Source: Pseudomaricurvus alkylphenolicus
Lineage (GTDB): Bacteria; Pseudomonadota; Gammaproteobacteria; Pseudomonadales; Cellvibrionaceae
Reading direction: 5' to 3'
Length of the DNA stretch: 64,000 nt
Assembly: GCF_011683955.1 (NCBI RefSeq)
Contig: NZ_JAAQPI010000004.1
Location: 372,001 to 436,000 of the forward strand
Part shown: positions 1 to 64,000 of the stretch, in pieces
How the letters are laid out: each line of letters begins with the position of its first letter
Position numbering within the stretch: the first letter of the stretch is position 1
The notes under the pieces: generated by a model
Told to the model about the DNA's origin: nothing
What the model saw: the letters and a program-made list of their open reading frames with translations, nothing else
Database searches by the model: none
Made by a program: the position numbers and the translations under genes

Positions 1-487
1 GATTGTCGATATTGCTGTTCATATATTCCGCGTCGTGCTCGCACCCCGTAAACACAATATTGGAGTAGGTCAGCTGCTTGAGGTACGCAAACAGATCGTC
101 GGAGAACAAACCCTTATGAGAATTGGCACCGCCGACAATGATCACCACATCGATCAGCTCACCAGGTACAGAGTAATCTTCCAGGTCCTGATAGAGCACA
201 GTATCGATAATATTGATGCCCGAATTAAAGGCGATATTGGTCGCGTACTTCAGGGAGAAGGAGCGCGTTACTCCGATAATCAAGGTGCTCAATCCACCAT
301 TGGCGGATGAGCAAATATGCACGTCGTTTTTGTCGAAACGCTGAACGGTGTCACCGCACTTGTTCATCAGGTCGTCAAAGATATCACTGTTGAAGTCCCG
401 AAAGTGCTGTTCGAGACCTTCAGGGCTGGCGACCTTGAAATAGGTACTGCCGACATCAATCAGCAGTTTTTCATTGGCTTCGCTCAT
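1..487 (-). CDS. glmL: Glutamate mutase reactivase, MutL/GlmL family (partial)
   Basis: N-terminal 162 residues of a protein that runs off the left edge of the window. It opens with MSEANEKLLIDVGSTYFKVA, the phosphate-1 loop of the ASKHA ATPase fold, as in the MutL proteins encoded next to glutamate mutase. Family members are thought to reactivate or chaperone the B12-dependent mutase by exchanging damaged cobalamin. Its ATG overlaps the stop of the large mutase subunit (ATGA), so the two are translationally coupled. This MutL is unrelated to the mismatch-repair protein of the same name. The missing C-terminus prevents checking the rest of the ATPase motifs. Confidence 0.8.
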   Translation of the reverse strand, partial: MSEANEKLLIDVGSTYFKVASPEGLEQHFRDFNSDIFDDLMNKCGDTVQRFDKNDVHICSSANGGLSTLIIGVTRSFSLKYATNIAFNSGINIIDTVLYQDLEDYSVPGELIDVVIIVGGANSHKGLFSDDLFAYLKQLTYSNIVFTGCEHDAEYMNSNIDN

Positions 488-1848
488 TGCATGATACCTA
501 TGTCGTGAATGATGTCGTTGACGATACTGGTGGTATCTTTGGTCAGATCACACTGGGCGCGTTCGTACTCGTAGCACTTGTCCGGGATGGGCACGTTGCC
601 GCGCTCAATAATCCGAATATTCTTCTGGGCGTCACGAATAGTGATCATCTCGTTCTGGTTAATAATGTGCGGTGAGAAAGGCACATCAATCACGCCACTC
701 TTGATGCAGTTAAACACCTTGCGCCAGAGGGTATCGGCGGGGTCATTAAACACCGCTTCCATAATCGCCATGACTTCTTGGGTGAGAATTTCTTCCTCTT
801 CCTCATCCACCACGGTGGGCAGGCCATTAAGAATTCGCAGAGTGTACTGGGTATCGGCCACGGTCTTGGCGTTGGCTTCCTTGGTGGGAATGCCGGTGGC
901 TTCCTGGCGGGTCTTGGTAATGATTTTGTCCGCGCCGACCATAGAGGCAATCACGGTCGCCAGATTAATCAGCTGATCCGCGTAATCCATATTGGTGGGG
1001 AAGGCCCCCATCCACTGGTGGTACACCAGGTTGATGGTGGCATCGCCGCAACCGATTTCCTCGGCGTAGTGTTTGGCCAGCTTTTTGATCACCGCTCCAG
1101 TGACGATGTCCTGCATCATAGAGCCCTGCTGGGCAAAAGACACCGAGAAGGACTTAACGCCCTCTTCCAGGGACAGGAGCATTTCCAGCAGCTGGATCAC
1201 AATGGTGATGCAGGGCGGTACCAGGGTCGCTGTCAGCGGCCCAAAGGACTCACGATTGATGGGCTCATTCAGCTCGGAGTAGTTGGCGCAAACCCGCTCC
1301 ACGTACTTCCAATACAGGAAGGCCTTATCCAATGGGAAGTTCTTGGAATAGGGCAGCAGATAGGTAATGGGCCCGCCTTCGATCTCGAAGATACCGGAGG
1401 CGATGGCCGTCTCCACCAACAGGCGCGCATCGGGCGTACCGTGGCGCAGGCTCACCGGTTTGTCGAAGTTGGTGATCATATTGCGCGTGGTGCGATAGCC
1501 GTGAATGATAAGCGGATAGCCGTTAAGCATATCCTTGTCATTCTCTTCACTCAGGCGCAGCATCTTCTGGGCCGTGGCGTAGTCGTTAAGGCGGGTATTG
1601 GAGTCGATGGTCAGGGGCAGAACATCGACATTGGCCTTAACGAAGTATTCGTAGAGGGCAAACTGCTGCTGATAAGTCGGGAAGCCGCCACGGGGCTGAA
1701 CCAGCATCTTGTCCTTGTTTTTAAAGTGGTGGGAGATGAACAACTCCTTGCTGGCGTTGGTCACAAATTCCGCCACCTCGGCAAAATCAAAGGCGTCCAC
1801 AAACTCATTGCTGACGATGATATCCCGTTCTTCTTGCAGCAGGCTCAT
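484..1848 (-). CDS. glmE: Methylaspartate (glutamate) mutase large subunit, GlmE-like
   Basis: 454 residues, slightly shorter than the roughly 480-residue clostridial GlmE. The subunit binds L-glutamate in a TIM barrel and, with the B12-carrying small subunit, interconverts L-glutamate and (2S,3S)-3-methylaspartate by a radical mechanism. Visible family signatures are RGGFPTYQQQ near residue 53, HGYRTTR near 115, and RHGTPDARLL near 135; in the known enzyme arginines in these places clamp the substrate carboxylates. It overlaps both neighbours by 4 nt, giving the order small subunit, large subunit, reactivase. No methylaspartate ammonia-lyase is seen here; it may lie beyond the left edge, or the mutase may act on another substrate. 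Confidence 0.82.
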   Translation of the reverse strand: MSLLQEERDIIVSNEFVDAFDFAEVAEFVTNASKELFISHHFKNKDKMLVQPRGGFPTYQQQFALYEYFVKANVDVLPLTIDSNTRLNDYATAQKMLRLSEENDKDMLNGYPLIIHGYRTTRNMITNFDKPVSLRHGTPDARLLVETAIASGIFEIEGGPITYLLPYSKNFPLDKAFLYWKYVERVCANYSELNEPINRESFGPLTATLVPPCITIVIQLLEMLLSLEEGVKSFSVSFAQQGSMMQDIVTGAVIKKLAKHYAEEIGCGDATINLVYHQWMGAFPTNMDYADQLINLATVIASMVGADKIITKTRQEATGIPTKEANAKTVADTQYTLRILNGLPTVVDEEEEEILTQEVMAIMEAVFNDPADTLWRKVFNCIKSGVIDVPFSPHIINQNEMITIRDAQKNIRIIERGNVPIPDKCYEYERAQCDLTKDTTSIVNDIIHDIGIMQ

Positions 1849-2276
1849 GCGATCGCCTCCTCGGAAACCAGTCCGCGTGCTTCTAGCAGGTCCTGCAACA
1901 TGTCCAGCCCGGTGTTCAGGTCCATCTGGTGGCAGACGATATCGAAGCCGTAGTTTTTGTAGCGGGCCACAATGTCTTCGGCATTGCCGCTGCCAACGGT
2001 CAGATTGCCGCCGATCATCATAATCACGTCGTCCAGGCTTTTGTATTTGGACTTCAGCAGGCGCACTTCACGGCCCCAGCCTTCGGCCTCGCCGTTGAGG
2101 GAGGAAATCATCAGCACTTCGGCGCCGGTCTCAACCACGGCATCAAAGAATTCCTGCAGATGGGTGTTGACCCCCAGGTTATAGACGTCGTACCCCCTGG
2201 CACGAAGTGATAGATCGATCAGCCGGTTGGCGACCACGTGGATGTCGTTGCCAACCACGCCGGTTACTACTTTCAT
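1845..2276 (-). CDS. glmS: Glutamate mutase small, B12-binding subunit, GlmS-like
   Basis: 143 residues with the flavodoxin-like cobalamin-binding fold: GVVGNDIHVVANRLID near the N-terminus, SSLNGEAEGW in the middle and IGGNLTVG later (the GG nucleotide-loop contact). The cobalt-ligating motif of this family is normally DxHxxG; here it reads DIHVVA, so the histidine is kept but the glycine is alanine. This subunit carries adenosylcobalamin and pairs with the large subunit encoded directly downstream (ATGA overlap). First gene of the mutase operon. It should not be confused with glucosamine-6-phosphate synthase, which shares the symbol. Confidence 0.82.
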   Translation of the reverse strand: MKVVTGVVGNDIHVVANRLIDLSLRARGYDVYNLGVNTHLQEFFDAVVETGAEVLMISSLNGEAEGWGREVRLLKSKYKSLDDVIMMIGGNLTVGSGNAEDIVARYKNYGFDIVCHQMDLNTGLDMLQDLLEARGLVSEEAIA

Positions 2277-2500
2277 TTGGACTTGTACCCTACCCTTATC
2301 GGGATATTGAAATAGGCCTTTTCAGAGCCTATAGGAACGCGAGGCGGCATTCTGCCATGGTTTTTGCTTAAACTCTATCCTGAGGAGCCAAAATGCGGCC
2401 TAAGATGGCACCATAAATGCTTACATTTCAAATGGTTATGTCAAAACCCCGGTCGCTTTGCTAGAATCCCGCCACCATTACACCCCAGGGGGCTACTTGC
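2277..2500. other. Divergent intergenic region between glutamate mutase operon and rraA
   Basis: 224 bp separating two divergent genes, so it must hold both promoters. A short inverted repeat (ATAGGC at 2312-2317, GCCTAT at 2328-2333) lies in the mutase leader. I looked for a B12-riboswitch box in the leader of this cobalamin-dependent operon and saw none. The plus-strand end carries a good ribosome site (AGGGGG, about 8 nt before the rraA ATG). Confidence 0.4.
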
Positions 2501-2980
2501 ATGACTTTTTTCACCGCTGATATCTGTGATGAACACAGTGAAAAGACTTCGGTACTCGGGCCCGGCTACCAGAACTATGGCGGTGCCGAAAAGTGCCAGG
2601 GCGAAGTCGTTACCATTAAGCTGGATCGCAATAATTCCGACCTGATCACTCTGCTGAGAGATGAAGACGGCGCCGGCAAGGTGGTGGTTGTGGATGTGGA
2701 TCGCGAGTACTACGCGGTAGTGGGAGAGAACCTGATGAAGTTCGCCCATAAAAACAACTATGCGGGCATTGTGATTAACGGTTACGTTCGCGACACCTTC
2801 CAGATCAAGGACATCCCCGTAGCCCTGTACGCGCTGGGCACCTGCTCGCGCAAATATATCCCGGTTACCTCCGGTGAGCGTGATATATCTCTTACGTTTG
2901 GGGATATTGAGGTTAACAGTGGTGACTATCTGTACGCCGATATGGACGGTGTGATTGTCTGTCCTGAGAAGATCGTCTAA
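2501..2980 (+). CDS. rraA: RraA family protein (regulator of RNase E activity A)
   Basis: 159 residues, the usual size for RraA. The family binds the C-terminal scaffold of RNase E and dampens RNA decay; related members are HMG/oxaloacetate aldolases. Features that match RraA are the N-terminal TADICDEHSEK region, the GPGYQNYGG segment, VVVVDVDREYYAVVGENL, the GYVRDT loop near residue 93, and the C-terminal SGDYLYADMDGVIV. E. coli RraA has GAVRQ at the loop; the Arg-Asp pair here resembles the aldolase branch, so some enzymatic activity cannot be excluded. A strong Shine-Dalgarno (AGGGGG) supports the start. Monocistronic, convergent with the aminotransferase. Confidence 0.85.
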   Translation: MTFFTADICDEHSEKTSVLGPGYQNYGGAEKCQGEVVTIKLDRNNSDLITLLRDEDGAGKVVVVDVDREYYAVVGENLMKFAHKNNYAGIVINGYVRDTFQIKDIPVALYALGTCSRKYIPVTSGERDISLTFGDIEVNSGDYLYADMDGVIVCPEKIV

Positions 2981-3001
2981 ACCCGGTCGCCCTCAGAGCG
3001 G

Positions 3002-3033
3002 GCTGCTACAGAGTTTCCTTCACCTGTAGCAGC
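3002..3033. terminator. Stem-loop between convergent rraA and aminotransferase
   Basis: Perfect 10-bp inverted repeat GCTGCTACAG / CTGTAGCAGC (3002-3011 and 3024-3033) with a 12-nt loop in the 79-bp gap between two convergent stop codons. Its position suits a bidirectional terminator, but there is no clear U-tract on either side, so Rho help or another role is possible. Confidence 0.55.
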
Positions 3034-3059
3034 GCGACCCGCCGATCCTCAGAATCTAT

Positions 3060-4247
3060 TCAGAGCACCTTGGCAATAGACTGAGCCAGGTAATCCACAT
3101 TGCTCGGCGCAATAGCTGCAATGCTGATGCGGCTGGAACCCACCACATAGATGCTGAACTCATCCTGCAGGCGCTGCACCTGATCCTTGTCGATGCCCAG
3201 GAATGAGAACATACCCTTCTGGCGGGTAATAAAGCTGAAGTCACGGGTCACACCGTTCTCAACCAACTTGTCCACCAGCAGCTGACGCATACCGCCGATG
3301 CGGTCACGCATTTCCTTCAGCTCGCCGTGCCACTGGGTGGTCAGCTCTTCCGAGCCCAGAACGGTCTCCACAATGGCCGCGCCGTGGGCAGGAGGCATGG
3401 AGTAGTTAGTACGCACCACCGGCATCAACACGGAGTTGATGATATCCGCTTGCTCGGCACTCTTACCGATCACGGAACAAGCACCAATCCTGTCACGATA
3501 CAGACCGAAATTCTTGGAACAGGAGCTGCAGAGAATCATTTCGTCCACAACGTCGGCCATCAGGCGCACGCCATAGGCGTCTTCTTCCAGACCGTCACCA
3601 AAGCCCTGGTAAGCCATATCCACAACCGGGAAGAAGCCCACATCGCGAGCCAGCTCAGCCACTTCCTGCCACTGCTCGCGGCTCAAATCCATACCGCTGG
3701 GGTTGTGGCAGCAGGCGTGGATCAGCACTGCGTCATCAGCAGGGACCTGCTTCAGAGCCTCAACCATGGCGTCGAAGTCCAGGCACTTGTTCTCGTAGTC
3801 GTAGTAGGGGTAGGTCTTTACATTCAGGCCCGCAGCAGTGAAAACACCCTGATGATTGGCCCAGGTGGGGTTACTGACCCAAATGGTGGCCCCGGGCTTG
3901 GTAGTGCGTATCAACTCACCGGCAATGCGCAGAGAGCCAGTACCGCCGGGGGTAGAGATGGTACGGATGCGGTTTTCGGCAATGACACGGTGCTCACCCA
4001 GATTCAGGGCGGTAATACGCTCATTGAACAGGGCGGAGCCGGCAGAGTTAATGTAGGCTTTGGAGTTTTCCTGATCAACGCGGAACTGCTCCGCGGCCTT
4101 AACACACTCCAGAACCGGAGTATTGCCGGCCTCATCCTTATAGATACCCGGACCAAGATCGATCTTGTTCGGGTTGCTGTCCGCCTTGAACTTAACGGTC
4201 AGGCCCAGGATCGGATCGGCCGGGCGCATCTCTAACTCTGAAAACAT
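3060..4247 (-). CDS. Aromatic amino acid / aspartate aminotransferase (class I)
   Basis: 395 residues, the size of AspC and TyrB. It transfers amino groups between aspartate or aromatic amino acids and 2-oxoglutarate with PLP. Family motifs are NPTWANHQGVF, HACCHNPSGMD, the PLP-lysine segment SSCSKNFGLYRDRIG, and the C-terminal carboxylate-binding arginine in GSSRISIAAI. An in-frame GTG lies four codons upstream (4259), but AAGGTGG sits 8 nt before the ATG at 4247, so that ATG was chosen. Transcribed alone. Whether the main substrate is aspartate or tyrosine/phenylalanine cannot be decided from motifs. Confidence 0.9.
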   Translation of the reverse strand: MFSELEMRPADPILGLTVKFKADSNPNKIDLGPGIYKDEAGNTPVLECVKAAEQFRVDQENSKAYINSAGSALFNERITALNLGEHRVIAENRIRTISTPGGTGSLRIAGELIRTTKPGATIWVSNPTWANHQGVFTAAGLNVKTYPYYDYENKCLDFDAMVEALKQVPADDAVLIHACCHNPSGMDLSREQWQEVAELARDVGFFPVVDMAYQGFGDGLEEDAYGVRLMADVVDEMILCSSCSKNFGLYRDRIGACSVIGKSAEQADIINSVLMPVVRTNYSMPPAHGAAIVETVLGSEELTTQWHGELKEMRDRIGGMRQLLVDKLVENGVTRDFSFITRQKGMFSFLGIDKDQVQRLQDEFSIYVVGSSRISIAAIAPSNVDYLAQSIAKVL

Positions 4248-4309
4248 AGTACTGTCCACCTTGCTGCTGTACAGCCAGCCCCCCGAATTGCTTGAGATGG
4301 AGAGGAGCT

Positions 4310-4356
4310 GCCCCTTGAAAAGGGGCGATTATACAGGATTCGCGGGGTGGGTCATT
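4310..4356 (-). promoter_or_regulatory. Probable promoter and leader hairpin of the aminotransferase gene
   Basis: On the minus strand a perfect TATAAT box lies at 4328-4333 with a weak -35 candidate (ATGACC) 16 bp upstream. Just downstream, GCCCCTT-gaa-AAGGGGC (4310-4326) forms a 7-bp hairpin at the expected transcript start, which could stabilise the 5' end. Confidence 0.45.
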
Positions 4357-4466
4357 AACCAGCAGCGTCTGAGCTTGCCTCCTGAAACACCTTCACCCCT
4401 GCATCCATGGACCAGTTGGTTCGCTGGCTCCGCAATCCCTGGGATTTTGCCGGTAGTTGCGTAAAT

Positions 4467-5363
4467 TCAGGCAGGGATTGGTTTTAGCCCACCACCCGTC
4501 AATTCATATATCGGAGCACCCTTGGCCCTCATAATCGGTTCAATTTCCTCAAACAACGCCTTGTACTTGTAGAAAGGCACCTTGGGAAACAGGTGATGGA
4601 TGGAGTGATAGTTTTGAAACAACCAGCACCAGGTAAGCAGATTATTGGCTGGACCACGTAGGACGATCGTTGAGGTATCCAGATATCGCTCCACAGCCGT
4701 ATGGGGACGATGCACGATATACGCGAACAGATAGATCAAGGCGATCAGCCCCAGCAGGCTGCCAACCACAAACATCAGCACACCTTCCATCCAGTAGCCC
4801 TGGGCCATAAAAGCGATTCTGGCCGCCCATGCCAAAACGGTTTCCGTCGCCATCACGGATTTCTCTCTTGCGCTTGCCCTGTGCCATTGATGTTTGAGGT
4901 AGTAACCGTATTGACCGCTGAGCAAACGGAAGGCCGAACGAACGGCGTGCAGGGGTGAACGCCCCATGTCACCAATTTGAAAATCCGGGTCCAGCTCCGC
5001 ATGGTTGGTATGACGGTGATGGGCAATATGCTCGTAGCGGTGTCCGGAGAAGGGAAACCCCAGAATAAAACCCATGCTGTAGCCCAATAGATTCTGCAGC
5101 CACAGCAGTGATCTGTGCCTGCCGACAATGGCGCCATGTACTGCATCATGCATAACGGTGTAGGACGCGTAGGTCACCAGCGCTATCACAATCACGGCCA
5201 GCCACAATGATATCAGTCCCTGTACGACCATGAGCGGCGCGGAGACAAAACCGGCAATGCAAGATACGCCTAACAATATCGTGGGCCATGCCAGACTACC
5301 CATTTGTTGAGTCGCGGCCTTAAGTGCACGGTGGTCGGGGCTTGGGGTTTGCATTTTGCTCAT
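4467..5363 (-). CDS. Membrane fatty acid desaturase / hydroxylase family protein
   Basis: 298 residues from the ATG at 5363, which follows GAGGATAGAGAG; an upstream in-frame ATG (5471) has a low-complexity lead-in and is less likely. Three histidine boxes of the di-iron membrane desaturase superfamily are present: HDAVH at 72-76, HRYEHIAHHRH at 108-118 and HSIHH at 253-257. Hydrophobic stretches at about 28-66 and 88-106 and a second pair near 190-225 fit four transmembrane helices with the boxes on the cytoplasmic face. It could desaturate fatty acids or hydroxylate a carotenoid or other lipid. It is divergent from an AraC/OruR-type regulator that may control it. Confidence 0.82.
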   Translation of the reverse strand: MSKMQTPSPDHRALKAATQQMGSLAWPTILLGVSCIAGFVSAPLMVVQGLISLWLAVIVIALVTYASYTVMHDAVHGAIVGRHRSLLWLQNLLGYSMGFILGFPFSGHRYEHIAHHRHTNHAELDPDFQIGDMGRSPLHAVRSAFRLLSGQYGYYLKHQWHRASAREKSVMATETVLAWAARIAFMAQGYWMEGVLMFVVGSLLGLIALIYLFAYIVHRPHTAVERYLDTSTIVLRGPANNLLTWCWLFQNYHSIHHLFPKVPFYKYKALFEEIEPIMRAKGAPIYELTGGGLKPIPA

Positions 5364-5497
5364 CTCTCTATCCTCAGTGGAAGCCAAAGTGGCTTGGTCA
5401 CTGCCAGATTGAAGGATTTGAGAGAGAGATGAGAGTGTAATAGTCGCCAATATAGTGTCATTATACGCCATAGTTAATCTTTCTGACGAACAAAGCC

Positions 5498-6505
5498 ATG
5501 AACACTATAGGTCCCGCGTACGCCCTGATCGTACTTCAAGAGGTGTCAGCCCGAGGGCTGTCTGAGGCGGCGCTGTTTGAAAATACAGCGCTGAGCAAGG
5601 GTGTTTTGGAAGCCGGTGAGAACATTGCCATGAACGATTTTCTTCAGCTGCTGATCAACGCCGATGCCATGATTCAAGACACACCCATGGGAATCATTAT
5701 TGGTCGCCGCAGCAATATCCTGGTACTCGGGCAAGCGGGGATTGCTGCAGCCAGCTCTCCAAACCTGCGGCAGGGATTACAATCGCTGGAGTCCTACAGT
5801 CGCTTGCACGTTTCCTACTTGCACATAGCCGTCAGCACCAGTTTTAAAGGGATGACGTTGGCGATCAGCTTTTCACAGGATGTCGGGGTGACCGAACGAT
5901 TTCATATTGAAACCGCTTTCATGCTGTTTCAGAATTTCGTGGAAACCGTGGTCGGAGAAGCCGTACTTGATGCCCGATATTATGTGCCCTACCCAAGACC
6001 GGACAATGCCGACGACTATGGGCAGTTTATCCATGGTGACATGACCTTTGACCACACTGAAACATTGATTCAGATACCCAGGCGGGTTCTGGACCAGGCG
6101 TCACCGTTTTATGACAAGGACGCATGGCAACAAAGTCAGCGGCGACTGTCTGAACGCATTAAAACCATCACCTCGGAATCTTCTGGCAGCGCTCCCTACA
6201 GCCTCCATGTGCAAGCGCTACTGCAGGCGCAAGAGCCGCCGCTGCCGACACTGAGTCAGATCGCTGATCAACTTCACCTTTCGGAGCGAACACTCAACCG
6301 ACGTTTACAGGAAGAGAAAACCAATTTTAGAGAGATTAAGTCGTCCATAACCCACAAATGGGCCAGGCAATATCTTCTCGACAGCCAGCTGAGTGTTGAT
6401 GCGATCGCAACCGCATTGGGATATCAGGACACGGCCAACTTCAGGCGAGCATTCCGCAACAAGGAAGCCTGCTCGCCGGTTGAGTATCGAAATCAGCGAG
6501 GCTGA
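5498..6505 (+). CDS. AraC family transcriptional regulator (OruR-type sensor domain)
   Basis: 335 residues. The N-terminal about 200 residues resemble the arabinose-binding-like sensor domain of OruR/ArgR-type AraC regulators; the C-terminal 100 residues hold two helix-turn-helix units, the first around LSQIADQLHLSERTLNRRL and the second around VDAIATALGYQDTANFRRAF. It is encoded back to back with the desaturase across about 130 bp, a common arrangement for a local activator. Its 3' end overlaps the convergent nitronate monooxygenase gene by 13 nt. The effector is unknown; a fatty acid or amino acid would be typical of the family. Confidence 0.88.
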   Translation: MNTIGPAYALIVLQEVSARGLSEAALFENTALSKGVLEAGENIAMNDFLQLLINADAMIQDTPMGIIIGRRSNILVLGQAGIAAASSPNLRQGLQSLESYSRLHVSYLHIAVSTSFKGMTLAISFSQDVGVTERFHIETAFMLFQNFVETVVGEAVLDARYYVPYPRPDNADDYGQFIHGDMTFDHTETLIQIPRRVLDQASPFYDKDAWQQSQRRLSERIKTITSESSGSAPYSLHVQALLQAQEPPLPTLSQIADQLHLSERTLNRRLQEEKTNFREIKSSITHKWARQYLLDSQLSVDAIATALGYQDTANFRRAFRNKEACSPVEYRNQRG

Positions 6506-7470
6506 TACTGTGCGGATAAACGCTGGTAAGCCGCATCGTACTGCTTGGCAAAACCCTGAATCAGTTCGGCTGCCGGCAGACGCGCCTTAATGGCACCAAT
6601 ACCCTGGCCGCAGCCCCAGATGTCTTTCCAGGCTTTGCTGTCGGTATTACCGCCGGAACCAAAATTCATCTTTGACGGATCACTTTCCGGCAGGTTATCC
6701 GGGTCCATACCGGCGCTGATAATAGAGGGCTTCAAGTAATTGCCGTGTACGCCGGTAAACAGGTTGGTGTACACAATGTCTTTGGCGTTGTAGTCAACGA
6801 TCGCTTGCTTGTATCCGTCCGCTGCACGCGCTTCTTCGCAGGAGATAAAGGCGGAGCCGATATAGCCAAGATCCGCCCCCATGGCTTGCGCCGCCAGGAT
6901 CGAATCACCACTGGCGATGGAACCGGATAACAACAGCGGCCCTTCAAACCATTCACGGATTTCCTGGATCAGTGCCAGGGGGGATTGGGTACCCGCATGA
7001 CCACCCGCTCCTGCCGCGACGGCAATGAGGCCATCAGCGCCTTTTTCGACGGCTTTCTTGGCGAACGTGTTGTCAATGATATCGTGCAGCACAATTCCGC
7101 CATAGGAATGAATCGCTTCGTTCACCTCTGGGCGCGCTCCCAACGAAGTGATAATCACTGGCACTTTGTACTGCACACACAACGCCAGGTCTTCATCCAG
7201 GCGGTTGTTGGAACGGTGAACAATCAAGTTGACCGCAAAAGGCGCCGCCGGGCTGTTGGGATTGGCCTCATTGTGGGCATCCAGAGCCTCTGTAATCTGC
7301 TGCAGCCATTTCTCGAACTCACCCTCTCCCCTTGCATTGAGCGAGGGAAAAGATCCTACGACCCCGGCCTTACACTGGGCAATCACAAGTTCAGGCCCGG
7401 AAATGATAAACAGGGGAGCCGCCACTGCGGGTACGGACAAGCGTCCTTTAAGGATATCTGGAAGAGCCAT
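6493..7470 (-). CDS. Nitronate monooxygenase family flavoprotein (NPD-like)
   Basis: 325 residues of the FMN-dependent TIM-barrel family once called 2-nitropropane dioxygenase. It begins with the typical LPDILKGRLSVPAVAAPLF, and carries the GAGGHAG loop near residue 155 that holds the probable active-site histidine, then LLLSGSIASGDSILAAQAMGA and YIGSAF for FMN phosphate binding. The family oxidises propionate-3-nitronate and other alkyl nitronates; some members are enoyl reductases. It lies between two AraC genes; the second AraC gene starts 158 bp away on the opposite strand and could regulate it. Confidence 0.85.
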   Translation of the reverse strand: MALPDILKGRLSVPAVAAPLFIISGPELVIAQCKAGVVGSFPSLNARGEGEFEKWLQQITEALDAHNEANPNSPAAPFAVNLIVHRSNNRLDEDLALCVQYKVPVIITSLGARPEVNEAIHSYGGIVLHDIIDNTFAKKAVEKGADGLIAVAAGAGGHAGTQSPLALIQEIREWFEGPLLLSGSIASGDSILAAQAMGADLGYIGSAFISCEEARAADGYKQAIVDYNAKDIVYTNLFTGVHGNYLKPSIISAGMDPDNLPESDPSKMNFGSGGNTDSKAWKDIWGCGQGIGAIKARLPAAELIQGFAKQYDAAYQRLSAQYQPR

Positions 7471-7627
7471 TGCGTTATCTCATCACTGGTTGATTTACGC
7501 TCATTATGAAAGCTGCGGGTTCTTGTCGGAATGACCACCGAAAACAGAATAGTTGATACTTTACAACACCCCAGATTGGCGACAGACTATTGATCATAGG
7601 CCATTGACCTGACAGCAGAATGGAAAA

Positions 7628-8644
7628 ATGAGAAAAATCTCCTCAAATAGAGTGTCTCTCAGTATACAATTGGTGCAGGGAACAATATCCAAGGTCGAGT
7701 TAAATAATCAAGAAGTTGATACTTTACTGCGGCAATGTCATATCCCGCCGACACTGCTGAATGAACCCCAGGCGCGCGTCTCTCTGGCGCAATTCGGGCA
7801 GCTCCTTTCCCGCTTGATGAATGCCTGCAACGACGAACTGCTGGGCCATGGTTCTGTGCCGGTCCCGGTAGGCAACCTGTCGATTTTGAGCCACTACCTG
7901 ATCGCGGCGGGCACTATGGGTCAGGCGCTGCATCGGCTGGTTCGCTACAACGAAATACAGCACAGCGGCTATAAACTGCGTCCAGAGCTGGGCGAAGAGC
8001 TGATCTCCATTGATATCGACACCTCCGCCAGTACGCGCTCATCAGACAACTACCTGATGGAATTTGCCTTCTGGTCCATTCACCGCATGCTTTGCTGGCT
8101 CAGCAAGGAGATTTTTCCCATCCATCATCTGTACTTCCCCTTTGAAGAACCCAGCTACAGCAGAGATTATCGGCTGATGTTTTACGGGGCGCCCGTGTCC
8201 TTTAATAATCGGTTCGGCCGGATCACCTTTGCCAAAGAGCTGCTGCAAAAACCTGTGGTGCAAGATATGGTGGGGCTCAAAGCCCTGCTTGACGAGCCCT
8301 TCCGCTACCTGTTGGCGCTGAATTTTACCGGTGACAGCTGGGCTTCGCGAGTAGCGGACTATATTCGTCCCAGCCTTAACCATCTGCCCACTCTGCCTGA
8401 ACTGGCCGAAGCACTGAAGATTGCCCCCTACACCCTGCAGAGGCGCCTGTCGGATGAAGGGGTGAGTTATTTGATGATCAAAAACCAAGTGAAGCGTGAC
8501 AGGGCTATTGAATTGTTGGTTCACTCCGAGATGTCCATCGAAGATATCAGTGCGGAGCTGGGATTTTCGGAAACCAGTCCCTTTACCCGCACCTTTAAAG
8601 GCTGGACAGGGCTGCCGCCAAGCGCTTATCGGAGACGCCTGTAA
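7628..8644 (+). CDS. AraC family transcriptional regulator (second copy)
   Basis: 338 residues with the same architecture as the regulator at 5.5 kb but clearly diverged from it: an OruR-like N-terminal sensor half and a C-terminal double helix-turn-helix (LPELAEALKIAPYTLQRRL and IEDISAELGFSETSPFTRTF). It is divergent from the nitronate monooxygenase gene and is followed by the acetolactate synthase gene after 166 bp; either could be its target. A run of A-rich codons at the very start (MRKISSNRVS) gives no strong ribosome site. Confidence 0.87.
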   Translation: MRKISSNRVSLSIQLVQGTISKVELNNQEVDTLLRQCHIPPTLLNEPQARVSLAQFGQLLSRLMNACNDELLGHGSVPVPVGNLSILSHYLIAAGTMGQALHRLVRYNEIQHSGYKLRPELGEELISIDIDTSASTRSSDNYLMEFAFWSIHRMLCWLSKEIFPIHHLYFPFEEPSYSRDYRLMFYGAPVSFNNRFGRITFAKELLQKPVVQDMVGLKALLDEPFRYLLALNFTGDSWASRVADYIRPSLNHLPTLPELAEALKIAPYTLQRRLSDEGVSYLMIKNQVKRDRAIELLVHSEMSIEDISAELGFSETSPFTRTFKGWTGLPPSAYRRRL

Positions 8645-8684
8645 CCCATTAATGCCAACACACCCTCCTTCGATATACTCGAAT

Positions 8685-8742
8685 TCTGCCAATTAAGTAT
8701 ATTTTATACCCAGTTAAGACCTTACAGCGTATTATTGGCAGA
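8685..8742. promoter_or_regulatory. Widely spaced inverted repeat upstream of acetolactate synthase
   Basis: TCTGCCAAT at 8685-8693 and ATTGGCAGA at 8734-8742 are perfect 9-bp inverted arms with an AT-rich 40-bp centre that could hold a promoter. The spacing fits a dimeric regulator binding two half-sites or a small loop. The 8645-8810 gap otherwise shows nothing recognisable. Confidence 0.3.
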
Positions 8743-8810
8743 GTCTATGCCGTCCGATTCTTCTAATCTATTTGGGAAATCACACCTTCTCCAAATAAAT
8801 CGGGTGCCAC

Positions 8811-10649
8811 ATGACCAACATTCCCCACCATAATGAAGACAACATCACCTATCAGAATCGGGGCACGATATCCGGCGGTGATTTGGAGGACATTAAAGCG
8901 ACTCAGCGACACCTGGCGCTGAGAGGGGCACAGATTCTGGCCAAAGCCTTGCAGGCCGAAGGGGTGGATACCCTGTTCGGCTACCCCGGCGGTGCCAATC
9001 TGGAAATCTTCGATGTACTGAGAGAATACAATATCCGTTGTATTCGAACCGAACACGAACAGGGGGCCATTCACGCTGCCCAGGGATTTGCCCGGGCCAC
9101 CGGCAAAGTGGGTGTCTGCCTGGCCACCTCTGGTCCTGGCGCCACTAATCTGGTTACCGGAATCGCAGATGCCAACAGCGACTCCACCCCCATCGTAGCG
9201 ATCACTGGCAACGTGCCCTCTCACCTGCTGGGCAGAAATGCCTTTCAGGAGGTGGATATTGTGGGCGTTACCCGCCCGATTACCAAGAAAAACTATCTGG
9301 TGAAGAAGGTCACCGATATTCCTGAAGTGGTTCGAGAAGCGTTTGCCCTTGCCGGTGGTAACCGTCCCGGCCCCGTGCTTGTCGATATACCCAAGGACAT
9401 CCAGCAACACTATCCACGTGACCCCGAGGGCAATTATGCTCCACCGCGGATTCCCGCCGTGATCGAAAAGCCCGAACCCGGCATTGGCGGCATTCCTGAA
9501 ACCCAGTTGGAAGAAGCCTGTCGCCTGCTGAGTGAGGCGTCCAAACCGGTTATCTATGCCGGCGGTGGCATTGTCTCAGCCAACGCGGCCAATGAGTTGC
9601 TGGCCCTGGCAGAAAAACTACAGTGCCCGGTGACTACAACACTAATGGGCGTGGGCGCCTTTCCGCCCCACCATGATTTGGCATTACATGTATTGGGCAT
9701 GCACGGCAGCAAGTATGCCAATACAGCGATTAATGAAGCGGACCTGGTTATCGCCGCAGGTGTTCGTTTTGATGATCGCGTGACGGGTAACCTGAACGAG
9801 TTTATCCGCCATGGCAAGATTATTCATATCGATATCGATCGCAATGAGCTGAACAAAAACAAGGTGGTGACTCTGCCGATTTGCGCTGATATTAAACCCG
9901 CTCTTGTGCAACTGCGTGAAAACGCGCAGCCTGGCGAGTACCGGGTCTGGCGCGATTATCTCGCTGATTTACGTGAGCGCTACCCGTTTAAGGTACCTGA
10001 TAGTGACAGCATCACTCCGCAATATGCCATCTCACAGTTAAGCCAAATAACACAAGGGGATGCCATCGTGAGCCTCGGCGTTGGCCAGCATCAAATGTGG
10101 GCCATGCAGCACTATAGGGCTCGCCGCAGCCGTTCGTTTTTAAGCAGCTCTGGCTTTGGCACCATGGGTTACGGTCTTCCCGCCGCCATCGGCGCCAAGA
10201 TAGGCTGCCCGGAGCGGACGGTAATCGATATTGACGGTGACGGTTCGCTCAATATGACGATCCACGAACTGGCCGCCTGCCACCGCTACGGCATTGGGGT
10301 AAAAGTCGTAGTGATGAACAATCAATGGCTGGGCATGGTTCGGCAATGGCAGGATATGATTTATGACAAACATCGTTCCGGCTCTGATCAATCTGACCCC
10401 ACTGCTGTAAAGAAACCGGAAGATCTGGAAATCTACCCCAACTTTCTCAAGATCGCGGAGGGCTATCGGGTAAAAGCGGAGCGGGTGACTTGCAAGGAAG
10501 AGCTACTGGCAGCCTACCAGCGTCTATTGGCCGATCCCGACGAGCCTTATCTACTTGACGTTATTGTGGAGGCTGAAGAGAACGTTTACCCGATGATTCC
10601 GGCCGGGGGGAGTTATCGGGATATTATTATGGGCGAGAGCGTCACATAA
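8811..10649 (+). CDS. Acetolactate synthase large subunit-like ThDP enzyme
   Basis: 612 residues in the usual three-domain order: N-terminal pyrimidine-binding domain with LFGYPGGANLEIFD and the catalytic Glu81 in RTEHEQGAIHAA; a central FAD/NAD-like domain; and a C-terminal diphosphate-binding domain with GDGSLNMT and MNNQWLGMV. This pattern is that of biosynthetic acetolactate synthase, which condenses pyruvate with pyruvate or 2-oxobutyrate in branched-chain amino acid synthesis. The first about 35 residues are an extension not normally present. No regulatory small subunit gene follows, unlike classic ilvBN operons, so it may be an alternative isozyme or a related ThDP enzyme. Confidence 0.85.
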   Translation: MTNIPHHNEDNITYQNRGTISGGDLEDIKATQRHLALRGAQILAKALQAEGVDTLFGYPGGANLEIFDVLREYNIRCIRTEHEQGAIHAAQGFARATGKVGVCLATSGPGATNLVTGIADANSDSTPIVAITGNVPSHLLGRNAFQEVDIVGVTRPITKKNYLVKKVTDIPEVVREAFALAGGNRPGPVLVDIPKDIQQHYPRDPEGNYAPPRIPAVIEKPEPGIGGIPETQLEEACRLLSEASKPVIYAGGGIVSANAANELLALAEKLQCPVTTTLMGVGAFPPHHDLALHVLGMHGSKYANTAINEADLVIAAGVRFDDRVTGNLNEFIRHGKIIHIDIDRNELNKNKVVTLPICADIKPALVQLRENAQPGEYRVWRDYLADLRERYPFKVPDSDSITPQYAISQLSQITQGDAIVSLGVGQHQMWAMQHYRARRSRSFLSSSGFGTMGYGLPAAIGAKIGCPERTVIDIDGDGSLNMTIHELAACHRYGIGVKVVVMNNQWLGMVRQWQDMIYDKHRSGSDQSDPTAVKKPEDLEIYPNFLKIAEGYRVKAERVTCKEELLAAYQRLLADPDEPYLLDVIVEAEENVYPMIPAGGSYRDIIMGESVT

Positions 10650-10746
10650 GTTTCATCTGTTGGTCACATAGCTTAACTAAAGTCGAAGGTCCGCTCTTAA
10701 TGAATAAGCCGCCTCTCTTACATGAGAAGCTATGGGGACCAACACA

Positions 10747-12015
10747 ATGAAAACTCTGCTCCGCTGCGCAATCGCAGCCGCTATCGCACTACCTGCCGCC
10801 GCCATGGCCGGTTCTACCGCCCAGGTTACTTCTGATAACAACGACGGGGCGGGGTCGCTGCGTGCGGCACTGGCCAGCGGTGCCACCCAGATTGTGATCA
10901 ACCCGTCAGTGGGTGTCATCACCGTTACCGAATCCTTGCAGTACACCGGCACAGAGCCTCTGACTCTGATCGGCAGCGGTCAGACTATTGACGGCGCCGG
11001 CATGAGCAACGATCTGGATCCGATTTTTGCGGTTACTCAAGGGGCTGATCTGACCATTAAGCGCCTCAGCTTTACCGGCAGCGGTTCCTATAGCCGTTCA
11101 GACAATCTGAACAATGGCGTTGAGGTCAGTGGCGGCAAAGGCATCTACCTGAACGTCCCCGATACCCGCACCGGCACCGTTAAGGTGAACCTGTCGGGCG
11201 TATCCGTTTTTGACACTGGCAACCATGGCATTCACGTGTCCGACTGCTCGCTGGGCGATGACTGCGGCGGTGGCGGCGGTGGTGCCGGCGATGGTTCTCC
11301 TGCATCCATTGAAGTCAATCTGAATGATGTATTGGTTGACGGTGTTGGCTTCGGTAAGCAAGACGCCGATGGTGTCCGCGTCGATGATCGCAACGACGGC
11401 AACATTGTCTTTAACGTCGTTAATTCCACCTTCCGCAATGTGGGTGCCGACGGCGTCGAGCTTGATGAAGGCAACCAGGGCAGCGTCATCATTAACGTCG
11501 TTAACACCACCTTTGAAGGTAACGGCGCCTATTGTGTAGACGGGCCTTTTGTTGCCGGTGATGCCTGTGACGATGAGGGTGACCCCGATGTGGATGACGG
11601 CTTTGACATCGATGAGGCCGGCCCCGGTGACATTCGTGGCAAGGTGGTTAACACCGAGGTGGTGAACAACTTCGACGAAGGCCTGGACTTCGACGAAGAA
11701 GATGCAGGCGGTTACCGACTGACGCTGTCCAATATCTACGCCGAAAACAATGAAGATGAAGGTGTCAAAATCTCGGAAGAGAACGACGGCGGCATTCGCG
11801 TTGATCTGAAAGTCGTTACGCTGCTCAATAACAATGGCAGCAAAGAAGACATCGAAATCGAGGAAGCCGATGACGGTAACGTGCGGGCCTCGATTATTTC
11901 CTCTACCATTGACGAAGTCAAGGTTGAGGAAGACGGCACCGGTTTTGGTATCTTGAAGATCCGCAGTTCCAATATTGCTGAAGAACTGGATTTGGATAAC
12001 GTTGAGGTTAAATAA
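10747..12015 (+). CDS. Secreted acidic right-handed beta-helix protein of unknown function
   Basis: 422 residues from the ATG at 10747 (GGGGA upstream); an ATG 15 nt earlier is unlikely because the signal peptide MKTLLRCAIAAAIALPAAAMA starts here and should be cut before GS. The mature protein opens with DNNDGAGSLRAAL, a hallmark of secreted parallel beta-helix proteins, and continues with repeats of about 25-35 residues (for example GNIVFNVVNSTFRNVGADGV and GSVIINVVNTTFEGNG). The second half is extremely rich in Asp and Glu (VDDGFDIDEAGPGD, LDFDEEDAGG, VKISEENDGG, EIEEADDGN), suggesting calcium binding. No anchor or catalytic motif is visible. It stands alone, so neighbours give no hint of its role. 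Confidence 0.8.
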   Translation: MKTLLRCAIAAAIALPAAAMAGSTAQVTSDNNDGAGSLRAALASGATQIVINPSVGVITVTESLQYTGTEPLTLIGSGQTIDGAGMSNDLDPIFAVTQGADLTIKRLSFTGSGSYSRSDNLNNGVEVSGGKGIYLNVPDTRTGTVKVNLSGVSVFDTGNHGIHVSDCSLGDDCGGGGGGAGDGSPASIEVNLNDVLVDGVGFGKQDADGVRVDDRNDGNIVFNVVNSTFRNVGADGVELDEGNQGSVIINVVNTTFEGNGAYCVDGPFVAGDACDDEGDPDVDDGFDIDEAGPGDIRGKVVNTEVVNNFDEGLDFDEEDAGGYRLTLSNIYAENNEDEGVKISEENDGGIRVDLKVVTLLNNNGSKEDIEIEEADDGNVRASIISSTIDEVKVEEDGTGFGILKIRSSNIAEELDLDNVEVK

Positions 12016-12038
12016 CCGGTAAACGTCCTCATTAAGAG

Positions 12039-12074
12039 TTCAGGTCCGATAAACTCAGAGAAATCGGACCTGAA
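12039..12074 (+). terminator. Stem-loop downstream of the beta-helix protein gene
   Basis: TTCAGGTCCGAT (12039-12050) and ATCGGACCTGAA (12063-12074) form a perfect 12-bp stem with a 12-nt loop, 24 nt after the stop codon. There is no U-tract, so it is a probable but not classical terminator. It lies in the gap before the convergent iron-sulfur protein gene. Confidence 0.55.
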
Positions 12075-12147
12075 GTAGCGCATTTGGTGCGGGTGGAGAT
12101 GTGTCTTGTTTGCTACCTACGTAGAGAAGAATGAACGTTATCGAAAG

Positions 12148-13146
12148 TCAACCCTGGCTCTCTGATTGTCGTTTTTTCTCTCTGCGTTTGGTGAATTTGT
12201 CCGCGAGCTTTGGTGCCCTGCCCGGTGTCGACCAGGGACACACGCCCAGGCATATTCCACATCCGTAGGTCTCGGCAAAGTAGGAAAAACACTTGTCGAA
12301 GTCCACATACCACTTTTCAACGCCGCGAACGGTCTGCTTCTTGTCTGAAATGGCGTCCACGGGACACGCTTTGGTACAAACCTGACAGGCAGAACAAAAG
12401 TCGTCGGCTGCAAATTCGTCCAAAGCGTCTTCGACCAATGGCATATCGGTAAAGACGGCCGACAAGCGGAACGACGAACCGTGCTCCCGGTTGATGATCG
12501 AACCGTGCTTGCCCAGTTCTCCAAAGCCACACTCAATCGCCGCCGGCGTCAGGGTAATTGGGCCAGCAGAGGGTCCCCCCGACGCTTCTGCCCGCCACCC
12601 CTGGGAGAGAATCCAGTCTTCCACCGGCCTGGCCACCTTCCAGCCCTTGGTATACTTATCGACAACTTCTATCGCCGAGGTCACTTCGGGCGCTGTCAGC
12701 AGTTTGTCGTGCTCCATGACCACACCCAGGACAATTATCCAGGGATAATCGAAGTCGTAACCCTCAAACACCCAGTCAGGATTCGCCCTGGCAATACCCA
12801 CCAACTCGGCACCGGCTTTTCGAGCCAGCTCCTTCACCTTGTTGGACGCGTCCGTTGCCTGCATTTGATTTTGATCACTGGCGATCAATCGCGGTTGCAG
12901 GCCAATCACCTTTTCCCGATCAGCACGCATAGCTGCCAGCTTCGGCTCCTTGACACCCTGAGCCCAGAACCACTTCTGAACATCCCCATGAGCGATTTTT
13001 TCCGGCTCGTGCCACATAACCGGTGTCGGCCGACGCACCTCGGTTTCGCCCAGGCCGTTGATGGTGTTTCCTGAAACATCGGGCCATAACGCGCTTTGTT
13101 CCCCACTGGGCACAAACTCTTCAACAACAGGTTTTCTATTAGACAT
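12148..13146 (-). CDS. Small reductive-dehalogenase-like dicluster iron-sulfur protein
   Basis: 332 residues from the ATG at 13146, which overlaps the stop of the upstream thioesterase (ATGTCTAA). Near the C-terminus two [4Fe-4S] motifs appear: C251, C254, C257, C261 followed by Pro, and C286, C296, C299, C303 followed by Pro. The second has the 9-residue gap typical of reductive dehalogenases and epoxyqueuosine reductase relatives, which reduce substrates with cobalamin. There is no twin-arginine signal and no membrane anchor gene, so it is cytoplasmic and much shorter than respiratory dehalogenases (about 450-500). Function is inferred only at superfamily level; queuosine synthesis is less likely because of the catabolic neighbours. 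Confidence 0.65.
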   Translation of the reverse strand: MSNRKPVVEEFVPSGEQSALWPDVSGNTINGLGETEVRRPTPVMWHEPEKIAHGDVQKWFWAQGVKEPKLAAMRADREKVIGLQPRLIASDQNQMQATDASNKVKELARKAGAELVGIARANPDWVFEGYDFDYPWIIVLGVVMEHDKLLTAPEVTSAIEVVDKYTKGWKVARPVEDWILSQGWRAEASGGPSAGPITLTPAAIECGFGELGKHGSIINREHGSSFRLSAVFTDMPLVEDALDEFAADDFCSACQVCTKACPVDAISDKKQTVRGVEKWYVDFDKCFSYFAETYGCGICLGVCPWSTPGRAPKLADKFTKRREKKRQSESQG

Positions 13147-13561
13147 CAGACTGACTCTCAATATATTCCAGACACTTGCTGCGAATGGCTGCAGGCACTT
13201 CGATGGCCTTGCGTTGTTCGAGATCGAAAGAGAGAACAACTCCGTCCAACGTCGCCACCTTTTCTCCGGTGGCAACATTGCTCATAACATGGCGATAGCG
13301 CAACGATTTGCGACCCACTTCCAGCGGCTGGCTTTCAATTTTCAGCAACGCGCCGTTGGATACTTCTTGCAGGTAACGGATGGTGTGTTCCACGTCCGCC
13401 CAACCCTGGCGGGTTTCCTTGCCGGCCTCCAGCGAGTAACCCAAGTGGTGCATCATATGGGCGCCGGCGTCGTCGAACATCGCCAGATAGTGCCGCGTAT
13501 TCATATGGTGATATTGATCGCAGTGCCAGGGGAACACCACTGCCCGGTTGGTTTCAAACAT
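13139..13561 (-). CDS. 4-hydroxybenzoyl-CoA thioesterase-like acyl-CoA thioesterase
   Basis: 140 residues with a hotdog fold. The signature PWHCDQYHHMNTRHYLAMFD near residue 11 includes the catalytic-type Asp and the HMN motif of the 4HBT family. It hydrolyses an acyl-CoA in the cytoplasm. It starts 3 nt after the stop of the dehydrogenase gene and overlaps the iron-sulfur gene by 8 nt, so the three form an operon. In carnitine degradation a similar thioesterase (CdhB, betainyl-CoA) is paired with carnitine dehydrogenase (CdhA), and this pair matches that layout, but the substrate here is not proven. Confidence 0.75.
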   Translation of the reverse strand: MFETNRAVVFPWHCDQYHHMNTRHYLAMFDDAGAHMMHHLGYSLEAGKETRQGWADVEHTIRYLQEVSNGALLKIESQPLEVGRKSLRYRHVMSNVATGEKVATLDGVVLSFDLEQRKAIEVPAAIRSKCLEYIESQSDV

Positions 13562-13564
13562 GGT

Positions 13565-14479
13565 TTATCCGATCCTGTGCTGTTGTTTCAGGTTCAAGAG
13601 CTGCGTCACCAAGGTGTCGCGGCGCTGTCGTTTGGTTTCGAAATCTTCATCGCGTTCTGCCAGATAATTGGCAATCTCCTGCAATGCCTTGGGTTGCCAC
13701 GGGTTTGCCACCAGCAGTTTTTTGCCCAACTCCACGTAAGAGTCACCAAACTTTTGAGCGTATTCCTCAAATCCATTGGGCGCATTCAGATCCATAGTTT
13801 CAAAGGGGCCAAAAAAGGCCCAGCGTAGGCCGAGGCAATCCTTGAGACATTTGTCTACATCAGCCGGGCTGGCAACGCCCTCGGCGACCAGATTCACGGC
13901 TTCGTTAACAACCGCAGCTTGCAATCGGTTGGCAACAAATCCTTCGATTTCCCGACGCAGCTTGACCACCTGTTGGCCTATGGATTCCAGCAGTGCTGCG
14001 GCTGTGTCGAGTGCATACTCGGATGTTTTTTCACCGGGCACCAGTTCCACCAACGGCAGGAGGTAGCTGGGATTAAACGGGTGTGCCACCAGAAAGCGAG
14101 AAGGGTTGGTCATTGCACTGGCCAAATGCGTGGCTGGAATTGCCGATGTGGAGCTGAGAACCAACCCCTGCGGATCAAACACTTGCTCAATGTCGTTGAG
14201 TACCGACTGTTTTAGCGATAACTGTTCGGGTACCGCCTCAATCACCAGTCGAGCACCACTGACGGCTTTATCGATAGGCTGACTGCCCTCGGCCGCTCCA
14301 CGTTCACGTGCGGAAACCCTGAGCGAGTCGCAAATGGCAAGGCAGGTTTGCGCCGCCGTTTGCGCACGCTCCACATCAATATCAAACAGTCGCACATCCC
14401 AACCCGCGCGACAGAACGACACCGCCCAACCGAGCCCCATGGTGCCAGTGCCAACAATACAAACCGTTGGATTCGTCAA
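13565..14479 (-). CDS. 3-hydroxyacyl-CoA dehydrogenase family enzyme (lambda-crystallin / carnitine dehydrogenase-like)
   Basis: 304 residues from a TTG at 14479 preceded by AGAGAGAG; a TTG 42 nt upstream lies inside a transcription terminator and is rejected. The Rossmann motif GTGTMG is near residue 9, SSTSAIPATHLA and AHPFNPSYLLPLVELVPG hold the catalytic serine/histidine region, and GLRWAFFGPFETMDLNAPNG is characteristic of lambda-crystallin, L-gulonate 3-dehydrogenase and carnitine 3-dehydrogenase rather than of fatty-acid 3-hydroxyacyl-CoA dehydrogenases. It would oxidise a 3-hydroxy acid with NAD+. First gene of a three-gene operon with the thioesterase and the iron-sulfur protein. Confidence 0.78.
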   Translation of the reverse strand: MTNPTVCIVGTGTMGLGWAVSFCRAGWDVRLFDIDVERAQTAAQTCLAICDSLRVSARERGAAEGSQPIDKAVSGARLVIEAVPEQLSLKQSVLNDIEQVFDPQGLVLSSTSAIPATHLASAMTNPSRFLVAHPFNPSYLLPLVELVPGEKTSEYALDTAAALLESIGQQVVKLRREIEGFVANRLQAAVVNEAVNLVAEGVASPADVDKCLKDCLGLRWAFFGPFETMDLNAPNGFEEYAQKFGDSYVELGKKLLVANPWQPKALQEIANYLAERDEDFETKRQRRDTLVTQLLNLKQQHRIG

Positions 14480-14506
14480 AATACTCTCTCTTGAATTAAC
14501 CGTTAG

Positions 14507-14549
14507 ACAAAAAACAGACAAGGGCTCTATGTCATAGAGCCCTTGTCTG
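14507..14549 (-). terminator. Strong intrinsic terminator after the uronate operon
   Basis: Two 17-nt arms, CAGACAAGGGCTCTATG and CATAGAGCCCTTGTCTG, are perfect inverse complements around a single central base, and on the minus strand the stem is followed directly by TTTTTTG. It lies 11 nt past the TonB receptor stop codon, closing the eight-gene operon and separating it from the dehydrogenase operon downstream. Confidence 0.9.
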
Positions 14550-14559
14550 GATGGAAAGC

Positions 14560-16803
14560 TCAGAACGTCTTGCGTATGCTCATACCCAGAGTACGAGGGC
14601 GCCCCACCGCAATCAGGTTCAGCGAGTCGGACAACTCTGCCGGATCAGCGAGGTTGGCCCGCTCGTCGGTCAGGTTTTCCACAAAGGCCGACAGATCCCA
14701 GCTGCCCCACTGGATGCCAGCACGCAGGTTGATCAACTCGTAGCGGTCACGGTCATTGCCCTGGGCACTGACACTGGAGCCGACATAGCGATAATCGAAG
14801 CGGGAATAGCCGTCCATCTCCTCGCTGATGGAGAAGTCGTAGTCCAAAGCCAGTGCACCGTTCCAGCGGGGTACATTGGCCAATGCCTGGCCCTCCTCAA
14901 CACCCAGGGCACCGCCGGTATCGGTAATACGCGAGTCGGTGTAACCCACCCCGGCACTGAGACTGAATCCTTCCGTTACCTGTAGCATCAATTCCAGTTC
15001 CGCACCCTTGGATTCCACTTCACCGACGTTGTCGCGGGCTGAAAAGCCCAGGCCGCAATTAATGGTCTGTGCCCGGCGCTCATCCCAGGAAATAAAGTAA
15101 GTGGCCATATTCAAAGTGGCGCGGCCGCCCCACAGACGGGTTTTGGCACCTAGCTCGTAGTTCCAGAGGGAATCGGAGTCGGTAAATTCCGGAATATCCG
15201 TCAAGCCCACGGCTTCACAGGCGGCCTTGGCATCGTTGACGTCTCCAGGGCGGTAACCTTTGGCCACGTTGCTGTAGAGGGTGACTTCGTCGTTGATGTC
15301 CCAGCTGAGTGCAACACGGGGATTAAATCCGTCCTCATCCACCCCGCCTTTAAAGGGCTCGGGAATGGGAAAACCAAAGGCGACACCCAGCTTGGTAAAC
15401 AGTGTGCCGCCGTCAATGCGTTCGTCTTCCGTCGATACGTCAAACCAGCGACCGCCAACGGTCATCGTCAGTGTGTCCGTCAGGCTGTACTCAAATTCAC
15501 CAAACAGCCCCAACTCTTCCTGTTCAAAATGACTTTGCAGCGAGAAGAATGAATCACCGGCTTCGAAACCCGCAAAACCAATAAAGGGCGCTCCGCCGGG
15601 AACAATGGAGGCAGGCGGGAATCCGCCCTCTCGGTCGATCTTCTGATAAAAGACACCAGCCACCATATTCAGTTTACCCTCAAAGTTGGACACAAATCGC
15701 AACTCCTGGGTAATACGCTCTTCATCAGAGGTCTCAAATGTAATAGCAGGTGCGTCGACGGAAGCAACGGCCGGACCGCCCAGGAAGCTCGACATAAAGA
15801 TAGTGCCGTCTTCAATATCCAGGGTTTCCCGCTCAAAGTAAGAGGTACTGGAGACGATTTCACCGTACCCCAGATCATAGTTAATCGTGAGCGCGGCCAG
15901 GCTCCACTCGTCCTCGCCCTCTTCGGTCACATCAAACTGGCGGATCTTGGTAAAGTTGTCGATATCTTCATCCACAAAGGCCGGGCCGTCTGACTCGGTT
16001 TTCTGGTACATCAGCTGCGGCTGCAGCATCAGTTCCTCGCTCACCTGCCAGAACAGGGACGCCTGAAATCCCTGGGTACTGTCTTCGTTGATGTCCTCAT
16101 TGCGATACTCATCGCCGTTCAGCGCATCTTCGCCACCCACAACGGCCGAGCCGTCGGGGTCGACGATTCGATCAATAAAACCGGCATCCCTCAGGTAATA
16201 ACCCGTCAGACGCAGTGCCACATTCTCTGCCAGCGGCAAATTTACCGAACCGTCCACGCGATAATCGAGACCGCCCCCTTCCATGCTGCCCACGGCCGCG
16301 TGCAGCTTGCCCTCAACCTCATCGGTGGAGGGCTTTTTGGTCACCATGCGCACCAGACCGCCCATGGAGCGGGCGCCAAACAGGGTGCCCTGCGGACCCC
16401 GCAGAACTTCCACCCGTTCAACGTCGATAACCCGAGGGTCCATGGTCGTGGGGACGGCAGTTTCGTCAATATAGAGGGCCGAGGTGTCATCACCGGTAAT
16501 ACCCCTCAGTTGAAACTTCCTCGACGTCTGACGCCCCTCGCCACTGTAACCAAAACTCAGATTGGGGACGGAGGTGGCGTAGTCCGCAAATTCTGCGGCG
16601 CCCGATCGTTCCAGCTCCACCTCGCCGATAGCCGTCACCGACAGGGAAATATCCTGCAGCGACTGCTCCCGCTTGGTGGCGGTAACCACTACCTCTTCCA
16701 GCTCCAGAGCCGTGTCGGCCAAGCCGTACTGCGGTGCCAGTGATATGCCCAGCGCCAGTAAACCGGCGCCCGACAGGCGATGTATTTTGAATTTATCGTT
16801 CAT
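14560..16803 (-). CDS. TonB-dependent outer-membrane receptor (uronate operon)
   Basis: 747 residues with a signal peptide (cleavage likely after YGLADT region, about residue 31), a TonB box/plug start LEEVVVTATKREQSLQDI, plug motifs ALYIDETAVPT and VEVLRGPQGTLFGARSMGG, and a beta-barrel ending in an aromatic residue (GMSIRKTF). Such receptors take up large substrates across the outer membrane with energy from TonB. GAGGGTAAAG precedes the ATG. As the last gene of the operon with an iduronidase-like enzyme and a TRAP transporter, it most likely imports uronate-containing oligosaccharides. No SusD partner is present, as expected for Proteobacteria. Confidence 0.9.
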   Translation of the reverse strand: MNDKFKIHRLSGAGLLALGISLAPQYGLADTALELEEVVVTATKREQSLQDISLSVTAIGEVELERSGAAEFADYATSVPNLSFGYSGEGRQTSRKFQLRGITGDDTSALYIDETAVPTTMDPRVIDVERVEVLRGPQGTLFGARSMGGLVRMVTKKPSTDEVEGKLHAAVGSMEGGGLDYRVDGSVNLPLAENVALRLTGYYLRDAGFIDRIVDPDGSAVVGGEDALNGDEYRNEDINEDSTQGFQASLFWQVSEELMLQPQLMYQKTESDGPAFVDEDIDNFTKIRQFDVTEEGEDEWSLAALTINYDLGYGEIVSSTSYFERETLDIEDGTIFMSSFLGGPAVASVDAPAITFETSDEERITQELRFVSNFEGKLNMVAGVFYQKIDREGGFPPASIVPGGAPFIGFAGFEAGDSFFSLQSHFEQEELGLFGEFEYSLTDTLTMTVGGRWFDVSTEDERIDGGTLFTKLGVAFGFPIPEPFKGGVDEDGFNPRVALSWDINDEVTLYSNVAKGYRPGDVNDAKAACEAVGLTDIPEFTDSDSLWNYELGAKTRLWGGRATLNMATYFISWDERRAQTINCGLGFSARDNVGEVESKGAELELMLQVTEGFSLSAGVGYTDSRITDTGGALGVEEGQALANVPRWNGALALDYDFSISEEMDGYSRFDYRYVGSSVSAQGNDRDRYELINLRAGIQWGSWDLSAFVENLTDERANLADPAELSDSLNLIAVGRPRTLGMSIRKTF

Positions 16804-16841
16804 CTCTTTACCCTCTATGACTCAATTATAGTTGCCTGGCC

Positions 16842-18803
16842 CTATAGCGTGACCACTGAAGAAAACTCACCCTTGTTGCCCCAAAAGTCCACGGCCCGCA
16901 CCTTGTATTGACCGCCGCGTTTGGCATTGGCGTGCACCCAGCTTCGGTCCAGCAAGGTGGCTCGGCTGAGTTGTTTAAACTCACTGGAACCCGGCCTGGC
17001 GTAATGCACTTCATAGTGGATCAGTCCGGATTCGTTGGTGGACTTCCAGTCCAGCACCGCGGTGCTTTCACCGTGAATGCCAAGATGAACGGTTCTCGAT
17101 AAAGCGGTTATGTCTCCAGGACCTGTCTTCGGCGCGGAACTCAAGACAATCAGACTCACCGACGCTGATGGCAGATCAACATCCAGTTGCAACGCGCCAT
17201 TGTCGATCGCCACTTTGCGGTCCGTCCTGAAAGAAGGCTCCTGCGCTTCCACCAGCTTTTGCAACTGTTTCGCGGAGGGGTCCTCGGGCGAACCCATTTT
17301 CTTCCAGAGTTCGTAGGCGTTGCCGTCTTTGTTGTCGAGACGCAACTCGGCCAGGATCGGATTTTCCAGGTTCAGGCCGGCCAGATTCAGTCTTACCTTG
17401 CCGCTTTGACGCTTCCAGACATTACGCTGCTTTTTGCTGGGTTCCATCTGTTCCTGCAAGCCATTATTGAGGGACATTTCCGGCTTGTTATAGCAGAGCA
17501 ATGCCACCGCCTGATCCAGGCGCCTGGTGGCCATACAACCGATATTGGGGTTGTCGGAGACATAGCGATCGACCAGCTGGCGATACTCGGGAAAACCCTC
17601 CACCGGATAACGCTGTGGCCCCAGAAAATCCAGCAGCGACATCACTGATTGAACCGGTTTTTTGATCAAAAAGAACTGCTGGGTCTCCGGGCGGGTATCG
17701 GTTTTATCGCTTTGCCCAAACGGCTTCCAGCCGCCCTCGTCGCCACTGCCTTTTTGCGGTGTGCTATTGTCGCCTCTCAGAAACCGGGCGTATTGGGTAC
17801 GCTGCCCCCAGGTACCGGAAAAGCCGTGATCGTTGCTCAGCAGTTTGTAATCCACACCCAACTTGTCGATCATGACTTGATTGTGGGCATCAATGGATTG
17901 CGCAAAAAAGGCCGCGTGCCAGGCACCGGCGCGCCACCAGTAAGGTACGCCCCAACCACCGATGGGATCGGCCTCATCGTTGACAAACGGAATGGTTTTT
18001 AAATTCGGGTGATGCTTGCGAATGTAGTCGACCTTCCACTCTTCCAGGCGCACCATGGACCAGGGCGTGGCCTTGTAATGGGACGAGAGAAACTCCGGCG
18101 CGGTTTTGCCCGGCTGGTCCACATGCTCAAGGGTCATCTTCAGCAGCGGTGACATAAACCGGCCATTGGCCGGGCCACCGAGATTGAGGCTGGCGTCCAC
18201 CTTGCGCATGCCACGGTTGGTCGCATCAAAGTAACGCAGATAGTCGGCGGCGCCGTGCTCCCAGAACGGATGAATATCGGCTTCGTTGGTGGTTTCGAAC
18301 ATCCACTGGCGAATTTCTTCGGAGCCGTAGCGATCCACCAGATGCCGTGTCACGTCCTCTACAAAAGTCTCCCAGAGAGCGACCTGCTGCTCCGTTTTGT
18401 AGCCCTGAAAGTACGCCGATGGATTACCCATCCATTCGAACACCAAGTGAATGCCATTATGGACAATATTGTCCAGTGCCTTGTCAAAGCGAGCCCAGTC
18501 GTAGCGGATTTGCGTTCCTTCGCCACCGGTAATTTCGATCAGGTCGAGAATATAGTGCGGCCGGAAAAACTCGGTGCCACCACGGGTTGCCCCCATGTGC
18601 TTGAGGGAAATTTCCATGTCTTTGGTCAACAGCAAATCCGAGGGAGACAAGCCGCTGGATTTCCAGTAGGGCTCGAAGGGCACAGACGGTGCAGAAAAGT
18701 CCACCGACACTTTATAGTGGTTGTCGGCCAATGAAGCAGCAGCTCCCATCATCAGCAGCGCCATCAGGCTGCGTTTCAGAGCTTTTGGAAACAGTTTATT
18801 CAT
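16842..18803 (-). CDS. GH39 glycoside hydrolase, alpha-L-iduronidase-like
   Basis: 653 residues with an N-terminal signal peptide (cut near AASLA-DN), so probably periplasmic. The TIM barrel has the acid/base Glu174 in FETTNEAD and the nucleophile Glu277 in FVNDEADPIGGW, which closely matches the NDEADP-GW nucleophile segment of human alpha-L-iduronidase. The C-terminal segment YKVRAVDFWGNKGEFS matches the fibronectin-like tail of the same enzyme (YRVRALDYW). Other GH39 enzymes are beta-xylosidases, but these two features point to iduronidase. Start ATG overlaps the gluconokinase stop (ATGA). It would release terminal L-iduronic acid from oligosaccharides. Confidence 0.82.
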   Translation of the reverse strand: MNKLFPKALKRSLMALLMMGAAASLADNHYKVSVDFSAPSVPFEPYWKSSGLSPSDLLLTKDMEISLKHMGATRGGTEFFRPHYILDLIEITGGEGTQIRYDWARFDKALDNIVHNGIHLVFEWMGNPSAYFQGYKTEQQVALWETFVEDVTRHLVDRYGSEEIRQWMFETTNEADIHPFWEHGAADYLRYFDATNRGMRKVDASLNLGGPANGRFMSPLLKMTLEHVDQPGKTAPEFLSSHYKATPWSMVRLEEWKVDYIRKHHPNLKTIPFVNDEADPIGGWGVPYWWRAGAWHAAFFAQSIDAHNQVMIDKLGVDYKLLSNDHGFSGTWGQRTQYARFLRGDNSTPQKGSGDEGGWKPFGQSDKTDTRPETQQFFLIKKPVQSVMSLLDFLGPQRYPVEGFPEYRQLVDRYVSDNPNIGCMATRRLDQAVALLCYNKPEMSLNNGLQEQMEPSKKQRNVWKRQSGKVRLNLAGLNLENPILAELRLDNKDGNAYELWKKMGSPEDPSAKQLQKLVEAQEPSFRTDRKVAIDNGALQLDVDLPSASVSLIVLSSAPKTGPGDITALSRTVHLGIHGESTAVLDWKSTNESGLIHYEVHYARPGSSEFKQLSRATLLDRSWVHANAKRGGQYKVRAVDFWGNKGEFSSVVTL

Positions 18804-19327
18804 GAACGTTCTTTCTCCTCAACCAAATTCAGTTTGTACTCGCAAAAAGCTATCTGATCTTCCAATGCCCACTCCGCGTCAATCCTGATGACGTCAGCCT
18901 CACCGACGGGGCATTCCAGCGTCTCAAACTGTGAGCGGATCAGTGACTTGGGCATAAAGTGATCCTGTCGGTTCTGGCATCGCTGGTGCGCACGAGTTTC
19001 GATAATGTCCAAATAAAGAAATTGCGGCGGTGCTATCAAACGCCGCCGAAATTGATCCCGATAGCGCTTCTTCAATGCGGAGCACGACAGCACCACTGAC
19101 TCCTTTGCATTCAGGAAACGATTACACTGCAAGCACAACGCCTGCAGCCACTCCTTTCTGTCTTCATCATCAAGGGCGATGCCCCGCTGCATTTTGTTCA
19201 CGTTGGCGGGCGGATGAAATTCGTCGCCCTCAACAAAGGGCAGCTCAAACCTCGACGAAAACGCCCGCGCCAGTGTTGACTTGCCACAGGAGGAAACCCC
19301 CATCACAATAAGCGGCCTGTTGATCAT
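18800..19327 (-). CDS. gntK: Gluconokinase, GntK/IdnK family
   Basis: 175 residues, the family size. The P-loop GVSSCGKST starts at residue 11, followed by the substrate-side segment VEGDEFHPPANVNKM and the later CSALKKRYRDQFR, both conserved in gluconate kinases. It phosphorylates D-gluconate to 6-phosphogluconate for the Entner-Doudoroff or pentose phosphate pathway. It overlaps the TRAP large permease gene and the GH39 gene by 4 nt each. In this operon it would complete the conversion of a 5-keto-gluconate made from a uronic acid. Confidence 0.92.
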   Translation of the reverse strand: MINRPLIVMGVSSCGKSTLARAFSSRFELPFVEGDEFHPPANVNKMQRGIALDDEDRKEWLQALCLQCNRFLNAKESVVLSCSALKKRYRDQFRRRLIAPPQFLYLDIIETRAHQRCQNRQDHFMPKSLIRSQFETLECPVGEADVIRIDAEWALEDQIAFCEYKLNLVEEKERS

Positions 19328-20616
19328 CCGGCCACCATCCTCGACGGCAACCAGGTCACCAGCTCCGGCACAAACATCAGCAGTATCAACACAGCCATCA
19401 ACGTCAACACAAAAGGAATACTGTATAAAATGGTTTCACTGGAAGAAGCCTCCGCGATGCTGCCGGTAATAAACATCAATACCGCTACGGGTGGCGTGAT
19501 GGCGCCGATTTGCGTCGCGATCACCACCAGCACGCCAAGATGCAAGGGGTCAAACCCATAGGCCTGCCCCAAATGTGCGAGAACCGGCACAAACAGAATC
19601 AATACCGCCAGCGATTCAAGAAACATGGTCATCAGCAACATGCCTCCGACCAGTACCATCAATACGGTTTGCGGATGCTGGGAAAGCAACTGGATTTTCT
19701 CCAACGCCAGCAGGTGAAATTCCATAAACGACAGCAGCCAGCCGATGGAACCGGCCATGGCAATAATGCCCACCACAGTTGCAGTGGTGAGTCCGGCATC
19801 CACCACGATTCTCGGCAAGTCGCTCGAAGTGATGGAGCGGTAATAGTAACGAGACGTCAAGTAGGCATAGAGACAGGTCACCACGCCTGCTTCCGTAGCG
19901 GTAAACAGCCCGGAGAAAATGCCACCAATAATCAGGACCGGCGCCAGCAGGGCCACCCAGGAGCGTCGCACATGCTGCAGCAGGGCGCGAAACCCTTGCC
20001 AGGGTTCGCGATGCGCCAGTGCCGGGAAGGCCGGCAGGTAGGACATTAAAAAGATCAGAGCGATCAACGCCGTCGCCATGATCAGCCCTGGCACCACACC
20101 GGCCAAAAACAGACCACCAATTGAAACCCCCGTCATCGATCCGTAGATGATCATAGTCATGCTGGGGGGAATTACCGGACCAATGGTGGCTGCCGCCGCA
20201 ACGATAGACGCGGCCAATCCCGGCTGATAATTTTCGGCTTTCATGGCGGGGATGGTGACGGAACCAATGGCGGCAGCTTCTGCGGCAGAGGAGCCGGAAA
20301 CATTGGCCATGGAAACGCAGGAGACAACCGACGCATTACCGAGGCCACCACGCCAGTGGCCAAACAACCCTTTGCCCATGGCCACCAGCGCCTCACTCAA
20401 ACCGCCTTTGGACATGAGTGAACCCGCCAGAATAAAGTACGGCAACGCCAACAGACTGAACGAATCCAATGACGAAAACGAGCGCTGGGCAAAAAACGCG
20501 GGAGTGACATCCTGTGTGGAGAACATGCCCACCAATCCCACCAGGGCCAGCGCCAAAATCACCGGAATACGTAATAACACCAGCGCGATCAGCAGTACAA
20601 ACAGCAAGGCAATCAC
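19324..20616 (-). CDS. dctM: TRAP transporter large permease, DctM family
   Basis: 430 residues, almost wholly hydrophobic with about 12 predicted helices, beginning MIALLFVLLIALVLLRIPVI. Conserved DctM segments such as LPYFILAGSLMSKGG, SGSSAAEAAAIGSVTIPAM and IPPSMTMIIYG are present. It forms the ion-coupled channel of a tripartite ATP-independent periplasmic transporter with the DctQ gene directly upstream (ATGA overlap) and the DctP solute-binding protein at the head of the operon. The likely cargo is a sugar acid such as a uronate, judged from the enzymes encoded around it. Confidence 0.93.
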   Translation of the reverse strand: MIALLFVLLIALVLLRIPVILALALVGLVGMFSTQDVTPAFFAQRSFSSLDSFSLLALPYFILAGSLMSKGGLSEALVAMGKGLFGHWRGGLGNASVVSCVSMANVSGSSAAEAAAIGSVTIPAMKAENYQPGLAASIVAAAATIGPVIPPSMTMIIYGSMTGVSIGGLFLAGVVPGLIMATALIALIFLMSYLPAFPALAHREPWQGFRALLQHVRRSWVALLAPVLIIGGIFSGLFTATEAGVVTCLYAYLTSRYYYRSITSSDLPRIVVDAGLTTATVVGIIAMAGSIGWLLSFMEFHLLALEKIQLLSQHPQTVLMVLVGGMLLMTMFLESLAVLILFVPVLAHLGQAYGFDPLHLGVLVVIATQIGAITPPVAVLMFITGSIAEASSSETILYSIPFVLTLMAVLILLMFVPELVTWLPSRMVAG

Positions 20617-21092
20617 GATTCGCCACCCTCAGGGTCAATCAGATTTTGCAGCGCAAACAACATCAGGACCATACCTCCGCTGATCTGGCAGAGATAAATC
20701 CAGGCCATTTTCACACCCAGGCCGGCGCTGTATTGATGCTGTCCGACAGCCACTAATTTGCCGCCCAGAACAACCAGGGCCAAAGCCAACACCAGCCACA
20801 GCGCATGAGTGCAGGTTTCCAGCCCCGCCCCCAAACGCCCCTGCTCCAAGCGGCTGAATAATTTCACGCAGATATGACGGCGATGACGATAGGCGAGTGG
20901 AATGGCCAGGAACACCAGCCAAATGTGCAGGTAACGCTGCAACTCTTCTGTCCAGCTCATAGAAGGAACCGGCAGATACCGATTGACTATCTGCAACAAC
21001 CCAACCAACACCATGACCAGAAATAACGTGGTCACCACATGCTGGACCCAATGGGCCGTTGTACTTGCCAGTTTGCCGAACATCACGCTCAC
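20613..21092 (-). CDS. dctQ: TRAP transporter small permease, DctQ family
   Basis: 159 residues with four hydrophobic helices (about 17-38, 50-66, 88-112, 128-150) and the family segment SWTEELQRYLHIWLVFLAIPLAYR, which marks the second helix. DctQ binds DctM and is needed for transport. The gene starts 6 nt after the SDR stop and overlaps dctM by 4 nt. Confidence 0.9.
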   Translation of the reverse strand: MSVMFGKLASTTAHWVQHVVTTLFLVMVLVGLLQIVNRYLPVPSMSWTEELQRYLHIWLVFLAIPLAYRHRRHICVKLFSRLEQGRLGAGLETCTHALWLVLALALVVLGGKLVAVGQHQYSAGLGVKMAWIYLCQISGGMVLMLFALQNLIDPEGGES

Positions 21093-21098
21093 CTTCGC

Positions 21099-21890
21099 CT
21101 AGACCACGGCGGTCATGCCACCATCCACATACATAACTTGACCGGTAATAAAACTGGAAGCCTCTGAAGCCAGCATCACCGCCATGCCCTGTAATTCTTC
21201 CACTCGCCCCCAGCGATTGGCGGGCGTGCGCTGGCAGAGCCACCGACTGAACTCCTCGTCGTCCACCAGTGCACGAGTAAGCTCCGTATTGAAGTACCCG
21301 GGGGCGATGGCGTTGACCTGGATATTGTCGGCTGACCACTCCGCGCACATCGAACGCGTGAGCATGACCATCGCCCCCTTGGACGAGGCATAGGGAGCAA
21401 TCGACGGTCTTGCCAGCGAAGACTGAACGGAACCGATATTGATAATCTTGCCCCGCTGGCGAGAAATCATGCCGCGAGCCACGGTTCTGCCCACCAGAAA
21501 CGCCGAGGTCAGGTTGGTGTTCAGTACTTCTTGCCAGGTCGACAGCTCGACATCGGTCAATGGCACGCGACGTTGCATACCGGCGTTGTTAATCAGTATA
21601 TCTATCGGACCCAGGCTGCTTTCAATGCGCTGGATGGATTCTTCCACCGCCACTTCATCAGTCACATCGAAACACTCAGTCTCCATCGATAGGCCCAGAT
21701 CATGCAGCTGCCGCCGTGCCACACCCAATTGCTCCTCGTTGCGCCCGTTTAGCACAACCAGAGCACCTGCCTCCGCCAATGCCCGGGCGAGACTCAATCC
21801 AATACCGCGGGACGAACCGGTCACCAGCGCAATTTTTCCGTCGAGACTAAAGCGCTGCAGAATATTGCCCTTTGTCGAAACCTCACTCAT
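21099..21890 (-). CDS. SDR oxidoreductase, gluconate 5-dehydrogenase-like
   Basis: 263 residues of the classical short-chain dehydrogenase family: TGSSRGIG nucleotide loop at about 25, NNAGMQRR, catalytic Ser in IGSVQSSLA, and Tyr/Lys in YASSKGA, ending with GQVMYVDGGMTAVV. The overall pattern (FSLDGKIALVTGSSRGIGL, NNAGMQRRVPL, WQEVLNTNLTSAF) is that of gluconate 5-dehydrogenase (IdnO) and 2-deoxy-gluconate 3-dehydrogenase (KduD). IdnO reduces 5-keto-D-gluconate to D-gluconate, which fits the gluconokinase in the same operon better than KduD, whose product would need a KDG kinase. Confidence 0.82.
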   Translation of the reverse strand: MSEVSTKGNILQRFSLDGKIALVTGSSRGIGLSLARALAEAGALVVLNGRNEEQLGVARRQLHDLGLSMETECFDVTDEVAVEESIQRIESSLGPIDILINNAGMQRRVPLTDVELSTWQEVLNTNLTSAFLVGRTVARGMISRQRGKIINIGSVQSSLARPSIAPYASSKGAMVMLTRSMCAEWSADNIQVNAIAPGYFNTELTRALVDDEEFSRWLCQRTPANRWGRVEELQGMAVMLASEASSFITGQVMYVDGGMTAVV

Positions 21891-21908
21891 GACAAAACCC
21901 CTCGCCGC

Positions 21909-22751
21909 TTACTTAAATTTATCGCGCATGGCACCGAGGCCCGGAATGGAGTCCATCAGGTAGTCGTTGCGCTCGTGAAAATGCTGCAACAGAGAACGCT
22001 GTTGCCGTCCCACCAGAATGGTAAAGATATACTCTTTGTGTCCGGGGGAGGTGACGGTGGGATGGTATCCGCCTTCTATCAATACCGTGTCGCCGTCGCC
22101 GGTTTTGTACACCGTGCCCTTGCTGTCGTCGTCATAAACAAACTGGCCGCCAAATCCGGTGTTGGGTTCAAAACGGTAGTGATACACCTCCTCGTGGTGA
22201 CTCTCACCCTCGCGGTCTTCGTCGTGTTTGTGGGGTGGATACCCGGACCAGCAACCTTCGTCTGCATAAAGCTCACTGACCAGCAGGTTGCCGGCGCGAC
22301 CAGCCGCGTTCTGGCCCAGAATATGAAAGATGCAGCGGCGGGAGTGGGTACCTTGAGAGCCCACGTCGACCATGTCCACTTCGCTTGGTGTGATTCGAAA
22401 AGGTTGATATACCTCCGTGCACAAACCACCGGCCACGGCCACTTCACAACTTTCACTGACGCATCTCAGACTGACGCTTGCCCCCACCGGGGCGTAAACC
22501 GAATCCGCCGTGCCGGACCAAACGTCCTCCCGGCCACCGACAGCGACAAAGGTCTCGTCATTGATCACAATATCCACCTTGCCGGACATCAGAACGTAAA
22601 CGGTTTCATAGTCCTGCAGACAGGCACGATACTGTTGTCCTTGTGTTAACCGGACTCGATTAAAGTAGGTCCGCTTCAGACAGGAATCATCCCGCGCCGC
22701 ATCAACGACAGGTTCGTTGTGATTATCGGCGTTGTAAATAATCTCACTCAT
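21909..22751 (-). CDS. IolB family sugar-acid isomerase (5-deoxy-glucuronate isomerase-like)
   Basis: 280 residues with a bicupin fold. IolB motifs are clear: SGYPPHKHDEDR and EEVYHYRFEPNTGFG carry metal-binding histidines and glutamate, and EGGYHP supplies another. IolB normally converts 5-deoxy-glucuronate to 2-deoxy-5-keto-gluconate in inositol degradation, but no other inositol genes are here. Instead it sits between a TRAP binding protein (ATGA overlap) and a gluconate 5-dehydrogenase. The same aldose-ketose isomerisation on L-iduronate would give 5-keto-D-gluconate, so I propose it acts as a uronate isomerase. This substrate is inference. Confidence 0.82.
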   Translation of the reverse strand: MSEIIYNADNHNEPVVDAARDDSCLKRTYFNRVRLTQGQQYRACLQDYETVYVLMSGKVDIVINDETFVAVGGREDVWSGTADSVYAPVGASVSLRCVSESCEVAVAGGLCTEVYQPFRITPSEVDMVDVGSQGTHSRRCIFHILGQNAAGRAGNLLVSELYADEGCWSGYPPHKHDEDREGESHHEEVYHYRFEPNTGFGGQFVYDDDSKGTVYKTGDGDTVLIEGGYHPTVTSPGHKEYIFTILVGRQQRSLLQHFHERNDYLMDSIPGLGAMRDKFK

Positions 22752-23767
22752 ATTTCGACTTCACTGGTAGGAGTAACTGCACCGATGGCCTCGATGAGGT
22801 CACTGGCGTGGTATTTTTCTGCAAACAACTTGTGGACTCCGACTGCGGTGCCCACAAATTCACGGGTATCCAGTTCCCGCACCGTCATGCCTTGGCGTTG
22901 CAGCGCTGCGATTGCCTGCTGTTCCTTAATGGGTGCCTGCTGCCGCACAAAGGTGGCGGCATCCTTTGCAGCGGCAAGCAGCAATTGTCTCTGTGGCTCG
23001 CTCAGCTGCTGCCACTTGTCCCGGGAGCAAACCATCACAATGGGACCAAACAGATGATTGGTGCGGATCAGATAGTCCGTCACTTCGTAGAATCGGTTTG
23101 AGAGCACGGTTGAGGGTGTGTGCTCAAAACCGTCGATCACACCATTTTCCAGTGAGGTATAGATTTCACCGAAGGCCATGGGCGTCGGGTTTACACCCAT
23201 GGTTTGCATCGCCAGAATGTAACTGGGCGCAGGGATGGTTCTCAGCTTCAACCCCTTTAACTCCTCCGGCTCGCGCACATCTTTGGAGGTGGTGACCACG
23301 TTGCGTCGGCCCCAGCTGTCCATCCATGCCAGCACTTCGAAGCCCGCCTTTCGCAGCTCCTCGCGCAGCTGGTCACCGACCGCGCCGTCCAGTGCCCGGT
23401 GAATGTGATCGTAGTCGCGCCACAAAAACGGCAGATCCAGCGCTCCCAGCCGAGGATTGAAGTTCGCCAGAATCGCAGTGCCGGAGATCGAACAGGCGGC
23501 CCCCGCTCCCAACTGCATCCCCTCGTAGACCTCGCGCTCCTGTCCGAGGCTGTTATTGGCGTAGACCCGCACCTTGATATCGTCGGAACGGCTTTCGACA
23601 TACTCGGCAACCCGGCTGGCGGCAACGTGAATCTCGGAATCGTCACGGGCCTGGTGGCTGTGAGAAATACGAATAACCGTTTGTTGTGTGTTGCCCTGGA
23701 GCCCGCCGATCACCCCATCACAACCCAACAACGCCAGACACATAAACACGCAGTACAAACATTTCAT
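22748..23767 (-). CDS. dctP: TRAP transporter solute-binding protein, DctP family (lipoprotein)
   Basis: 339 residues. The N-terminus has a lipoprotein signal ending LALLGC-D (Cys about 16), so the binding protein is tethered in the periplasm. DctP signatures are the RDDSEIHVAASRVAEYVE start, GLKLRTIPAPSYILAMQTMGVNPTP-type core (arginine for substrate carboxylate), and YTSLENGVIDGFEHTP. First gene of the eight-gene operon; the stop overlaps the isomerase start. The ATG lies only about 8 nt downstream of a probable -10 box, so the transcript may be nearly leaderless or an internal ATG (residue 9) may be used. Substrate is most likely a uronic acid. Confidence 0.9.
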   Translation of the reverse strand: MKCLYCVFMCLALLGCDGVIGGLQGNTQQTVIRISHSHQARDDSEIHVAASRVAEYVESRSDDIKVRVYANNSLGQEREVYEGMQLGAGAACSISGTAILANFNPRLGALDLPFLWRDYDHIHRALDGAVGDQLREELRKAGFEVLAWMDSWGRRNVVTTSKDVREPEELKGLKLRTIPAPSYILAMQTMGVNPTPMAFGEIYTSLENGVIDGFEHTPSTVLSNRFYEVTDYLIRTNHLFGPIVMVCSRDKWQQLSEPQRQLLLAAAKDAATFVRQQAPIKEQQAIAALQRQGMTVRELDTREFVGTAVGVHKLFAEKYHASDLIEAIGAVTPTSEVEI

Positions 23768-23774
23768 GCTGTTG

Positions 23775-23803
23775 ACTTTATGTGATCACAAATCTAAAGT
23801 CAA
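23775..23803 (-). promoter_or_regulatory. Promoter with TGTGATCACA operator for the uronate operon
   Basis: On the minus strand, -35 TTGACT (23798-23803) and -10 TAAAGT (23775-23780) are 17 bp apart, and the 10-bp perfect palindrome TGTGATCACA (23781-23790) fills the spacer next to the -10 box. A bound repressor there would block RNA polymerase. The same palindrome recurs at the aminotransferase operon promoter and, in variant form, next to a GntR gene at 49.2 kb. Confidence 0.65.
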
Positions 23804-23847
23804 ATATCTAAAATCAATAGACTGGCATTCTCCATCTATATTTGAAC

Positions 23848-23880
23848 GACGGTATATATAGAAGGCTGTATATAACCGTC
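23848..23880. repeat. AT-rich inverted repeat upstream of the metallohydrolase gene
   Basis: GACGGTATATATAG (23848-23861) and CTGTATATAACCGTC (23866-23880) pair over 6 bp GC-containing ends plus the TATATA core, with one offset base. It lies 24 bp before the start of the plus-strand gene, so it may be an operator or a leader hairpin. It also supplies TATATA boxes that could act as -10 elements. Confidence 0.45.
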
Positions 23881-23904
23881 CGCTACAAACCCAGGAAGAT
23901 TTCT

Positions 23905-25497
23905 ATGTTATCTGCGCCCTTGATAAACCCCCTGCCACTCGCCAAAACCATGGCAGCAGCTTTGATCCTGTTTGGTGCCTCTGTCACCGAGGCACACCAG
24001 AGCAGCCTGCACCGGTCTATGGTCAAGCTAAGCGCCGATGAGTCCTCCACTCCCCGCAGTGCGCCTGCCAAGCAAACCAGATCACTCAGTCTCGACTTCA
24101 TAGACGCCGAGACCGGCCAGCCGATGGCGGCTACGGTCAGAATTACTGACCTGGTTTCCGGTAAAAAGTGGTGGCCCAAAGACTGGACCCGATCTCACGC
24201 CATGCGCCGCATGCAAGACTGGTGGAGCCTGGCCAGCGGCACGGCGCTGGAGTTGCCCAATGGCGAAGTTGAAATTGAGGCCATTGGCGGCCTGACCATA
24301 AAACTGAATCACTTTTACCGGCCCCAACAACAACACTGGTGGGGTGGCAATACTCACCTGCATATGTTCTCGGTATCGCGGGGCTATGCGGACCGCTATC
24401 TGCAGGTTGTGCCAAGGGCCGATGGTCTGGATACGGTTTACGTCTCTCACCTGGAACGGGTGAAGGTGGATGAAACCTATGTGTCCAACCAATACTCTGC
24501 CACCGATATGCAGGAGCTGAGCAACAGTGTCATCAGTTATGGCTACGGGCAGGAGACCCGACACAACTTCGGCGAGTACGGCCAGGGATATGGGCATGCC
24601 CTGTTGCTGGATATTCCCAAGTTGATTCAACCGGTCAGCATCGGCCAGTCACTGACGGCAAAGGGCGCTGACTACCCGCCGCTGGCACCGAGCTTGCGCG
24701 CTGCCGACAAAGCCGGTGGCACCGTGGTGTGGGCGCACAATGATTTTGGCATGGAGGATATTCCCAACTGGCTTAATGGACGTATTCACGCGCTTAACTC
24801 CTTTGACGGCGGTGATCGCACCCACTACGAGCAGAGCTTTTATCGCTACCTCGACGTCGGTCTGAGGGTGCCTTTTTCGTCCGGTACTGACTGGTTTATG
24901 TTGGACTTTGCACGCGCTTACGTTTATGGCAGACACAAACCCGACGCCGAAGGCTGGTTAAAGGCCCTGCGCCAGGGACGCTCTTATATCACCAATGGTC
25001 CGTTGCTGGAATTCAGCGCCAACGAAAAAATGATTGGCGACACCCTCAACATCGACAGTGAAACGTCCAAGGTCAGCATCTCAGCAAAAGCCTTGGGACG
25101 AACTGACTTTAAAAAGCTCGAATTGATTTTTAACGGCGACGTGGTGTATTCGGTTGCTTCAGAAGCCCTGAACGGCCACTTTCAAGCAACAATGAATTAT
25201 GACTTTGTCGCCGACAGCTCCGGATGGCTGGCGGTAAGGATTCCCTGGCACAACAACAAAAACGAAATGGGTGAAGTCCTTCGCGCCCATACCAGCCCCA
25301 TTTATCTGCAAGTGGATGGCAAAGCACATTTCAAGCCGTGGGTTGCGCGAGGCTTGGTCGCCGAAATGCGCGACAGCATTGACCGCATTACACACGAGGG
25401 CGAGTTCGAGTCCCCCACACAGCGAGCCAGCGTAATCAAAGTTTATCAGCGAGCGATTCAGCAGTTGGACGAAAAAATTTCAGCATTGCATGACTGA
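23905..25497 (+). CDS. CehA/McbA family exported metallohydrolase (PHP-like domain)
   Basis: 530 residues from the ATG at 23905, which follows AGGAAG at 7 nt; an in-frame ATG 63 nt upstream lacks a ribosome site and would bury the signal peptide (LAKTMAAALILFGASVTEA). The central domain opens with WWGGNTHLHMF, the HxH metal motif of PHP-type amidohydrolases, and continues with VVWAHNDFGMED and FSSGTDWFM, further metal or substrate residues. CehA and McbA hydrolyse aryl carbamates, but most family members have unknown substrates. A sandwich domain follows (about 370-470). It is divergent from the uronate operon and cotranscribed with a Tat-exported PLP enzyme. Confidence 0.75.
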   Translation: MLSAPLINPLPLAKTMAAALILFGASVTEAHQSSLHRSMVKLSADESSTPRSAPAKQTRSLSLDFIDAETGQPMAATVRITDLVSGKKWWPKDWTRSHAMRRMQDWWSLASGTALELPNGEVEIEAIGGLTIKLNHFYRPQQQHWWGGNTHLHMFSVSRGYADRYLQVVPRADGLDTVYVSHLERVKVDETYVSNQYSATDMQELSNSVISYGYGQETRHNFGEYGQGYGHALLLDIPKLIQPVSIGQSLTAKGADYPPLAPSLRAADKAGGTVVWAHNDFGMEDIPNWLNGRIHALNSFDGGDRTHYEQSFYRYLDVGLRVPFSSGTDWFMLDFARAYVYGRHKPDAEGWLKALRQGRSYITNGPLLEFSANEKMIGDTLNIDSETSKVSISAKALGRTDFKKLELIFNGDVVYSVASEALNGHFQATMNYDFVADSSGWLAVRIPWHNNKNEMGEVLRAHTSPIYLQVDGKAHFKPWVARGLVAEMRDSIDRITHEGEFESPTQRASVIKVYQRAIQQLDEKISALHD

Positions 25498-25518
25498 CAA
25501 CACCCTATGGAGATTGAT

Positions 25519-26805
25519 GTGAAGACTTTTCCCAGTTTGATTACCCGCCGCCAGCTGATAAAGGCAGCGACAGTCGCTACCGCCGCCGATGCAGCCGGTT
25601 CGGTTCTGACGTCGACGGCGGGCGTTGCGCGCTCCGCCCACTCGCCCTATTTCAAGTCGCTGCAGGGGGCATTGGACCGTGCCGGCCTGCACCGCCCGAC
25701 GCTGGTCATCGACAAGGACCGGTTCGTCGAGAATATCCGCACATTGCGCACTCACTGGTCCAACGATATTCACTATCGAGCAGTCACCAAGTCGCTGCCC
25801 GCCTATGGATTGATCGAAACCATTCTGGAGCAGACACAGAGCCAACGATTGATGGTGTTTCACCAGCCATTTTTAAACTCGGTAGCGAAACGCTGGCCAG
25901 AGGTTAACTGCCTGCTGGGCAAACCGATGCCGGTGGGTGCCGTAGATCAGTTTTACCGATCTCATCAACCCTCCGCTTTTGACCCTGCCCGGCAGGTGCA
26001 ATGGCTGGTGGACTCGATGCCAAGACTGATCCAGTATCGCGATTTTGCCGAAAGTCGCAAGCTCAACCTGAGCATCAATCTGGAAATCGACGTGGGTTTT
26101 CATCGCGGTGGCTTTTCCAGTCCCGCGGAGATGCGCCAGGCCCTGCTGCTCATTCAAAAAAGCCCTGGTCTGAACTTCAGTGGTTTTATGGGTTACGACG
26201 GCCACATCTCCATCTTCCCCCAGTTTGTTGGGCAACCGGAAAAAAGTCTGCCGGAAACAGATCGGCGCTACCGGGCGTTTGTCGAAGCAGCCAGGAAATC
26301 ACTGGATAGTCAATGGGATGAGCAGGCCATGACACTGAATACCGGTGGCAGCACCACCTATCAACTTTATCGTCGTGGTCGGGAAGTGACCGTGGCCAAT
26401 GATATTGCCGTGGGTTCCGGGCTGATCAAACCTCGCTTTTGTGACGCCACCCTGGGCGATCACCAGGAGGCAGTATTTATAGCCACTCCGGTGCTGAAAA
26501 CCTCGCCAAGTGTCGACATACCAGGGCACGCCCCTGAAACCGGAAAACGTATGACCCTGTTTACCTATGGTGGCAAGTGGATGGCTGAGGTGGCCTCGCC
26601 CCAGGGACTGGAAAACCACCCTGTTTACGGCCGCTCCAGCAACCAGGATATGTTTACGGCGCCGCTGGGCACGCCCATTTTTATGGATGACCGGGTGTTC
26701 CTGCGCCCCAGCCAGACAGAAGGTGTACTGCTACAGTTTGGCGATATCGCGGTTTACCAACAGGGAGAGATTCGGGAGTTCTGGCCCACGTTGCAAACGT
26801 CCTGA
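25519..26805 (+). CDS. Tat-exported alanine-racemase-like PLP enzyme (DSD1/D-threonine aldolase family)
   Basis: 428 residues from a GTG at 25519 with GGAG 6 nt before it; an ATG 12 nt earlier is possible. The N-terminus has a twin-arginine signal, ITRRQLIKAATVA, so the folded, PLP-loaded protein would be exported. The fold-type III barrel shows RPTLVIDKDRFVENI, the PLP lysine in YRAVTKSLPAYG, and NLEIDVGFHRGGF, as in D-serine dehydratase (DSD1) and D-threonine aldolase. These enzymes cleave or dehydrate D-hydroxy amino acids. Nine bases after the metallohydrolase stop, so one transcript. Periplasmic location for this family is unusual. Confidence 0.75.
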   Translation: MKTFPSLITRRQLIKAATVATAADAAGSVLTSTAGVARSAHSPYFKSLQGALDRAGLHRPTLVIDKDRFVENIRTLRTHWSNDIHYRAVTKSLPAYGLIETILEQTQSQRLMVFHQPFLNSVAKRWPEVNCLLGKPMPVGAVDQFYRSHQPSAFDPARQVQWLVDSMPRLIQYRDFAESRKLNLSINLEIDVGFHRGGFSSPAEMRQALLLIQKSPGLNFSGFMGYDGHISIFPQFVGQPEKSLPETDRRYRAFVEAARKSLDSQWDEQAMTLNTGGSTTYQLYRRGREVTVANDIAVGSGLIKPRFCDATLGDHQEAVFIATPVLKTSPSVDIPGHAPETGKRMTLFTYGGKWMAEVASPQGLENHPVYGRSSNQDMFTAPLGTPIFMDDRVFLRPSQTEGVLLQFGDIAVYQQGEIREFWPTLQTS

Positions 26806-26815
26806 AAACCCTGAT

Positions 26816-28789
26816 TTATTGCACTTCCGACAACCAGACATCATAACGGCTGACGGCGCGCTTGAAGAACGCCGTCATGCTTTCCCGTTCGGTCGGGAGT
26901 CGAACATTGGCCTTGTCCCTGCTCCAGGCAAACCCCTTATCCGCCATTTTGCGCAGCAGCTTAAGAGACTTTTTTTCTCGCCAGACGGTGCCACCCGGTT
27001 TCAGATAGATGGGGCTGCTATGAGCCATCAGCTCAATGCCTTCCGGTGTCAGCGTTTGCCAGGTTTGATAGGGCAGGCGTTTTGAAGACAGTGCTCGCAC
27101 GGCAATCCAGCCACCTTGCTCAACATCCATGCGGTGCTTTAAAGACAGCATCCGCTCTTTGCCCGGGTTCTGCATCGACGTGATGACCCGGCCGTTGTGA
27201 ATAAGCTCTAGGGAATCAACAGGCAGAAAAGACTCTACCCGGGCGTCGATAAGGATCTCGCCGGTTTGCGTTAAGGTATCGCCGATACCCAGAATTTGTA
27301 TACCTTGAGTCACGTTAAGATCCAGCATAGGCCCGGTGGTGACAAACGTTTTGCCGGCACGCACCGAGTCAATCCAGCCTTGATAGCTTTTGTCATCGCC
27401 CGCACGGGCATAGGTTCGAACCGAACCAACCGTTTGCAGATTCATCATCTTATCCGTGCCGGCGACGGCCGGCATGGGGATACCCGCATTCAAGAGAGCA
27501 TAGTAAAGCTGTGACGCAGAATATCCTTTGTGGTAAGGCGCAAACGGATTGCCCCACACCATCAGCTCCACCGCATCCAGCTTGCCCAGGACAGCATCCG
27601 CTGCCAGCTCTCCGGGATGCAAGGGCAGATGTGCGGCTGCGACAAAACCACCCTGGGCTCGGACCACGTCGGACTGCATGGCAATCAGCGGAAAATCATA
27701 ACCCCCGGGAACGCCCTCTCCGGGTCCACCCCAGGACATGGGATAAACCAGACGTTTTAAATTAAGCAGCACGGCATGGCCAAGAAAACCGTGCCGCAGC
27801 TCCTCGTTGACAAAAACCTGATGCTCTCCATTCAAACTGAGATGAGGAACGCCTGTAAAATGCTCGGCATTGGTTCTCAATGATCCCCACTGTGTCGCCA
27901 GCACATTGGCTACATTCAGCCCCTCACCCGAAGCCTCCAGCAACGCCGTTGTCGGATCGAGAAAATGAATATGCGTATCACCTGATCGCCATCCACGGGT
28001 GTTCATATTCACCCAACGCTGCAGCTGTAGATCAAACTGCTGACTGCCCGCTTGAACCTGGATCACAGTTTCCAGCGGGACATATTCCATGCCCCTTTCC
28101 AGGCGCAGGTGATATTGCCCGGCGGGAAGTTGAGCACTAAATTCTCCAGGCACATACGAATACTGCCGACCGGCGATCACCACACCGGCACCAACATCCT
28201 GTCGCCATCCGGTCGGCACCGTGCGTCGACGTCCTTCAGGCACCCAGCTGGTGCCGTTTTGATCTTGCAGGCTGATGCGAGAGGCGACCGATTGCCCCTC
28301 ACTTTGCACACGAAATGTCACTGCATAGTGTGGTTGCGGTGACGGGGGAACGGGCAAAATCACGTCGTCGGGCATGGTCGAAGAATAGTTCAACCCAGCG
28401 ATTTTCCAGCCTTGTTCGCGTCGTACCAGATCGAGCGACATGGCCAGCACAGCCATATCGCCATCACCCAGATAGATTATGAGTGGGCCGAGCCTCGCTT
28501 TGTCACCCTGTTGTTGCAGGCGTGCATGTTGTTGGCGTATACCGGAAATTTCCACCCCGGTGGGAAGAACGCTTTGCAGAAATTGATGCTTATTCAGCGT
28601 AATGGGGCCGGTAAAGCCTCCGCCCGCTACGGTAAAGTCCGGATCAATCAGCGCTTCAACTTCGTCGCTGTAGCCACTGAGCAGTGCCGACACAAAAATC
28701 GATGCAACCTGCTCCGGGTGGTGAGGCCCGGAGCTGTCATGTGCCAGCGCCGATGCTGCGATCAGCAGCAACAGGCACAATACCCTCAA
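26816..28789 (-). CDS. Second CehA/McbA family exported metallohydrolase
   Basis: 657 residues from a TTG at 28789 that overlaps the upstream stop (TTGA) and starts a clean signal peptide, LRVLCLLLLIAASALAHDSS. After a 120-residue N-terminal domain that resembles SnoaL-like or DUF4440 folds (EQVASIFVSALLSGYSDEVE) comes a beta-rich region and then the metal domain: WRSGDTHIHFLDPTT (HxH), AAAHLPLHPGELAADA, and PAVAGTDKMM. The metal domain is shared with the plus-strand gene that ends only 10 bp away, so two relatives face each other. It is the last gene of the nine-gene operon. Substrate unknown. Confidence 0.72.
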   Translation of the reverse strand: MRVLCLLLLIAASALAHDSSGPHHPEQVASIFVSALLSGYSDEVEALIDPDFTVAGGGFTGPITLNKHQFLQSVLPTGVEISGIRQQHARLQQQGDKARLGPLIIYLGDGDMAVLAMSLDLVRREQGWKIAGLNYSSTMPDDVILPVPPSPQPHYAVTFRVQSEGQSVASRISLQDQNGTSWVPEGRRRTVPTGWRQDVGAGVVIAGRQYSYVPGEFSAQLPAGQYHLRLERGMEYVPLETVIQVQAGSQQFDLQLQRWVNMNTRGWRSGDTHIHFLDPTTALLEASGEGLNVANVLATQWGSLRTNAEHFTGVPHLSLNGEHQVFVNEELRHGFLGHAVLLNLKRLVYPMSWGGPGEGVPGGYDFPLIAMQSDVVRAQGGFVAAAHLPLHPGELAADAVLGKLDAVELMVWGNPFAPYHKGYSASQLYYALLNAGIPMPAVAGTDKMMNLQTVGSVRTYARAGDDKSYQGWIDSVRAGKTFVTTGPMLDLNVTQGIQILGIGDTLTQTGEILIDARVESFLPVDSLELIHNGRVITSMQNPGKERMLSLKHRMDVEQGGWIAVRALSSKRLPYQTWQTLTPEGIELMAHSSPIYLKPGGTVWREKKSLKLLRKMADKGFAWSRDKANVRLPTERESMTAFFKRAVSRYDVWLSEVQ

Positions 28790-30696
28790 GGAAAGTTCCA
28801 GCCCAGAGCATTCCAATGATTGAGGTATAACATCAGCAGCCCAACGAATACCACGGTTGAAAGAGAAGTGATGGAGGTCAGCCAACCTTGCGGCAGCCAC
28901 GTTCGCTTGAAGGCGCCCAGCAGATACAACGCGACCAGACCGAAGACAATAAACGGTATCGTCAAATACCAATAGGCGAAACCCGGAATGGATTGTTGCA
29001 GCACCTGCTCCGGTGTCGAGGAGGCCGCGAGCATAAAGCCCATCATGCCGTAAGCGCTGAGACCACTGGCCAGTGTCAGCAATGCCAGGCCCAGTGCCTG
29101 CTTACCGTTGCCTTTACGGTAATTGGAAACCATCAAGCTGATCAAAATCAGTGTCAACACGATAAAAATAATGACCATGCCGAAAAACGCAAACTGGTTG
29201 AAGCCCTGAGTATCCGCTGTAGACAACTTGAATGCGGTGACAAACGGGAAACTGCCCATATTCATATTAAGCTGACCGTCTTCACCGCGCCAGAAATACA
29301 TCAACTCACCGGTCAATCGATTTTGGAACAGTCCAGTTTCTTTGGTCGGCAGGTATTCACCGGCTCCGAGCCGCCCTTTGACGATCAGACTGCCGGTACC
29401 GGAGTCCTTAACGGCAAACTCCGAGACCAACTGCAGCGTACGCTCGACGCTGGTAAAGGCCCAGCGATAGTGGCGATACTGTCCGGCGTATTGCGCGAGG
29501 CTTTTGTCTGTCGCTTTATCTCCTTGTTCAAAAGCAACCGGCTCAAAACCGGAACCCGCGACCAGTTTGGGTACAAGTGTACGGGCAAGGAATTCCCGCG
29601 CCTGGGGACCAGGCGCGGAGAGAAAGCCCATATAGATGCCCAGATCATGTTCGCGCGACAGAATCAAGTCGGTGTGATGCGTGCCGCCATCACCACCGTG
29701 GCCGACAAAGCGTATACCGGCGATATCCTTTTCAGCAAAAATAATGGCGATACCCGGTATGGATTCGTGAGCCGCTCTGGTGTCGGCTATCATCGTATCC
29801 ACCGACGTGCGGCTGAGCAGGCGCACGCCATCGTCGGCCACGCCACCACTCAGGATCATGCGCCCGAATTTTGCCATATCGGGCAATGTGGACAAGACTC
29901 GCCCGGCCGGATAGGTACGCAGGTTATAAGTGGGTTTGGGCGCTCTGATTACACCATCTTTGACATACAACCCCGGTACCAGTTTTTCGGCAAAGGCGCC
30001 TGGTTCCGGATGTTCCGCGGTGGTTCCGTACATGCCGAGAGGCTCCAGCACCTGTGTGCGCAGAAACTCGTGATAGGGAACTCCGGCGGCTCGTTCAATA
30101 ACGTAACCCAACAGGGCGATACCGTAGTTGGAATAGCTGGCATAGGTACCCGGCGGTGCAATCAACTGCGGATAAGTCTGAGCCAATTGCTCACCCCAGC
30201 TGCGGGAGTCCTCGGCGAAACCGGCGCCGGTGGCGAGCCAGCGCTCTTCAAAACCCGCCTCGTGGCGAGCGAGATCCCGCAGCGTAATGGCGCGACTGCC
30301 GGGATACGTGGGCAGGGTAAAGTCCAGATGACGATTGGCATCATCGTCCAGAGACAGTAAACCCATTTCCTGGGCGCGCATCAGGGCCACGGCCACAAAG
30401 GTCTTGGAAATGGAAGCGATGGGAATGGTATCGTCCACCTGCAGTGGCACCTGGCCGTCTTTGTCGCTATATCCGTAGGCCTTGACCAGAGCATTGCCCT
30501 TGGAGGAAAACACCGCCAGACTGAGACCGGGAACATGGTCGCGCTGACGCAGTGCCTCGACCGCACCGTCAATATAGCCAATTTGCGCGGGGCTCAGCGC
30601 CGCATTGATCTGGCTGTTTTGATCGCCATAAGCAAGCAAAGACAGACACCCCGTCAGTGCCACACTCAACCATCGACTGATCAGACTTTTCATCAT
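28786..30696 (-). CDS. S12 (beta-lactamase-like) serine hydrolase with membrane tail
   Basis: 636 residues. Signal peptide MMKSLISRWLSVALTGCLSLLAYG, then a class C beta-lactamase/esterase fold: SISK (catalytic Ser and Lys) near residue 95, YSNYG near 190, and HGGDGG near 335. The last about 130 residues hold four hydrophobic helices (FFGMVIIFIVLTLILISLMV, then three more), so the domain is membrane-anchored with its active site in the periplasm. Such S12 enzymes are D-amino peptidases, esterases or beta-lactamases. A paralogue with the same layout and a matching C-terminus (LGWN) is encoded at 44.9 kb. Confidence 0.82.
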   Translation of the reverse strand: MMKSLISRWLSVALTGCLSLLAYGDQNSQINAALSPAQIGYIDGAVEALRQRDHVPGLSLAVFSSKGNALVKAYGYSDKDGQVPLQVDDTIPIASISKTFVAVALMRAQEMGLLSLDDDANRHLDFTLPTYPGSRAITLRDLARHEAGFEERWLATGAGFAEDSRSWGEQLAQTYPQLIAPPGTYASYSNYGIALLGYVIERAAGVPYHEFLRTQVLEPLGMYGTTAEHPEPGAFAEKLVPGLYVKDGVIRAPKPTYNLRTYPAGRVLSTLPDMAKFGRMILSGGVADDGVRLLSRTSVDTMIADTRAAHESIPGIAIIFAEKDIAGIRFVGHGGDGGTHHTDLILSREHDLGIYMGFLSAPGPQAREFLARTLVPKLVAGSGFEPVAFEQGDKATDKSLAQYAGQYRHYRWAFTSVERTLQLVSEFAVKDSGTGSLIVKGRLGAGEYLPTKETGLFQNRLTGELMYFWRGEDGQLNMNMGSFPFVTAFKLSTADTQGFNQFAFFGMVIIFIVLTLILISLMVSNYRKGNGKQALGLALLTLASGLSAYGMMGFMLAASSTPEQVLQQSIPGFAYWYLTIPFIVFGLVALYLLGAFKRTWLPQGWLTSITSLSTVVFVGLLMLYLNHWNALGWNFP

Positions 30697-30697
30697 A

Positions 30698-31690
30698 TTA
30701 ACCTCCCCAGACGGACGATGAGTTCAGCAGGTACTCACCGTTCTTAATAGTGTAGTTGTCATCCCGATCCTCGGAAAAATGCAGGGGCGCGTCCAGATCC
30801 ACAAAGGAACACTGAGACGCAACCACCAGCGCCGGCGCCATGGCCAGCGAGGTGCCAAACATGCATCCCACCATCGGAATCAGATCGTATTTTGGAGCAA
30901 GCTCCAGGATATTCAGTGCCTCGGTCAAGCCGCCGCACTTGTCGAGCTTGATATTCACGTAACGGTAGCGCCCGTGCATTTGCGGTAAGTCCGCCGAGGA
31001 ATGAAAACTCTCATCGGCACACAAGGGAGCCGGCAATGCCATGTTTTCCAGCGGCTGGTCAGCGGCCGCTGGCAGCGGCTGTTCGATCAGTGCGATACCA
31101 ACCTCGTCCAGGACGGGCGCCAGGTCTTGGGTCAGCTCCGGAGTCCAACCCTCGTTGGGATCAATTGAGAGCCGCGCATCGGGGCGTGCCGCACGAACGG
31201 CGCGCAGGTTTTGTGCGTTCTGCAGAGGCCCCAGTTTGAGTTTCAGGGTACTGAACGCCTGGAACTCCCTGGCCTTCTCTGCCATCTTGTCGGTCTCGCC
31301 CAGCACGACGGTCATCGCTGTGGCCAGACGCTCGGGTTTTTGCAGACCAAGCTTATCCCATATGGACACACCTTCCTCTTTGCATTCCAGGTCCCAAAGA
31401 GCACAATCAATACCATTGCGGGCCGCACCCGGAGGCAGCGACTCCAGCAACTGCTGGCGGCTCAGATCCTGTTGCAACTCGGACCGGATACCGCGAATCT
31501 GTTCACAGACACTGTCTACCGACTCGCCATAGTGTGCCGTGGGGCAGCATTCGCCCCGGCCGATAACGCCGTTGCGTGTCAGCTCCACGACCACCAGCTG
31601 CGCCTGGCTATAGGTGCCGCGGGAGACCACAATGGGATCTTTCATCTCCCAGGATTCCACGTATAGTTTTAAATCTATTGCCACAACCAC
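30698..31690 (-). CDS. Dipeptide epimerase (enolase superfamily)
   Basis: 330 residues. The enolase-superfamily barrel residues are in place: catalytic Lys in STLKLKLG (KxK), metal ligands Asp in SIDPNEGW, Glu in LIEQPLP and Asp in CADESF, and the second catalytic Lys in NIKLDKCGG. This two-lysine pattern is that of L-Ala-D/L-Glu epimerases and other dipeptide epimerases, which invert the second residue of a dipeptide, often one from peptidoglycan. It lies between the serine hydrolase (1 nt) and the DUF819 membrane protein (6 nt), suggesting use of D-residue peptides. Confidence 0.88.
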   Translation of the reverse strand: MVVAIDLKLYVESWEMKDPIVVSRGTYSQAQLVVVELTRNGVIGRGECCPTAHYGESVDSVCEQIRGIRSELQQDLSRQQLLESLPPGAARNGIDCALWDLECKEEGVSIWDKLGLQKPERLATAMTVVLGETDKMAEKAREFQAFSTLKLKLGPLQNAQNLRAVRAARPDARLSIDPNEGWTPELTQDLAPVLDEVGIALIEQPLPAAADQPLENMALPAPLCADESFHSSADLPQMHGRYRYVNIKLDKCGGLTEALNILELAPKYDLIPMVGCMFGTSLAMAPALVVASQCSFVDLDAPLHFSEDRDDNYTIKNGEYLLNSSSVWGG

Positions 31691-31696
31691 ATCTTC

Positions 31697-32833
31697 CTAA
31701 AATTTTCCAACCAACCAGGTGACGCCGACGCCGAGGAAATTGGCCACGGCGTAACCGAACAAGCCCACCAGCAAACCGGGTAACACCAAATGATGCCAAC
31801 CGCGACTGGCAGCCATGCCCGCCGCCGTCGGCGGGCCCAGAACACAGGCATTGGATGCCACCAGCAGTGCAGCGAGATCGACTTTAAACCAACGCCCCAA
31901 GACCAGCAGCACACCAACATGAATCCCCAATACCAATGCATAGTAAAGCAGCGCATAGAGAGAACCGCCGAACAGCCCACCCAGATCCACAGAGGCACCG
32001 GTTACCAGAAAAAAAGCGTACATCATCACCATGGCCATTTTATCTTCGTGGACGATGTATTGGCGTGATGCCGGAAAACTGCTGGCCAGCGCCACGGTAA
32101 TGACCGTAATCACCAGAATACGATATTTCTCTATCCCGAGGATTTGGCTCAGAACGCCACTGACCCAGACAATGGCGCTGGCAACCGCCAGGGCGAGCAT
32201 AATGGAGACAACGGCGGGCAATTTTGCCGCGGCCACTTGATCCGCGTCGTGCAACCGCGAAGCCTCGGCTTCCGCATCCATGGTCGCCGAGGGGACTATC
32301 GCCCGCAGCAGAGTTGAAGAACACATCACAAACAACAGCGACAGAAACACAACGCCGATAATGACATCCGCCGTCAGTGCCCCGGCGTAGAGCGGGCTGT
32401 CCGCAAAACCCACGGCCTCGGAAACTGCAAAAAAATTCATAGAGCCGCCAATCAGTGTTGCTGTTACCACACCCGCCAGCTCCGCGGCGTCGTCCTGCAG
32501 AGGCAGTGCCATATACACCGTCAAGACGCCGGCAAGGGTTCCCAGCATGGCCACACCAAACGCGGGTAACAAACCGCGGGCGGTTTGCCACAGCATGCGA
32601 ACATCGGATTTCATCAGGAACAACGTGATTGCAAGCGGCAAAAGAACCAGCACGATCGCATCATCAATACTGTTGTGCTCGGGAACCACATTCAAGGTGG
32701 AGAGCAATGCCCCGGCGACCAACATCACCAGGGCACCCGGAATCTGCCGCCCCAGTCGACTGTGGTCGATAGCCAAACCGATTGCACTGCTGGCGCAGAC
32801 CAGGGTCAGCATAAAAAAGTCGTCATTGGTCAC
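31697..32833 (-). CDS. DUF819 family membrane protein, possible transporter
   Basis: 378 residues from a GTG at 32833 overlapping the previous stop (GTGA); GGGGGA lies just upstream. About ten hydrophobic helices run through the protein (MLTLVCASSAIGLAI, GALVMLVAGALLSTL, LLPLAITLFLM and others). DUF819/YjcL proteins have no proven substrate but are often found beside dipeptide epimerases, as here (next gene, 6 nt), so uptake of a dipeptide or its product is a reasonable guess. Confidence 0.78.
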   Translation of the reverse strand: MTNDDFFMLTLVCASSAIGLAIDHSRLGRQIPGALVMLVAGALLSTLNVVPEHNSIDDAIVLVLLPLAITLFLMKSDVRMLWQTARGLLPAFGVAMLGTLAGVLTVYMALPLQDDAAELAGVVTATLIGGSMNFFAVSEAVGFADSPLYAGALTADVIIGVVFLSLLFVMCSSTLLRAIVPSATMDAEAEASRLHDADQVAAAKLPAVVSIMLALAVASAIVWVSGVLSQILGIEKYRILVITVITVALASSFPASRQYIVHEDKMAMVMMYAFFLVTGASVDLGGLFGGSLYALLYYALVLGIHVGVLLVLGRWFKVDLAALLVASNACVLGPPTAAGMAASRGWHHLVLPGLLVGLFGYAVANFLGVGVTWLVGKF

Positions 32834-34044
32834 AGTTCCCCCTCCCTTCCACTTCCACTTCCACTTCCACCAGTTTCGACCGGAGCCAACAGTGAGCGAA
32901 TAGAGATCTGTTCCTGTTTGCGGCCATCGGCCGTGGCATAGCATTCCAGCTGCCCACCTCCCGGAGAAACGGAAGAGGCCGTTGTGAAGAATGTCGTCGG
33001 GTCCAATATTTCCGGCGACCAGACGCCGGTTTCCTGCAACTGGCCAGACAGTGCCATCAAGGCCACCGCAACGGCCGGCACCGCTGTCGACTGCTCCATG
33101 GATATGGTGGTCTGGTTTTCGAAACGAATACCGCGTTGCTGCAACTGAACGTCAATCACCATGCCACTATAGGGCGTGCTGTCTGCCTGGTTGAACCAGC
33201 GACTCTTGCTCAGTTGATCCCAGGCATCCGCAATCGACGCCAATCGACCCTGATGCACCTCCCGACACAGTCTCCAGGCTTCCCGGGTCAGTTCGGCATC
33301 GGTAAAACCGCCCAACAAGTTAGCGTCTATACCCAGACAGCGCTTGAGGGTATAGGGTTCGGGGTGACCCAGCTGTACCAGCTCCACCGCTCCCAGTGCT
33401 TCGGGAAACTCCACACGGCGTGGCTGCAACTGCTGCCATTGCGGAAACTCATCAAGGCCGGCAATCGCCGTTTCAAAACAGTGGTACATGTGTTCAAAGA
33501 TACCGGCGGTGAGGTCCCTCGGAGGAGCACACCAACAGATATCCGCCTTAATGCCCGCTGCAGCCAGTGCCAGGCCCGGTGGATTCTGACGGTGCAGATA
33601 CTCGGCCGCCATTTTCACCAATAGATTGGTAACACCCGGTGCGGCACCAGCACCGGTGACGGCGATAACACCCTGCTCCTGGGCGCGAGTATGCTGGGCC
33701 ATCAACTGCTCCATCGCGTCCCAGTCGTCACAGATATCGATGTAGTGAGTGCGCGACCGCAGCGCCGCTTCCATCACCGCCGGACCGATTTTAAAGAAAG
33801 GACCGGCAAAGTTGGCGACCACATCAATAACTGCAAATAACTCAGTGAGTTTTTCCTGTTCAGCCACCACATCGAGACTGACACAGCGCACACTGCCGTT
33901 TGACCAATGGTTTCGTTGCACCCAGGAAAACTCCCGATCAACAGCCAAAACCTGCAGCGATGGTGACGTGTTCAGCAGATAATCGATGGCCTGGCTGCCC
34001 TGGCTGCCAGCGGCACCGATGACCGCAATCTGACCTTTACTCAT
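32830..34044 (-). CDS. Saccharopine dehydrogenase family protein
   Basis: 404 residues with an N-terminal Rossmann motif GQIAVIGAAGSQGSQ, VDVVANFAGPFFKIGPAVM and VTGAGAAPGVTNLL, all typical of saccharopine/lysine-type reductases. Members form or split secondary amines between an amino acid and an aldehyde, or act on carboxynorspermidine. The C-terminus is a low-complexity GSGSGSG run produced by a 4-fold hexamer repeat. It overlaps the amino-acid permease by 8 nt and the DUF819 gene by 4 nt. Next to a class III aminotransferase it may handle an amino-aldehyde, but the substrate is not visible from sequence. Confidence 0.78.
   Translation of the reverse strand: MSKGQIAVIGAAGSQGSQAIDYLLNTSPSLQVLAVDREFSWVQRNHWSNGSVRCVSLDVVAEQEKLTELFAVIDVVANFAGPFFKIGPAVMEAALRSRTHYIDICDDWDAMEQLMAQHTRAQEQGVIAVTGAGAAPGVTNLLVKMAAEYLHRQNPPGLALAAAGIKADICWCAPPRDLTAGIFEHMYHCFETAIAGLDEFPQWQQLQPRRVEFPEALGAVELVQLGHPEPYTLKRCLGIDANLLGGFTDAELTREAWRLCREVHQGRLASIADAWDQLSKSRWFNQADSTPYSGMVIDVQLQQRGIRFENQTTISMEQSTAVPAVAVALMALSGQLQETGVWSPEILDPTTFFTTASSVSPGGGQLECYATADGRKQEQISIRSLLAPVETGGSGSGSGREGEL
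32846..32869. repeat. Hexanucleotide tandem repeat (CTTCCA)4
   Basis: Four exact copies of CTTCCA in the last codons of the saccharopine-dehydrogenase-like gene, coding Gly-Ser repeats. Copy changes would keep the reading frame. Confidence 0.9.
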
Positions 34045-35500
34045 CCACCTTCCCCATAATTCTTTGTCGTCTGTAAGCGTCGGTAACCGAACCTCGGTAG
34101 TGTCGGCCGCGCCACCAGAAGGTGGCCCCTGTCAAGACCCAGACCAGGATCACCCCGAGTTCGGTAAACTCACCGCGCTGTGCATTACCGAATAAATACA
34201 CCAGATTGATGGCCAACAAGCCACCGGCAATGGCAATCGTGAGTGCGGGTAATAACCGCTTCCAACCAATGGCGTTCATCTCCTTTATCTGCATTTTCAG
34301 CGTGCAAAAACCTACCAACAGAAACATCAGGCAGATAGCCACACCACCAATGGTGACAATGGGAAGCAAGGCCTGCCGGCCCGCCATGGCCAACATCAGA
34401 GTTACTACGGAAACCAGCCAGATCGCACGGCCAGCACTACCGTGGCGATTGCGACGCCGGAAACCCGGTAGTGCCAACTGGGCGTTGGAAATCACAAACA
34501 CTACCCGCGTGGCGGAAAACAGTACGGCATTCCAGGTGGTCAGCAATCCCAGCAGGCCGGCGAACAAGACCAGTTTGGCCATCAACTCACTGCCAAAAGC
34601 CAGTTCGAAGGCCGCTGCCACCGGCAGCGGTCGATTGGCGATTTGTTCGAAAGGCAGTATGTAGGCAGTCGAGAAGATCACCGCCACATAAAACAAAATG
34701 GAGGCACCAATGACACACACAACAATCGCGGGCAAGCGTTTTCTGGCCCTTTCGGAGCTCTCACCCAGGGCCTGGGGTACGGCACCAAAACCGGCAAAAA
34801 ACAGCGGTGTCACCAATAGCAGTGTCATAAATCCACCCAGCTCTGCAGCGCTGGAATCAGTCGCTGAATCCGCGAACAGCGGCTGCAGATTTTGCGGACT
34901 GCCGCCGTAAAATGCGAGTCCGAGAAAACAGAAAGTTACCAACACCAGCAGCAAGGTTGTGGCGTCCTGGAAGGACGCCGCCATTCTCAGCCCGCCAATA
35001 TGCACCCTGGCCAATACCAACGTGAACACCAGCGCCAGACAAAGATCCGCCAAAAAAACCGATGCACCGGCGAACTGATACAGGGGCTCCCCCTGATCGA
35101 AGGCAAAAATCTCTGACAGGATCCAGGCGACAGAGACCGCCTCAAAACCACACAGGGAAATATAGACCAGCGCTAAAGTCCAGGCGGCGCAAAATCCGGC
35201 GCCGGAACCAAAGAAACGATAGGCGTAGACAATCTCTCCCCCGGTGGAGGGATAACGCTGGCCCAGGCGGGCATAGCAAAGCCCGACAGGAACAATCAGC
35301 GCACCGCCGAGAACAAAAGCCAGCATGGCTCCAAACGAACCCGCCTGTCGGATCCAGTCCCCCACCAGCATCAGCCAGCTGACGCCAATAATGGCACCGA
35401 AGGCCAGGGCGAATAATTGACGCCCGCTGAGATCGGTACTCTTCGAGGTGGCTTCACTCACCTCGACAGGTTCCGCTGTTGCCTCCACCGCACGCTGCAT
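34037..35500 (-). CDS. APC superfamily amino acid permease
   Basis: 487 residues with about 12 transmembrane helices. The first helix region FALAFGAIIGVSWLMLVGDW carries the Gly-rich unwound segment that binds amino groups in this superfamily, and YPSTGGEIVYAYRFFG is the conserved loop after helix 3. It imports amino acids or related amines across the inner membrane. It starts 6 nt after the hydratase gene and overlaps the next gene. The operon content suggests a non-standard or D-amino acid as cargo. Confidence 0.88.
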   Translation of the reverse strand: MQRAVEATAEPVEVSEATSKSTDLSGRQLFALAFGAIIGVSWLMLVGDWIRQAGSFGAMLAFVLGGALIVPVGLCYARLGQRYPSTGGEIVYAYRFFGSGAGFCAAWTLALVYISLCGFEAVSVAWILSEIFAFDQGEPLYQFAGASVFLADLCLALVFTLVLARVHIGGLRMAASFQDATTLLLVLVTFCFLGLAFYGGSPQNLQPLFADSATDSSAAELGGFMTLLLVTPLFFAGFGAVPQALGESSERARKRLPAIVVCVIGASILFYVAVIFSTAYILPFEQIANRPLPVAAAFELAFGSELMAKLVLFAGLLGLLTTWNAVLFSATRVVFVISNAQLALPGFRRRNRHGSAGRAIWLVSVVTLMLAMAGRQALLPIVTIGGVAICLMFLLVGFCTLKMQIKEMNAIGWKRLLPALTIAIAGGLLAINLVYLFGNAQRGEFTELGVILVWVLTGATFWWRGRHYRGSVTDAYRRQRIMGKVDE

Positions 35501-35506
35501 ATTGCT

Positions 35507-36295
35507 TTACTTTCCCTGCCACTGGGGCTTGCGTTTTTCAGCAAAGGCGCGGGGACCCTCGATGTGATCCTCCGACTGCAACATCTTTTCAAACACAGGA
35601 AAACCGCCGTTGCGCACCCGATGGAACTGCTCCTCCACACTCAGGCTGTCCGTAGTCGCCACGATTTCCTTGATGGCCTTAACCGAAAGGGGCGCTCCGT
35701 CAACAATACTACGCGCGATGTCGCGAGCCCTTTCCATTACATCACTGGCCGGCACAACATAATTGACCAGCCCCCAATGGGCAGCCTCACTGGCGGGCAA
35801 GACACGGCCTGTCAGTAACATATCCATGGCAATATTGTGTGGAATTTTTCGCGGCAGGCGCTGCACACCGCCGGCATCGGCGACAACGCCAACGGATGTT
35901 TCAGGTAACGAGAAACTGGCGTGATCCGCAGCCACGACAATGTCGCTGGCCAGAGCGATTTCCACACCACCCCCAACGGCTACACCATTTACCGCGGCGA
36001 TAACAGGTTTCAGGAGATCAAACATCTCGGTGATACCGGCAAAACCACCCACTCCATAATCCTGGTTTTCGTTCTCGCCGTGCTCCGCCGCGGCTTTCAG
36101 ATCCCAACCGGCCGAGAAAATTCTCTCCCCACCGCCGGTAATAATGGCACAACGCAGATGATCGCTGTCACGGTAGTAGGCAAACGCCTCACCCAGCGCG
36201 CGGCTGGTGGCGGCGTCGATGGCATTGGCCTTGGGACGATCCAGAGTAATCTCAAAGATGCCCGCCTCTTCATTGGTTTTAACCGCGTCTGTCAT
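35507..36295 (-). CDS. Enoyl-CoA hydratase, crotonobetainyl-CoA hydratase (CaiD)-like
   Basis: 262 residues from the ATG at 36295, the length of E. coli CaiD (261). A TTG 24 nt upstream lies in the intergenic leader and is not used. Crotonase motifs include IFSAGWDLKAAAE (CoA and oxyanion hole), AAVNGVAVGGGVEIALASD, and SEDHIEGPRAFAEKRKPQW, which closely parallels the CaiD C-terminus (SEDAIEGPLAFAEKRDPVW). CaiD hydrates crotonobetainyl-CoA to carnitinyl-CoA. No CaiB or CaiC is present, so a related 2-enoyl-CoA is equally possible. It is paired with the acyl-CoA dehydrogenase gene just upstream. Confidence 0.8.
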   Translation of the reverse strand: MTDAVKTNEEAGIFEITLDRPKANAIDAATSRALGEAFAYYRDSDHLRCAIITGGGERIFSAGWDLKAAAEHGENENQDYGVGGFAGITEMFDLLKPVIAAVNGVAVGGGVEIALASDIVVAADHASFSLPETSVGVVADAGGVQRLPRKIPHNIAMDMLLTGRVLPASEAAHWGLVNYVVPASDVMERARDIARSIVDGAPLSVKAIKEIVATTDSLSVEEQFHRVRNGGFPVFEKMLQSEDHIEGPRAFAEKRKPQWQGK

Positions 36296-36319
36296 GTTCT
36301 GTATTTTCCTGTTAATCAA

Positions 36320-38086
36320 TTAGAAGAGTGCTTCGTCCACCGACATCAACACATCGGCGCCGGTGGCTGCCACCTGCAAATGCAGTTTCACTTTGGGCAA
36401 CTCCCGAGCAAAAAAGTAACGGGCAACGGCGCACTTGGATTGGGAGAATTCATCCGTTCGGGTTGCGCAGACTTGAGCGATCTTCAGCCACATCCAACCA
36501 AAGGTCACCAGTGCAAAGGCTTTTTGGTAATCGACACCTGCCGCGCCGATTTCGTTGGCATCTTTAGCAATTCGACGATTGAGATCTTCCGTCGCTGACT
36601 GCAGCGCATAGAATGCGTCTTTAAGGGCAATGGCAAAGTGAGACACCGCCGGCGACGAAGCCGCCTCGCTGGTGGTCGCCTTGACCTCTTCACTGAACGC
36701 GTTCCAAAGCCGACCATCGTGCATATTGAGTTTGCGACCGATCAGATCCAGCGCCTGAATACTGTTGGCCCCCTCCTGGATCTGGGCAATGCGACAATCG
36801 CGCACCAACTGCTCCAGACCATTGTCACGGATATAGCCGTGACCGCCGAAAATCTGCATGGCGTTGTTGCAACTTTCGAAACCCAGGTCGGTAAAAGAGG
36901 CTTTAACCACCGGCGTTAATAAGGCCACCAGATCCGCAGCCCGTTGGCGTTTGTCCGCCTGGGAATGATGTTGCGCCTGCTCCATCTGCATCGCCAGCCA
37001 TAGTGCCAGTGCCCGCCCGGCATCGGTGAAGCTGCGGGTTGCCAGTAACATCCGGCGCACATCGGGGTGCACCAATAACAGATCCGCAGACTTATCCACA
37101 TCCACCACGCCGCTCAGCGCACGACCCTGCCGGCGTTCGCGCGCATAGGCCAGTGCCGTCTGGTAACCCGTCTCGCTGGAACCCAGCCCCTGCAAGGCCA
37201 CCAGCAACCGCGCCGTGTTCACCATGGTAAACATGGCTTTCAGGCCCTTATGAGGTTCACCCAATAATTGTGCCTCGGCGTTTTCAAAAAACATCTCACA
37301 GGTCGAGGCCGCGCGGTAGCCCATTTTCTTTTCCAGCCGCACCACATTAACCCCGTTGCGGCCAGTGATCTCGCCGTCGTCATTGAGATTGAACTTCGGG
37401 CACAAAAACAGACTCAGGCCACGTACTCCCTCGGGCGCATCCGGCAACCTTGCCAGCACCAGATGAACAATATTCTCCGACAAATCATGGTCGCCGCCCG
37501 AGATAAAAATCTTGGTGCCATTTAGACGGTATCCATCTTCACCGATGGGTTCTGCTGAGGCACTGATCAATCCCAAATCCGTCCCGCACTGGGGCTCCGT
37601 CATACACATCGTCGCCGACCATTCGCCGGAAACCATTCGGGGCAAAAATCGCTGTTTGATCTCCTCGGAACCATGAGCCGCAATCGTCTTCATGGCCGCC
37701 TGCGGCAAACCCACATAGTCGCCAAACGAAAAGCAACTGGCCATAATCATTTCGTGCAGAATCACATTTAGAAACAACGGCAACTGCATACCGCCAAACT
37801 CAGCGTCGGCGTTAAGCCCAATCCAACCGCCCTGGGCAAACTGATCAAACGCCGCCTTAAAACCCTCCGGGGTTTTAACCCGCTCACCGTCAAACGAACA
37901 ACCCTGCTCATCCCCCTGGCGATTGATCGGCAACAACTCCGCTTCACAAAGCTTGGCGGCCTCCTCGATGATGGCCATATAATCTTCCAGCGCAAAACCT
38001 TGCTGACCGGTTTGGGCCAGATCCTCGGCCAACAACTCAGAAAGAATAAACTGATAATCCTGCAGTGGAGCTTTATAAGTAATCAT
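36320..38086 (-). CDS. Long-form acyl-CoA dehydrogenase (DmdC-like)
   Basis: 588 residues, the extended acyl-CoA dehydrogenase form with an N-terminal YKAPLQDYQFILSELL segment and a C-terminal extra domain, as in 3-methylmercaptopropionyl-CoA dehydrogenase (DmdC). FAD-binding segments MTEPQCGTDLG and KIFISGGDHDLSENI are present, and IQEGANSIQALDLIGRKL holds the catalytic glutamate. It makes a 2-enoyl-CoA from a short or substituted acyl-CoA. The next gene encodes the hydratase, so the two would carry out consecutive beta-oxidation steps. It starts 23 nt after the aminotransferase. Confidence 0.85.
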   Translation of the reverse strand: MITYKAPLQDYQFILSELLAEDLAQTGQQGFALEDYMAIIEEAAKLCEAELLPINRQGDEQGCSFDGERVKTPEGFKAAFDQFAQGGWIGLNADAEFGGMQLPLFLNVILHEMIMASCFSFGDYVGLPQAAMKTIAAHGSEEIKQRFLPRMVSGEWSATMCMTEPQCGTDLGLISASAEPIGEDGYRLNGTKIFISGGDHDLSENIVHLVLARLPDAPEGVRGLSLFLCPKFNLNDDGEITGRNGVNVVRLEKKMGYRAASTCEMFFENAEAQLLGEPHKGLKAMFTMVNTARLLVALQGLGSSETGYQTALAYARERRQGRALSGVVDVDKSADLLLVHPDVRRMLLATRSFTDAGRALALWLAMQMEQAQHHSQADKRQRAADLVALLTPVVKASFTDLGFESCNNAMQIFGGHGYIRDNGLEQLVRDCRIAQIQEGANSIQALDLIGRKLNMHDGRLWNAFSEEVKATTSEAASSPAVSHFAIALKDAFYALQSATEDLNRRIAKDANEIGAAGVDYQKAFALVTFGWMWLKIAQVCATRTDEFSQSKCAVARYFFARELPKVKLHLQVAATGADVLMSVDEALF

Positions 38087-38109
38087 GAATTAATGTCCGG
38101 TGTCCTGAC

Positions 38110-39501
38110 TCAAGCCAACAGCTCTTTACTCTCGATCCACTGCAGCGTGGCGGTGAACGCCCCGTCAAAGCGATGCATCAGATCGTCAATCTCCTCGGCA
38201 TTGATAATCAGCGGCGGCGCGATAGCAACCGAATCACCGTTGGCCAGATTGCGAATAATCAAGCCGCGCTTTTCGCACTCAACCGCCAACTGGTTGGCCG
38301 CCGCACCGGTGTACTTCAGCAACTCTCGAGTGGACTTGTTGGCAACCAGCTCCATGGCCCACATCAAGCCGGTGCCGCGCACTTCTCCCACCAGGGGATG
38401 ATCCGCATAAGCCTTCATCCTCTGCCCCAACAGATTTCCCATTGTCTCCACGTTCTCGGCAATGCCATCGTTCTCGATAATATCGAGCGTCTTCAAGGCC
38501 GCTGCACAACCAACGGGGTGACCGGCAAAGGTCGAACCATGAGAGAAAAATCCATACTGATCACTGCCCTTCTGCAAAAAATCATAAATTCGCGGGCTCA
38601 GTGCTATTGCAGAAATGGGAATATAAGACGACGAAAACCCCTTCGCGAACGTCATCGCATCCGGCTCGATATTCACCGTCTGACTGCCAAACATATTGCC
38701 CGTGCGACCAAAACCCGTCACCACCTCATCCGCGATCAACAAAATATCGTGACGACGCAACACCTCCTGCACCGCCGGGTAATAACTCGACGGCGGCACC
38801 ACCACACCGGAGGCTGCACCAACGGGCTCCACAATCATCGCCGCAATCGTATCCGCCCCCTGCTCCTCAATCGTCTGCTCCAACTCCCTGCACAAACGCT
38901 CAACAAACGCCGCCTCACTCTCACCATCCAGACTGTTACGGAAAAAATGCGGCGCGGTCAGATGAATAAACCCCGGCAGCGGCAAGCCAAACCCCTGATG
39001 ACAACGGGGAATACCACTCATACTGCAGGCAGCAATCGTCGACCCGTGCCAGGCATTATGGTGAGACAACACCTTGCGCTTCTCCGGCAAACCGCGGGCA
39101 CTGTTGGCGTACCAAATAAACTTCAATAGAAAATCGTTGGCCTCAGACCCCGTCGTCGCAAAATGAATACGGGCGTTATCCATTGGCACCATACCTGCCA
39201 GTTTTTGAGCCAGATCCACAATCGGCTCATGGGTCTTATTCAGGCCATAGTGATAAAACGGCAACTGTCGCAACTGCTCAATCGCCGCCTCTGCGGGACG
39301 GGAATCACTGAAACCCAGCGACGCCGCCCACATGCCCGAAGAAGCATCCAGAAAACGACGTCCTTCATCATCGATCACATAGACACGGTCGCCACCGGTA
39401 ATAACATCGGCACCCTCGACAAAGCGCTTGGACAAATTGACGTAATGGGGAAGGACAAATTGGGCATCCCGCTGGCGCGTGGACAGTTCTTGTTTCTGCA
39501 T
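38110..39501 (-). CDS. Class III (omega) aminotransferase
   Basis: 463 residues of the PLP-dependent ornithine/beta-alanine-type aminotransferases. Motifs are [23 protein letters not shown], the cofactor Asp in [13 protein letters not shown], and the PLP lysine in [13 protein letters not shown]. These enzymes move an omega- or alpha-amino group from an amine or amino acid to pyruvate or 2-oxoglutarate. First gene of the nine-gene operon; CTGGAG sits ahead of the ATG. A promoter with a GntR-type operator lies 50 bp upstream. Substrate is not deducible, but the operon suggests a beta- or gamma-amino acid degraded through CoA esters. Confidence 0.88.
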
Positions 39502-39549
39502 TGTTATGACTCCAGAGAACGGTGCTCATTAGGCTATGAACTTGAGATC

Positions 39550-39579
39550 ACTATATATTGATTTGTGATCACAAGTCAA
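39550..39579 (-). promoter_or_regulatory. Promoter and TTGTGATCACAA operator of the nine-gene operon
   Basis: Minus-strand -35 TTGACT (39574-39579) and -10 TATAGT (39550-39555) with an 18-bp spacer. The 12-bp perfect palindrome TTGTGATCACAA (39563-39574) touches the -35 box, so binding would compete with RNA polymerase. It matches the site in the uronate operon promoter and the sites by the GntR gene at 49.2 kb. Confidence 0.65.
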
Positions 39580-39700
39580 ATGGCAAAAACATGCCGCTTG
39601 AGATTTAAGACAATTAACAGGGAGAGTTCAGGTTGATACGGGCCAGCCAGCCCATAGAAATCGGTTACGAAACAACAATTAAGGTGTACTACCAGACCAA

Positions 39701-39933
39701 GGTGTTTTCGCTTTTGGGTTTTGGAGCTCCTATAGGACGCAGAACAAGACGATAAAGCCCGGGTCGGGGGAAGCCATATGGGACCGTCTGCGCCATGGAT
39801 GGCGCAGCAGAGCTACATGGACGTATTTATGCGTGTCACAGATGGCTTCCCCCGACCCGGGCTGCCGCGCACTATTCAAGGACGCATCAACGACGGGCGA
39901 CCGTCGGCTCCAAAACCCAAAAGCGAAAACGCC
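39701..39933. repeat. Noncoding element of nested perfect inverted repeats
   Basis: Outer arms 39704-39727 and 39907-39930 are perfect 24-bp inverse complements (GTTTTCGC... / ...GCGAAAAC). Inside, 39757-39777 and 39842-39862 are perfect 21-bp inverse complements (GCCCGGGTCGG... / ...CCGACCCGGGC). At the centre CTGCGCCAT-gg-ATGGCGCAG (39788-39807) forms a third hairpin. The whole about 230-bp unit encodes no convincing protein and could fold into one long cruciform or RNA. The CGCCATGGATGGCG centre resembles dispersed palindromic repeats I recall from marine gammaproteobacterial genomes. It sits in the 472-bp gap 39502-39973. Confidence 0.85.
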
Positions 39934-39973
39934 GATTGAGGCACAAACTCACACCACAGTTCGTACCTGAAAA

Positions 39974-40645
39974 CTACTGATGAATATAATCCCGAAAAAA
40001 CTTGGCCGCCCGCTCAATATCCTCAGACAACGCCTTGCGCGCCGCCCGGGAATCACCATTCGCCATCGCCTCAAGAATATGATCATTATTATTGATCTGG
40101 GCAATCGCCTCATCACCCAACTCAAAACACTTATCGATCAAAGCCCTGAAATAAGGCCCCGACTGCAACCAAAGCGACTCAATCACCCGCATCATCGTCA
40201 CAGAACCGGCCGCCTCATAAATCGCAAAATGAAAATTGCGATTGGCTAACGCCGCCTCACCGGCATCGCCAGCCTCAACCACCCGAGAAATCTCCCGATC
40301 CAACTCCCGCAGCCTATCCAACAACCCATCATCGGCATGCTTGGCCGCCATGGCAGCGGCCTCGGCCTCCACCAACTTACGGGTCGTCTTAATATCATCA
40401 AAGACATCCGCACACAGCTCCGGCACCCGCACCGAAGAACGAACCTTGTCATCCTCCTCCAGCGCATGCTCGGATACCAATCGATGCAAACTCTGCCGAA
40501 TCGGCATGGGACTCGTGCCCAACTGATCGGCCAGATCGCGGATGACCAACACCTGCCCCGGGGCAAAGTGACCGCCCATCAGCGCCACCTTCAACTGTTG
40601 ATAGACCTTGGCCTGCAAACTTTTGGCCTCAATCTTCTCAAGCAT
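39974..40645 (-). CDS. GntR/FCD family transcriptional regulator (copy 1)
   Basis: 223 residues. N-terminal winged helix (recognition region LGTSPMPIRQSLHRLVSEHAL) and C-terminal FCD ligand domain with metal-type histidines (NRNFHFAIYEAAGS, NNNDHILEAMANGD). It is strongly similar along its length to the regulator at 49.2 kb, including near-identical DNA-recognition residues, so both probably bind the same palindrome. FCD regulators usually respond to organic acids or sugar acids and repress catabolic operons. It lies downstream of the S15 hydrolase on the same strand after a 101-bp gap and may be cotranscribed. Confidence 0.9.
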   Translation of the reverse strand: MLEKIEAKSLQAKVYQQLKVALMGGHFAPGQVLVIRDLADQLGTSPMPIRQSLHRLVSEHALEEDDKVRSSVRVPELCADVFDDIKTTRKLVEAEAAAMAAKHADDGLLDRLRELDREISRVVEAGDAGEAALANRNFHFAIYEAAGSVTMMRVIESLWLQSGPYFRALIDKCFELGDEAIAQINNNDHILEAMANGDSRAARKALSEDIERAAKFFRDYIHQ

Positions 40646-40746
40646 GGTATTCCCCCGATTCTGTTTTAAAGAGTTCAGTGATAAACAGCCCGCATTCTAC
40701 CCCATTGCCCGGGAGCAGAGAAACTCCGTCACCGACTGCACAAAAA

Positions 40747-42978
40747 TCACTCAACCAACTGCACCGGCAACCGCAACTCCGATGCCCGGCTGCCGCCGTG
40801 AGCCAACTCAATCCTGACTGGAGTCGGCCGCGGAATCGTCAGATTCGTATGCGCCTCCGCCCCCGTCACCACCAATCGGATACGCTCCCCTTTGTTAAAC
40901 ACCACACTGGTCGGCTGCAAATCAAACTCCACTCGCACCGGCCTACCCGGCTCGATCGCCGGTGTCTCCATCACCACATCCTTGCGTGAATCAGACCAGG
41001 GCAACCCCAGATTATCGTACGTGGGCTGCCCCAAGCGGCGGTGGGAAGTCTTCATCACACCGTCTGCCAGCATTCGCACCGTCCCGTCACGCTCCACCAC
41101 CTCCAGATACCCATTCACATCCACCACCGGAACATTGGCGCTGAGAAACAGGGAAACCACAGCAGACCCCGTGACAGTGACCGCCTTTTCCAGAGGCGCT
41201 GTCGTAAACGACAGCGCGCCGTTACGCCCATGCGCCGTCAGATCCGGCAGTACATTGGGTCCCAGACCAATAGCATCGTGGTAGCGGGTCTGCTCACCCA
41301 GGGTCGAGGTAAAATCCACCTCGAAGCCGCTACTGCCGGCGGAACCCCGAACCGCAGACAAGCCCCCCTCCGGTGCCAGGTACCAGCTCCTGTAGGACGT
41401 ATCGGCCACCGGCCAGCCGGCGCGGTGCTGCCAGTCAAACTCCTGTGAAGAACGCAGGGTGGCAAAGGTGGCCCGGGGCTCCAAATCCATACCGTTGCCT
41501 ATGCCGCGCAGATGAAAGTCCGCCCAGCGCAACTGCTCGATACGGCGCAACACGTAGGAGGCGTCCTCCTTGCGATCGTCCCGTTCATTGGGTCCGTGGG
41601 TCCAGGGTCCCATTGCCAGTTTGGTCAGCTTGTTACCGGTATCCAGATTCACATACCACAGAAGGGTATCGATGGAGGCAAAATCCGTCCAACCACCCCA
41701 GTTGTAAACCGCAATATCCGTGTTGTTGATTCGCTCCACCAGTGTGGCCAGATTGTTAGGGCCGACATCCTGCGCCGATTGCAGCATCTCGGATTGGTCG
41801 CGGTAAAAACTCAATTGACTCAACGTCTGCTGCAATTCCGGATTCGCCTCGATCAATGCCGACAGCCGCTCAACCGAATACAGCGTCTCCATAATCTGCG
41901 CCGGGGAGTCCGTGCCCATCGCTCGGGAGATGGCATCCACCAGTTCACCAGCCTCTGGTGACTGACGAATAAAGTAGAGCATGGGGTTGGTGGCCTCCGG
42001 ATCGCTCAGACGCTCCTGGCGCGCGGCAGCCCTCTGACTACCGTCAACATCCGCATCCACACGGGCGACCGCCTTGCCCGAACGATCCACCGGATTGATC
42101 GACGAACTCTCGACCCCTTTCTGCACACCGTCGCGCTTTGCCTCCCGCGCCAGCCAGGCGAGACCATACTTTCTCAAAACCCCCGCACCACTCCAGGATG
42201 CTCGGTATTCATCAAAGGTCGCTACGCCGGGCAAGATCGCCTTCAGGCCTTTGGGGTTGGCGCTGGCCACCAGATACTGGGACATACCTTCGTAGCTCTG
42301 GCCAATCATCCCCACCCGACCGTTTGACCAGGGTTGCTGCACAATCCACTCGACAATGTTTTTCCCGTCCAGGGCTTCGACACCCGACAGGTCGCCATTG
42401 CGCAAACCGTAAGACGCGCCGGTACCGCGCGCCTCCGCCCGAACAAAGGTATAACCGTGAGCCAATAGCAAACCGACGCCCTGAACGTCGCCTTGTGAGC
42501 CATTGTCCAGCGCCGCTTTAATGGCGATGGTGGATTGCCCGATGGGCATGCGCCCCACATAGGTCGATACCATGCCATCGGGATGTTCCGTCGCCCGCCA
42601 GTAACGGGAAAAGGTAAAGATCACCGGCATTGGACGGGTAATGGGTTTGCCATCTTTAACCGGACGATAAATGTCCACGGCCAGACGCACACCGTCCCGC
42701 ACCGGTACATAAACGGATTCACGAATAAACTGATCGTACTGCGCTTCGGAATATCCCCGATAGCAGCCAAAAGAAGACGCCCTGGTTTGATCGAGTTGCG
42801 ACTGTGAACACAGCGCCTGTGTGTGCTTCCAGTCGGAGCGATCGTAGTTTGCCACGACCTCGTTGCTCGCCCGATGATTGTCATTCTGAACTTCGGTGTG
42901 TTCACACCCGATGAGTGAGGCGGTGGGCAGCGCAATAATAAGCAGCCGCTTAAGGAGACTGGAAAATAGAATTGACAT
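40747..42978 (-). CDS. CocE/NonD family S15-type hydrolase, lipoprotein
   Basis: 743 residues from the ATG at 42978; a GTG 6 nt upstream is an alternative. The signal peptide ends in the lipobox ASLIGC, so the enzyme is anchored in a membrane facing the periplasm. The alpha/beta hydrolase core has the nucleophile in GMIGQSYEGMSQYL, the Asp in NWGGWTDF and the His in GPWTHGPNERDD; a C-terminal jelly-roll (VVSLFLSANVPVVDVNGYL onward) completes the CocE/X-Pro peptidase layout. Members are cocaine esterase, glutaryl-7-ACA acylase and X-prolyl peptidases. Its neighbours suggest cleavage of an ester or amide of an amino acid. Confidence 0.83.
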   Translation of the reverse strand: MSILFSSLLKRLLIIALPTASLIGCEHTEVQNDNHRASNEVVANYDRSDWKHTQALCSQSQLDQTRASSFGCYRGYSEAQYDQFIRESVYVPVRDGVRLAVDIYRPVKDGKPITRPMPVIFTFSRYWRATEHPDGMVSTYVGRMPIGQSTIAIKAALDNGSQGDVQGVGLLLAHGYTFVRAEARGTGASYGLRNGDLSGVEALDGKNIVEWIVQQPWSNGRVGMIGQSYEGMSQYLVASANPKGLKAILPGVATFDEYRASWSGAGVLRKYGLAWLAREAKRDGVQKGVESSSINPVDRSGKAVARVDADVDGSQRAAARQERLSDPEATNPMLYFIRQSPEAGELVDAISRAMGTDSPAQIMETLYSVERLSALIEANPELQQTLSQLSFYRDQSEMLQSAQDVGPNNLATLVERINNTDIAVYNWGGWTDFASIDTLLWYVNLDTGNKLTKLAMGPWTHGPNERDDRKEDASYVLRRIEQLRWADFHLRGIGNGMDLEPRATFATLRSSQEFDWQHRAGWPVADTSYRSWYLAPEGGLSAVRGSAGSSGFEVDFTSTLGEQTRYHDAIGLGPNVLPDLTAHGRNGALSFTTAPLEKAVTVTGSAVVSLFLSANVPVVDVNGYLEVVERDGTVRMLADGVMKTSHRRLGQPTYDNLGLPWSDSRKDVVMETPAIEPGRPVRVEFDLQPTSVVFNKGERIRLVVTGAEAHTNLTIPRPTPVRIELAHGGSRASELRLPVQLVE

Positions 42979-43043
42979 ATTCACAATTTCTCTTCAACAA
43001 AGCCAAATAACTCTACTTTATTTTGTCACTGCATGGCACTTAC

Positions 43044-44000
43044 TTAGCTTTCCCACAGACCGGTACTCATGTACTTAAGCCCCGAATCGCACAACAGCAC
43101 CACGATGGTTTTTCCTTCCATCGGCCCCTTGAGCAACTGCAGGGCGGCAGCCACATTAGCCCCGGCCGAAAAGCCCGCGAATATGCCCTCTTCCGCAGCC
43201 AACCGCCGCGTCATTTGCATGGCCTCTTCGCCGCTGACTTGCAGATATTCATCGGCGTCTGTGTCGCGCAGAAAATCCAGGGAGCCCATGACATATCCAC
43301 CACCCTGGATGGGATGATCGGGACAACTGATGGATTCACCGGCCAGGGCGGCGGCGCCCTGAGGCTCGACGATGAAGCACTGGATACCCGCGTTCTTCTG
43401 CTTAAAGAAGCGGGTGCAGCCGCCAAAGGATCCGCCCGAACCGACAAAATCGCACCAGGCGTCAAACTGCCCTTCCGTTTGGCGCCAGATCTCCTCAGCG
43501 GTACCCTGAAAATGGGCATTGAGATTGCCGACGCGGTGAAACTGGTCGACGTAGAAAGCACTCAACTCCTGCGTCAGCCGCTCGGCTTCCAGGCGCACCA
43601 GCTCCAGGTCCTCACCGGTTACCTCGCCGGGCTTTGACCCCGGCGCCTGGTCCACCAGGTGCACCTGGGCCCCCAGGGCACTCATCATTATCGAGCGCTC
43701 GCGGGAATTGCCCTTGGAGATAACCGCTACAAAAGGGTGGCCGAGAATACTGCAGGCAATCGCCAGCCCGGTGCCCATATTGCCGCTGGTCAGCTCCACC
43801 ACCGTTTGCCCCGGTTGCAGGTCGCCGCTGTCGCGGGCCTCCTTCAGAATTTGCAGCGCCGCCCGGTCTTTCTTGGAGGCCCCGGGATTGTAGAACTCAC
43901 ACTTGGCGAGAACTCTGCCGCTCAGCCCCCGGGTCAGGCGATCAAGGGCCACCAGCGGCGTGTTACCGACGGTATCGAGTATAGAGTCACAGATATTCAT
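43044..44000 (-). CDS. Cysteine synthase-like PLP enzyme (fold type II)
   Basis: 318 residues. The PLP lysine lies in NPGASKKDRAAL and the substrate loop in ELTSGNMGTGLA; the phosphate-binding Gly/Ser loop is GSGGSFGG, as in O-acetylserine sulfhydrylases and cystathionine beta-synthase. Cysteine synthase has TSGNTG; the SGNMG form here occurs in family members with other beta-replacement or elimination reactions. Because it lies between a BKACE enzyme (7 nt) and a CocE hydrolase within a catabolic run, elimination from a substituted amino acid seems more likely than cysteine synthesis. Confidence 0.8.
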   Translation of the reverse strand: MNICDSILDTVGNTPLVALDRLTRGLSGRVLAKCEFYNPGASKKDRAALQILKEARDSGDLQPGQTVVELTSGNMGTGLAIACSILGHPFVAVISKGNSRERSIMMSALGAQVHLVDQAPGSKPGEVTGEDLELVRLEAERLTQELSAFYVDQFHRVGNLNAHFQGTAEEIWRQTEGQFDAWCDFVGSGGSFGGCTRFFKQKNAGIQCFIVEPQGAAALAGESISCPDHPIQGGGYVMGSLDFLRDTDADEYLQVSGEEAMQMTRRLAAEEGIFAGFSAGANVAAALQLLKGPMEGKTIVVLLCDSGLKYMSTGLWES

Positions 44001-44007
44001 GGGTTAT

Positions 44008-44892
44008 TTACACCGCGGCCGGTAAATTCAGGCTCTCCCTGGCATTGCCCACCGAGGATACATTACTGCCCATTTTTTCGATAATCTCCACGGCCCGCTC
44101 CACCAGCTGTGCATTGGTGGCGGGCACGCCTTTTTCAATATAGAGGTTATCTTCCAGACCCACCCGCACGTTGCCGCCCATCAATACGGACTGTGCCACC
44201 ATAGGCATTTGTTGCGCGCCAATGCCAAAGGCACCCCAGACACAATCCTGCGGCAGCATATCGGCCATGGCCACCAGACCACGAGTGGTCGCGGGCACAC
44301 CGTAAGGAATACCCATGCACAGCTGAATCAGAGGAGGCGCATCGAAAACCCCCTGTTTGATAAACGCCTGGGTGCGCCACAAGTCACCGATATCAAAACA
44401 TTCAATTTCCGGCTTCACCCCCATTCGCTGCAACGCCTTGGCCATAATCTCCACATGCTGGGGCAGATTACAGTAGGGCGTGTCATTGTAATTCATGATC
44501 GGCATATCGAGCGAACAGACGTCCGGTTTGGCAGCCTCGATGTGTTGCAATCGCTGTTCCGGCCCCCAGAAACGGGTTTTGTCCGGATTCAGCCGCGAGG
44601 GATTCTGCAGATCAAAGCTGACCAGTACTCCAATAGCGGTGGTCAGGTTGATAATAATGTCCGTCCCCTGGTCGCGAATGCGATTGACGACCTCAACAAA
44701 TCGCTCGGTGTCCCAGGATTCCAGCCCCGTTTCCGGATCACGCACATGCAGGTGCACCATGGTGGCCCCAGCGGCAGCGACATCGGCCACGTCCCGCGCG
44801 ATGTCTTCAGCGCTGACGGGAATATTGGGGTTTTTGCCGGTCGTGTCTGCACCGCCGGTAACGGCGCAGGTAATCAGTACATCTTTTTTCAC
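44008..44892 (-). CDS. Beta-keto acid cleavage enzyme (BKACE, DUF849)
   Basis: 294 residues from a GTG at 44892, with GAGG 7 nt upstream. The family uses Zn2+ and acetyl-CoA to split a beta-keto acid into acetoacetate and a new acyl-CoA. Zinc ligands lie in MVHLHVRD near residue 45, and LTTAIGV, LDMPIMNY and GLEDNLYIEKG are conserved positions. Known members act on 3-keto-5-aminohexanoate (lysine fermentation) or 3-dehydrocarnitine. Here it follows a serine hydrolase gene and precedes a PLP enzyme; a carnitine-dehydrogenase-like gene exists 30 kb away. Substrate undecided. Confidence 0.88.
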   Translation of the reverse strand: MKKDVLITCAVTGGADTTGKNPNIPVSAEDIARDVADVAAAGATMVHLHVRDPETGLESWDTERFVEVVNRIRDQGTDIIINLTTAIGVLVSFDLQNPSRLNPDKTRFWGPEQRLQHIEAAKPDVCSLDMPIMNYNDTPYCNLPQHVEIMAKALQRMGVKPEIECFDIGDLWRTQAFIKQGVFDAPPLIQLCMGIPYGVPATTRGLVAMADMLPQDCVWGAFGIGAQQMPMVAQSVLMGGNVRVGLEDNLYIEKGVPATNAQLVERAVEIIEKMGSNVSSVGNARESLNLPAAV

Positions 44893-44924
44893 AAATAATC
44901 CTCAGGTATTCGGTGAGTCGAATG

Positions 44925-46838
44925 TCAAACCAGATTCCAACCCAGCAAGTTGATTTGCCACAGAACCGGCAAGAGTGCCGCACCAGACAGCGACAGCACC
45001 ACGAAATGAACCGCCGCAAACGTAGAGCGCCAACCCTGCCCCCAGCGGTCCGTTTTGAAGATACGCGCACCGAAGTACAACTGCACAAAGAACAAAACCA
45101 GGAAAATATTGGCCGCCATTGCCATCAGCGCGTAGCGATGGGACTGGCCGGAAATATGGTAGTACCCCAGCCCTCCCTCGCCATGTCCCACCAGGAACAG
45201 CAGAGGCAATGAAATAATCAGCACACCACCAGCCGCGCTCATATATTTGACCAGACGGGTGCGGCGGTTAAGCCCGGGCCAGAGTAAAGCAATCACTGCG
45301 GTCAGCATGACAAAGAATGCATACTTGGCAATAGGCATCCAGACCATAGGCGTCGCCAGTGGGGTGGTTTTACTGAAGGTCGCCAGTCCAATCTGCGGCG
45401 TCATGCGAATAACATTGCCTTGTTCATCGCGACTAAAACCATATAACTCGGACATAAAGGGATTGTTGGACACATAGCCCTCTTTCCAGAAGGTATCCGG
45501 GGCAATGCTGCGATAGCCGCTTACCCCCGCTATGGTCAAAGAGCCATCCCCGGCCTGTTCCACTGCGGCCACATCACCGCCCATAAAAGAGAGAATGGAT
45601 TCCAGCGTACTGATATTGCGATTCTCATTGCGGTACAAACCCACGTAATCGGAGAGATTTGCTGAGGTCTGTTGGTATTCGAAACGGCGTTCACCCAATA
45701 ATGCCGTCGACACTTGAGTATTGACCTCGAAAGGGGTCAGGCTGGGTGACCCTGAGCCGACAATTCCAACGTAGAATCCAAGGTTGGAATCCGGCATCAA
45801 TACCATCAGCGAGTTGTGACCAGGCCAGCTGCCGCCGTGCTCCACACGACGTTCACCGTTCCAGACGTTGGTCCAGAACTTCATACCGATACCGCTGATT
45901 CCCTCAAAGGGGTGGTTTGAAAAGCTGCGGCCATGTAATAACTTGAAGGTTTCCTCTGACAGAATGTTATCGGAACCATTTCGACCTTCTGCAATTTGGA
46001 ACTGCATATAGCGAGCAATGTCATTAGGCGTAATCCCCATACCACCAATCGGACCGGCAAATGGGTGGAAGGGCAGCCACTTCATAGGTGTCGTGCCTTC
46101 CGGCTTGACCTTGAGAGCTCTCATCACATTGTCCGATTGTTGCAGACCGTTTTCAAAACCTGCACTGGTGATGCCCAATGGGCTCAGGATCTTTTCGTTG
46201 AGGTAATCTTCCGTTGATTGCCCGGAAACGTCCTCGACAATAAAACCCAGCGCTCCGGTAGAGAAATTGGAATAACTCACCAGCTCTCCCGGCTCGCGAA
46301 CGAGCGCAGGGAGCATTTTTTCCGCTTCGGTGGCGGGCACCAGCTCCGGCTGAGAATCAAAGGTACCCAACCGGGCGTTCTTCTGTTCGTAACCTGCTGA
46401 ATGCGTCAGCAGATGGCGAACCAGAATCGGCCTGCCTTGGTAATCCTCAAGCTTGATTCGCTTTAAATACTTGTTGGCCGGATCATCCAGCGAAGTGATC
46501 AACCCATCCTGGTAAAGTTTGGCGATGGCCGTGGCGGTGAAAGTCTTTGTCATCGACCCAATCAGAAACCGCGTGTGATCGGGATCGATCTGCGCGCCTT
46601 TCTCGTCGGCAACTCCCCAGGTTTTCTGAATGACAACCTCATTGTCCTTAACCACCTGAAACACCAAACCGGAAAACCGGTGTTCCTGATAGGCCTGACC
46701 AAAGTAGTCATCCGCCCAGCGAGACATCTGATTCACATCCAGCTCGACCGCTCTCACACTGCTGCCCAACAGCAGAACCGAAACAGCGATAAAGGCGGTA
46801 AACAGGAAGGATGGTTTTCGTACAAACATAAGCATCAT
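44925..46838 (-). CDS. S12 serine hydrolase with membrane tail (paralogue)
   Basis: 637 residues, nearly the same length as the enzyme at 28.8 kb. After a signal peptide (SFLFTAFIAVSVLLLGSSVRA) the catalytic motifs are SMTK near residue 95, YSNFS near 190 and EHGGSWPGH near 320. Four hydrophobic helices make up the last 130 residues, ending INLLGWNLV, which resembles the other copy (NALGWNFP). The first three Met codons (46838, 46835, 46829) are all possible starts. It is the second gene after the TonB receptor, so it likely acts on the imported compound in the periplasm. Confidence 0.82.
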   Translation of the reverse strand: MMLMFVRKPSFLFTAFIAVSVLLLGSSVRAVELDVNQMSRWADDYFGQAYQEHRFSGLVFQVVKDNEVVIQKTWGVADEKGAQIDPDHTRFLIGSMTKTFTATAIAKLYQDGLITSLDDPANKYLKRIKLEDYQGRPILVRHLLTHSAGYEQKNARLGTFDSQPELVPATEAEKMLPALVREPGELVSYSNFSTGALGFIVEDVSGQSTEDYLNEKILSPLGITSAGFENGLQQSDNVMRALKVKPEGTTPMKWLPFHPFAGPIGGMGITPNDIARYMQFQIAEGRNGSDNILSEETFKLLHGRSFSNHPFEGISGIGMKFWTNVWNGERRVEHGGSWPGHNSLMVLMPDSNLGFYVGIVGSGSPSLTPFEVNTQVSTALLGERRFEYQQTSANLSDYVGLYRNENRNISTLESILSFMGGDVAAVEQAGDGSLTIAGVSGYRSIAPDTFWKEGYVSNNPFMSELYGFSRDEQGNVIRMTPQIGLATFSKTTPLATPMVWMPIAKYAFFVMLTAVIALLWPGLNRRTRLVKYMSAAGGVLIISLPLLFLVGHGEGGLGYYHISGQSHRYALMAMAANIFLVLFFVQLYFGARIFKTDRWGQGWRSTFAAVHFVVLSLSGAALLPVLWQINLLGWNLV

Positions 46839-46864
46839 CTCGGATTGATCACTCGCTGTGGAGC

Positions 46865-48991
46865 TTAAAAATTCACTCTCAGGTCCATGCCATAGGATTC
46901 AGGCGCATTCACCAGATTCGGGAATTGGTAAACGGTCTCGTCGGTGACATTGCGCCCCCACAAGTAAACCGCCCAACGTCCGTCGGTGGCTTCCACCCCG
47001 GCGCGAATATTGGCGATGGTGTGGGACTCCTGCTCCAGGGTATTGGTCTGGCCGATGTAATTGTCGCCCTTGTAGTTGGCATCGATGCGCATCATGCCAT
47101 CGAGACCATCAGACACCGCAAAGTTAAACTGCGCGGCCAGAGAGCCACTCCACTCCGGCGCGCGGGCCAGTTGATTGCCTTCCAGACTGGTGCCACCCAG
47201 GGGATCGTCGAACTCCGTAAACTCGGTATCCAGGTAACCAAGGGCTGCTTCCAGGCGCAGCCACTCGGTGGCCAGCGCCACCAATTCCAGCTCCACACCT
47301 TTGATCTCTGCTTCGCCGGCGTTGGCGATGGTGGTCACCGGTAAGGTCACACCACCGATCACAGCGTCACCCTGGATTTGCTCCTGCTTGTCGGTGTAAT
47401 CCATCATAAACACCGAACCGTTAAAGCGAACACGGTCGCCGATGTCCGACTTGAAACCGATCTCATAGTTATCCATCAACTCGGAATCAAACAGGAAATC
47501 AGACAAGTCGAGCGTGGACTGGCCGAACGCCGTTGCTATGGGCGCACCGCCAGTTAAGGCAGAGATGTTGGCGAATCCGCCGGCCTTGAATCCATGAGCA
47601 TATTTGGCGTAAATCAGCCAATCGTTATTGGGGCGATAATTCAGGGTAATATCCCCGGACCAACGCTCTTCTGAAAGGTCTTCCGTCGAAGAAATCTGAC
47701 CGGGAGGAAATACCTCGACAAAGGTCGCGTCAAGGTCAAAATCCTTTTCTTCCTCCGTGTATCTAAGACCAAGAGCGAGTTCCAGGGTGTCCGTCACATC
47801 GACATTCATGGTGCCGAACAGCGCCAGGCTGTCGGTTTCGATCTCGGTGACGGAGGTACCGGAGGGATCTCCAAAGTCATCACCAAACCAAAAATCGACT
47901 GGATTCTCCACCTCTTCGTGAAGGTAGAAGAAGCCCGCAATAAAGTTGACCCGTCCCTCATAGTTGGACGTTAAACGAACCTCCTGGGTAAACGCGCTGA
48001 CGTCTTCGGTGAACATGGTGACAATGCCTTCGGCCGGCGAGAAGTCCTGATCGTAGAAAGCCGTGGATTCGAAGGCCTGATAGGCGCTGAGAGACGTCAG
48101 CGTCAAGGCTTCAAAGTCGATATCCGCTCTTATCGACACCAGGCTTGAATCGCGTACGCTGCTGTTGCGGGGGCCAACACTGACGGAGCGATCCATTGAG
48201 TCGCCATCGACATCCTGGGTTTGATCGCCCGTACCTTCAAAGTCCGAGTACTCGGCGGTGTATAACAGACGTATATCTTCGTTGACCTGCTGCAGTAGAT
48301 GACCTCGAACCGCGGAGTATTCCTGGCCGAAAAGGTCTTCGCCGTTGCGGTTTTCCAGCCAACCATCCTGCTCCTTATAAACCATCGCCAGACGGCCAGA
48401 GAGGGAACCTTCAACCAGTTCACCGGCGACCGACGCTCTGGCTTGAATCAGATCGCGACTGCCGAGGGAAAGCTCTGCATTGATTTGCGTTTCCTCAGTC
48501 GGTTTTTGGGTAGTCACCGAGAACAGACCACCAACGGTATTCTTACCAAATAGGGTGCCCTGTGGACCACGAAGCACTTCGATGCGCTCCAAATCATAAA
48601 TTGCCGACCCATAAGCTGAGGGCCGCAGACGAGGAACTTCGTCAATATACACCGTTACGGCTGGCTCAAAGCCGACACCGTTGCCGATATTATTAACGCC
48701 TCGAACGCTGATCGCCGGGCTCTGTTGCGATGGTGACTCGTAAGAAACATTGGCAACCGACTGAAAGACTTCTTCAAAATCGGAGATGCCTTGATTTTGC
48801 AGTGTTTCAGCAGAAATCACAGAAATGGAACCCGCCACATCCTGAACAGACTCACTGCGTTTGGTTGCTGTGACGATAATTTCCTCAAGCAGAAATTCGT
48901 CTTCGTCCCCGAGTACTGCAGTTGATCCCCCTCCGAGGCATATAACAGCTAGTGCTGAGCTCAACAGCTTTTTATGCACAATTCTTTTCAT
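46865..48991 (-). CDS. TonB-dependent outer-membrane receptor (second catabolic run)
   Basis: 708 residues from the ATG at 48991, which has the excellent site GGAGGAATT directly upstream; open frame continues 43 codons further but without a start signal. Signal peptide KKLLSSALAVICLGGGSTAVLG, then the plug start LLEEIIVTATKRSESVQDVAG, VTVYIDEVPR and IEVLRGPQGTLFGKNTVGGL; the barrel ends SYGMDLRVNF. It heads a run with a serine hydrolase, BKACE, a PLP enzyme and an S15 hydrolase, and is divergent from a GntR gene across a region with multiple operator-like sites, implying regulated uptake of a specific compound. Confidence 0.9.
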   Translation of the reverse strand: MKRIVHKKLLSSALAVICLGGGSTAVLGDEDEFLLEEIIVTATKRSESVQDVAGSISVISAETLQNQGISDFEEVFQSVANVSYESPSQQSPAISVRGVNNIGNGVGFEPAVTVYIDEVPRLRPSAYGSAIYDLERIEVLRGPQGTLFGKNTVGGLFSVTTQKPTEETQINAELSLGSRDLIQARASVAGELVEGSLSGRLAMVYKEQDGWLENRNGEDLFGQEYSAVRGHLLQQVNEDIRLLYTAEYSDFEGTGDQTQDVDGDSMDRSVSVGPRNSSVRDSSLVSIRADIDFEALTLTSLSAYQAFESTAFYDQDFSPAEGIVTMFTEDVSAFTQEVRLTSNYEGRVNFIAGFFYLHEEVENPVDFWFGDDFGDPSGTSVTEIETDSLALFGTMNVDVTDTLELALGLRYTEEEKDFDLDATFVEVFPPGQISSTEDLSEERWSGDITLNYRPNNDWLIYAKYAHGFKAGGFANISALTGGAPIATAFGQSTLDLSDFLFDSELMDNYEIGFKSDIGDRVRFNGSVFMMDYTDKQEQIQGDAVIGGVTLPVTTIANAGEAEIKGVELELVALATEWLRLEAALGYLDTEFTEFDDPLGGTSLEGNQLARAPEWSGSLAAQFNFAVSDGLDGMMRIDANYKGDNYIGQTNTLEQESHTIANIRAGVEATDGRWAVYLWGRNVTDETVYQFPNLVNAPESYGMDLRVNF

Positions 48992-49121
48992 AATTCCTCC
49001 CCTGGCGCCCGGCCGCTGACCTCTGGGCCAATAAAACCGGACTGTTATATAAACATTGTAGGCGCCGGCGCGAACAAGACAGCTGAACGGCGCATCGTCA
49101 AAAGATACTCCATAAACCATG

Positions 49122-49196
49122 TGTGATCAAATTCTTTTGATCACAAATCTATAAATATCATCCAGAGCTTGTAGTGATATGAAATTTGTGATCAAA
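49122..49196. promoter_or_regulatory. Cluster of TGTGATCA operator half-sites between TonB receptor and GntR genes
   Basis: TGTGATCAAA (49122-49131) and TTTGATCACA (49136-49145) form a perfect inverted pair, each containing the TGATCA core; a third site TTTGTGATCAAA lies at 49185-49196. All match the palindromes in the uronate and aminotransferase promoters. Position between two divergent genes suggests autoregulation of the GntR gene and control of the receptor run. Confidence 0.65.
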
Positions 49197-49230
49197 TATC
49201 ACTCAAGTAAAAAACGGCACAAGACGTACC

Positions 49231-49899
49231 ATGCTGGAAAAGATTGAAAACAAGAGCTTGCAGAAACAGGTATACGACCGACTCAAAGAGGCCCTTACCT
49301 GTGGAGAGTTCGAACCGGGGCAGGCGATGGTTATACGCAACTTGGCGGACAAACTGGGCTGCAGCCCCATGCCTGTGCGCCAGAGCCTGCAGAGGCTGGT
49401 CTCCGAGCATGCTCTCACCGCCAAGGACTCGGCGCGCTCCACCATCCGCGTACCCTGTATTTCGCCAGAGGCTTACGAGGACATAAAGAGCGTACGCAAG
49501 ATTCTGGAACCGGCCGCCGCCGCCCGTGCGGCTGAGCGATCCACCCCCGAACTGGTCAGAGAGTTACACGCTCTGGACAAAAAGATGAAGCAGGCAATCG
49601 AGGCGGGAGACGCGCAACAAGCTGCCAAGACCAATCGGGCTTTCCACTTTGCGATTTACCAGGCAGCGGATTCACTGACCCTGCTGCGCTCAATCGAATC
49701 CCTGTGGTTGCAGTCCGGGCCCTATTTTCGCATTTTAATTGGCCGCTACTTTCCCGGTGGGACGAGTGGCCATGGTACCAGTCTCAATCACAACTCCCAT
49801 GGTTCCATTATCGACGCAATAGAAAATCGTGACCCCGAGGCGGCCTATAAGGCCCTGAGTGACGATATTCATATTGCCGCCAAATACTACATTGTCTAG
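49231..49899 (+). CDS. GntR/FCD family transcriptional regulator (copy 2)
   Basis: 222 residues, a close paralogue of the protein encoded at 40 kb: MLEKIENKSLQKQVYDRLKE at the start, recognition region LGCSPMPVRQSLQRLVSEHAL, and FCD domain with NRAFHFAIYQAADS and SLWLQSGPYFR. The ligand pocket region (about 175-195) differs from copy 1 by an insertion rich in Gly/His, so the two may sense different molecules while binding the same DNA. It is divergent from the TonB receptor and is preceded by three operator-like sites. Confidence 0.9.
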   Translation: MLEKIENKSLQKQVYDRLKEALTCGEFEPGQAMVIRNLADKLGCSPMPVRQSLQRLVSEHALTAKDSARSTIRVPCISPEAYEDIKSVRKILEPAAAARAAERSTPELVRELHALDKKMKQAIEAGDAQQAAKTNRAFHFAIYQAADSLTLLRSIESLWLQSGPYFRILIGRYFPGGTSGHGTSLNHNSHGSIIDAIENRDPEAAYKALSDDIHIAAKYYIV

Positions 49900-49904
49900 T
49901 GTAG

Positions 49905-50840
49905 TTAATCCGGTGGCGGGGTCTGAAAAATCGGGACCAGAAGCGTGACAAAGGTAAGCATCAGTAGTGCATAACCCGCCAGATTCGTCCACGCCCTGTG
50001 CTCCGCGTGCCTGAGGGTTAAACTCCCTGTCGAGGAATCTGCCAAAAACGCTTTTATCGTTTCACGATCTGCAGCCAGCCCGTCTCTGCTATCGCGCCAT
50101 AACGGTAACCCCGAAGGCCCCTGGTCGCAAACCAACTCCAAGCTCGCTGTCGCTGTGGTAGTACTTTGTACGTCTTGTAGCGGAATACGTTTGAACGTGA
50201 AAATGTCAAAAAGCATGTGATGACGAACATAACCGCTGACTTCGTTGCCCGCCCTTTGCAGTTCCAGAGTCTTGTGAGGCTGGTTAGACATAAACAGAAT
50301 GGCCGGCCAGATAAACCAGGCCAGACAAAAGGCCAGTCGATAAGCCATGGGGCCCACCTGATACATACCGACTGACAAGATGACAAATCCAGCAATGGAA
50401 ATCCCATAACCAATCATCGAAAGACCGGTGACCTGCTCAGCCGGCAGCTCAATATTAAGCCGTTCCTTGCTCTCATCAGCGATGAACTTTTTTATTGCAT
50501 CAACCGCTATGCTCGCGTCATTCCCCTCTATGGCGCCACTGCTGACTTTGGCATCTCCGGATTCCGCGTGAATTTGCACATTTGAAAGTCGACCATGGCG
50601 AATTCTGTCGGCACCGGTGACGCCATTATAATTCTGTCGGTTGTTTTCGAATAACCCCCACAAGGTCGTCCGAAAAGCCGAAGCCGTCACATAGCCGGTA
50701 TGCCCCCGGTGCAGGCTTAACATGGTCGTCGAATGAAAAAAGTGCAGAACATATAGGGCGATAACCAAGACTATGGTCGCCACCACCACGGTTTGAAGTA
50801 CGGAATAAACCGTAGATACCAGTTTTACTTCTTCTTCCAT
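49905..50840 (-). CDS. Membrane protein of unknown function
   Basis: 311 residues, no family recognised. One hydrophobic helix near the N-terminus (VVVATIVLVIALYVLHFF), two or three around residues 160-215 (MIGYGISIAGFVILSVGMY, LAFCLAWFIWPAILFM) and one at the C-terminus (LLMLTFVTLLVPIF) suggest a membrane protein with two soluble segments. It ends 5 nt from the convergent GntR gene and follows the DUF3592 gene by 14 nt, so these two membrane proteins are cotranscribed. Confidence 0.6.
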   Translation of the reverse strand: MEEEVKLVSTVYSVLQTVVVATIVLVIALYVLHFFHSTTMLSLHRGHTGYVTASAFRTTLWGLFENNRQNYNGVTGADRIRHGRLSNVQIHAESGDAKVSSGAIEGNDASIAVDAIKKFIADESKERLNIELPAEQVTGLSMIGYGISIAGFVILSVGMYQVGPMAYRLAFCLAWFIWPAILFMSNQPHKTLELQRAGNEVSGYVRHHMLFDIFTFKRIPLQDVQSTTTATASLELVCDQGPSGLPLWRDSRDGLAADRETIKAFLADSSTGSLTLRHAEHRAWTNLAGYALLMLTFVTLLVPIFQTPPPD

Positions 50841-50854
50841 GCTTGCCTACTCCA

Positions 50855-52126
50855 TCACGAACCACCAAAAATCGCATTCATGGCAATGGTTGCCAAGATT
50901 GCCACTATCGGCAGAGCAAAAAGAATTATCAGTAACCAAAGGCCATACTTTGCCAAGGAGCTCCAGATTTCCTGCGGCGACGGCATAGCGGCGTAAGCCA
51001 CATAGGGATTTTCCGGGTCATAGCGAATCTCATGTTCAGACCCTATCGGATAGCGGTCCAATACACCTTTCATTTCTTCCGTGACTCTATCAGAGGTATC
51101 CGGAGACTTCTCTAACAGCCCGGTTTCGTAATGTTGACCATCAACCTTGTAGCTGAATTTTACTTCGGGCCAATAGCTGTAAAAAGCGGGAGTTTTTTCG
51201 CCTGCAGGGTGATAGGTCTTACGTACTTCACTGACAATCACCGTTGCGGATACAGGTATAAAGGACTGGTGAAAACGCCCGGCCAAAGACGCTGACGAGG
51301 CGGCCCACCAAATTGGAAACACGACCAATATCAGCAATAGGACACCGACAAACGTTGTAAATCCTATCGTTGCCCAGTGATCCGCAGACACGCTGCCAAA
51401 AACCGGTTCCAGTCGAAGTGCGATTGCTGGAAGCACGCTGCTTTTCAGCCAGGGCCAAAACAGAGGCAGTCCGGAAATCACCAAATACCCCGCTGAAAGC
51501 AGTGCCGCCGACAACGCAAACGGACCTCGAAGCAGCGCGTAATGAACGATACACAGCGAACCGGCAGCCAGGCAAAGCAGACTGTATGGTGTCAGGTCGA
51601 CGGGAAAACTGCCGCGGCCGACGATTGACGCCAGAGAGAAAATCCACAGGCTGATCAGTATCAGCGCATAACCACCAAAACTGGGCGCACTGATAAGAAA
51701 GCTGTTTTCCGGTGCCGCCGGGTTGACGTAGGCAGTGACGGGCTGGTGAATAGGGTATTCATCCAGCAGGGCCTCGTTTGCCTGGCCCTGGTGAAAATAG
51801 GCGGTCCTGCTTTCGTACCATTGATTGTCAAATCGGTATTCGTAGACAAGCCAGTGTACATTGGTATCAATGGTATCAACGTCGACGGCATCCGCGTTTC
51901 TGGATTCGGCATGTTCCCTAAGTCCCTCGGTGACAGAATCCCCAAGAACATTGGCAACGGCGGGATTATCGATCGAACGGGTCTCGGCCTCGAACAAATG
52001 GGTTTTAATCGTTGCTGGCACGGGTTGCCAGTAGACATAGGCCGCCCGCTGGTTCTTGACGGCATTAATTCCTAGAGCGGCCCAGAGAATACCAAATATC
52101 AGTAGTACCAGTACCGCGCCATTCAT
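50855..52126 (-). CDS. DUF3592-type membrane protein with duplicated module
   Basis: 423 residues. Two copies of a module with a helix, a beta-rich soluble part and a closing helix: first about 1-170 (YRFDNQWYESRTAYFHQG, VTAYVNPAAPENSFLI), second about 270-420 (VKFSYKVDGQHYETG, EIRYDPENPYVAY). The tyrosine-rich VxYxPxxP pattern is typical of DUF3592. The function of this family is unknown. AAGGATGG precedes the ATG. First of a two-gene unit with the membrane protein downstream. Confidence 0.65.
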   Translation of the reverse strand: MNGAVLVLLIFGILWAALGINAVKNQRAAYVYWQPVPATIKTHLFEAETRSIDNPAVANVLGDSVTEGLREHAESRNADAVDVDTIDTNVHWLVYEYRFDNQWYESRTAYFHQGQANEALLDEYPIHQPVTAYVNPAAPENSFLISAPSFGGYALILISLWIFSLASIVGRGSFPVDLTPYSLLCLAAGSLCIVHYALLRGPFALSAALLSAGYLVISGLPLFWPWLKSSVLPAIALRLEPVFGSVSADHWATIGFTTFVGVLLLILVVFPIWWAASSASLAGRFHQSFIPVSATVIVSEVRKTYHPAGEKTPAFYSYWPEVKFSYKVDGQHYETGLLEKSPDTSDRVTEEMKGVLDRYPIGSEHEIRYDPENPYVAYAAMPSPQEIWSSLAKYGLWLLIILFALPIVAILATIAMNAIFGGS

Positions 52127-52178
52127 GAACCATCCTTTCTACGAGGCATCCCGGATTATGTCTTGTCTCGAATGACCG

Positions 52179-52385
52179 CTATCGTATGGACTTCTCGACA
52201 ACCGCCAACCATTGCTCAAAGGAGTCAGCCCGCCAATTATTATCAACTCGAAGGGAACTGGGATCATACGATGCGGAATGCCCACCATAGAAATTAACCC
52301 AGCCCTTATCAGGTATATGCGCCAGGGGAACGTCAAATTCCTTGATATAAAAGACAGTACCTTCAGGAAATTCAGACTCCTTCAT
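52179..52385 (-). CDS. Small protein of unknown function, translationally coupled
   Basis: 68 residues (MKESEFPEGTVFYIKEF onward), without signal peptide or recognisable domain. Its ATG overlaps the stop of the preceding secreted protein gene by 4 nt, which supports it as real. The composition is hydrophilic with several Trp and Tyr. Confidence 0.5.
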   Translation of the reverse strand: MKESEFPEGTVFYIKEFDVPLAHIPDKGWVNFYGGHSASYDPSSLRVDNNWRADSFEQWLAVVEKSIR

Positions 52386-52672
52386 CGGTCCCGAACTCTC
52401 ACGATCACGGCTTCAATGCTGTCGAGTGAAACTGCGGCATCGAAAAACTCCCTGCCCCGAAGTTCATGCAGGTGCACCAGCTTTTTACTCACGGATTTTA
52501 CCGAGCCACTGAGCTCCTGGCCTGATTTGAGCTTGAGGGTTACGTATTTGTCCGTGTAGTTTTTAAGCACCGTTGCCTGGGTACTGCTGGATTTTATAAC
52601 AAGGGGCTCGGCGAAAGCAGGAAATGCGATCAAAGCGCTCAAGAGCATGGTGGTACCGAAGATCCGCTGCAT
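52382..52672 (-). CDS. Small secreted protein with Sm-like beta fold
   Basis: 96 residues with a signal peptide (GTTMLLSALIAFPAFA-EP). The mature part VTLKLKSGQELSGSVKSVSK then VHLHELRGREFFDAAVSLDS has the strand pattern of small Sm-like or SH3-like barrels found in exported proteobacterial proteins. Role unknown. Overlaps the next small gene by 4 nt, suggesting a joint function. Confidence 0.55.
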   Translation of the reverse strand: MQRIFGTTMLLSALIAFPAFAEPLVIKSSSTQATVLKNYTDKYVTLKLKSGQELSGSVKSVSKKLVHLHELRGREFFDAAVSLDSIEAVIVRVRDR

Positions 52673-52818
52673 GGTAGGGTTTCCTTTCTATTGAATATCA
52701 TTCAAGTCTAGTCTGCTAATCCTGCCCTGTGTATTTTCTGGAATGCCTGGACGGCATATAACCATTGATACTGAGTGGCGACACACATATGGCATCTGGG
52801 TATTAATGACGCTGCCTG

Positions 52819-53055
52819 CTAATGAAAGCTGTATCCCAGCTTTATTCCCCACAACCTGGGCCATCGCTTGCGGTAGCATCCGTCCTCCATCACTTCAGCG
52901 GTTTTCTCGGGCTCCAGCTTGCCTCCAAAGTACAATATCTGTTCATCGGCTTCACCGGTAACGATTGCCATCAGGTTTTCTTCTGACACACCGAGAGTGA
53001 CATCGGGCTTGTCCAATACTTCGGCTCCACAGAAGCCAAATTGTGGCAGATCCAT
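52819..53055 (-). pseudogene. Possible remnant of an SCP2 sterol-carrier-like domain
   Basis: 78-codon frame. The middle (DVTLGVSEENLMAIVTGEAD, then a YFGGKLE) resembles the C-terminal half of SCP2/sterol-carrier lipid-binding domains, but the N-terminal half is missing and the tail (CYRKRWPRLWGIKLGYSFH) does not fit. It follows the acyl-CoA dehydrogenase on the same strand by 38 nt, a place where SCP2 genes occur. It may be a decayed gene or a short real protein. The rest of the 421-bp stretch 52673-53093 shows nothing recognisable. Confidence 0.3.
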
Positions 53056-53093
53056 TACAAATATCTATTTGATATAGAGCCGCTGCCAGAAAC

Positions 53094-54245
53094 TCAATCC
53101 GCCAGTAAAGATCGGCCGACAATCAATTTCATAACCTCACTGGTACCACCGTAAATACGCTGAACGCGAGCATCGGCGAAGGCCCGGGCCACCGGGTATT
53201 CCCACATGTAGCCGTAACCGCCGTGCAGCTGCAAGCATTCATCCATGACCCGCCCTTGCAGTTCGGTAGAGAGTAGCTTGGCCTTGGAAGCGCCTACCGC
53301 ATCCAGCTTATCCTGAATGTGCAGCTCCAGACAGCGGTCCACAAACACGCGCATGGCAGTGATTTCGGCGTCCAATTCGGCCAATTTGAACTGGGTGTTC
53401 TGAAACGCGGCCACCGGTTTGCCAAACGCCTTGCGCTCTTTCACATAATCCACGGTATGTTGCAGCACCGCTTCACAGCTGCTCACTGCGGCTAACGCCA
53501 GACTCAAGCGCTCCTGAGACAGCTCCTGCATTAGGTAGAGAAATCCCTTGCCCTCTTCGCCCAGCAGGTTCTCTTTGGGGACACGCACATCCTGGAAAAA
53601 CAGTTCGGAGGTATCCTGGGCCTTGAGGCCGATTTTCTTCAGGTTCTTACCCCTTTGGAATCCAGTCGTATCCGCTTCAACCAACAACAGGCTAAATGCC
53701 TGTGCGCCGGCGCTGGAATCCTGATTGGTTTTACAGACCACAATCACAAGATCGGCCTGCTGGCCGTTGGTGATAAAAGTCTTTGCGCCATTAATCACAT
53801 AGTGGTCACCGTCCAGCTCAGCAGTGGTTTTAATCCCCTGCAGGTCAGAGCCAGTACCCGGTTCAGTCATGGCAATGGCGGTCACCAGCTCGCCGGAGAG
53901 ACAACCGGGCAGGTATTTCCGTTTCTGTGCCTCTGAGCCGTTGTGCAGTATATAGGGCACAACGATATCGGAGTGCAGCGTAAAGCCGATTCCTGTAAGC
54001 CCCAGCCGTGCCACTTCTTCGGTGACGATAGCGTTGTAGCGGTAGTCTACTCCTACACCACCATACTCTTCCGGTACGGTAGGACAGAGAAAACCCTGCT
54101 CACCAGCCTTGTACCACAGCTGGCGATCAATCTGGCCATCCTCTTCCCACTGCTCATGGTAAGGAACCGCCTCGGCTTCAAGGAATTTGCGTACACTTTC
54201 TCGAAACTGTTCGTGCTCTGTTTCAAATATTGTTCTTGGAATCAT
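53094..54245 (-). CDS. Acyl-CoA dehydrogenase
   Basis: 383 residues from the ATG at 54245, the standard size for short/medium/long-chain acyl-CoA dehydrogenases; frame upstream of it lacks a ribosome site. Motifs: AIAMTEPGTGSDLQGIKT (FAD/substrate), VINGAKTFITNGQQAD, and LHGGYGYMWEYPVARAFADARVQRIYGGTSEVMK with the usual C-terminal signature. The catalytic glutamate would lie in the IYGGTSE region or the long-chain alternative at about 245. It is the last full gene of the lipid cluster, 74 nt downstream of the acyl-CoA synthetase, and would start beta-oxidation of activated fatty acids. Confidence 0.9.
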   Translation of the reverse strand: MIPRTIFETEHEQFRESVRKFLEAEAVPYHEQWEEDGQIDRQLWYKAGEQGFLCPTVPEEYGGVGVDYRYNAIVTEEVARLGLTGIGFTLHSDIVVPYILHNGSEAQKRKYLPGCLSGELVTAIAMTEPGTGSDLQGIKTTAELDGDHYVINGAKTFITNGQQADLVIVVCKTNQDSSAGAQAFSLLLVEADTTGFQRGKNLKKIGLKAQDTSELFFQDVRVPKENLLGEEGKGFLYLMQELSQERLSLALAAVSSCEAVLQHTVDYVKERKAFGKPVAAFQNTQFKLAELDAEITAMRVFVDRCLELHIQDKLDAVGASKAKLLSTELQGRVMDECLQLHGGYGYMWEYPVARAFADARVQRIYGGTSEVMKLIVGRSLLAD

Positions 54246-54319
54246 GATTTTTATCTCACCAAATGTTGCTGGAGCAGTACTCCACGTAAGGTTACTCTTC
54301 AAAATCTCGATGGTGGCAT

Positions 54320-55981
54320 CTAGCTCCAGTGCACCAACAGCTGTCCTTGCTCTGCAGACTCTCGGGCAAGGCGCTCGCCGAGTTCCGCGAAGCGCTCGTC
54401 AATCTTTTCACGCCGTATCTTTAGGGTAGCCGTAAGCACCTCATTCTCTATACTCCAGGGTTCCGTACTGATGATGACCGCGCCGATACGGGCGTGTTTC
54501 TCAACACTATTGTTGACTGCGGCGACTGTTTCGCGGATTGAATTTTCTACACTCAGCTGATGGTTGCTGCTCGCGTTCTCGGCCAAAACCACCACCATCA
54601 CCGTCTTGGAAAACCCACGTCCCATCAGGCACAGCTGTTCGACATAGGGGTTTTCCGAAAACTGCCCTTCGATGGGAGGCGGCGCCACAAATTTACCCTG
54701 GATGGTTTTGAAGTAGTCCTTGACTCGTCCGGTGATATACAGGAAGCCATCTTCATCGACGCGCGCCTTGTCGCCGGTGTGCAGCCAACCATCGCGAATG
54801 AGTTCGGCGGTCTTCTCTGGCTGCTTGTAATAGCCAGGCGTGAAACCCTCGGCACGAACAGTAAGCTCACCTTCGTCCGTGAGTTTGTACTCCACCTCAC
54901 CAATGGGCTTGCCAATTGAACCAGTGCGGCGACTGTCCTTGTGGCTGAGTATCAAACTCATTGCTTCGGTCTGGCCAAAACCATCCATTAAAATCAGGCC
55001 CATAGACTCCCACCATTGAACCAGAGGCGCCGGGGTTGGTGCCGATGCCGTCAGGCAGAACTCCACCTCGCCCAGCCCCAGAGAATCGACAACCCGCTTG
55101 CCAATCCCCTGGGGATCCGATTTCAATGCTTCGTTAAACGCTTCCTGTCCACCTAACTTGCTAATGACCGCCTGCTGGAGCTGTTCCCAGACACGCGGTG
55201 CGCCAAAGAAAAAGTGGGGACGAGAGCGCTGTAGATCTGGCAACAATGTATCCAGAGACTCGTTAAAACTGACCTCGCCGCACTGACATAGCGAGGTGAA
55301 TTCAACGAGCTGTCGCTCGGCCAGATGTGACAGGGGCAAGTAAGAGAAATAGCGTGGCTCATTGGGAAGAGCCACGAACTCTTTAACGCGCTGGATAGGG
55401 ATAATGTTGCTGTCGTGCGTCTGGATAACCCCCTTCGGCAGACCGGTCGTGCCTGAAGTAAAAACCAGCGATATGGTGTCACTGGCCTGACAGGTGTAGT
55501 CCGGCACCCTTCCCTCCCCTTCGACGAGGAGTTCATCCCAGGTCAGGTGTTCACCCTCTCCTTCTACCTCTACCTCGACACCTGGTAGCGTAACGATGGT
55601 GATATCAGGCGGCAGCACAGGTCGAACTGCCTCCCAGTTTGGGCTTTCACCTACAAAAATAACCTTGGCTTCGGTGAACTCGGCAATGTACTGAGCGATG
55701 GACGGTGAGTAGGTGGTGAACATACCCACTGTAACGTTGCCAGAGCGGATGATTGCCAAGTCCGCGAGGAACCAGTGGGGCCGGTTACGTGAAAGAAGGA
55801 TCATATTAACCCCATGGCCGAACCGCGACTCAAGGGCTGCGCCAACCGCATTGACCTGCCGCCGGGCCTCAGACCAGGTATAGTCGTCGCTACCGCCCTC
55901 AAACAAACCTCGCAACCAGACCTTGTCACTGCGCTCGTCCGCCCAGTGATCAAGGTAATCTATTAGGGTATTGTGTCTCAT
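54320..55981 (-). CDS. AMP-binding acyl-CoA synthetase (long-chain type)
   Basis: 553 residues of the adenylate-forming family. The P-loop SLVFTSGTTGLPKGVIQTH is near residue 175, YLPLSHLAERQ and DGFGQTEAM (A5) follow, and LHTGDKARVDEDGFLYITGR with the A8 hinge is near 400. It activates a fatty acid with ATP and CoA. The order of motifs and SHLAER match long-chain synthetases. GAGAGGAGAACC precedes the ATG. A short acidic repeat (VEVEVEGEGE) at about 145 comes from a tandem GAGGTA-like run. It likely feeds the reductase/acyltransferase and dehydrogenase of the same cluster. Confidence 0.9.
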   Translation of the reverse strand: MRHNTLIDYLDHWADERSDKVWLRGLFEGGSDDYTWSEARRQVNAVGAALESRFGHGVNMILLSRNRPHWFLADLAIIRSGNVTVGMFTTYSPSIAQYIAEFTEAKVIFVGESPNWEAVRPVLPPDITIVTLPGVEVEVEGEGEHLTWDELLVEGEGRVPDYTCQASDTISLVFTSGTTGLPKGVIQTHDSNIIPIQRVKEFVALPNEPRYFSYLPLSHLAERQLVEFTSLCQCGEVSFNESLDTLLPDLQRSRPHFFFGAPRVWEQLQQAVISKLGGQEAFNEALKSDPQGIGKRVVDSLGLGEVEFCLTASAPTPAPLVQWWESMGLILMDGFGQTEAMSLILSHKDSRRTGSIGKPIGEVEYKLTDEGELTVRAEGFTPGYYKQPEKTAELIRDGWLHTGDKARVDEDGFLYITGRVKDYFKTIQGKFVAPPPIEGQFSENPYVEQLCLMGRGFSKTVMVVVLAENASSNHQLSVENSIRETVAAVNNSVEKHARIGAVIISTEPWSIENEVLTATLKIRREKIDERFAELGERLARESAEQGQLLVHWS

Positions 55982-56132
55982 ATTGGTTCTCCTCTCTCTA
56001 CTTCAGCATCTCTTCGCCGGCATTCTTTATCAAACTATCCAGCACACTTGCACAGTACAACCCAGCACCACATCATCCGCATAGGCCGTATCGAAATCAT
56101 GACGATCACGAAGGGAAAAATGCGACAGAGCC

Positions 56133-57299
56133 TTAACCAGAGCGCGACGCCAGCCATTCCACCGTCTGTTTCCAAACACTGTCCTGCGCCTTACCGCCGA
56201 TGATCACCCCCATATGCCCACCAGGCACAGTGCGAAACTCCTTGTCCTCCGAGGCCACCAATTCCACACCCTTGGCAGCCACTTCCGGGGACACCAGATT
56301 ATCGGTCTCGCCGGCGAAAACCAGCAGGTTTGACCTGATTCTATCCAGTTGTGCCACTTGATCTCCCACCTGGACTTTGCCACTGGCAAACTGATTGTCC
56401 ACCAGCAGGCCCCCAGCCATATCCTTCACCACGCCCCCCGGATAACGTAACAGGTTGTTCAAGTAATCCGAGGTTGTGGAATGGACTTTCACAAATTCCC
56501 GATCCCACAGGTTGGTTACCAAATCCCAATAGGTAGTGACACTACTGATCGGATCGGTGAGTTTAAAGAGCGCCGTGGTGGCCCAGTCGGGGAGAGAGAG
56601 ACGAGCAGGATCCAGCGTGTTAATACGCAAATTGGTAAAGTTGCGTACCAGTTGGGCCGGTGCGTCCAGGGCTTGCGCGACCCCTGCTGCTGCTGCCACC
56701 ACACCGCCGTTGCCATCCATATCGATGGGACTGGCGACAGTAATCATATTGCGTATTGTCGGATCCAGTTTGAGTCCCTGGTGCAACAAACAGAACAAAC
56801 CTCCCATACACCATCCCATCAGAGACAGCTCATCACTACCCGAATGCTGGCGAATCTTTTCCAGCGCGGTACCCAACATGCGATCGGCGTAGTCCTCCAT
56901 GTTCAGGTGGTCATGTTCCTTTGTGGGTTTGCCCCAATCCACCATATAAACTTTGAACCCGGCCGCCGCCATATAGCGCACCAGACTTCGCCGCGGTAAC
57001 AGATCAAAACTTTCGGAAGTAATGGCAAGCGGCGGCACCAACACCAGGGGAATATCAAACTGGTTTCTCTCAATGGGCATTTCACTGCCATCGGCCAGTG
57101 CTATGCTTTCCTCATCCGGCAGTGCGTAGTAGCGCACCGACATGAGTTCACCATCGTGCACCAGCTCAAACCAGGTACGCCCCGACTGAATCAGCGTATC
57201 GCGCTTGAGCACCCAATCCGCTCCATTTGCCGCAGTACGGGCCAAGCGTTGATTGAGTTCCAGCGTGCGGGCCAGTGCCAGCGACGTTAATTGTTTCAT
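56133..57299 (-). CDS. PhaC-like alpha/beta hydrolase (polyhydroxyalkanoate synthase family)
   Basis: 388 residues. The lipase-box variant GWCMGG has cysteine 164 as nucleophile, as in polyhydroxyalkanoate synthases; the Asp lies in AGETDNLVSPE and the His in VPGGHMGV. The N-terminal region with IPLVLVPPLAI and VYMVDWGKP is also PhaC-like. The length fits the class III PhaC subunit (about 355) more than class I (about 590). Whether it polymerises 3-hydroxyacyl-CoA or acts as a lipid hydrolase is uncertain. It overlaps the upstream acyltransferase by 4 nt, placing it in the neutral-lipid storage operon. Confidence 0.78.
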   Translation of the reverse strand: MKQLTSLALARTLELNQRLARTAANGADWVLKRDTLIQSGRTWFELVHDGELMSVRYYALPDEESIALADGSEMPIERNQFDIPLVLVPPLAITSESFDLLPRRSLVRYMAAAGFKVYMVDWGKPTKEHDHLNMEDYADRMLGTALEKIRQHSGSDELSLMGWCMGGLFCLLHQGLKLDPTIRNMITVASPIDMDGNGGVVAAAAGVAQALDAPAQLVRNFTNLRINTLDPARLSLPDWATTALFKLTDPISSVTTYWDLVTNLWDREFVKVHSTTSDYLNNLLRYPGGVVKDMAGGLLVDNQFASGKVQVGDQVAQLDRIRSNLLVFAGETDNLVSPEVAAKGVELVASEDKEFRTVPGGHMGVIIGGKAQDSVWKQTVEWLASRSG

Positions 57300-58651
57300 G
57301 CAACACCCTCCTCCGATTCCACCAGCTCTTCCAGATCGGCCAGCATCTGTCCAAAATATACCGCCATGCGCTGCAGTCGCGGCAAGGTATCACGGGCGCC
57401 GGTAAAACCAATATTGAGTCGTCCGGCATAGCTGACACAATCGATGCTCAGGGCACTGTATTGAAGCAATTGACTCAGGGGATACACGGCCTCCAGCCGA
57501 GAACCCATGATATAACGCGGCTCCTCACAGGATTCAGTGCTGGACACTCTCAGGTTAAACAGGGGCGGAATCATACGACCCACAACGGGTGTCTGACTTG
57601 CGAACAGCGGCGCCGAACGCAACATTACGTAGGGCACCACCGAGCCTTCGGGCAGCGACTGACGATCCGCGCGCGCCTGGGCTATCGACAGTTTAACCGC
57701 CTGTAAACGCTTTATAGGATCACCAATGTGAGTCCCCAAAGCCACCCGGATACCCGCGATGGCATTGCCTGGCACCCGTTCACTGCGTTCCTGCAAAGAT
57801 ACCGGTACTACCCCGACCAGAGACTCATCAGGTAAAGCGTTATACTCCTTGAAGAAACGACGCAAAACACTGCCGCAGAGGTAGGTCAACAATTCGTTGA
57901 CGGTACTGTCGGTGGCGCGGGCAAGACTGGCGATACGGCGGCTGGGAAACTGCTGGGTGGCAACGCGCCTCTGATGATTGATCCTGCGGTTGAGCGTGGA
58001 CCTCGGGACACCGCCGGGAGCAACGAAGCTGCCTGGCTCCTGCCGTGACACACTGGTGCGCAATAACCCGACGCCGGCCTTGCCCAGGCCGGTCAGAGAA
58101 TTCAGCCCAATCCCACCTGACGTGGGCTTGGCGTTAGCAATCGGTTGCGTCCATGGCGGTTGCACATCTGTTATATCAGCGCTGTTGGACAGATGTTCCA
58201 TCAACAGGGGGATGGCATTCACATCTCCGATCAGCAGATGGTGTATTTTCAGGTAGAACGCAAAGCGTTCGTGCGCCAGTCCCTCGATAATGTGCAGTTC
58301 CCACAATGGTCGCCGCCGATCCAGGGCGACGCTGTGCAGGTGGGAGACCATACGACCCAGCTCAAGTTCACCGCCTGGATGCGGCAACGCCGAGCGGCGC
58401 AGGTGGTATCCGGGTTCGACGTTACGATCCTCGATCAGGCGTGTATTCCATGCTGACAGACCCGGATGGCGCAAGCGGCAATTCCAAGGTGCCACCCAAT
58501 CCCGACGGCAACCCAATTGTTCGACCAACTGGCTGACATAGTCTGCTGCGGCATTGTCCGGCTTTCGAAATACGGCCAGCACGCCGACGTGCATCGGCGT
58601 ATCTTCCGTCTCCATGGCCAGCCAGGCGGTATCGGCGATAGACAGTTGCAT
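57296..58651 (-). CDS. WS/DGAT-like acyltransferase with altered active-site motif
   Basis: 451 residues, the size of bacterial wax ester synthase/diacylglycerol acyltransferases. The start (SIADTAWLAMETEDTPMHVG) and PLWELHIIEGL segment are typical. The catalytic motif of the family is HHxxxDG; here residues 137-143 read HHLLIGD, so the two histidines are kept but the Asp and Gly are swapped. Later regions (LNRRINHQRRVA, VNELLTYLCGSVLRRF, VVPVSLQERSE) are conserved. It would esterify a fatty alcohol or diacylglycerol with acyl-CoA in storage lipid; the changed motif may weaken or redirect activity. It lies 29 nt after the reductase gene. Confidence 0.8.
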   Translation of the reverse strand: MQLSIADTAWLAMETEDTPMHVGVLAVFRKPDNAAADYVSQLVEQLGCRRDWVAPWNCRLRHPGLSAWNTRLIEDRNVEPGYHLRRSALPHPGGELELGRMVSHLHSVALDRRRPLWELHIIEGLAHERFAFYLKIHHLLIGDVNAIPLLMEHLSNSADITDVQPPWTQPIANAKPTSGGIGLNSLTGLGKAGVGLLRTSVSRQEPGSFVAPGGVPRSTLNRRINHQRRVATQQFPSRRIASLARATDSTVNELLTYLCGSVLRRFFKEYNALPDESLVGVVPVSLQERSERVPGNAIAGIRVALGTHIGDPIKRLQAVKLSIAQARADRQSLPEGSVVPYVMLRSAPLFASQTPVVGRMIPPLFNLRVSSTESCEEPRYIMGSRLEAVYPLSQLLQYSALSIDCVSYAGRLNIGFTGARDTLPRLQRMAVYFGQMLADLEELVESEEGVA

Positions 58652-58680
58652 TCGCTCTCTCCCTTGTGAATTGACGTGGA

Positions 58681-60729
58681 TCAGGTGTGATGACCTTTTA
58701 GCAGCTCCGATATACCCTCCAGGGTTTCGGCATCCAGATCCAGTGAGCTGAGGGCATCAACCGCCTGCTGGGCAACACTTGAGAGATCAGCGGTCGACGA
58801 GTGCTTGGCACTGTCTTTGGCGGCGGCGGAATCATCGGTCAACTGGTATACCGTGGCAAACACCAGTTTGTGCAACTCTGGCGCCAGGGTACCGAGCAGG
58901 CGAGTGATGTTTCCAGTCAGGGTATTCACTTCCATCGGTCTGTCGACCATCGCCTCGCACACCAGCTCCGAAGCCTGCTCCGGCGTCAGTGTCTGGACAT
59001 TGCGGTATGATGTAGTGGCTTCAATCATACCGGTCCTGACTAATGGCATATGAATATTGGTGAATGCGATGTTCTTATGGCGATACTCCACCCCGGCCGA
59101 ATCAGACCAGGCATCCAAGGCACTTTTGGACGCCACGTAGGATGAAAACCTGGGCGTACCCCGAGTCAGTGCAGCGATGCTGGAGACATTGACAATATGG
59201 CCCTGTTCTCTTTCCGCCATGGAGGGCAGAAGTCTCATCGCCAGCCTGATGGCTGAAAAATAGTTGATTTGCATGACCCGCTCGAAATCGTGAAAGCGCT
59301 CATAGGTCAGCGATAGAGATCGGCGGATGGAACGACCGGCGTTGTTGACCAGCACATCAACATGACCGTGATCAGACAACACCTGATCAATCATCCGGTC
59401 ACAAGCTTCGAGATCAGACAGATCGCAGGAGTAGCTGTGAGCATCACCTCCAGCGGCACGGATCTCCTCCACGGCGGCGTCCAGCTTCGACTGTGTCCGA
59501 GCCACCAGGATAACCCTGGCACCGGCCACTGCGCAGTCTACTCCCACCTGCTTGCCAATTCCCTCTGAACCGCCTGTGATCAACACCGTTCGTCCAGCTA
59601 CGGCGTCCTCGATACTGCGCGGCAAATTGTGGTCGGGGTGCAGGTGCTGGTCCCAATAGTGCCACAGTCGAGCCGCGTAGGTTTTTAATGCCGGGACTTC
59701 AATGCCACTGCCTTCCAGCGCCTGCAGGGTATTGCTGCAATCATATTGGGTATTCAGGCTCTCGGTTAAAAGAACCTCCTTGGGTATATTGAGATTCTCG
59801 GCGACCTGCTCCTTGACCCGCTCGAACACCTTCCTGTTGCCCGCCAGGGAACGAGCTCCCGCCGGCAGGAAATCCATGGCACGATCCAGCGGCAGGTCCA
59901 GCTTCATCAGCGGACCTTTGGCAGCTTTCAGGAACTCATTAAGCAAGTCACCCAACAAAAGTGGATCGGGGTCCGTCAAGTGGAAACATTTACCGTCGAG
60001 GTCCGGTTGATGGCTGATATGGTCGAGGGCATCGGCGACGAAATCCACGGGCACGATGTTGAGCTGATTACCCTGGTATTTGGGCAGCGGAAACCACCGT
60101 GGCAGCACCTCTGAAATTTTGTCCAATAGCGGAAAGAAATAGTAGGGGCCGTCCACCTTGTTGATCCAGCCACTGACCGAGTGCCCCACCACAGCTCCAG
60201 GACGGTATATTCTCCAGGGTATGTGACACTTGTGCCGAACCAGGCCTTCCGCCAGGTGCTTGGTATGAAAGTACGCGTTCCTTTCCACGTCCACCGCTTC
60301 GTCAAACATATCCTCGGTGAATGTTCCCTGATAAAAACCAGCCGCGACAATCGAGCTGACATGATGAAAGCAACGGGCGTCCAGTGCTTCCGCCAAACGG
60401 ATCGCCTCGCGCGTGCCATTGACATTCGCGGCTCTCTGGGAATCGGCATCCGCCGTCAGACTATAGATAGCGCCAAGATGGTAAAAGCCGTCAACGCCTC
60501 CCCTTATCTGCGCCAGCACATGCGGTTCTACACCGCACAAAGGCTCCGACAGATTTCCCTCGACAATAACCAGTTTTTGGTCGGGAATATTAAGTTTGTG
60601 ACGCAGATCCTTGATCTTGCCTTCCGATCCAGGTCGTACCAGGGCGTAGATTGTACCCTCACGTCGACAGAGGTTTTGCAGCAATTGATTGCCGATGAAA
60701 CCTGTCAACCCTGTGACGAAATAATTCAT
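58681..60729 (-). CDS. Two-domain fatty acyl-CoA reductase (wax ester type)
   Basis: 682 residues in two dehydrogenase domains. The N-terminal extended SDR (NYFVTGLTGFIGNQLLQNL, then FHHVSSIVAAGF, WRIYRPGAVVGHS and DGPYYFFPLLDK) is the fatty acyl-CoA reductase part; the C-terminal classical SDR (VLITGGSEGIGKQ, VNNAGRSIRRSLSLTYERFH, YVASKSALDAWSD) reduces the aldehyde. This exact pair and order is that of the Marinobacter reductase that makes fatty alcohols in one step for wax esters. AGGAGG precedes the ATG. With the acyltransferase just downstream it forms the core of a wax ester pathway. Confidence 0.88.
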   Translation of the reverse strand: MNYFVTGLTGFIGNQLLQNLCRREGTIYALVRPGSEGKIKDLRHKLNIPDQKLVIVEGNLSEPLCGVEPHVLAQIRGGVDGFYHLGAIYSLTADADSQRAANVNGTREAIRLAEALDARCFHHVSSIVAAGFYQGTFTEDMFDEAVDVERNAYFHTKHLAEGLVRHKCHIPWRIYRPGAVVGHSVSGWINKVDGPYYFFPLLDKISEVLPRWFPLPKYQGNQLNIVPVDFVADALDHISHQPDLDGKCFHLTDPDPLLLGDLLNEFLKAAKGPLMKLDLPLDRAMDFLPAGARSLAGNRKVFERVKEQVAENLNIPKEVLLTESLNTQYDCSNTLQALEGSGIEVPALKTYAARLWHYWDQHLHPDHNLPRSIEDAVAGRTVLITGGSEGIGKQVGVDCAVAGARVILVARTQSKLDAAVEEIRAAGGDAHSYSCDLSDLEACDRMIDQVLSDHGHVDVLVNNAGRSIRRSLSLTYERFHDFERVMQINYFSAIRLAMRLLPSMAEREQGHIVNVSSIAALTRGTPRFSSYVASKSALDAWSDSAGVEYRHKNIAFTNIHMPLVRTGMIEATTSYRNVQTLTPEQASELVCEAMVDRPMEVNTLTGNITRLLGTLAPELHKLVFATVYQLTDDSAAAKDSAKHSSTADLSSVAQQAVDALSSLDLDAETLEGISELLKGHHT

Positions 60730-60731
60730 GT

Positions 60732-62246
60732 TTACGCCTCCTGTGAGTATGTTAAGTCGTTATCTGTGGGTTCGGAGTGCCCTGTTTGTTCGTAGTCCCG
60801 GACAATTCGGTTCAATGTTCTGCTGATACGGGTCTGCACCCGAATCATTTCAATTTTTGGCCAGGCGGAACGTTCGCCCATATCGATGAGATCGTGGATC
60901 TCTTCCCTGGAGAGTGCTGCCAGCAAGCGACCGGGATTGCGAAATCGAAAAGGCGGCAATAGATTAATATCGCCGATGTAATTCTGATTGAGAATCGCCA
61001 GTGCAGTATTGGTGACGCGGCTGACACGGGGGTGCCTGGCCAGGGGCCGGTGAACAACCGTAGCCGAGGCGTTTAACCACTCTTTCGCGGTTTTGTAGGC
61101 CGCTCTCTTGATCGCCGCGCTGCTACGGCGACTGCGCTTGCTGTCACTGATAAACGGAATCACATAGGGGTTGGTCTGGCTGGCAATATAGTGATTAACA
61201 CCATAGAGGCGGGCCAACCGTTTCGCAGGCAAGTCATCACTGATAGCACCGTCCACCCAGCGACGAGAGGGCAGGTACTGCTTTTTCTCACCGTGCTTGT
61301 CCTTCGCCATTAAGGTGACGGATGGATACACACCTGGAAGCGCGCAGGAGGCAAGAATTCCCTCGCGCATGAGTACATTCGGTGTGGTAATCGCATTTAA
61401 CAAACGTGATGTCTGGTGCGTTTCCGCAGGGGCAATGGAAATATTCATCCAGCGTCCGGTCTTTTCCCAGGCTTCCTGAAAAGTCATATCCGGAACAAGG
61501 CGTTCTATCATGGAGCGGATGTCATCGACCTGCATCAACTTTGGTCCCAACCGACGCAAGATGCCCTTGTGGGACTTCGTGGCGTCAAGTTCATAAACCA
61601 GGTTTTCCGCGCTGAATACCCGCTGTAATTCCTCGTCGCTGTGGGTTGCCAGAATACTGCCGATAATGGAACCACCACTGGAGCCCGATAGAATATCCGG
61701 CAGCAGTTGCTGCTGCCACAAGGCTTTGGCGACCCCAATATGGAAATAGGCCAACATCCCCGAACCGCTGAACATCAACGCAGACCGTCCAAAGCAGTGC
61801 TGCGCCCGGTGAAAGAAGTCCAGTTTCTCCTCGCGACCAATATTGTCGTGGTCCTGGCCGGCCAGTAGCTCCAGGGATTCAGTGATCTCGCTAACGTAAT
61901 CCTCGATCAACTGCTTGGTGCCGAATTTGGCCCGCTGGTATAGCAGCGGGCTGCCCATACCGTCGACGTTGCCGTGAATACCCTCGTTAAGCACAAACAG
62001 CAGGCCAGGGTAATCCTGGCGAGCACGCAATTGCCGCAGCTGATCGAGACGCAGCCGGATCGAACGGTAGTCAAAATGTTTCGACTGGTCCATTCGTTTC
62101 CAGCGCTGGTTGCCGCTCGCCGCATCATGGGCAATGGCGGCCTGTTGCCACTCTTCGTAGCAGGATGCCTGACGCATGGCGATCTCAGGCTTATGAAGCT
62201 TGGTTGAAAACATAGATAACACCTGACGTCCCACCTTAGCGTCCAT
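60732..62246 (-). CDS. Patatin-like phospholipase / lipid acyl hydrolase
   Basis: 504 residues. The oxyanion segment SGSGMLAYFHIGVAKAL and the nucleophile Ser190 in LSGSSGGS mark the patatin fold; the Asp of the dyad lies in WVDGAISDDLPAKRL. The first 130 residues are a helical N-terminal extension (DUF3336-like) found in large bacterial and yeast lipid-droplet patatins. It cleaves acyl chains from glycerolipids. An ATG 33 nt downstream (62213) with a better ribosome site is an alternative start. Upstream it overlaps the RND transporter by 11 nt; downstream the reductase starts after 2 nt, so lipid release and re-reduction are coupled. Confidence 0.85.
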   Translation of the reverse strand: MDAKVGRQVLSMFSTKLHKPEIAMRQASCYEEWQQAAIAHDAASGNQRWKRMDQSKHFDYRSIRLRLDQLRQLRARQDYPGLLFVLNEGIHGNVDGMGSPLLYQRAKFGTKQLIEDYVSEITESLELLAGQDHDNIGREEKLDFFHRAQHCFGRSALMFSGSGMLAYFHIGVAKALWQQQLLPDILSGSSGGSIIGSILATHSDEELQRVFSAENLVYELDATKSHKGILRRLGPKLMQVDDIRSMIERLVPDMTFQEAWEKTGRWMNISIAPAETHQTSRLLNAITTPNVLMREGILASCALPGVYPSVTLMAKDKHGEKKQYLPSRRWVDGAISDDLPAKRLARLYGVNHYIASQTNPYVIPFISDSKRSRRSSAAIKRAAYKTAKEWLNASATVVHRPLARHPRVSRVTNTALAILNQNYIGDINLLPPFRFRNPGRLLAALSREEIHDLIDMGERSAWPKIEMIRVQTRISRTLNRIVRDYEQTGHSEPTDNDLTYSQEA

Positions 62247-64000
62247 TCTGTTCTGCAGGAACCAGCGTAGCTGCGGATTCTTCCGGAGCTTTACCTGGCT
62301 TGGACTTAACCAGAAACGTTGCCAGAGCCGGCATCAGAATCAGCGCCCCAAACATATTCCAAATGAACATAAAGGTCAGCAGGATGCCCATGTCCGCCTG
62401 AAATTTGATCGGCGACATGGCCCAGGTGATGACTCCGGCCGCCAGCGTGACTCCGATCAGGGCCACCACCCGGCCGGTAAAGTTCAGAGTCTCGTAATAG
62501 GCTGTAGTCAGGTCCTTGCCCTGTTTTTCCTTGGCGAGGATCACGGTCAGAACATAGAGGGCGTAGTCCACACCGATACCCACACCCAGGGCGATGACCG
62601 GCAGGGTTGCGACCTTGACGCCCATGCCCAGCCATACCATCAGTGCCTCGCAAAGTATCGACGTCAGCATCAGCGGTAAAACCGCGCACACCACGCCGGG
62701 CACCGAACGAAACGTCAGCAGGCACAGCACAATGACGGCGCCATAGACATAGAACAACATCTCGTGGTTGGCCTTCTTCACGACGATATTAGTGGCAGCC
62801 TCGAACCCGGAACTGCCCGCAGCCCCAAGGAATTCGATCTTATCGACGCCACCCCAGTCCGCCTTGAATTGTTCCAGGGTTTCCACCACCCGGGTCAGTG
62901 TCGCCGCTTTGTGGTCAGCGAGATAAACTTGCATCGGCCAGATCGAACAGGCCGGGTCAACATATTCAAGAGTCACCAGTTCACTGATGGCATAGTTCAT
63001 GGTGTCCTGGTTGCGGAACAGTGATTGCCACTTGGGAAAGCCCTCATTGATCCCCATCATGATTTCGCGGGTCCGCACGTTAAGGCCACGGACGTCTTCC
63101 ACACCTTCCACTTGACGCAGACGCCATTCCAACTCATTGGCCAGACTCAATCCTTCGTGATCAATGCAACCATCGGCAGCGGTCTTGACGATTACTGCAA
63201 ACACGTCTGTACTCACAGAATAGTTTTCAATCATAAAGGCCACATCCCGGTTGTAACGGGAGTCCGGGCGCAGTTCTGGAGCGCCCTTGTCGAGATCACC
63301 GATCTGCAAGTCCTGGGCAACCACCAGCCCAATCACGGCCAGCACCACACTCACGGCAATAGCCATGGCGGCCGGCCCCCGGCGTGTAAACAGCAACAGA
63401 AAGCGCCATAGCCAATGCATATCCTGCTGGCTCTTGGGGGGACGCTGGGCGCGAATAACACTCTTGCGCCCGACACCGGTGTATGACAATACAATGGGAA
63501 TCAGAATCAGGTTGGTAAAAATCAGCACCACAACGCCAATACTCGCGGTAATGGCCAGATCCTGGATCACCTGAATCTGAATGATCATCAGCACCGCAAA
63601 ACCAACGCCGTCAGACAAGAGCGCGGTCACTCCGGCAATAAACAGACGGCGGAAGGTATAGCGGGCGGCAACGTACGGGTGCGCACCCCGCCCGATGTCC
63701 TGTAGTACACCATTGAGTTTCTGGGCACCGTGAGACACGCCAATGGCGAACACCAAAAATGGCACCAGAATGGAAAACGGGTCCAGCTCAAATCCCAACA
63801 GCGCGAGAATACCCAACTGCCATACCACGGCGACCAAAGTGCAGGCGATCACCATAACGGTGGAACGCAGGCAGCGGGTATAACCGTTTAGCAATACGGT
63901 GGCGATAATCACCGCTAGGGCAAAGAAACCCATAACCGCCATCAGGCCATCGATCAAATCACCGATCAGCTTGGCAAAACCGATAATGTGGATGGATCGA
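62236..64000 (-). CDS. RND/MMPL-type membrane transporter (partial)
   Basis: About 587 residues are visible; the reading frame stays open to the right edge, so the N-terminus is missing. Two blocks of hydrophobic helices flank a large periplasmic loop (about residues 220-400), with the sterol-sensing-like GVGIGVDYALYVLTVIL and GVSHGAQKLNGVLQDIG repeated as in the RND superfamily (MMPL and hopanoid-type exporters). It would move a lipid or hydrophobic compound by proton drive. It heads the lipid-storage operon in this window and overlaps the patatin start by 11 nt. Confidence 0.85.
   Translation of the reverse strand, partial: RSIHIIGFAKLIGDLIDGLMAVMGFFALAVIIATVLLNGYTRCLRSTVMVIACTLVAVVWQLGILALLGFELDPFSILVPFLVFAIGVSHGAQKLNGVLQDIGRGAHPYVAARYTFRRLFIAGVTALLSDGVGFAVLMIIQIQVIQDLAITASIGVVVLIFTNLILIPIVLSYTGVGRKSVIRAQRPPKSQQDMHWLWRFLLLFTRRGPAAMAIAVSVVLAVIGLVVAQDLQIGDLDKGAPELRPDSRYNRDVAFMIENYSVSTDVFAVIVKTAADGCIDHEGLSLANELEWRLRQVEGVEDVRGLNVRTREIMMGINEGFPKWQSLFRNQDTMNYAISELVTLEYVDPACSIWPMQVYLADHKAATLTRVVETLEQFKADWGGVDKIEFLGAAGSSGFEAATNIVVKKANHEMLFYVYGAVIVLCLLTFRSVPGVVCAVLPLMLTSILCEALMVWLGMGVKVATLPVIALGVGIGVDYALYVLTVILAKEKQGKDLTTAYYETLNFTGRVVALIGVTLAAGVITWAMSPIKFQADMGILLTFMFIWNMFGALILMPALATFLVKSKPGKAPEESAATLVPAEQNGR

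Follow-up and report, generated by a model that had tools for sequence, protein, structure and literature searches.

The genome of Pseudomaricurvus alkylphenolicus encodes an operon that, judging from its sequence, probably serves the catabolism of L-iduronate via 5-keto-D-gluconate and D-gluconate to 6-phosphogluconate. The operon lies in a window of 64,000 nt (contig NZ_JAAQPI010000004.1 of assembly GCF_011683955.1, positions 372,001-436,000, forward strand), to which all coordinates refer, and consists of eight minus-strand ORFs running from 23767 down to 14560, which encode a three-gene TRAP transporter, an IolB-like isomerase, a gluconate-5-dehydrogenase-like SDR, a gluconokinase, a GH39 glycosidase and a TonB receptor. 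This interpretation, first put forward in an earlier note on this DNA, gains support from genomic evidence, namely conserved residues, marker genes of the host and the gene content of other genomes, and no description of an isomerase-based L-iduronate route was found in the open-access literature, a search that left most subscription papers outside.

23772..23803, no strand: perfect inverted repeat TTGACTTTA-14-TAAAGTCAA ahead of the first gene, candidate operator (predicted function)
22748..23767, minus: DctP, TRAP solute-binding protein (PF03480, E 4e-70)
21909..22751, minus: IolB-like isomerase, proposed L-iduronate isomerase (PF04962, E 1.8e-68)
21099..21890, minus: SDR, proposed 5-keto-D-gluconate reductase (NF005711, 354/413 bits; NF005983, 324/408 bits)
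20613..21092, minus: DctQ, TRAP small permease (PF04290)
19324..20616, minus: DctM, TRAP large permease (PF06808)
18800..19327, minus: GntK, gluconokinase (TIGR01313, 166 bits, cut-off 114)
16842..18803, minus: GH39, alpha-L-iduronidase type (PF01229, E 3.6e-52; PF21200)
14560..16803, minus: TonB-dependent receptor (PF00593, PF07715)
14515..14549, minus: terminator-like stem of 16 pairs with a T tail (terminator scan)

The ORF coordinates bear out the eight-gene operon with four 4-nt overlaps described earlier (22748-22751, 20613-20616, 19324-19327 and 18800-18803), and the remaining three junctions have gaps of 18, 6 and 38 nt. The previously proposed limits, 14507-23803, agree with the positions of the terminator-like stem and the inverted repeat, which likely mark the ends of a single transcription unit. 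A match like the 9-bp perfect inverted repeat occurred in none of 100 shuffles, and the repeat overlaps promoter-like hexamers on the minus strand. The terminator scan returned 17 terminator-like sites compared with 10.2 in shuffles, all others having at most 12 pairs. With a G+C content of 55.7% against 54.7% for the window, the operon is not set apart in composition; neighbouring ORFs in the window were named with Pfam if they were about 200 aa or larger.

In the proposed pathway, every substrate, reaction and cell compartment is a prediction; the observations are gene content, gene order, conserved residues, marker genes found or missing in the searches, and co-occurrence in other genomes. 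An iduronate-ended oligosaccharide would enter the periplasm via the TonB receptor, where an exported GH39 alpha-L-iduronidase would free L-iduronate for import by the TRAP transporter. The IolB-like enzyme would convert L-iduronate to 5-keto-D-gluconate (aldehyde C1 to ketone C2), the SDR would reduce this ketose to D-gluconate, and GntK would convert D-gluconate to 6-phosphogluconate, which could be taken into the Entner-Doudoroff route by Edd, encoded outside the operon and present in the host genome (1042 bits). The isomerase step would amount to IolB chemistry carried out on a molecule bearing an extra hydroxyl, 5-deoxy-D-glucuronate and L-iduronate differing solely at C5. The stereochemical argument of the earlier note, that L-iduronate gives 5-keto-D-gluconate, is correct but overlooked L-guluronate: these two are the only ones among the 16 hexuronates that isomerise to this ketose, and stereochemistry alone therefore cannot single out iduronate.

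The GH39 and human IDUA have the same residue at all nine mapped active-site positions (H91, N181, E182, K264, E299, G305, W306, D349 and R363), among which H91 and E182 presumably have roles in the IDUA active site. It carries the catalytic and substrate-binding residues of an alpha-L-iduronidase and is predicted to hydrolyse alpha-L-iduronides. Its NDEADP motif lines up with the part of human IDUA that holds the nucleophile, and its proposed iduronidase C-terminal tail corresponds to a match to the iduronidase C-terminal domain PF21200 just over the cut-off (27.3 versus 27 bits), both as anticipated; human IDUA shares the mapped active site and the C-terminal domain with the operon GH39 but is, unlike it, lysosomal. 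The closest structure-chain matches are 5ndx (E 1.4e-76), which is named 'Glycosyl hydrolase' and which we take to be the chain studied as a bacterial iduronidase, and human IDUA (E 4.2e-55). By inspection, the N terminus of the GH39 resembles an export signal.

It is unlikely that the substrate is instead L-guluronate, alone or together with L-iduronate, in which case the GH39 would act as an alpha-L-guluronidase on alginate fragments. As the C2 epimer of L-iduronate, L-guluronate would suit the stereochemistry of the route equally well. However, 5ndx and human iduronidase are the solved structures closest to the GH39, the operon shows no gene for alginate use, and the GH39 retains N181 and E299, which in IDUA touch the ligand, an iduronate-like compound, at its C2 hydroxyl, as described in a study that gives ligand contacts for seven of the nine mapped positions (PMC6343074).

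Replacement of UxaC by the isomerase, which would convert D-glucuronate to D-fructuronate for reduction by the SDR to D-mannonate and dehydration by UxuA encoded elsewhere, is quite improbable. The host genome contains UxuA yet yielded zero matches to the UxaC family PF02614, and one related locus (L111) has a UxuA-like gene ahead of the isomerase, but the host UxuA lies ~220 kb from the operon, surrounded by genes for aldehyde dehydrogenase, aminotransferase and CN-hydrolase, and the operon holds an iduronidase-type GH39 and a gluconokinase, for which this route has no need. The L-iduronate route would follow a logic like that of the UxaC/UxuB/UxuA route for D-glucuronate, in which a uronate is isomerised and the ketohexonate reduced ahead of the Entner-Doudoroff route; it differs in the absence of UxaC from the host, in the unrelated family of its isomerase, and in gluconate and GntK, which would replace mannonate, UxuA and KDG kinase.

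The profile match and conserved site residues place the isomerase in the KduI/IolB superfamily (PF04962). Residues H174, H176, E188 and H230, which we take to be metal-binding, are kept in at least 90% of the sequences in each of the three clades compared (A, B and C). With 162 bits against the curated cut-off of 205 of the IolB equivalog TIGR04378, the protein is by sequence a relative of IolB without being a certified member; other members of its clade (clade A) score 157-174 bits and one clade B member 145 bits. A structure predicted for the isomerase from a 13-row alignment (the window protein and 12 loci, L023 left out) was discarded (mean pLDDT 52, most of residues 164-280 below 50).

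The SDR is likewise a relative of gluconate 5-dehydrogenase and no certified member, as its score on the gluconate 5-dehydrogenase/IdnO equivalog NF005983 stays below the cut-off; the top solved chain is 5u9p, named gluconate 5-dehydrogenase (E 5e-91). SDRs at related loci match the general SDR subfamily NF005711 best and do not reach the gluconate 5-dehydrogenase cut-off either. GntK is a member of the GntK/IdnK-type gluconokinase family TIGR01313, with scores below the cut-offs of the equivalog models NF007336 and NF008583. A variant in which the SDR turns the ketose into L-idonate rather than D-gluconate was weighed and dropped, as the gluconokinase speaks against it. A KduI/KduD-type pair acting on unsaturated uronates from polysaccharide lyases is very unlikely: PF04962 is common to KduI and the isomerase and the SDR reaches 231 and 222 bits with KduD models, but its score on the gluconate 5-dehydrogenase model is higher (324 bits), at E 0.001 the isomerase is matched by the IolB model of NCBIfam and by none for KduI, and the eight operon genes include no recognisable lyase, unsaturated glucuronyl hydrolase or KDG kinase.

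In the L-idonate/5-keto-D-gluconate route of E. coli, IdnO is followed by IdnK or GntK. The last two steps of the L-iduronate route, from 5-keto-D-gluconate via D-gluconate to 6-phosphogluconate, would be alike, but 5-keto-D-gluconate would originate from uronate isomerisation and not from L-idonate oxidation. The fungal D-glucuronate pathway, as presented in a 2019 review, proceeds via L-gulonate, 2-keto-L-gulonate and L-idonate with no isomerase; 5-keto-D-gluconate and D-gluconate would be common to both, while substrate and route differ (PMC6353982).

The operon isomerase is the sole PF04962 (IolB/KduI) protein found in the 99.6% complete host genome, and no IolD over the cut-off was detected there (best match 206/715 bits), the 16 weaker IolD-model matches being related thiamine enzymes. 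The isomerase therefore appears to serve no complete inositol pathway, and a complete pathway of this kind lacking its own IolB, a finding held in the earlier note to speak against the L-iduronate route, was looked for in the host through IolD and PF04962 and not found. Among 195 genomes of host relatives, matches to the isomerase occur in nine (that of the host itself plus eight others with 28-33% identity) and matches to the GH39 in eight (the host and seven short ones at 31-34% identity, in frames of 524-547 aa). Neither gene was found in any of the five congeners, one of which has a genome just 87% complete.

In a tree of 68 different isomerase sequences (L131 from Phyllobacterium sp. A18/5-2, a match of <200 aa, was left out), the window protein falls into clade A, which comprises 13 sequences (support 98/98) beside inositol-type IolBs; the branching order within the clade is unsure, with long branches for the window protein, L114, L115 and L026 and a warning from the tree program. 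Gene neighbourhoods were compared in stretches of 5.6-25.9 kb, 'not nearby' denoting absence from the stretch, at loci from 15 of 16 other genomes in a first set (G570 left out), all six other genomes in a second and 15 of 44 matches in a third (all seven of clade A and eight of clade B), plus a handful of loci from plasmid matches. That the enzyme is a conventional IolB acting on inositol or similar compounds is extremely unlikely despite the family membership and a sister clade that sits in inositol-type clusters, as no IolD exceeds the cut-off in the host genome, IolC-like and aldolase genes occur at 35/35 sister-group loci versus 0/13 clade A loci, and the copies from clade A (L114) and clade B (L127) that coexist in genome G1149 have different gene surroundings. 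The operon isomerase shares the family, the four conserved residues and the proposed reaction type with IolB of myo-inositol catabolism (5-deoxy-glucuronate isomerase), but differs in its separate clade, its score below the equivalog cut-off, the lack of IolC, IolD and aldolase partners and a proposed substrate that bears the C5 hydroxyl.

An iduronidase-type GH39 is encoded at seven of the 13 clade A loci, an SDR at four and a gluconokinase at two, counts that are not independent, with five of the 13 rows stemming from close Rhizobium relatives. Six loci have no GH39 nearby, and four, of a Phyllobacterium type, show another setting without an SDR or GntK homologue; in the single locus of this type that was scanned, the isomerase follows a UxuA-like gene and KdgD is encoded close by, a setting that points to another uronate there. 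The substrate may thus vary across clade A. Four GH39 matches were obtained in 394 genomes: three are full-length and adjoin an isomerase of clade A, and the other is a remnant. Four of seven Rhizobiaceae genomes with the isomerase gave no GH39 match at E 1e-40. The earlier note suggested a search for the IolB-SDR-GntK-GH39-TRAP set elsewhere; in other genomes the same pieces are combined with different gene orders, and some clade A loci lack the GH39, SDR or GntK. On balance, we favour the view that clade A arose inside the IolB family as a group of L-iduronate isomerases and signals a so far undescribed way of catabolising free L-iduronate that is scattered among bacteria, with at least two downstream branches (SDR and gluconokinase in the window and Shinella; 2-hydroxyacid dehydrogenase and further enzymes in Rhizobium) and a TRAP or ABC transporter paired with the iduronidase.

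The Rhizobium loci contain the isomerase-GH39 pair without an SDR or GntK homologue. In the cluster on plasmid pRL10 of Rhizobium johnstonii 3841 (L031), the clade A isomerase adjoins an iduronidase-type GH39, which closely matches PDB chain 5ndx, a pairing shared with the operon; in contrast to the latter, the cluster encodes an ABC transporter and, downstream, a TIM barrel protein, a 2-hydroxyacid dehydrogenase and a 'mandelate racemase'.

Ulvan (PMC6353982), like dermatan sulfate and heparin (PMC9067506), contains L-iduronate as a main constituent. The 2019 review describes the microbial reactions catabolising L-iduronate as not clear (PMC6353982), and a 2011 paper on the human context calls the metabolic fate of L-iduronate unknown and knows of no downstream route for free iduronate in humans (PMC3224382). 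The operon names enzymes to test for L-iduronate breakdown. If the proposed route is true, the annotation '5-deoxy-glucuronate isomerase', found on many Rhizobium plasmids, would be corrected, and a genomic marker for iduronate use would be available. Among the transport genes, DctP has TRAP DctP proteins as its closest solved chains (e.g. 4pdh), and its N terminus resembles a lipoprotein signal by inspection.

The eight-gene operon with four 4-nt overlaps described in the earlier note was borne out by the ORF tables (minus strand, 23767 to 14560), and Pfam and NCBIfam models name its genes DctP, IolB-like isomerase, SDR, DctQ, DctM, gluconokinase (GntK), GH39 and TonB-dependent receptor. The operon is flanked by a perfect inverted repeat 5' of the first gene and a terminator-like stem of 16 pairs 3' of the last. 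The best-supported reading, for which we infer all substrates, is an operon that breaks down L-iduronate by way of 5-keto-D-gluconate, the isomerase being its new element. Computed across the 16 hexuronates, isomerisation gives 5-keto-D-gluconate from L-iduronate, as had been proposed, but also from L-guluronate and from no other, so the product is not specific to iduronate; the claim that D-glucuronate gives 5-keto-D-mannonate agrees with the computed stereochemistry. The C5 hydroxyl is all that sets L-iduronate apart from 5-deoxy-D-glucuronate, the substrate of IolB. The gluconokinase points to D-gluconate as an intermediate, and a GH39 of the iduronidase type makes iduronate a likelier substrate than guluronate. 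No paper on an L-iduronate route of this kind was found in searches of an open-access library; a passage of one article describes the microbial reactions for L-iduronate as not clear as of 2019 (PMC6353982), and a passage from 2011 calls its fate, in a human context, unknown (PMC3224382).

The host genome (8.88 Mb, 99.6% complete) encodes one PF04962 protein and one GH39, and neither IolD over its cut-off nor UxaC was found in it. Given the single PF04962 protein and the lack of an IolD over its cut-off, the host has no second KduI/IolB protein and no complete inositol pathway, the setting lacking its own IolB that the earlier note had named as counter-evidence. The genome also encodes Edd (1042 bits), the entry to the Entner-Doudoroff pathway, and a UxuA ~220 kb from the operon with no other recognised uronate genes around it. 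Five sampled congeners have genomes of 4.0-5.7 Mb compared with 8.88 Mb in the host, and all five lack both the isomerase and the iduronidase-type GH39. The data suggest that the operon was gained by transfer, though its G+C is no different.

The top solved matches of the window GH39 are the glycosyl hydrolase chain 5ndx (E 1.4e-76) and human alpha-L-iduronidase (IDUA; E 4.2e-55), followed by beta-xylosidases from E 3e-21. IDUA residues H91, N181, E182, K264, E299, G305, W306, D349 and R363, mapped via the printed alignment, are all identical in the window protein (9/9); H91 and E182 have roles in the IDUA active site. Residues N181, K264, E299, G305, W306, D349 and R363 are named as IDUA ligand contacts in a passage of PMC6343074. 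The GH39 of Rhizobium johnstonii 3841 aligns with 5ndx over all 620 residues with few differences, one being the acid/base position, a glutamine in 5ndx.

Isomerase identities among plasmids fall stepwise rather than evenly, from full-length matches of ~53-57% in Rhizobium, Shinella and Phyllobacterium (and one partial match of 61%), through ~42-44% in Photobacterium and marine alphaproteobacteria, to matches of <=36% that are mostly annotated iolB. Within the family of genome G434 (394 genomes), 43 have a match at E 1e-50, and a gap separates the top seven (E 1.6e-84 or lower) from the rest (2.4e-73 at best). Matches occur in 17 of 398 genomes of the phylum sample (E 1e-40) and seven of 369 of the class sample (E 1e-50); above the gap lie only the host and G434 in the former and only the host in the latter. 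In a maximum likelihood tree of 68 sequences, 13 including the window's form clade A (support 98/98) beside 35 clade B sequences, whose own support is weak (61/41), and both are separate from 16 canonical IolB (C) and four divergent sequences (D). Each of clades A, B and C keeps H174, H176, E188 and H230 in no fewer than 90% of its sequences. Clade A is told apart from B by eleven positions; V130, S137, C167, Y171, D221, H238, I242 and L265 are invariant in 13/13 clade A sequences, and I242 takes the place of a tyrosine found in all of B (35/35), C (16/16) and D (4/4).

IolC-like and class II aldolase genes are present at 35/35 clade B loci, and neither was found in any of the 13 clade A neighbourhoods examined. 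Clade B loci (e.g. L028, L029, L062-L074) pair a second protein of IolB type with a dedicated IolC-like kinase and class II aldolase, possibly serving another inositol isomer; at L029 and L120 a canonical IolB is in the same record. Clade A loci are arranged as follows (identities in brackets).

Rhizobium-type (n=5): ABC transporter, isomerase and GH39 together
Shinella L026: DctP, isomerase, DctQ, DctM, SDR (58%), GntK (42%); adjoining GntR/FCD regulator gene
G1149 L114: ABC transporter, isomerase, GH39, SDR (55%); 4-nt overlap
G956 L115: isomerase, distant TRAP transporter, 2-hydroxyacid dehydrogenase, SDR (58%)
Phyllobacterium-type L110, L111, L113, L130: isomerase after ABC transporter; no GH39, SDR or GntK

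Across these settings GH39 and SDR are thus both linked to the isomerase, each in at least two gene arrangements, and the window operon combines both sets. Parts of the gene set recur elsewhere as isomerase-GH39, isomerase-SDR and isomerase-SDR-GntK-TRAP, but not at the Phyllobacterium-type loci, which argue against a single substrate for all of clade A. At L111, the only one of these scanned, the isomerase follows a UxuA-like gene, with a KdgD gene close by, hinting at another uronate as substrate. GH39 was absent from the 25 kb examined at L026. A sulfatase encoded nearby at L114 has glycosaminoglycan-type sulfatases as its top solved matches. TIM barrel, 2-hydroxyacid dehydrogenase and 'mandelate racemase' genes also occur at 4/5 Rhizobium-type loci; on the Rhizobium plasmids L025 and L031 they come after the paired isomerase and GH39 genes, which suggests a further branch of the downstream route, and the 473-aa 'mandelate racemase' product has no Pfam match at E 1e-5.

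Conversely, a Rhizobium GH39 query (E 1e-40) against the 394 genomes of the G434 family gave four matches, three of them full length and each with a clade A isomerase next to it. The remaining match (G446, L138, contig C55, about 11946-13983) is a remnant of a Rhizobium-type cluster in which solute-binding protein and GH39 fragments are directly joined; isomerase and permeases were not found there. Counter to linkage, 4/7 clade A genomes of this family lack a GH39 match, and numbers in this test are small.

The four clade-linked SDRs are mutually close, the others being 55-58% identical to the window's, whose nearest chain (5u9p) is named gluconate 5-dehydrogenase. None reaches the gluconate 5-dehydrogenase equivalog cut-off of 408 bits (324, 284, 301 and 343), and three, not including the window's, exceed that of the general subfamily NF005711. 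Reduction of 5-keto-D-gluconate by the SDR is therefore likely from its family, though not certified by equivalog score.

The window contains these further features around the operon.

12148-13278, minus: 376-aa protein with a C-terminal 4Fe-4S domain, weakly similar to reductive dehalogenase (94/160 bits) and QueG (59/200 bits)
23842-25497, plus: CehA/McbA family metallohydrolase, divergent from the operon with the inverted repeat between
26816-28972, minus: second CehA/McbA family metallohydrolase
28786-49120: DgcA-type racemase, two beta-lactamase-family proteins, S15 peptidase, amino acid permease, BKACE, GntR regulators and a second TonB receptor, which looks like a cluster for amino acid or peptide catabolism
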